From positions 1 through 22,358 of the IMG/VR virus record IMGVR_UViG_3300025736_000228: a stretch of 22,358 nt of DNA; one strand, written 5' to 3'. Shown piece by piece: positions 1 through 22,358 of this stretch. This stretch comes from a virus. Made by a program: the position numbers and the translations under genes. Numbering within the stretch: position 1 is the stretch's first letter; every line of letters starts with the position of its first letter. The notes beneath the pieces are model-generated. The model saw nothing but the letters and a program-made list of their open reading frames with translations, had not been told where the DNA came from and searched no databases.

Positions 1-3000
1 TTTTATTGGTACTATGATCATACCTAATATATCCAACAGAAGTGCTTTGAGGGTCTCCAAAAGTTATGTAAGCTGTTTTATCATTTGGTGTAGCAAAGTG
101 CAAACCTGTATTATCATTTTCTTCTAAAGTTAATATTGCATTTGAATAAGAAGAAGCAGAAGCATCACTCTGCATAATATGTAATTTATTATCAGGACTT
201 GCTGTTCCAATACCTACATTACCTGTTATACTTACACCACATTCTATTGTTTTTAGTTTTTCATTCCCTTGATAATTCAAACAAACATTATCATAATCAA
301 CATATATTTGTGCTGTACCCGTTGTAATAGTAGTTGATGATGCTGCATATAATTGAAGTATTGTCGCAGCATTCCCTAATGAAGTACCACCTCCAATACC
401 TATATAATTTTCAGTTGCAGAACCTGCACCATATACAATCACATTACAATTTACAGCTTCATCATTATTATAATGTCTACCCATTAATCTGATATATTTT
501 GTAGTATCATCTACAATAGTATCAGACACTATAAGTTTAGCACCTGTAGTTTCAAAAATCAAATTTGGATTTGCACAAATACCATCTGCATCAGCATATG
601 TACCAACCGCATTTGCAGTTGAACCACTCCAACCAATTCTACCACTTGTACATCCAGTTACCCACTCAGCATCTGGTATCCATCGTGGATTTGATGAACT
701 TGCATTATAATCATCATTATAAAATATACCTTTAGTACCACTCTGTCCATTATCGTTGTATATCGTACCACCAATACCAACAACAAATCCACTACTACAT
801 GCATGCATTGTTAAACTGCCAGATGATGAACAAATTGCCATTGCACCATCAGATTGAAATAAACCTGTAGATATTCCTGTTATAGTAAATGTTTTAGTCC
901 AATCACCACCAATAGAAGTATTTCCCGTTAAATCACCACCAAGAATAACATTAGTACCACTTGTACTTAAACCATTAATACCCCCTGTGATTGTTCCAGC
1001 ACCACCACCAGTTTCCCATGTAGCATTACCACTTGCATCTGAAGTCAGAACACAGCCATCACTTGCTCCACTAAGCATTTGAAAACAACATGTTACTAAT
1101 GCATCGTCAATACAAACTAATTTATTATCAAATTCACCATAGATTAATGAACAAGTATTACTAATTGCAATATGTAATCTATCTGAACCTGTTTCACTAT
1201 AACCAGCATATCTTCCAAGAAACACATTTGAACTACCACTAATGTTACTACTTCCTGCTCTATACCCAAGAGCAGTGTTAGTACTACCTGTTGTATTACC
1301 ACCAAAAGCACCATCACCAATTCCTACATTATAATCACCACACGTTTTTGCGTCCAATGCACCTGTACCAACGGCAACGTTTGCACCACCACATCTATTA
1401 GCACGCAATGCATTTGCACCAATTGCAACATTTGAACCTCCCACACAATTAAAATAAAGTGTTTGATATCCAAGTGCTGTGTTTGCTGATCCATTATAAT
1501 TAGCATATAATGCTTGAGTACCAACTGCTGTATTTTCTGACCTTGTAACGTTTGAATATAATGCTCTGTACCCAATTGCAACATTATCCTGACCACGAGC
1601 ATAAGGATCACCCGTTCCCCCACTTACAGCAGCTTCAACACCATAAGTTGTACTATGACATAAATAAGGTGTACCACCACTTACAGTTGTTCCACAACCA
1701 GCAACAGTCGAACCATTGGCGAGATTTGACCAACCAATTCCTGATATTCCACCACCACCAGTTTGCCATGTAGCATTTCCACTGGCATCTGAGGTCAGAA
1801 CACAACCAGAACTTGCCCCACTTGTTACTTGAAGTTTACATGTGCTTAACTTATCATCGATTATTACTGTTTTACCAGTGAAATCACCATAAATTAATGA
1901 ACAATCTGCACAGTTACCAATATGTAATTTACTTGAACCAGTTTCACTATATCCAGCACATCTGCCAATAAATACATTATTACTACCTATTGTATTAATC
2001 GCTCCAGCACACTGTCCAATTGCAACATTACCATCACCAGTAGTATTCTCCTGTAATGCTGACGCACCAATAGCAACACCATTTGAACCACCCAAATTTT
2101 CACACAACGCCCATTTACCAATTGCAATGTTTTCAACACCAGTATTTATAGAACTCATTGTCTTCACACCAATTCCAATATTACAACCAGCAAGTAAGTT
2201 TCCACACATTGCCATATATCCAATAGCAATATTTGCTTCACCCCCTGTATTTTTTGCAAGACTTTGTGTACCAATTGCAGTATTACACGAACCACCAGTT
2301 GTAGCTGCCATTGCCATATATCCTATTGAAGTATTTTCGCTACCAGTAGTATGAACTTGCATTGATTGATATCCAATAGCAACATTTACAACACCTGTTG
2401 TATTCTTACACAATGCTTTAATTCCTACACCAACATTACCAAAACCACTAGTATTTGCTTTTATTGCTTGATAACCAATTCCAATATTACAATGACCACT
2501 AACATTTAATCCAAGTGCATCATAACCCATACCAATATTATGATTACCCGTTGTTGTATTCGCTAATACACTAAAACCAATACCAACATTATCACTACCG
2601 TTTGTTATATCTTGACCTGCACAAACACCATAAAAAGTATTACATTCACTTGTACCACTTGCAATTGTTCCACAACCAGCAACAATTGAACCACTAATTA
2701 AATTCGACCAACCAAGACAAACAGCATTTGTTTGTCCAATTACCCATTCAGCATCAGGAATCTGACGTGCAGTGAATGGACTTAAATCAGTGAGATAACT
2801 TGCAACAGCACTAAGACTTGTTGCGCCTGTTACTGCAAGTGTATCATGTAAACAAGTTGCACCTAAGATATCTAATGTAGAATTACCATCAATTGCACCA
2901 CTAACACTTAATGTAGTACCATCAAAAGTTAAACCAGATTGTGCACAAATACCACTTACACTCATATATGTACCAATAGCATTTGCAGTACTACCCGTCC

Positions 3001-3253
3001 ATGCAAGATTACTACTTCCACCACCACTACTAGTTTTTTCAATTAAATCCTCATCTCCAATACCTTCTTTATACCAATATTCAGTACCACCAATATTTAC
3101 TGTAAGTCCTGTATATCGTACCCCACCAACACCACCAGTAATAAGGGTATTAACCTCTGTTTCACCAGTATAGGGCACTTGATTATTTAAGTATCTGCTA
3201 TCCGTTGGTTTCGGAGCACCTGTTTGTATGTTATCACCTAATGCTATTGCCAT
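1..3253 (-). CDS. Type A modular tail-fibre/adhesin protein, 3' end outside the window
   Basis: The frame is open from the ATG at 3253 to the left edge, giving 1,084 codons with no stop, so the C-terminus is missing. Residues 1-75 form the type A start (MAIALGDN, KP.DSRYLN, RYTGLTVN, EYWYKEG) shared with the genes at 6746-10135 and 13382-15121. A module ending in FTARQIPDAEWV (about 159-171) is also found in two neighbours. Residues 221-437 and 556-687 are two arrays of a 17-residue N.AIG..AL..NTTG repeat, resembling the left-handed beta-roll of YadA-type heads. Around 1011-1026 is an NVGIGT.SP..KLHI motif, which in phage fibres often precedes an S74-type self-cleaving chaperone; that part would lie beyond the window. 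At least 35 cysteines are present. The gene follows the 447-residue type B gene after 12 nt, so the two are probably co-transcribed. A role as receptor-binding fibre is inferred. Confidence 0.85.
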   Translation of the reverse strand, partial: MAIALGDNIQTGAPKPTDSRYLNNQVPYTGETEVNTLITGGVGGVRYTGLTVNIGGTEYWYKEGIGDEDLIEKTSSGGGSSNLAWTGSTANAIGTYMSVSGICAQSGLTFDGTTLSVSGAIDGNSTLDILGATCLHDTLAVTGATSLSAVASYLTDLSPFTARQIPDAEWVIGQTNAVCLGWSNLISGSIVAGCGTIASGTSECNTFYGVCAGQDITNGSDNVGIGFSVLANTTTGNHNIGMGYDALGLNVSGHCNIGIGYQAIKANTSGFGNVGVGIKALCKNTTGVVNVAIGYQSMQVHTTGSENTSIGYMAMAATTGGSCNTAIGTQSLAKNTGGEANIAIGYMAMCGNLLAGCNIGIGVKTMSSINTGVENIAIGKWALCENLGGSNGVAIGASALQENTTGDGNVAIGQCAGAINTIGSNNVFIGRCAGYSETGSSKLHIGNCADCSLIYGDFTGKTVIIDDKLSTCKLQVTSGASSGCVLTSDASGNATWQTGGGGISGIGWSNLANGSTVAGCGTTVSGGTPYLCHSTTYGVEAAVSGGTGDPYARGQDNVAIGYRALYSNVTRSENTAVGTQALYANYNGSANTALGYQTLYFNCVGGSNVAIGANALRANRCGGANVAVGTGALDAKTCGDYNVGIGDGAFGGNTTGSTNTALGYRAGSSNISGSSNVFLGRYAGYSETGSDRLHIAISNTCSLIYGEFDNKLVCIDDALVTCCFQMLSGASDGCVLTSDASGNATWETGGGAGTITGGINGLSTSGTNVILGGDLTGNTSIGGDWTKTFTITGISTGLFQSDGAMAICSSSGSLTMHACSSGFVVGIGGTIYNDNGQSGTKGIFYNDDYNASSSNPRWIPDAEWVTGCTSGRIGWSGSTANAVGTYADADGICANPNLIFETTGAKLIVSDTIVDDTTKYIRLMGRHYNNDEAVNCNVIVYGAGSATENYIGIGGGTSLGNAATILQLYAASSTTITTGTAQIYVDYDNVCLNYQGNEKLKTIECGVSITGNVGIGTASPDNKLHIMQSDASASSYSNAILTLEENDNTGLHFATPNDKTAYITFGDPQSTSVGYIRYDHSTNK
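1193..1588 (-). repeat. Second head-type repeat array, 8 units of about 51 nt
   Basis: Residues 556-687 of the overlapping fibre gene contain eight imperfect units of the N.A(I/L/V)G..AL..N pattern, ending in an NVFLGRYAGYSETGS capping unit. The first array of the same protein ends in a nearly identical cap. Confidence 0.85.
1943..2593 (-). repeat. First head-type repeat array, 13 units of about 51 nt
   Basis: Residues 221-437 of the fibre gene contain thirteen imperfect 17-residue units (NVGIGFSVLAN, NIGMGYDALGLN, and so on to NVFIGRCAGYSETGS). The period and the conserved Gly and Asn positions match beta-roll repeats of trimeric adhesin heads. The diverged units suggest an old expansion. 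Confidence 0.85.
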
Positions 3254-3265
3254 TTCTTATCGTTT

Positions 3266-4609
3266 TTAATATGTTCTAAATGCTATTGGTTCACCATCAG
3301 TTGCAGCGAATCCACTCATATATACTTTATAACTCACAGCACTCCAACAACCACCGCTATCGGTTACGTCAAGAATACAACTATTGGGGTATTTATCTGA
3401 AGCACATCCTCTATCAACAAATCCACAATTACCAACCGCCACAAACCATTTTGTTCTATCTGCACATATTTCTGGCATTGCAAACCATGTCCATTCACTA
3501 CTACTACCGAATGTAACACTTATTGATGTTCCGACAGCAAGAACAACGGGAGTTCCAGTATTAACAAGTGCACTATCAATAGTAGGACAAACACCACAGG
3601 TTTCAACACCCCAGAAATACGGATAAACACTACATTTACTTACATTCTTATTGAATGAACTGCTTTGTGTACTACAACCAGTGATTCTAAATGTCCATGT
3701 TTGTGGAGCAGCATTTGTAAGTGTTCCAATTGACAGGTTTTCCGCATAATCATTTGCTAATCCAGTTCCTAACGTAGTACCACTTGTTACATTGAGAATA
3801 CCAATACTATTTGTTGCCACATTATCACAAGTGCTTGTTGCCCAAGTAAAACTTTTTGTTCCATCAACAACAGTACCAACTTCTACTGGAGACGTGATGT
3901 TAACTGCAAATGCACTAAATGCGGGTTCGATATATGGTGCAAGCATTTCCTGTAATAGATATTCCAGAGTTTGTCCAGTTAATGTTGCACCTGCCGTTAT
4001 TCCACCAACAGTACATGTTGCAGGACTGTTATTTGAATACAATCCACCACCAGTTGTACAACCAGTCACCCATTCAGCATCAGGAATCTGACGTGCAGTA
4101 AATGGACTTAAATCACTGAGATAAGTTGCAACAGCACTAAGACTGGTTGCACCAGTTACATCAAGTGTGCTGTGTAATGAAGTTGCACCTAAGATATCTA
4201 ATGTACTCTCGGCATCAATTGCACCAATTACACCAACAGCACCAGTTAAACCAATATCAGTTGCTGTTGCATTAAACGCTGTTAATCCACTCAATGCCAA
4301 TGTATGAGCACAACTAATTGTGGTGTCACCTGTTAATGCACCACCAAGCACAACGTTTACACCACTTGTACTTAAACCATTAGCACCACCAGTAATTGTA
4401 CCAGCACCAGTAGTTTCCCATGTTGCATTCCCACTAGCATCTGAAGTCAGAACTTTACTAACACCAGCGTTATCACAAATACTTAGTGTCGAACCGCTTT
4501 CCAAATCGAAAATCCCGTATATCTGCGTACAACCCGATAAATTCATAACATCACCTGAACACTGTTCAAATTTTGTACAACTAAAATTCGGTTTTGTATC
4601 AATTGCCAT
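3266..4609 (-). CDS. Type B fibre protein, 447 aa
   Basis: The N-terminus MAIDTKPNFSCTKF...LSGCTQI matches the type B start of the genes at 10164-11219 and 15133-16308. Residues 52-66 carry a VLTSDASGNATWET module also seen twice in the downstream type A protein. Residues 76-97 carry the NGL....V.LGG.LTGDT.I element, and about 168-184 the SPFTARQIPDAEWVTGC module. From about residue 198 the protein has the C-terminal domain common to the three B proteins: TVGGI..G..L...LLQEMLAP, then EVG, then YPYFWG, then a stretch rich in W and F, and a final YKVYMSG. About 19 cysteines (over 4%) are unusually many for a virion protein. No enzyme motif is visible. It begins a B-A pair with the downstream 1..3253 gene and follows its own promoter motif and a terminator. 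A structural, fibre-associated role is inferred from composition and company. Confidence 0.85.
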   Translation of the reverse strand: MAIDTKPNFSCTKFEQCSGDVMNLSGCTQIYGIFDLESGSTLSICDNAGVSKVLTSDASGNATWETTGAGTITGGANGLSTSGVNVVLGGALTGDTTISCAHTLALSGLTAFNATATDIGLTGAVGVIGAIDAESTLDILGATSLHSTLDVTGATSLSAVATYLSDLSPFTARQIPDAEWVTGCTTGGGLYSNNSPATCTVGGITAGATLTGQTLEYLLQEMLAPYIEPAFSAFAVNITSPVEVGTVVDGTKSFTWATSTCDNVATNSIGILNVTSGTTLGTGLANDYAENLSIGTLTNAAPQTWTFRITGCSTQSSSFNKNVSKCSVYPYFWGVETCGVCPTIDSALVNTGTPVVLAVGTSISVTFGSSSEWTWFAMPEICADRTKWFVAVGNCGFVDRGCASDKYPNSCILDVTDSGGCWSAVSYKVYMSGFAATDGEPIAFRTY

Positions 4610-4650
4610 ATTATTTCATTTATATTTTTAAATTAATTATAGTAACTATT

Positions 4651-4659
4651 GATAAATAC
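4651..4659 (-). promoter_or_regulatory. GTATTTATC motif, putative phage promoter
   Basis: On the minus strand this reads AAGTATTTATCAATAG, about 42 nt before the start of the 447-residue gene and just downstream of a terminator. The same core recurs at five other places in the window. A 13-nt direct repeat of TTTAAGTAT (4656-4664 and 4669-4677) overlaps it. Promoter function is inferred from the repeated position. Confidence 0.45.
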
Positions 4660-4691
4660 TTAAACCTGATACTTAAATCGGAGAAGAAAAG

Positions 4692-4726
4692 AAAAAAATA
4701 AACCCACTCGTTTAAGTGGGTTTATT
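4692..4726 (-). terminator. Rho-independent terminator after the glycosyltransferase-like gene
   Basis: Minus-strand AATAAACCCACT (4726-4715) and AGTGGGTTTATT (4708-4697) form a perfect 12-bp stem with loop TAAACG, running directly into a T run. It lies 17 nt past the stop of the 305-residue gene and closes the inserted GIY-YIG/glycosyltransferase unit. Confidence 0.9.
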
Positions 4727-4743
4727 AAAAATAAAATAATAAC

Positions 4744-5661
4744 TTATTTTTGTTTATTCACGGCTTCAATAATTTTATTGATATCCAACATATTTACCGT
4801 ATCATAAGGAAAATTTTGGATTTGTCCACTAATATCGTCTTGTAAATATGTGAATTTATTAAGTTCTCTCATGTGTTCGACATTTGGTAAAATATTAATG
4901 TTTTCTTCATAACCAAAAACTTTGGGTGAATTCCCAATCCAAACAACAGTACTTTGCAAATCAAGTGCAGCAGCCACATGTTGAGCAAAACTATCAATAA
5001 ATAATCTCTTGGTACTAAGTGGAAATACTGCATACATTTCCCTAAATGGTAATGTCAATAATTCCGTGCCTTGAAGTGCTGGTTGTTCTGGTGTTCTAAT
5101 ATGCAATATTCGATATGATTTACTGAAATAATTCACGAGTTTTTGTGCAATTTCAATTGGCATATCCCTGTACCACGATTTCTTGCTGTATTGGGCATTT
5201 GGAAACCCGCCATGCGTTTGTAATAACATAATTGGTCTGTTGTCTGGTTTTATCTTATCTCTCGCAATTTCAATCTCTCTAGGGTTCAAATAGATTTTGG
5301 GTTTAACACCATCATAAGGCACATTAAACATTTTACACCAAGTTTCTGTTAAATGTTCTTTTCTCAGTATGTGATTGGTTTCGTTATAAGGGTCTTGTTT
5401 CATTATAATCGTATCGTCCTTAAGATAGTCATCTTTAAAATACTGCATTTGATTAAAAACATAAAAACGAAATATATCGGGATTATAAAATGCGGGTCCG
5501 TCCCACGGGGTTACCCATATCAACTTCCTATCGGGATATTCTTTTTTTATTGCACGAATGACTGCCGTTGCACAAACTTGCTTACCATGCCCCCCAGCAC
5601 TCTCAAAAATTATATACTTATCATTGTCCCTAATTTTGTTGTCGATTATCATAAATTTCAT
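4744..5661 (-). CDS. Glycosyltransferase-like protein, GT9 (heptosyltransferase)-like, 305 aa
   Basis: The protein looks like a two-domain GT-B transferase. Residues 16-53 (IIFESAGGHGKQVCATAVIRAIKKEYPD...IWVTPW) match the N-terminal glycine loop and first helix of ADP-heptose:LPS heptosyltransferase-like proteins. Residues 219-251 (RLFIDSFAQHVAAAL...VVWIGNSPKVFGY) match the C-terminal donor-site region, where such enzymes have DSG..HLAAA. The Asp usual after the glycine loop in GT9 enzymes is replaced by Lys27 (GHGK), so a heptosyl transfer reaction should not be assumed. There is no signal peptide or membrane segment, so it is probably cytoplasmic. It starts 7 nt after the GIY-YIG stop and ends at a strong terminator, inside the fibre locus. 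It may sugar-modify fibres or a host surface component, but nothing in the sequence decides this. Confidence 0.75.
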   Translation of the reverse strand: MKFMIIDNKIRDNDKYIIFESAGGHGKQVCATAVIRAIKKEYPDRKLIWVTPWDGPAFYNPDIFRFYVFNQMQYFKDDYLKDDTIIMKQDPYNETNHILRKEHLTETWCKMFNVPYDGVKPKIYLNPREIEIARDKIKPDNRPIMLLQTHGGFPNAQYSKKSWYRDMPIEIAQKLVNYFSKSYRILHIRTPEQPALQGTELLTLPFREMYAVFPLSTKRLFIDSFAQHVAAALDLQSTVVWIGNSPKVFGYEENINILPNVEHMRELNKFTYLQDDISGQIQNFPYDTVNMLDINKIIEAVNKQK

Positions 5662-5668
5662 TATTAAT

Positions 5669-6628
5669 TTAATTATTATTTTTATTTATTGTGTTTTTAT
5701 ATTTAAAAATAAAACCTTTACATGTTTTAGTAATGCCTTTTAAATTTGTTACAATTAAACCACCACTTATATTTAATGTTCTCTTTGCTTCACCAATAGA
5801 TATAAACTCTGCAATCATATTATTATTTAAATCATATTGTATTATTGGTTTTAGCATTTTTGAATATTTACCAACGTGCTTAATTATATGTGTAGGTTTT
5901 TTATCTTTATAATACCATAAATAACCACCAGCTTGTTCAGTTTTCTTTTTTAAACAACAATTTATTGTTGGTTGACCAATATTAGTTAAATTTGAAGCCT
6001 CTTTTTGACTTTTATATTCTTTAATAAACTTACCATCAAACGAATATTGAATTATGGGTGTACAATGTTTTACCAAATCTTTAAAAACAAACAAATCTGC
6101 TTTTTCTTTAGATAAAAACAAATATGTAGCACGATAAGATTTTTTCCCTCTTTGGTCAATTACATGCGATATTAATCCTGCATTCACATTATATGTATTT
6201 GCAACTTCATTGACTGAATCATATCTTTTTAAAAATTTACCATCTTCAGAATATTGATAAACAGGTTTTAAATAAGTACACCCACCATCACCACCATCGG
6301 TTAAATTAGTTAGTTTAAACCCATTGTCTCTATATTTTTTTATATGGTAGATTTCCAATCTTTGATGTTCAAACATATTTGAATCAGAATTAAACAACTT
6401 ATCGCACTCGTCAATTATTTTCATTTCTGGTTTCAGACCTAATCCAAGAATTTTATTGATAATGTTTTTTTTGTAAGTATTTTTCTCTCTCTTTTTACCA
6501 TTAATATTTAAATGTTGAGCAAATCTTCTTTTTAAATTTTCAGCATATCCAACATAAAATATTTTATTATTTCTTGGGTCAACTAATCCATAAATATAAA
6601 TCTTATTATTAATTTTTTTATATGCCAA
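5669..6628 (-). CDS. GIY-YIG homing endonuclease with three NUMOD1-like repeats, 319 aa
   Basis: Residues 11-40 contain the GIY-YIG core (YIYGLVDPRNNKIFYVGYAENLKRRFAQHL in two parts: YIYG at 11-14 and YVG at 25-27), with R34/R35 in the expected catalytic position and E87 or E92 as candidate metal ligand. LTNLTDGGDGG (107-117) closes the domain. Three C-terminal repeats follow at about 122-165, 191-235 and 260-305, each starting with (V/I)(Y/I)QY....(G/N)..(I/L) and a short helix-turn-helix, as in NUMOD1 DNA-binding modules. The start is TTG at 6628 because no ATG precedes the catalytic core. A 16-nt perfect palindrome (6627-6642) overlaps that start. The gene has a putative promoter motif 25 nt upstream and is followed closely by the glycosyltransferase-like gene. 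It is a free-standing mobile element, since no intron or intein features surround it. Confidence 0.88.
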   Translation of the reverse strand: MAYKKINNKIYIYGLVDPRNNKIFYVGYAENLKRRFAQHLNINGKKREKNTYKKNIINKILGLGLKPEMKIIDECDKLFNSDSNMFEHQRLEIYHIKKYRDNGFKLTNLTDGGDGGCTYLKPVYQYSEDGKFLKRYDSVNEVANTYNVNAGLISHVIDQRGKKSYRATYLFLSKEKADLFVFKDLVKHCTPIIQYSFDGKFIKEYKSQKEASNLTNIGQPTINCCLKKKTEQAGGYLWYYKDKKPTHIIKHVGKYSKMLKPIIQYDLNNNMIAEFISIGEAKRTLNISGGLIVTNLKGITKTCKGFIFKYKNTINKNNN

Positions 6629-6652
6629 ATTTTATAAAATTTTATACTTTTT

Positions 6653-6661
6653 TATAAATAC
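6653..6661 (-). promoter_or_regulatory. GTATTTATA motif, putative phage promoter
   Basis: Minus-strand AACGTATTTATAAAAAAG lies about 25 nt before the TTG start of the GIY-YIG gene, after a terminator and a small GGTTTT/AAAACC hairpin (6665-6681). It shares its core with five other intergenic sites. Confidence 0.45.
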
Positions 6662-6693
6662 GTTGGTTTTCCGCAAAAACCTAAATACTAACA

Positions 6694-6728
6694 AAAAAAA
6701 ATGGAAAACTTTCGAATCCCATTTTTTT
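6694..6728 (-). terminator. Terminator after the 1129-residue fibre gene
   Basis: Minus-strand AAAAAAATGGGA and TTTCCATTTTTTT form a stem around a TTCGAAAG-type loop, followed by a run of nine T. It begins 18 nt after the stop of the fibre gene. A T run also exists on the other side, so it could work in both directions. Confidence 0.75.
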
Positions 6729-6745
6729 ATCTATTTTAACTCATA

Positions 6746-9700
6746 TTAATTAATATATGCTAAACTAAACCATTCATTTGTTGCACCATATACAAGTTCA
6801 AGAGCACCATAATCTGTATTAATTAAAGCACATTGTGAACCATCGATTGTTAATCCACTACTAGCATCAATAGTAATTGGAGCAGCCAATGCATTACCAC
6901 AAGCATCTTTAATCTTAAATGCCTGTCCATCTTGTGGACTTGCAGGTAATGTAAATGTTGTAGCACCACTTATTAATTGTACATATGTACTTGCTGTTGT
7001 ACCAGTAGCATTTGCACTAACAATAGTTTTGTTATAAATATTATTGTCTTCACCAAGTTCAGTACCTGCAACTGTTCTTACTTCACCACCAGAATTTCTA
7101 ACGAGAACAGCATCACTCGTAGTACCAGCAGTTGGAGTTTGACTAAGTGTTAATTTAGCGTCAAGTGTTACTGTTTTAGCAGCAAAATCACCAGATATTA
7201 ATGAACATGATTGTGAATTTGCTATATGTAATTTATTCGAACCAGTTTCACTATATCCTGCTTGATATCCTATTACAACATTAGTGCTACCTGTTACATT
7301 ACTATAAAATGCACATCTACCTTGTACTACGTTATTACAACCAGTTGTATTTTCATATCCTGCACGATATCCCATTGCAATATTATCACAACCAGTTGTA
7401 TTATGTAAAAGTGCATTCATTCCTTGTGCAATATTATAATCACCGCTTGTATTTTCACAAAGTGCTGCATAACCTTGTGCAAGATTACGACAACCATCTA
7501 TATTATAAGCAAGTGCATAACTACCAATTGCTAAATTATCACGACCTTCGGTATTTGCACAAAGTGCATAAAAACCTTGTGCTACATTATATCTACCACT
7601 TGTATTACTACAAAGTGCATAAATTCCTTGTGCAATATTACCTTCACCAGTTGTATTTGCACTTAATGCCCCACAACCAATACCAATATTATCTGTACCA
7701 CTACCATTTGAACCTGCACCACCAAGATAAATTGAACTAATTTCACTTGTACTTGTTCTCAACATCGTTACACCGCTTATTTGATAACCACAAGTTGTGT
7801 TTAATTCAGCACCATCACAAATACTAAGTGTATATGCACCACTAATTGCAGTATCACCAGTTAAAGCACCACCAAGTACAGCATTTGTTCCGACTTTTGT
7901 TAAACCATTATTAACGGTTTGTACACCAGCAGTGCTTGTGCAACCAGTCACCCATGCAGCATCAGGAATTTGACGTGCAGTAAATGGACTTAAATCACTG
8001 AGATAACTTGCAACAGCACTAAGACTTGTTACGCCTGTTACATCAAGTGTGCTATGAAGTGTTGTAGCACCAAGAATATCAAGTGTGCTCTCGGCATCAA
8101 TTGCACCCGAAGCATTAAGACTCGTAATTGTTGTTGCACCAGTTACATCAAGTGTGCTATGAAGTGTTGTAGCACCAAGAATATCAAGTGTACTGCTACC
8201 ATCAATTGCACCAATTACACCAACAGCACCAGTTAAACCAATATCAGTTGCTGTTGCATTAAACGCTGTTAATGAACTAAGTGCCAATGTATGAGCACCA
8301 CTAATTGTAGTATCACCAGTTAAAGCACCACCAAGAACAACGTTTGAACCAACTTTTGTTAAACCATTATTTGCACTATTAATTGGAGTGCCAAGTGCTG
8401 ATATAAGGTCAACACAAGCAACAACAAGACAATCAGTAGAATTATATCCAACTGGAATAGCATCAGTAACACCACAAGAAGCAGCATTTACATTAAGAAT
8501 ACCACTTGCTAAACTTAATGCATTTCCAGCAATCGATGAATCAACAACTAAACCACTTGATGTATTTAATCCTGAATTTGAACCCAGATTAACACAAATA
8601 GTTTTTGTTTCACCAACAGTTGATATTGCAATACCCGCACCCGCATTAACATCCAGCAATTGTGAAAATTTAGTAAATACCAATGGTGTTGTTCCAACAG
8701 TAATTGGGTCTTTAGTTATAAGTATCCAAGATGAATTGATTTGAGTATCACCACTTAATACAGGAATTAACGCACCTTCAGTTACTTCACCAACAGTAGT
8801 TCCATCAAAATCATTTGAACGTGTCCATGAAGCACCAGAAACAACGTCATAAATACCATTTGTCTCACCACTTGTTTGATTTTTTACAAGAACTCTATCA
8901 CCCTCTACAAGACTAACACTATCAATAGTCTGAAGATCATTTAACGTAATATTAACGGTTGTTGCTACCAAAACCGCTGATTTGGGGTCTAAACCACTTG
9001 CAACAGTATCAACATATAATTTACTTACTAAAGAATTATTAACAAAAGTATCCATATAATCAGCACCATAACATAAACCTTTTAAATTACTTGTGATAAT
9101 TGTACCACCAGAAAGTGACATAGTTAAATTATTATCAGTTTCAACTATTATATTTTCTTCCGTATATATTTGTAAGGTATTCAAACAACTTGCATTTGTA
9201 CCTAAACAAAGGTCAAAATCACCAGTAATTGCTGTATTTGCAACTAATACACCACCAAGACAAACATCTTGACCAGTAGTTCCAATACCATTTGTTGCAC
9301 CAGTTAAACCACCAAGTGATGACAATGTTGTTTTAGAAATTGCACCATCACTTGAATCATATGTTAATATATCACCAACATATGTTGCAGGTGTACTTTT
9401 TAATCTTACCTCACCACATAAATTAATTGCAGTACTACCAGTTAAATTAATATTTGTATGACTAAATGATAGGTCATAAGTGCCTGTTAAACTTGTATTA
9501 CCTGTTAAAGCACCACCAAGTACAGCATTTGTTCCGACTTTTGTTAAACCATTATTAACGGTTTGTATACCAGCAGTGCTTGTGCAACCAGTTACCCATT
9601 CAGCATCAGGAATTTGACGTGCAGTAAATGGACTTTTATTACTATCATAAGAAGCGACTTCTTTTACAGATATTGCACTACCATCAAGTGTTAATGCACC

Positions 9701-10135
9701 TATTGGACAAATTTCGGTTGTACCAGTTGCTAATATAGCAACACTTGCAGCATTTATTTGAAATGCCCCTAATTTACTTGCAGCAGTACCGAGATTCAAT
9801 GCGTTTGTTGCACCACAAATATTTGTGATTTCATTCAGTGGAGTTGTGCCACCAAATTTAACATCTTGTCCAACTTTAGTTAAACCATTTGTTGCACCAG
9901 TTATACCTTCAGTTACAATTGAAGATTCTTTTTGAACTAAATCAACATCATCAACACCATTTTTCCACCAATATTCCACACCGAGAACATTTACTGTTAA
10001 ACCAGTATATCTATATGTTGGAATACCAGCATTTGCTGCTCCCACACTTGCCCAAGGTGTTGATATATTTAAATATCTATCATCAAAAGGTTTTATTCCT
10101 TGAAGACTATAATTGTCGTTAATTAAAATTGCCAT
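6746..10135 (-). CDS. Type A modular fibre/adhesin protein, 1129 aa
   Basis: This is the longest complete gene. Residues 1-75 form the type A start (MAILINDN, KPFDDRYLN, YTGLTVNVLGVEYWWKNG). Residues 365-491 form a fibre module seen in many phage tail proteins, with SLVSKLYVD, then VATTVNITL...IDSVSLVEGDRVLVKNQT, then NGIYDV and FTKFSQ. The NGL....V.LGG element recurs near residues 83, 195, 282, 589 and 744, and SPFTARQIPDA near 168 and 716. Residues 641-700 include a tandem 35-residue duplication (STLDILGATTLHSTLDVTG). Residues 816-962 are head-type beta-roll repeats capped by YQAGYSETGS. The last 90 residues (GQAFKIKDACGNAL...INTDYGALELVY) form a C-terminal domain shared with the genes at 11294-13369 and 13382-15121. 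It follows its B partner by 28 nt and ends at a terminator. A receptor-binding fibre role is inferred. Confidence 0.87.
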   Translation of the reverse strand: MAILINDNYSLQGIKPFDDRYLNISTPWASVGAANAGIPTYRYTGLTVNVLGVEYWWKNGVDDVDLVQKESSIVTEGITGATNGLTKVGQDVKFGGTTPLNEITNICGATNALNLGTAASKLGAFQINAASVAILATGTTEICPIGALTLDGSAISVKEVASYDSNKSPFTARQIPDAEWVTGCTSTAGIQTVNNGLTKVGTNAVLGGALTGNTSLTGTYDLSFSHTNINLTGSTAINLCGEVRLKSTPATYVGDILTYDSSDGAISKTTLSSLGGLTGATNGIGTTGQDVCLGGVLVANTAITGDFDLCLGTNASCLNTLQIYTEENIIVETDNNLTMSLSGGTIITSNLKGLCYGADYMDTFVNNSLVSKLYVDTVASGLDPKSAVLVATTVNITLNDLQTIDSVSLVEGDRVLVKNQTSGETNGIYDVVSGASWTRSNDFDGTTVGEVTEGALIPVLSGDTQINSSWILITKDPITVGTTPLVFTKFSQLLDVNAGAGIAISTVGETKTICVNLGSNSGLNTSSGLVVDSSIAGNALSLASGILNVNAASCGVTDAIPVGYNSTDCLVVACVDLISALGTPINSANNGLTKVGSNVVLGGALTGDTTISGAHTLALSSLTAFNATATDIGLTGAVGVIGAIDGSSTLDILGATTLHSTLDVTGATTITSLNASGAIDAESTLDILGATTLHSTLDVTGVTSLSAVASYLSDLSPFTARQIPDAAWVTGCTSTAGVQTVNNGLTKVGTNAVLGGALTGDTAISGAYTLSICDGAELNTTCGYQISGVTMLRTSTSEISSIYLGGAGSNGSGTDNIGIGCGALSANTTGEGNIAQGIYALCSNTSGRYNVAQGFYALCANTEGRDNLAIGSYALAYNIDGCRNLAQGYAALCENTSGDYNIAQGMNALLHNTTGCDNIAMGYRAGYENTTGCNNVVQGRCAFYSNVTGSTNVVIGYQAGYSETGSNKLHIANSQSCSLISGDFAAKTVTLDAKLTLSQTPTAGTTSDAVLVRNSGGEVRTVAGTELGEDNNIYNKTIVSANATGTTASTYVQLISGATTFTLPASPQDGQAFKIKDACGNALAAPITIDASSGLTIDGSQCALINTDYGALELVYGATNEWFSLAYIN
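7250..7690 (-). repeat. Head-type repeat array, about 9 units of 51 nt
   Basis: Residues 816-962 of the overlapping gene repeat N(I/L/V)AQG..ALC.NT(T/S)G. Unlike the arrays at 1193-2593, several units have Gln for the usual Ile in AIG, and Cys recurs at a fixed position before the Asn. Confidence 0.85.
8037..8191 (-). repeat. Tandem 105-nt duplication inside the 1129-residue fibre gene
   Basis: Positions 8037-8086 and 8142-8191 are identical over 50 nt at a 105-nt offset, which is 35 codons, so the frame is kept. The near-perfect identity points to a recent duplication. Confidence 0.9.
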
Positions 10136-10163
10136 ATTATTCTATTTTTATTTTCTGTCATTA

Positions 10164-11219
10164 TTAACTATATAAACACATTGGTACACCTGATGCCGTA
10201 CTTGTTATTCCACATGTGACATAAACTTTAAAATCACAACCAGTCCAACAACCCTGTCCTGATGTAACTGCAACAGTACAAGATGCTGCCCATAATTGAC
10301 CAGTTCCACCAATATCACCAGCATTTGCTGCACAAACCCACCATTTTGTTTTTAGTGTGCATCCATCAGGTGCTGCAAACCACAAATATTCTGTTGTGGC
10401 ATTAAATGTAATTGGAGTACTTGTACTAACACTACCAACGGTTTTTGTTCCACCAGTAATTATATCACTTGTTATTGTATCATTGGCATTTGTACCCCAA
10501 TACCAAGGCAAAATACCTGAAATTGAACTACTTGCAGGACTTGTACAACCTGAAGCCAGTGCTATTGCACATTCAGTGCCTTTACTACCAAGCACAGGAC
10601 TACCTTCATCATATCTTGTACAAACACCCCAAGATTGACTTCCTGAAACCACATCATAACTTGCATTAACTGCACTTGCAACCAAGTCACTACATGCTTG
10701 AAAACCTGCTGGCATTCCTGTACCTGTAAAACAATATGCATTTGGTAAACCACTTCGTTTATCACTAAGACTATCATATTGTGGGTCAATACAACCTCGA
10801 TTGAATGTACCTGTAGCCGTCTGTGATACATTACAACCAATTTCTTTAATACCACTACATGTTAATCCGATACCAAGACTTGGTGCTGTTATATCACCAT
10901 ATAATTCAGGAACTAAAATTTCCTCAAGTAAACAGTTGCTACTTTTTCCAGTTAAAACAGTACCAACAACTATTCCACCAACCTCTACGGCTGCTGGCGA
11001 TCCTAAATCATATATTGTGCTTGCAGTAAGACCAGTAACCAAATTATCATCAACATATTTTTTATCAATAACTTGAGTATCTCCAGTAAATGTTGGGTGC
11101 GTTTGATATTTTAAATCACCAACTGTTGCAATAGTGGTATTGCCAGATAATGATAATGTATTACCAGTTGCTTGATATGTTTTGGCATCGCTTAGATTAA
11201 TTTTTGTATTAAAAGCCAT
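10164..11219 (-). CDS. Type B fibre protein, 351 aa
   Basis: The start MAFNTKINLSDAKTYQ...LSLSGNTTI is the clearest example of the type B N-terminus. Residues about 47-62 hold the QVIDKKYVDDNLVTGL element, a variant of the SLV.K.YVD linker common in these genes. The C-terminal domain runs from VEVGGIVVGTVL...LLEEILVPELY through LPWYWGT and EYLWFAAPDG...KTKWWV to DFKVYVT, in register with the other two B proteins. There are about 16 cysteines (over 4%). There is no signal peptide or catalytic motif. The gene has its own upstream promoter motif at 11253-11261, directly after the 691-residue gene, and is followed after 28 nt by its type A partner. A fibre-tip or fibre-adaptor role is inferred. 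Confidence 0.85.
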   Translation of the reverse strand: MAFNTKINLSDAKTYQATGNTLSLSGNTTIATVGDLKYQTHPTFTGDTQVIDKKYVDDNLVTGLTASTIYDLGSPAAVEVGGIVVGTVLTGKSSNCLLEEILVPELYGDITAPSLGIGLTCSGIKEIGCNVSQTATGTFNRGCIDPQYDSLSDKRSGLPNAYCFTGTGMPAGFQACSDLVASAVNASYDVVSGSQSWGVCTRYDEGSPVLGSKGTECAIALASGCTSPASSSISGILPWYWGTNANDTITSDIITGGTKTVGSVSTSTPITFNATTEYLWFAAPDGCTLKTKWWVCAANAGDIGGTGQLWAASCTVAVTSGQGCWTGCDFKVYVTCGITSTASGVPMCLYS

Positions 11220-11252
11220 AATTTCGTATTTTATTTATTTCAATTATCTATT

Positions 11253-11261
11253 AATAAATAG
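11253..11261 (-). promoter_or_regulatory. CTATTTATT motif, weaker variant of the putative phage promoter
   Basis: Minus-strand AAACTATTTATTAATAG lies about 32 nt before the 351-residue gene in the only gap (74 nt) of the fibre run from 16308 to 10136. It differs from the other five sites at the first base. Confidence 0.35.
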
Positions 11262-11293
11262 TTTGAAATCAAGAAAAATACCTCAAAACATTA

Positions 11294-13369
11294 TTAATTT
11301 GTAAATGCTACTGCACTCCAAAAATATCCATTATATATGAATGTTGTTGACCCAAAATTGGTATTAATTAACGAACAGGTACATGAAACATCATTAATTC
11401 GATTACCATTACCATTAATTGTAATCGGATTACTTAATGCACCACCACAGATATCAGCAACACTAACTTTTTGACCACAACTTGGACTAATCATTAGATA
11501 TATGCACGATGCACCACTTACACCAATAAAACTATTGGCAGTTGTTGCTGTATATTGTGTAATTATATTACAAACATTAAGAATATTTGGTGAAACCTGT
11601 TTAATTTTTTTATCATTGGAATCCCAAACAAGTATTGCATCTAATGTTGTACCACCTGTTGGTGCTAATTGTAATGTTACAATACCACTTAAATTAATGG
11701 TTGTACCTGTTAAATTAATGGTCGTACCAGTTAAATTAATGGTCGTACCACTTAAATTTAAATTGGTTTGATTTATATTTAAAGTCTGTGCACCATTTAT
11801 TGTTGTTTCCCCCGTTAATGTACCACCAAGTTTAAGTTGTCGTCCCAATTTGGTTAATCCATTTGTAGCACCAGTAATTGTTAGATTTAATTCATTTCTT
11901 GTTGTACCAGTATAACCACTAAATATAACTATATCAAGTTTGGTGTCTGTTACACCACTAAGATAAACAATATCATTTTCTATGTCCTGTAATTGAGTTT
12001 CTGTTGTACCAGTATAACCATTAAATGTTGAAACATTTAATTTTGAATCTAATGCTGTTGATAGTGTTCCACCACTAATATCAACATCAAATTGACATGT
12101 TGAACCATTCCAAGACAATGAGTTACCAGCAAGACTCAGACCATCTACTGAAATTGTATGTTCACCAGTGGTACAAACTGTAATTGTTATTCCAGTACCT
12201 GCAACCACATCTGTAACTTGACCAAATTCTGTAAATATTAATGTATCACCAGAAGTTATTATATCAGGTGTAGTTAATACCCAAGTAGTACTTTTATTTG
12301 TTCCCGATATTACAAAGAAATACGAACCCTGAACAACTTCACCAGTAATTGGAGCAAAATCAAAATCTGATGTACGACCCCAAGTACCTGTAGTTGCACT
12401 ATATATACCATTAAAAGCACCATTTGTTTGATCTTTAACTAATATCCTGTTACCACTACCTATTATACTACTAACAGAAATCCCATCAATTGTTCCAGTA
12501 TCACCACTAAGTATTGTATTACCACTTGCTGGTGTTGTTGCTGCCTGAACTGCTTGTTTTGGATGTAAACCACTAGCAATCGTATCTACATATGTTTTAT
12601 CAACAAGTGAACGTGCGGTATAAAAAGTACTATAATTACCATCATATTCAATACCCTTTTGTTCCGCACCCGCTCTACAGTCATAAATTTTAAATCCACT
12701 ATTACATTTATTGATTTGAAAACCAACAGAATTACTGAAATCATCAAAATAACTTGATGATGTGTTACATTGTGATTTTAAATATATACCACCATTACAG
12801 TGATTATCAATAACAATTGGACTATTTTCATTATTAATACAAAATGAAATTGAAGAACCACTCTGACCCCAAATACAAGTATTATTAATCAACATTCCAC
12901 CTAAACATGCATCATCCCCACTAACACCCAAACCATTAACAGCACCCTGTAAACCAGTAACACTTAATGCTGGCATTTTATTTACTTTAGTTGTACCACT
13001 ATCCCATGTTAAAAAATAATAATCACCTACTTCAGTTACTGGTATTTGTGAAATACATATATTTGGCACAGTGACCCCTGATGTCACAACATCATATATG
13101 AAACCCGTAGCACCTGTAATTCCAGAACTACCTCTATATATAAGTTGTCCAACAGAACCAATATTACGAATAGCAGAAGTTAAACCACTTACATATTCAG
13201 CATCAACAATAGAACGAGCAATATAGTCACCACTTTTATCATTTAAATATTGAAAAGTACTACTATTTGCAAGAATCGTATTTCCTGATAGTGTTAATGT
13301 TCCACCAGTTTTTTGGTTGAACCCACTATCAAATAATGTTTGATTAGTTTTATAACTATATATTGGCAT
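11294..13369 (-). CDS. Hybrid B'/A fibre protein, 691 aa
   Basis: The N-terminus (MPIYSYKTNQTLFDSGFNQ...LTLSGNTIL) resembles type B, but the usual B C-terminal domain is absent. Instead the protein carries two YIARSIVDAEYV / FYTARSLVDKTYVD linkers, the fibre module with GNRILVKDQTNGAFNGIYS and LIFTEFGQV (about 275-405), NGL....LGG elements, three exact heptad-like GTTINLT repeats, and the C-terminal domain of type A proteins (ADICGGALSNPITIN...INTNFGST). It therefore looks like a B-type start joined to an A-type body. It follows the 579-residue gene after 12 nt in the same run. Cysteine-rich stretches occur around 180-240. A fibre role is inferred; no enzyme motif is seen. Confidence 0.85.
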   Translation of the reverse strand: MPIYSYKTNQTLFDSGFNQKTGGTLTLSGNTILANSSTFQYLNDKSGDYIARSIVDAEYVSGLTSAIRNIGSVGQLIYRGSSGITGATGFIYDVVTSGVTVPNICISQIPVTEVGDYYFLTWDSGTTKVNKMPALSVTGLQGAVNGLGVSGDDACLGGMLINNTCIWGQSGSSISFCINNENSPIVIDNHCNGGIYLKSQCNTSSSYFDDFSNSVGFQINKCNSGFKIYDCRAGAEQKGIEYDGNYSTFYTARSLVDKTYVDTIASGLHPKQAVQAATTPASGNTILSGDTGTIDGISVSSIIGSGNRILVKDQTNGAFNGIYSATTGTWGRTSDFDFAPITGEVVQGSYFFVISGTNKSTTWVLTTPDIITSGDTLIFTEFGQVTDVVAGTGITITVCTTGEHTISVDGLSLAGNSLSWNGSTCQFDVDISGGTLSTALDSKLNVSTFNGYTGTTETQLQDIENDIVYLSGVTDTKLDIVIFSGYTGTTRNELNLTITGATNGLTKLGRQLKLGGTLTGETTINGAQTLNINQTNLNLSGTTINLTGTTINLTGTTINLSGIVTLQLAPTGGTTLDAILVWDSNDKKIKQVSPNILNVCNIITQYTATTANSFIGVSGASCIYLMISPSCGQKVSVADICGGALSNPITINGNGNRINDVSCTCSLINTNFGSTTFIYNGYFWSAVAFTN
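11691..11753 (-). repeat. Three tandem 21-nt repeats coding GTTINL(T/S)
   Basis: Units at 11691-11711, 11712-11732 and 11733-11753 differ by only one or two bases and keep the frame. They lengthen a beta-strand-like shaft in the 691-residue fibre protein. Confidence 0.95.
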
Positions 13370-13381
13370 ACTATATTAATA

Positions 13382-15121
13382 TTAATGAGGCGTAACAGAA
13401 AATCCAATTACATCCCATTTGGCATTTTCACTATTATATATTGCACTTAATGAACCAAATGCTGTATCAATACATGAAAGAAAACTACCACCAAAGAATG
13501 AACCAGCAATTTGAACATAACAACTTGGTGTTGCATTACCACAAATATCTGAAACAATAATAACAGTACCATTTTTTGCAACACCATTAATATTAGGTTG
13601 TAAATTAACAACACTTCCACCCGACACACCAATATAATAATCAATTTCAGTTATATTATATGTTGGTATTGTTGGATTACAAACACTTTTTACCAATGCC
13701 CCACCAGTAACTCCACTTGTTATAACATATCCTGCATATGGTAAAACCCATCCAGTACAATTTGATGTAGCAATTAACATAGATTTACTTAGATAATTAG
13801 GAGTTGTTGGTTCTGTTGGAGTTAATGATCCTGCTATGGTATCACTAAGAAAATAAGTAGAATTTGGAATATATGATGCCGTAAGTCCTGTAACATAACC
13901 TGCTTGGGTTAATTCAAAACAATCAGCATTATAATATTTACTAACTATTCCCAGAACCTCACCATCATATAATCCATTTGCAATTGGTTTATTATAACAA
14001 CCACTAATAACAGTAGCACCACTCCATCCAACAACTTCACTATTCACAAATCCATGTCCTGTTTGACATATCATTTTAAAAATTCTTTCACCACCTCCAG
14101 CAGTTAAAGATTTGGTATCAACATATCTTTTCGTTACAAGAGACTCAGAAACAAATGATGAACTATAATCAGTAACATATGTAATACCACTTGGAACTAC
14201 ACGACTATCCGTTATGATAGTATCACCAGTTATTGTACCACCAAGTTTCACATCTGTCCCTACTTTTGTTAAACCATTTGATGCAGTAAGTAATTGAGTT
14301 CCAGTCGAACCCGAAAATCTAACATAGTTATCATCGTTTGTAATTTTGAGAATCTCTGGAGTATCACTTATTGGTGTTCTAAAATTCAGGTCTTGATCTG
14401 CTTTATAACTATATACTGGATTACCTATTGTAACTGTAGAACCAGTTGTTAGACTACCAGCACCTGTAATTGAAGTACCAAGATTTGTTTGCCATCCTGT
14501 GAGCCATGTAATTTCCTGATATGGTGTTCCAGAATAACTATATGGATTTGTTGAATTACCGACATCCGCTACAACATCACTCCAACTTAGAATCCATCCA
14601 CTTGTTCCAACATCATAAATCCAAGATTTAGTTCTTAATGAATTAACATATGCTCTACGAAGCGGACCGTTATGTGTTGGTGAACCGATTCTAATAATAC
14701 CATCAGCATCGGCATAATACCAATTATATTCTGAATAGTAATAACCATCAAATACGGTTGGTGTTATTGGAAAACCATTTAAATCAAGTCTTTGTATGCC
14801 CGTTTGTCCACTAAAATAACCCAGATTTGTTGCACCAGTGACAAAATCACCAACAAGTTGTTCCGATGCAAATTTTTTCTCTTCAAGATTATCATAAGCA
14901 ACACCAGTTTTAAACCAGTATTCAACATTTGTTTCACCTGTATATGATAATAAAACAGTTAAACCCAGATGTCTTTCACTAATAGGAATTGCTGTGGTTA
15001 CACCACTTTTAGCATCAACTAATGTAGTTCCACTATATGCAGTATTACCAGTACTCAGATATTTTGATTCGCTCGGTTTACCTGCGTTTATCTTAATGTT
15101 ATCATTTAATATTATTGCCAT
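13382..15121 (-). CDS. Type A fibre protein, 579 aa
   Basis: The N-terminus (MAIILNDNIKINAGKPSESKYLS..., HLGLTVLLSYTGETNVEYWFKTG) is type A. Its middle differs from the other A proteins: residues about 120-235 are rich in Tyr and Trp (FDGYYYSEYNWYYADADGII) and contain no beta-roll repeats. An NGLTKVGTDVKLGG element and an ESLVTKRYVDTKSL linker follow, then a region with GHGFVNSEVVGW. The last 90 residues (GTVIIVSDICGNA...IDTAFGSLSAIYN) form the shared A-type C-terminal domain. It lies 11 nt after its B partner (391 aa) and 12 nt before the 691-residue gene, so the three are probably one transcript. Stop is TAA. A fibre role is inferred. Confidence 0.85.
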   Translation of the reverse strand: MAIILNDNIKINAGKPSESKYLSTGNTAYSGTTLVDAKSGVTTAIPISERHLGLTVLLSYTGETNVEYWFKTGVAYDNLEEKKFASEQLVGDFVTGATNLGYFSGQTGIQRLDLNGFPITPTVFDGYYYSEYNWYYADADGIIRIGSPTHNGPLRRAYVNSLRTKSWIYDVGTSGWILSWSDVVADVGNSTNPYSYSGTPYQEITWLTGWQTNLGTSITGAGSLTTGSTVTIGNPVYSYKADQDLNFRTPISDTPEILKITNDDNYVRFSGSTGTQLLTASNGLTKVGTDVKLGGTITGDTIITDSRVVPSGITYVTDYSSSFVSESLVTKRYVDTKSLTAGGGERIFKMICQTGHGFVNSEVVGWSGATVISGCYNKPIANGLYDGEVLGIVSKYYNADCFELTQAGYVTGLTASYIPNSTYFLSDTIAGSLTPTEPTTPNYLSKSMLIATSNCTGWVLPYAGYVITSGVTGGALVKSVCNPTIPTYNITEIDYYIGVSGGSVVNLQPNINGVAKNGTVIIVSDICGNATPSCYVQIAGSFFGGSFLSCIDTAFGSLSAIYNSENAKWDVIGFSVTPH

Positions 15122-15132
15122 ATCTATATTTT

Positions 15133-16308
15133 TTAACTATTTCTTAATTCCATATTTGATAATGCTTCCGATTGATAATTGCTAACATATACTTGGTAAG
15201 ACTGACCAGTCCAAGAACCTGTTCCAACAGATGTAACACCAGTAACTGTCTCAGGTACTGGAAATAAATTACCACCACCACTTACAGCACCACCAATTAT
15301 ACCACTATTTAATGCATCAACATACCAACATGTTTTAGATGTACTTCCCGTTGGTGTTGCAAACCACAGATAATCATCACTGGTACTACCGAATATGACT
15401 TCTATTGTTCCTGTACTCGTACCAACGACCTTAGTACCACCACTTGTACCACCACAAGTATTACCAGTCATTTCATGTTTAATACAAGCAACAGACGGTC
15501 TATTTACACCTGCTGATGCACCACTACTTGACAATGTTCCCCAATACCAAGGATAAACACCAGTTATTACTCTATAACAACTAGTCGTAGCACTTGCTAC
15601 TAACGGTGCAGAATATGTATTACCACTACTATCATATGGTTGTGTTCCACCACTATAACAAACACATGAATATATATAATTCGAATCAAGACCAATAGTA
15701 TTTGAACCAAACCAATAGGTATTGGTTGGAAGAGAAGATAGACAAGTATAATCAATACTAAAAGCAGAATATGTGTAACCTGACGCACCACAACTTCTAC
15801 AATCACTTAATGCTGAATATTGTGGATTTATCGTACCCGGATTAAACACCGTTATTCCACTAATATTCGAAATATAACCAACTTCATATAATGTTGTTGA
15901 TGGACTGATTGTAAATGAAGAAATACTTGGATTAGTTAATGTTGGATATAATGTTGGAACTAAAATATCGTGTAATATATCAACAACCTGTTCATTATAT
16001 AGATTTTCTCCAGCAACTAAACCACCAACAGTTGTTGTTGCTGATTCATTGTATGGATAAATACCTGTAGCACCAGTTGCACTTGATTCTTTTAATTTAA
16101 TAACAGGAATTACTCCACCATCATCATATGTTAAAACAAAATTATTTGTTGCACCCGTTGCTTGAATAGGTATGTTAACACTACTATCACCAACAAGGGT
16201 TAAACCAGTTGTTGTTGCTATTTGGGTTTGACCCGATAACGTCAGTTCACTACCTTTTAACTGTTTAAATTGAGTATCGTCTAAATTTGGTCTTGCGAAA
16301 AATGCCAT
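15133..16308 (-). CDS. Type B fibre protein, 391 aa, first gene of the fibre run
   Basis: The start MAFFARPNLDDTQFKQLKG...LTLSGQTQI is type B. From about residue 90 the shared domain runs TVGGLVAGENL...ILHDILVPTLYP, LYEVGYISN, NPQYSALSD, VYPWYWGT, FGSTSDDYLWFATP, KTCWYV and a final YQVYVS. It is more Tyr/Ser-rich and less Cys-rich (9 Cys) than the other two B proteins. The leader before the ATG is long: a putative promoter motif lies about 93 nt upstream, with a stable hairpin between. There is no Shine-Dalgarno sequence, and the start is the first ATG after the A-rich leader. It leads a run of B-A genes. A structural fibre role is inferred from paralogy within the window. Confidence 0.85.
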   Translation of the reverse strand: MAFFARPNLDDTQFKQLKGSELTLSGQTQIATTTGLTLVGDSSVNIPIQATGATNNFVLTYDDGGVIPVIKLKESSATGATGIYPYNESATTTVGGLVAGENLYNEQVVDILHDILVPTLYPTLTNPSISSFTISPSTTLYEVGYISNISGITVFNPGTINPQYSALSDCRSCGASGYTYSAFSIDYTCLSSLPTNTYWFGSNTIGLDSNYIYSCVCYSGGTQPYDSSGNTYSAPLVASATTSCYRVITGVYPWYWGTLSSSGASAGVNRPSVACIKHEMTGNTCGGTSGGTKVVGTSTGTIEVIFGSTSDDYLWFATPTGSTSKTCWYVDALNSGIIGGAVSGGGNLFPVPETVTGVTSVGTGSWTGQSYQVYVSNYQSEALSNMELRNS

Positions 16309-16373
16309 ATCTTTTTATTTATTATTTGCTCTTATTTCCGTAACTACATGACCGTCCAGTAACTTACTAAATT

Positions 16374-16389
16374 CGAACTCTGGAGTTCG
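16374..16389 (-). promoter_or_regulatory. Hairpin in the 5' leader of the first fibre gene
   Basis: On the minus strand CGAACTC and GAGTTCG are separated by two bases. An outer CGTAAC (16390-16395) can pair with GTTACG about 50 nt further downstream, and a second GTTAC lies between, so two alternative folds exist. The element sits between the promoter motif and the start at 16308, so it would be in the mRNA leader. Confidence 0.55.
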
Positions 16390-16400
16390 GTTACGTTTAT

Positions 16401-16409
16401 AATAAATAC
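16401..16409 (-). promoter_or_regulatory. GTATTTATT motif, putative phage promoter of the fibre run
   Basis: Minus-strand TTTTGTATTTATTATAAACG lies between a strong terminator and the first fibre gene. It has the core shared by six sites in the window. Confidence 0.45.
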
Positions 16410-16436
16410 AAAAGAAATGGTTTAAAATTCATCTAA

Positions 16437-16477
16437 AATAAAAAAACCCTCACTAATATTTCTATTAATGAAGGTTT
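16437..16477 (-). terminator. Strong rho-independent terminator before the fibre run
   Basis: Minus-strand AAACCTTCATTAATA and TATTAGTGAGGGTTT form a 15-bp stem closed by a GAAA tetraloop and followed by seven T. Two positions are G-U pairs only in minus-strand RNA and would be A-C mismatches on the plus strand, so the hairpin is specific to minus-strand transcripts. Confidence 0.93.
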
Positions 16478-16884
16478 CAATTACTTGTTGCCGAAAAAAA
16501 GACCTGTTCCTCAGAACCTGACCTGACTTAACATAGACACAACAACTATTCCTTTTTTTGAAAAAACTCAGTACTGCTACTGATAAAAATCATTCTTAAC
16601 CATTCATGCGTCTACAACGCAGTCTCAAATGTTAGGTGGTATGCCCCTTTTTTAAAAAATTCTGATACCAACAACCAAAAAAAATTAATCATTTAGACAT
16701 TGCAATTATGTGAGGCACTACTTGGAATGTAATTTCTCGGATTTGCCAGCCTTTTCATGTTCATCTAAATTCGGAATCCTTTTCCATGTTGTTCAGATTC
16801 CTTGATTAATACTTTAAAATCATGCTCCATGCCGTTTCATGGGTATTAAAACCGCCAAATTGGGGGTATGCATAAATTTAAATT
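16478..16884 (-). other. Long intergenic region, possible structured RNA or 3' UTR
   Basis: About 400 nt between the GIY-YIG stop and the terminator hold no convincing long reading frame. Visible minus-strand structures include GGAATC...GATTCC (around 16776-16804), TGCGT-TGTAG-ACGCA near 16610-16625, and GTTC-TGAG-GAAC near 16505-16520. The base composition is less AT-rich than other gaps. A split small reading frame at 16693-16830 is listed separately. Known tmRNA, RNase P or group I intron core motifs were not recognised. Candidate roles are a non-coding RNA, a long 3' UTR, or the remains of a lost gene. Confidence 0.4.
16693..16830 (-). pseudogene. Possible small or broken gene, 45 codons with an internal TAG
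   Basis: From ATG at 16830 the frame reads MEHDFKVLIKESEQHGKGF, RI, then TAG at 16765-16767, then continues in frame as MNMKRLANPRNYIPSSASHN to TAA at 16693-16695. The peptide composition looks more like real protein than the usual translation of a gap. It could be a decayed fragment, two tiny peptides or chance. TAG recoding is not supported elsewhere in the window. Confidence 0.25.
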
Positions 16885-17547
16885 TTAAAGAACTTTGTAA
16901 GTAATAACTCTACCAACTTTCCAATCGTTAGGAATATTCTCACCTTTTTTAATTTTCTTATTTTCAATACCATTGGTTATCCAACAAGTACCAAACTGAG
17001 AATTATTACTTCTTTTTTGTTTTAATGAACTATTTTGTCCTATTTTCTTTTTTGTTTCGTCATTATGGGTTTTATTAAAAAAATGATTATCCTCCCCATG
17101 TCTTTTATTTTTTATTGCTTCGTGATAATTTTCAAACCATTTCTTCCTATATTCGATATCATTATAAAACTTATCTAAATGTTTTTCACGAAATATTTTT
17201 CTTACCCTTTTACCACCATTAGCATGAAAATTATATTTATGTTTTTCGTTTTTAAAATTTCCACCCAATCCACCAACAACTAAATTTATGCACTTAGGTT
17301 CTTTAATTAATTCTTCGTTAACAATTTCCCGTTCTCTAATTAAAAGTGAATTTCTATTGTCACAAAATTCAATTATTTCTCTTTTAAAATTTTCTTTACC
17401 GTGATAATAAACACTATTTCTAAGAACTTTACCAGAACCTAAATAACCATCATTAATATTATTGGTTTCATGTACCCCAATATAAAACTTACCGTTTTTT
17501 AAATTTGTTGTTTTATATAAGATATAAAACTTATTTTTATTTTCCAT
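16885..17547 (-). CDS. GIY-YIG homing endonuclease with NUMOD3-like motif, 220 aa
   Basis: Residues 7-40 show a GIY-YIG variant (FYILYKTTNLKNGKFYIG, then GYLGSG), with REREIVNEEL (71-80) supplying the candidate catalytic Glu and INLVVGGLGG (87-96) closing the domain, as in phage Seg-type endonucleases. A NUMOD3-like helix (HFFNKTHNDETKKKIG, 155-170) and a C-terminal WITNG...IP.DWKVGR motif (189-213) follow. Both are typical of free-standing phage homing enzymes. The gene lies 36 nt after the tRNA gene. Its ATG sits in the loop of a 14-bp inverted repeat (17530-17577), with a GTATTTATA motif in the same loop, suggesting timed translation. Downstream is a long gap ending in a terminator. It is probably mobile and not needed for growth. 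Confidence 0.88.
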   Translation of the reverse strand: MENKNKFYILYKTTNLKNGKFYIGVHETNNINDGYLGSGKVLRNSVYYHGKENFKREIIEFCDNRNSLLIREREIVNEELIKEPKCINLVVGGLGGNFKNEKHKYNFHANGGKRVRKIFREKHLDKFYNDIEYRKKWFENYHEAIKNKRHGEDNHFFNKTHNDETKKKIGQNSSLKQKRSNNSQFGTCWITNGIENKKIKKGENIPNDWKVGRVITYKVL

Positions 17548-17577
17548 ACTTATAAATACTCGAAAAATAAAAATAAG
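17530..17577 (-). promoter_or_regulatory. Start-codon hairpin of the GIY-YIG gene
   Basis: Plus-strand positions 17530-17543 and 17564-17577 are perfect 14-base inverted copies. In minus-strand RNA the 5' arm precedes the gene and the 3' arm is codons 2-6, leaving the ATG in a 20-nt loop. A transcript coming from upstream would carry both arms, while one starting at the motif at 17551-17559 would lack the 5' arm. Confidence 0.6.
17551..17559 (-). promoter_or_regulatory. GTATTTATA motif inside the GIY-YIG start hairpin
   Basis: Minus-strand CGAGTATTTATAAGTATGG places the motif only a few bases before the ATG. If it is a promoter, its transcript would be nearly leaderless. Confidence 0.4.
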
Positions 17578-17583
17578 TCAATG

Positions 17584-17657
17584 TAGCGGGAGAGGGACTC
17601 GAACCCCCGACCTCTTGGTTATGAGCCAAGCGAGATACCAACTTCTACCACCCCGCA
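17584..17657 (-). tRNA. tRNA-Met (anticodon CAT), initiator-like
   Basis: The 74-nt sequence folds as a cloverleaf: acceptor TGCGGGG/TCCCGCT, anticodon stem CTTGG/CCAAG with loop CTCATAA, T arm GGGGG-TTCGAGT-CCCTC, and discriminator A. CCA is not encoded. The first pair of the acceptor is a T-T mismatch, and the 5' part (TGCGGGGTGG) and GGTC variable loop resemble bacterial initiator tRNA rather than elongator Met. The D stem needs one bulged T (G[T]AGA with TCTC). Only two of the three G-C pairs expected next to the anticodon loop of an initiator are present. It begins two bases after the HNH stop and so is probably cut from the same transcript. tRNA-Ile2 (CAT, lysidine) remains possible. 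Confidence 0.88.
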
Positions 17658-17659
17658 AT

Positions 17660-18094
17660 TTATCTTTTTCTGCCTTTATTCCGTTCAGAAACACATTTTT
17701 TACAATACCCACTTACTTTATTCCACCTTCCATTATTAACGTGAAATTCGTTTTTATTCTTTTCTTTTCCACAACAAGAACAAAATGAATTTCCTTCCGC
17801 AGCAACAACTCTTTTAAAAAATCCACCATGTCTCCTTTCAGGTAAATTACACCTGACGTGACTAAAAGCAATATTATTTATGTCAAAAAACAATTCCACT
17901 GGATTTTCAGAATGAAGCCAATTTTTTTTATGTTCAATACTTAATTCTGACACATCCAAAATTTCCTCACCACATTTAAAACAAATGTTTTCATTATATT
18001 TTTTCAATAAATGAAATAATATTTGTTTTCTTAATTTACCAGATGCAGTACCCAATGGCATACCTAACTGGATATCTTTAACTTTATTGCTCAT
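17660..18094 (-). CDS. HNH endonuclease with C-terminal zinc ribbon, 144 aa
   Basis: Residues 38-83 form an HNH domain: C38..C41 and H79..C82 as zinc ligands, EH at 54-55 as the catalytic pair, N73/N74 in DINNIAFSH, and a final CN. The N-terminal part (LGMPLGTASGKLRKQILFHLLKK) is a basic helix that may touch DNA. A second zinc-binding unit follows, C105..C108 and C131..C134. The gene has two candidate promoters upstream, one host-like at 18153-18183 and one phage-like at 18228-18236, in a 183-nt gap after the helicase gene. Its TAA is two bases from the tRNA. It may be a free-standing homing nuclease or a small phage HNH protein of another role; the domain alone does not decide. Confidence 0.87.
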   Translation of the reverse strand: MSNKVKDIQLGMPLGTASGKLRKQILFHLLKKYNENICFKCGEEILDVSELSIEHKKNWLHSENPVELFFDINNIAFSHVRCNLPERRHGGFFKRVVAAEGNSFCSCCGKEKNKNEFHVNNGRWNKVSGYCKKCVSERNKGRKR

Positions 18095-18152
18095 TATTCT
18101 TCAATATTTAGCGATAAGGTTATTTTCAAAAAACTTCGTCCTAAAAACAGTG

Positions 18153-18183
18153 CAAATATAAAACGCTTTTTTTTAATACGCAA
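18153..18183 (-). promoter_or_regulatory. Bacteroidota-type promoter upstream of the HNH gene
   Basis: Minus-strand TTG (18183-18181), 20 nt, then TATATTTG (18160-18153) fits the -33 TTG / -7 TAnnTTTG pattern of Bacteroidota housekeeping promoters with the right spacing. A start near 18146 would give a leader of about 50 nt to the ATG at 18094. Confidence 0.8.
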
Positions 18184-18227
18184 GCATTTCTTAAAAAAAC
18201 GTAAAAAAATTTTCCTGACCTCTGGAT

Positions 18228-18236
18228 TGATAAATA
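18228..18236 (-). promoter_or_regulatory. GTATTTATC motif, putative phage promoter after the helicase gene
   Basis: Minus-strand CTACGTATTTATCAATCC lies about 40 nt after the helicase stop and 134 nt before the HNH start, upstream of the host-like promoter. The flanks ACG and CAAT resemble the site at 4651-4659. Confidence 0.4.
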
Positions 18237-18277
18237 CGTAGAAATTCGGAAAAAGTTACAATTTTTTATAAAAATTT

Positions 18278-21200
18278 TCACTCTTTTTTAATAACATGTT
18301 GATAATCACGTTTTTTTACAAGCATATCATTAACACTTTTATGCTTTCCTTGTGGCGCATCGGGGTCTGTTGCCAGAATTTGTTTCATTACCTCATCATC
18401 CCCTGCTGGTGGCACAAATTCTTGTTTTGGCTGTGGTTGAACCTCTTCAGTCGGAACAAGTTTCACCTCTGGTATTGTAATAACAGGTAACTTAGTCGTG
18501 GTATCACCACTGAAATCCAGCAAATCGTCATTTACAGCATCACTTACAGCATCACTTACAGCATCATTTACACCATCATCGAGAGTTTCGATATCGGCAT
18601 TTTCATCGAGTTCAAGTAATCCAGCATTACTTGCTCCCTCAATAGCACCCTCAGTTGCTCCCTCATTATTATCTTCTGGGGCAGCATTGCTTCTCAATAA
18701 CGAATTTATGTCCTCAGTATTTATTTTTTCAATTATTGCACCCTCATCATGTTGACTAATTGCAACATGTATTTCATTTATGGTATTGGCTTTCTTTTCC
18801 AGTTTTTCAACATCGGCTTCATCATAATGTTTAAGGTTCTTATAGTTTTTAGTGTAGACATATTTTGGGTCATCAATAATAATTTGCATAGTATCATTAT
18901 TGAAAACACAGTCTTCGAATGCCTGTCCATCTTTTGCAAATCTGGCTTTAATAATTCTAATATTGGCAAAATTAGCTTCCTGTTGTGCAGGAGTCTTAGC
19001 TACACTCATAAAGAAGTGTGCTTTCTGTACCCTCTTAATACTACCACCAGTTTGATGTGCTTCCACGAATTCCGATCCAAATCCACTACGATTACTTTGA
19101 ATCGCTGTCCATGCGGGAATATCGAAATCAGCAGCAAGTGCTTCAAATCCCTTAATGATTGTGAGTTCAGATTCAGTTCTATCTTGTCTCATCTTATGAC
19201 TTTCCAAACAATCAAGGTAATCCAATACAAGTAAATCAAACTTAAATCCCCACTTTTTCTGATAACTAAGCATCCAATTCCTAACATCCTTCATTGTGGT
19301 ATCTTCTTGACTAAATCTTTTGATGATAAGCCTACATTTACCTTCCATTTCTCTGGCTTTCGCATCAGCAATGTTGAAAACTCGTTCATTTTCTTCGTCT
19401 TCATTCAATCTACTTAATGCAGATTCTGCCCAGATTGTAAAGTGTTTACGTTTAATCTGGTCTTTGGTATCCTCGAAAATAATTTGAGCGACATTCTTTT
19501 CTTGTTCATATGCGGTGTTTGCAATGATTGTGAGGGCGGTAGTATTATGTGTTAAAATATAATCATTAGTTACATATAAATGGTCATCATTTTCAACATA
19601 TATACATTGTGCTTCTTCCTTATGTGAATATTCAATATTCGAAATATACTTATTGTACTTATATTTTTCACGATAAACTACACGACTTTGTTTACGTTCT
19701 AATTGAAATAATTTAATTGTTTCATCTGAAAACGAAATTGTTAATGTATATGATTTTCTGCAAATAATTGTTTCACCATTCTTCTTATATTTACCAATTT
19801 TATCACGAACATTACAAAAACCACCCAAAGACAAAACCAATTCCCTAACATCATTCTTTAGGATTTCGGATGTTGTACTAAATTGAATTCTACCTGCTTT
19901 TGATACATATCCATCACTATCCAATAATCCCTGTAAGAGTGAAATCCTATTATTAATGGAATTATATAAATATGATTCAGGAATATGTTTATTTGGTGAG
20001 TTTACATTAAGATTTAATTCAATAATTGATTGAAATAAACTATTGGAATTACGACCATTTCCAGTTATTGAAAATGTTTGTGTTTTTGAAACTCGTTTCA
20101 CTGACAAATTATTATAATTATTCTCAACAATTTCACTAACCTTGTTAATAATTTCATCATCAACTGACGTAAACCTTGGTATATCTTGTGTTAGACTTCC
20201 ATCACCAATTAATATTCCCAACAAATATGGATCAATTGGTACTATTCTTTCAGTAAATTCAATTGGTTTGATGATTGGAATTCTATAATTTAGTTTGTTT
20301 TTCCTATTATATGTTTTAACATAATCTTTCATTAACACTTCTAATGTTAATGGTTTATATGATAAATCGGGTATTTTAATATGTTTTATTTTACCATCAA
20401 TTTTCTTTGTGGTGTTTGCTGTTCGTTGATTCAATGAATTAACTGACCAAATATGTTCTTTATCACACATTGCAGAAGTACCATCATTAAACTCAACCTT
20501 ATAAATATCACGCAAACCTTGTGGATAAACACCCAAAACCTTTTGTGATTTACCGTCACTACCAATAACAAAGTCATTGACCTTAACATCACCATTATAC
20601 ATCCAACCATTTGGTGTAATTAATTTTGCTGATAACGGTAATGATTTCCCAACACCCGATGGTGTAAGAATCACACCGATTTCACTCTTACCTAATCCAC
20701 CACCAGTTAATGCGTCAATAGCACCAATGCCTGTTGCTATGGTTTCCCTAAATTCTTTTCTCAGTGCTTTTCTAATTCCTTCGGTAAGTGACTCCGAATC
20801 ATCATCCCCTTCACCAATATGTGATATTTTTTGGAATTGTTCTTCAATAGCAGCAATAACATATTTGTTTTTTATCTCACCATTCTTGACTTTATTCATA
20901 ATACTTTCACCCAACTTACGATATTCCTGTTGTTTAATAAAAGCACTTGTGGACTTCTGAACAACATCACCATCATAAAGCATTTGCTTATTAATGATTC
21001 TTTCGTTCCAGAGTTCAATACGTTTAATTACAGCGAATAATGATTCTTCTTCAATCGTGTTATTCGGAGTCTTATATTTGTTAATTGCTTGATGAATACT
21101 CTGATTCTGGAGATTTGGTACTTTATCAAATTCCTTGTAGTATTCCAACATGATGATGAATAACCGTTTAAGGTTAGGATCATCAAAATATTCAATTGCT

Positions 21201-21316
21201 AAATCAGATATTATTTTTTCAGCGAACTCTGGTTCAACCAACAACTGCCATATGAGACGTTGTTGAAATTCAGAACCAAGATATGCTGTTAATGTGTTTT
21301 CTGTATTTTCCGTCAT
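18278..21316 (-). CDS. dnaB: DnaB-family replicative helicase interrupted by an intein, 1012 aa precursor
   Basis: The helicase would unwind DNA at the phage replication fork as a hexamer. An N-terminal helical domain (about 10-170) is followed by the ATPase. Walker A starts at TPSGVGK (218-224) and resumes as TTALTI after the intein (592-597), giving SGVGKTTAL once spliced. Walker B is FDLLVLDYLD (693-702). AIQSNR (738-743) and RIIKARFAKDG (787-797) match the later DnaB/gp41-type motifs. The spliced product is 645 residues, longer than usual because of an acidic tail (about 880-990) with V(N/S)DA and EGA repeats and a basic end (KKRDYQHVIKKE). The intein spans residues 225-591. The stop is TGA, the only one in the window. 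A TATGTTTG box lies about 80 nt upstream, at the end of the preceding gene. Confidence 0.93.
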   Translation of the reverse strand: MTENTENTLTAYLGSEFQQRLIWQLLVEPEFAEKIISDLAIEYFDDPNLKRLFIIMLEYYKEFDKVPNLQNQSIHQAINKYKTPNNTIEEESLFAVIKRIELWNERIINKQMLYDGDVVQKSTSAFIKQQEYRKLGESIMNKVKNGEIKNKYVIAAIEEQFQKISHIGEGDDDSESLTEGIRKALRKEFRETIATGIGAIDALTGGGLGKSEIGVILTPSGVGKSLPLSAKLITPNGWMYNGDVKVNDFVIGSDGKSQKVLGVYPQGLRDIYKVEFNDGTSAMCDKEHIWSVNSLNQRTANTTKKIDGKIKHIKIPDLSYKPLTLEVLMKDYVKTYNRKNKLNYRIPIIKPIEFTERIVPIDPYLLGILIGDGSLTQDIPRFTSVDDEIINKVSEIVENNYNNLSVKRVSKTQTFSITGNGRNSNSLFQSIIELNLNVNSPNKHIPESYLYNSINNRISLLQGLLDSDGYVSKAGRIQFSTTSEILKNDVRELVLSLGGFCNVRDKIGKYKKNGETIICRKSYTLTISFSDETIKLFQLERKQSRVVYREKYKYNKYISNIEYSHKEEAQCIYVENDDHLYVTNDYILTHNTTALTIIANTAYEQEKNVAQIIFEDTKDQIKRKHFTIWAESALSRLNEDEENERVFNIADAKAREMEGKCRLIIKRFSQEDTTMKDVRNWMLSYQKKWGFKFDLLVLDYLDCLESHKMRQDRTESELTIIKGFEALAADFDIPAWTAIQSNRSGFGSEFVEAHQTGGSIKRVQKAHFFMSVAKTPAQQEANFANIRIIKARFAKDGQAFEDCVFNNDTMQIIIDDPKYVYTKNYKNLKHYDEADVEKLEKKANTINEIHVAISQHDEGAIIEKINTEDINSLLRSNAAPEDNNEGATEGAIEGASNAGLLELDENADIETLDDGVNDAVSDAVSDAVNDDLLDFSGDTTTKLPVITIPEVKLVPTEEVQPQPKQEFVPPAGDDEVMKQILATDPDAPQGKHKSVNDMLVKKRDYQHVIKKE
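18531..18578 (-). repeat. Four 12-nt tandem repeats in the helicase tail
   Basis: Units at 18531-18542, 18543-18554, 18555-18566 and 18567-18578 encode VNDAVSDAVSDAVND in an acidic linker. A second, looser set of 12-nt repeats coding EGA lies about 80-100 nt further right. Unit number could vary by slippage. Confidence 0.9.
19544..20644 (-). other. Intein with LAGLIDADG endonuclease in the helicase P-loop, 367 aa
   Basis: The insert runs from Ser225 to Asn591 of the precursor. Its start (SLPLSAKLITPNGWM...VNDFVIGSDG) is a splicing block A with Ser as first nucleophile. DGTSAMCDKEHIW holds the block B His. LLGILIGDGSL (365-375) and LLQGLLDSDGYV (460-471) are the two LAGLIDADG helices with their acidic residues. 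CIYVENDDHLYVTNDYILTHN ends it, with penultimate His590 and terminal Asn591. Thr592 is the +1 nucleophile. Removing the segment restores an exact GVGKTT Walker A motif, which fixes the boundaries. All residues needed for splicing and DNA cutting seem intact. Confidence 0.93.
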
Positions 21317-21395
21317 TATAAAAACATGTGTATGAAGGACGAAAAGAAGGTATTATAGAATTGGTCAGAATTATAGAAATGACCTGCTTCTCGTC

Positions 21396-21403
21396 CAAAC
21401 ATA
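21396..21403 (-). promoter_or_regulatory. TATGTTTG box before the helicase gene
   Basis: Minus-strand TATGTTTG matches the TAnnTTTG consensus and overlaps the stop region of the 213-residue gene, about 80 nt before the helicase ATG. No TTG is present at the normal 19-21 nt spacing. Downstream are two direct copies of TTCTATAAT. Confidence 0.45.
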
Positions 21404-21404
21404 A

Positions 21405-22046
21405 TTAATTTCGTCCAAGTCTTCTCAGCATTTCTGCCCTTTTCGCAGGGTGAAGTTCTCTGATTTGATTGATCGATAAACCTCTGTAATTAATTAAATC
21501 ATAATCATCCCACATATTTTTAATGTCGCTCCTTTTGATTTTATATTCAATTATGTCTGCGATATCAGTTACCACATACATAATGTCAAGAGATTGTTTT
21601 ACAACAGGATTGAATCCGTCAACAAAAAATTCACGTTCAACAATCGGATTCTCATTAATATATAACCCAATTTTACAGGGAACGCCACGAATTGTTTTCT
21701 GTTTAATATGTTGTATTACTGATTGTGGATTATAACGCATTTCATTTCTCCATTCTCTAGGATAAGTATTAATCATTTTTTGATTATATGCGTGAAGATC
21801 GTAACCATAATATTCTGACTCACTGTCGTTAATATCAACCCTACCAAGTTCTGCAACTACATCATAACTTCGTTTTGACAAGGTTTTCTGTAATCTCGTG
21901 ATGGCTCTGGGAAGAATATCTCTGATATCAATCGAATATCTTGTAAAGGGATTAAACTTATCGGCATTAAACATTTTTTCACATAATAAAACATCGCCTT
22001 GAAACAATGAAAATCTAAACACGTTATTATATTCCTTTTTATCCAT
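21405..22046 (-). CDS. Unrecognised protein with internal duplication, 213 aa
   Basis: No known family is recognised. Two segments are clearly related: residues 11-49 (RFSLFQGDVLLCEKMF..DKFNP...YSIDI) and 125-166 (KIGLYINENPIVEREFF.DGFNP...QSLDI). Each has the pattern of a strand, then E(K/R).F, then FNP, then a helix. Between them lies a Tyr-rich stretch (SEYYGYDLHAY) and a PREWRNEMRYNP segment. The C-terminus is basic (HPAKRAEMLRRLGRN). There is no signal peptide or membrane segment. It lies 88 nt upstream of the helicase, which suggests an early or replication-linked role, but that is inference from position only. The ATG at 22046 follows an A-rich leader and a Bacteroidota-like -7 box. 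Confidence 0.82.
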   Translation of the reverse strand: MDKKEYNNVFRFSLFQGDVLLCEKMFNADKFNPFTRYSIDIRDILPRAITRLQKTLSKRSYDVVAELGRVDINDSESEYYGYDLHAYNQKMINTYPREWRNEMRYNPQSVIQHIKQKTIRGVPCKIGLYINENPIVEREFFVDGFNPVVKQSLDIMYVVTDIADIIEYKIKRSDIKNMWDDYDLINYRGLSINQIRELHPAKRAEMLRRLGRN

Positions 22047-22078
22047 TTTATTATTTTTTGATTGTTAGTAACTATTAG

Positions 22079-22109
22079 CAAATATAGCGAGAATCCCTCA
22101 AAGATGAAA
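22079..22109 (-). promoter_or_regulatory. Bacteroidota-type promoter before the 213-residue gene
   Basis: Minus-strand TATATTTG (22086-22079) matches the -7 box. TTTC lies 19 nt upstream (22109-22106), one base from the TTTG consensus. The site falls in a true gap, about 33 nt before the ATG at 22046. Confidence 0.6.
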
Positions 22110-22118
22110 GGATTTTTA

Positions 22119-22358
22119 TTATCTAATTTTATGTTTCTTGTAATACTCAGTAAGCAACTGTTTTTCATTATGATTACAGTATAAAAGGGTTCAACATACT
22201 GTGGAAATGTGCTACCATAAATACTTAAAAACTCGTCATCAATCATCAAATTATAAAGGTTTTTACTTCCCCTATCCTCTGGAGATAATGGTACTTCAAG
22301 TTGTAACAGTTCTTCTTCTGCTTGTTCATTAAGCATCGGTTCTCTAAGATTGACCAAT
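22119..22358 (-). CDS. C-terminal fragment of an unrecognised protein, apparent -1 frame break
   Basis: The gene enters from the right edge. In the first frame it reads convincingly as protein (EQAEEELLQLEVPLSPEDRG, NLYNLMIDDEFLSIYGSTFP, QYVEP). After the TTTT run at 22186-22183 this frame turns implausible and would run 190 nt into the next gene. The -1 frame instead continues as LYCNHNEKQLLTEYYKKHKI to a double stop TAATAA at 22121-22116, just before the promoter of the next gene. A missing T in the run, by mutation, assembly error or ribosomal slippage, would explain this. The family is not recognised and the true start is outside the window. Confidence 0.5.

Follow-up and report, generated by a model that had tools for sequence, protein, structure and literature searches.

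The fibre genes of this virus contig raise the question of what exactly is repeated in them, whole pairs of genes or a smaller element that the pairs have in common. The analysed window was the whole contig of 22,358 bases, with the genes on the minus strand, among them a cluster of seven fibre genes (B1, A1, H, B2, A2, B3 and A3, in this order). The seven open reading frames of a preliminary description were recovered at their positions on this strand, together with the three B–A pairs, separated by 11 nt (B1/A1), 28 nt (B2/A2) and 12 nt (B3/A3). The B proteins proved to be alike (B1/B2, E = 3e-31; B2/B3, E = 1e-18; B1/B3, E = 1e-7), with a common N-terminus (B-N), whose 40-residue profile matched B1, B2, B3 and H at E-values of 1e-11 to 1e-20, and a common C-terminal domain (C), covered in B1, B2 and B3 by one profile. 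The N-termini of the A proteins (A-N) were also homologous (A2/A3 over the N-terminal 220 aa, E = 4e-19; A1/A3 over the first 82 aa, E = 2e-6; A1/A2, E = 9e-6), and the EYW(F/W/Y)K(T/N/E)G motif was found in A1, A2 and A3.

All features given below lie on the minus strand. B1 (15133..16308) has an anchor-type N-terminus at 16189-16308 and its C domain at 15136-16083, and A1 (13382..15121) consists of the putative plug A-N (~14867-15121), a shaft and a terminal domain T (~13385-13714). In the second pair, the anchor-type N-terminus of B2 (10164..11219) occupies 11100-11219 and its C domain 10167-11036, and A2 (6746..10135) comprises A-N (~9911-10135), a shaft with 17-residue repeats and T (~6749-7078). 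B3 (3266..4609) combines an anchor-type N-terminus (4490-4609) with an extra shaft and a C domain (3269-4063), and A3 (2..3253), truncated at the contig end, has A-N (~3023-3253) and a shaft with 17-residue repeats. These 51-nt repeats (NTTGxxNIAIGxxAL), located at 1273-2599 in A3 and at 7358-7711 in A2, matched PHROG 6002, 23837 and 4636 (virion protein, tail spike), and the PHROG matches of the window fibre proteins were to fibre and virion-protein shaft modules. The gene between the first two pairs, H (691 aa, 11294..13369), had been described as a B–A hybrid. It does have a B-type N-terminus (~13241-13369) and an A2-like body and ends in the same terminal domain T as A1 and A2, but it contains neither C nor A-N and is followed by B2, with no A gene next; because both C and A-N are missing, H is read as a one-piece fibre and not as a fused pair. 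Direct repeats of 21 nt (INLTGTT) at 11683-11787 suggest a place where the shaft of H might change in length.

Two further genes sit within the fibre cluster, between A2 and B3, namely, a homing-endonuclease-like GIY-YIG/NUMOD1 gene (5669-6628) and a gene encoding a 305-aa protein (4744-5661). The latter protein was very weakly heptosyltransferase-like (NCBIfam, E = 0.04) and had a clear orthologue (303 aa) in the related locus L001, and genes of ~300 aa occurred within the fibre cluster in many relatives; it is perhaps a glycosyltransferase acting on the fibres. Upstream of the fibre genes, homing-endonuclease-like genes of the GIY-YIG (16885-17547) and HNH (17660-18094) types were found on either side of a tRNA-Met gene (17583-17657), as well as a DnaB-like helicase gene (18278-21316) into which an intein carrying a LAGLIDADG endonuclease is inserted (~residues 220-595); no intein is present in the 640-aa orthologue of L001. 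At the contig edge, the reading frame in which an exonuclease-like gene (22040-22357) terminates differs from that of its orthologue in L001; either a sequencing error or a real change may be behind this. The relatives L025, L010, L077, L086 and L093 have record lengths of 299-349 kb, and the recombinase of a relative was nearest to that of Flavobacterium phage immuto, which makes a host from the Bacteroidota likely, as far as can be judged from sequence.

The presence of three homologous pairs in one cluster had been taken as amplification of a fixed pair. In the strict form of this reading, the whole B–A cassette was amplified recently in this phage lineage, and common stretches of 77-93% DNA identity in the middle modules of A2, A3 and B3 are in its favour; the pairs, however, are only ~30-40% identical to one another, have closer slot counterparts in other phages, and are conserved in the joint only, not over their whole length. 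The identity among the window copies was 33-44% for A-N and 29-34% for C, whereas B1 and A1 were 60-77% identical to their counterparts in other phages. Since the window copies diverge more from each other than B1 and A1 do from these counterparts, the three pairs are old and slot-conserved. Thus, the three homologous pairs stand, but as ancient, slot-specific copies, and their recent amplification is highly improbable.

Profiles of B-N (40 aa), C (~290 aa) and A-N (~80 aa) were built and applied to 150 loci collected by searching for A-N and C separately, the pattern searches for C being based on narrow alignments because an initial one was too diverse. As the loci of this set are related (20 C clusters at 50% identity), counts in it do not represent independent events. 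C was located at the extreme C-terminus in 124 of 124 distinct cases of the set and never internally, and A-N began at residue 1 in 109 of 113 matches. A-N directly followed C in 114 of the 121 distinct C ends having downstream DNA; the remaining seven preceded two other kinds of gene, three (subtype delta) a divergent start piece and four another gene. Conversely, C lay just upstream of 114 of the 127 distinct A-N domains, with a median gap of 12 nt, and the phages of the 13 A-N genes without an adjacent C mostly carry a C/A-N pair elsewhere. In four near-identical loci (L126, L127, L131 and L138), C is followed after 1 nt by a gene starting with MPFILNPYWT, and the A-N gene lies ~800 nt or more beyond; this gene is possibly another partner of C. 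It should also be mentioned that an alignment of 460 residues (E = 8e-113) linked an A-N-starting gene of L005 (8315-10951) to PHROG 15433, named 'tail sheath', so that either this gene is a strange fusion or PHROG 15433 is wrongly named.

The same kinds of B-N gene exist with and without C, and this difference coincides with what follows them. Among the 76 distinct B-N genes, an A-N gene came next in 56 of the 57 with C and in 0 of the 19 without it (Fisher test, 5e-17), and outside the first slot in 18 of 18 and 0 of 16, respectively. In the sole exception, L107, which has B-N and C with no A-N gene next, both C and plug are altered and form the same type pair as in L031. As a control, the genes ending in T (53 distinct) were followed by A-N in 0 of 53 cases and by a new B-N gene in 35 of 53. 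In some relatives, the pairs are extended to chains: the order B1+C, A+C, A was found in L032, L035, L036, L015, L018 and L046, and the order B1+C, A+C, A+C, A in L010. Consequently, of the proposed 'fixed pair, perhaps adaptor plus fibre', the pairing of B with A and their almost invariant order were borne out, but the fixed part is the joint, that is, C and the first ~80 residues of the next gene, the remainder of both genes being freely exchanged, and chains such as that of L010 are not predicted by a simple adaptor-plus-fibre pair. By sequence, then, the repeated unit is a joint across the stop codon, made of the C domain of B and the start of A, and not the whole pair.

In the window, joint 1 (14867..16083) comprises the C domain of B1, the stop codon, 11 nt and the A-N of A1; joint 2 (9911..11036) the C domain of B2, the stop codon, 28 nt and the A-N of A2; and joint 3 (3023..4063) the C domain of B3, the stop codon, 12 nt and the A-N of A3. 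Joint 2 is of the same subtype as the B2/A2 joint of L062 and the A+C to A joint of L032. Joint 3 combines a C end of the type 'SGFAATD' with the plug 'ITGGVGGVRYTG', a combination recurring in L006 (H to A) and L010 (A to A).

The gene grammar also bears on a reading in which B and A are lateral partners, B being a short fibre with C as its receptor-binding tip and A a separate long fibre attached to the virion through A-N, with sideways contact only. It draws on the position of C as the last domain of B, on the fact that many phage tips are beta-sandwich domains and on the strictly N-terminal position of both A-N and B-N. Chains of A+C to A would, however, require a tip and then yet another anchor, C almost never occurs in a gene without a plug gene next, and C tracks the first 80 residues of its neighbour, although receptor-binding tips usually diversify fastest and independently. 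Lateral partnership is therefore considered very unlikely.

C and A-N were co-inherited. The correlation between C identity and A-N identity was 0.61 (109 nonredundant pairs), and between different slots rho was 0.51, compared with a mean of 0.02 and a maximum of 0.24 in slot-wise permutations (Mantel-type p values from 199 permutations of related loci). In contrast, A-N was hardly correlated with the 100 residues that come after it in the same protein (0.10), as was C with the residues preceding it (0.12) and with the N-terminus of its own protein (-0.01). The flanks being uncorrelated, the homology block starts at C, crosses the stop and start codons and ends after A-N. In the 15 proteins carrying both A-N and C, the correlation of A-N was 0.56 with the upstream C versus 0.26 with the C of the same protein, and that of the latter C with the A-N of the next gene was 0.61. 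Insulation, that is, joints differing more within one phage than between phages, was at the background level.

The main rival explanation of this co-inheritance is linkage without binding, in which C and A-N serve as homology arms for recombination of fibre genes and travel together by adjacency. Part of the correlation may indeed be due to linkage, given that the two domains are adjacent in the DNA (median gap 12 nt), and sequence homology is confined approximately to the C/A-N block. Linkage, however, should couple A-N at least as strongly to the remainder of its own gene, where 0.10 was observed against 0.51 with C; it also leaves unexplained the rarity of C without a following plug, the absence of a plug after genes without C, the result of the direction test in proteins carrying both domains, and the paired replacement by other types described below. 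On these grounds, linkage alone was judged unlikely, though less so than lateral partnership.

Paired type switches were found in different phages, a C of another type going with another type of start of the next gene. Such type pairs have the starts 'MAIKRPDIYE' (L001 and L029), 'LASPIVRGSSGDTY' (L031 and L107) and 'MSRxxGTF' (L037 and L055, with L097 similar), and C subtype C4 was combined with 'LELPFGxKV' plugs twice in L015 and also in L018 and L046, which covers three slot contexts. For the C domain of B1, AlphaFold2 with an input of 103 aligned sequences predicted a compact two-lobed domain (pLDDT mostly >95), composed of an Ig-like lobe spanning 122-252 and another beta lobe, and for residues 1-100 of A1, containing A-N, a helix and a small sheet were predicted with moderate confidence (pLDDT 75). 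In type delta ('MSRxxGTF'), C retains lobe 1, with residues 73-255 matched by the profile, and its lobe 2 is replaced, which points to lobe 2 as the part of C that sets specificity.

The best explanation of these data, and a probable one, is that the B–A pair represents consecutive segments of one fibre joined by C as a socket and A-N as a plug, the two forming a matched set. B would be the proximal segment, attached to the virion by the 40-residue B-N and ending in C, whose second lobe would carry the specificity, and the first ~80 residues of A would dock into it. A segment ending in C could accept another segment, giving fibres with one joint or chains of up to four segments, and a segment ending in another domain, such as T in A1, A2 and H, would close the fibre. 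The window phage would then have three two-segment fibres and one one-piece fibre (H), with the same kind of anchor throughout, and several receptor-binding arms per phage, as suggested in the preliminary description, are plausible. Since socket and plug would evolve as a matched set, shafts and tips could be swapped by recombination between joints. Physical binding of C to A-N, the proximal-to-distal order, the oligomeric state, receptor binding and binding of the anchor to the virion are what we infer for such a fibre.

No Pfam entry matched the B or A proteins, the PHROG matches to C and A-N were few and weak, none of them convincing, and C had no match by sequence in the PDB and only generic Ig-like matches by fold (Z <8), while A-N gave nothing usable in the PDB by sequence or fold. 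In a viral library, C had many fold matches (E-values down to 1e-12) among uncharacterised proteins from Tenacibaculum and crAss-like phages. Compared at the nucleotide level, the window had no match among GenBank phages, and none was returned by tblastn searches with B2 and the A-N of A3; a scan of a genome collection for C matched no bacterial genome.

Among cultured phages, Tenacibaculum phage pT24 contains BPT24_124 (C, E = 4e-19) followed with a 1-base overlap by BPT24_123 (A-N, E = 7e-8). Tenacibaculum phage PTm5 has the same gene order downstream of its tail sheath and baseplate genes, with 2 nt between ORF-029 (C, E = 2e-10 by sequence, and also recognised by fold) and the next gene, ORF-030 (A-N, E = 1e-13). 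A-N (~E = 1e-18) also forms the start of gp19 in Bacteroides phage crAss002, 1 nt behind gp18, in which no significant C match was found. A counterexample is the crAss-like phage cr11_1, which has an internal C-like domain and in whose genome no A-N was found. Neither A-N nor C was detected in Flavobacterium phage immuto, which has the replication gene order in common, in a scan run for C without a positive control. With pT24, PTm1 and PTm5, cultured Tenacibaculum phages are available in which the joint can be put to the test. Fibres decide the bacterial host, and the fibre genes of jumbo phages and Bacteroidota-type phages are mostly unannotated. If the socket-and-plug explanation is true, sequence alone could reveal how many segments a fibre has, in which order they stand and which of them are compatible, in a large group of phages, probably infecting Bacteroidota; a sequence-recognisable joint would assign parts to the same fibre and predict compatible parts, and C and A-N would be two new domain families marking fibre genes now listed as hypothetical.

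The long tail fibre of phage T4 (gp34-gp35-gp36-gp37) likewise consists of several proteins arranged end to end and encoded by neighbouring genes. The fibre proposed here would resemble it as a multi-protein, end-to-end structure, with a gene order and joint grammar that fit consecutive segments from proximal to distal, but the T4 joints are protein-specific and not reused, whereas here one type of joint would serve across slots, phages and segment numbers; no match to gp34, gp35, gp36 or gp37 was returned from PHROG, Pfam or the PDB. In modular polyketide synthases, a C-terminal docking element pairs specifically with the N-terminal element of the next protein, and gene order equals chain order. 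This is an analogy only, the proteins and their function being unrelated.

Docking of fibre on fibre is already known from T4gp10-like branched systems (PMC6872550, PMC9700779) and from crAss001 gp22 (PMC10172136). The long fibres of T4 are a further example. In PhicrAss001, gp22 is a trimeric tail fibre that docks to the hub by its first 26 residues and carries further fibre proteins (PMC10172136); gp22-gp26 were considered as relatives and rejected, and differ from the present system in that their sequences match neither C nor A-N. Anchor-branched systems include gp66/gp63.1 of phage G7C and the Klebsiella KP32, Menlow, PhiK64-1 and phiKp24 groups (PMC6872550, PMC9700779). In these systems, a virion-anchored first fibre protein carries a docking domain, further fibre proteins bind to it through a conserved stretch at their N-terminus, phages exchange tips and jumbo phages have several fibres each (PMC6872550, PMC9700779). 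The arrangement proposed here would be similar in these respects. Their dock, however, is T4gp10-like, is situated N-terminally in the first protein and produces branches, whereas the candidate dock here is two-lobed, lies at the protein end and would produce linear chains; an N-terminal docking site was not found, C ending its protein in each of the 124 distinct cases. No T4 gp10-like match to B or A was obtained in PHROG, Pfam or PDB sequence searches, and gp10 was absent among the fold matches listed, which were to the Ig-like lobe. The passages of PMC6872550 and PMC9700779 contain no description of matched dock/plug co-evolution with several type switches, and the joint was undescribed in the literature searched, with subscription journals mostly outside its reach. 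On balance, we favour the view that the domain pair is a general and specific end-to-end fibre joint with at least four socket/plug types and a strict gene grammar. As far as the searches reach, the domain pair itself, its placement at protein ends with putative linear chains as the result, its use in several slots and phage groups, and the evidence for matched types appear to be new relative to these systems.
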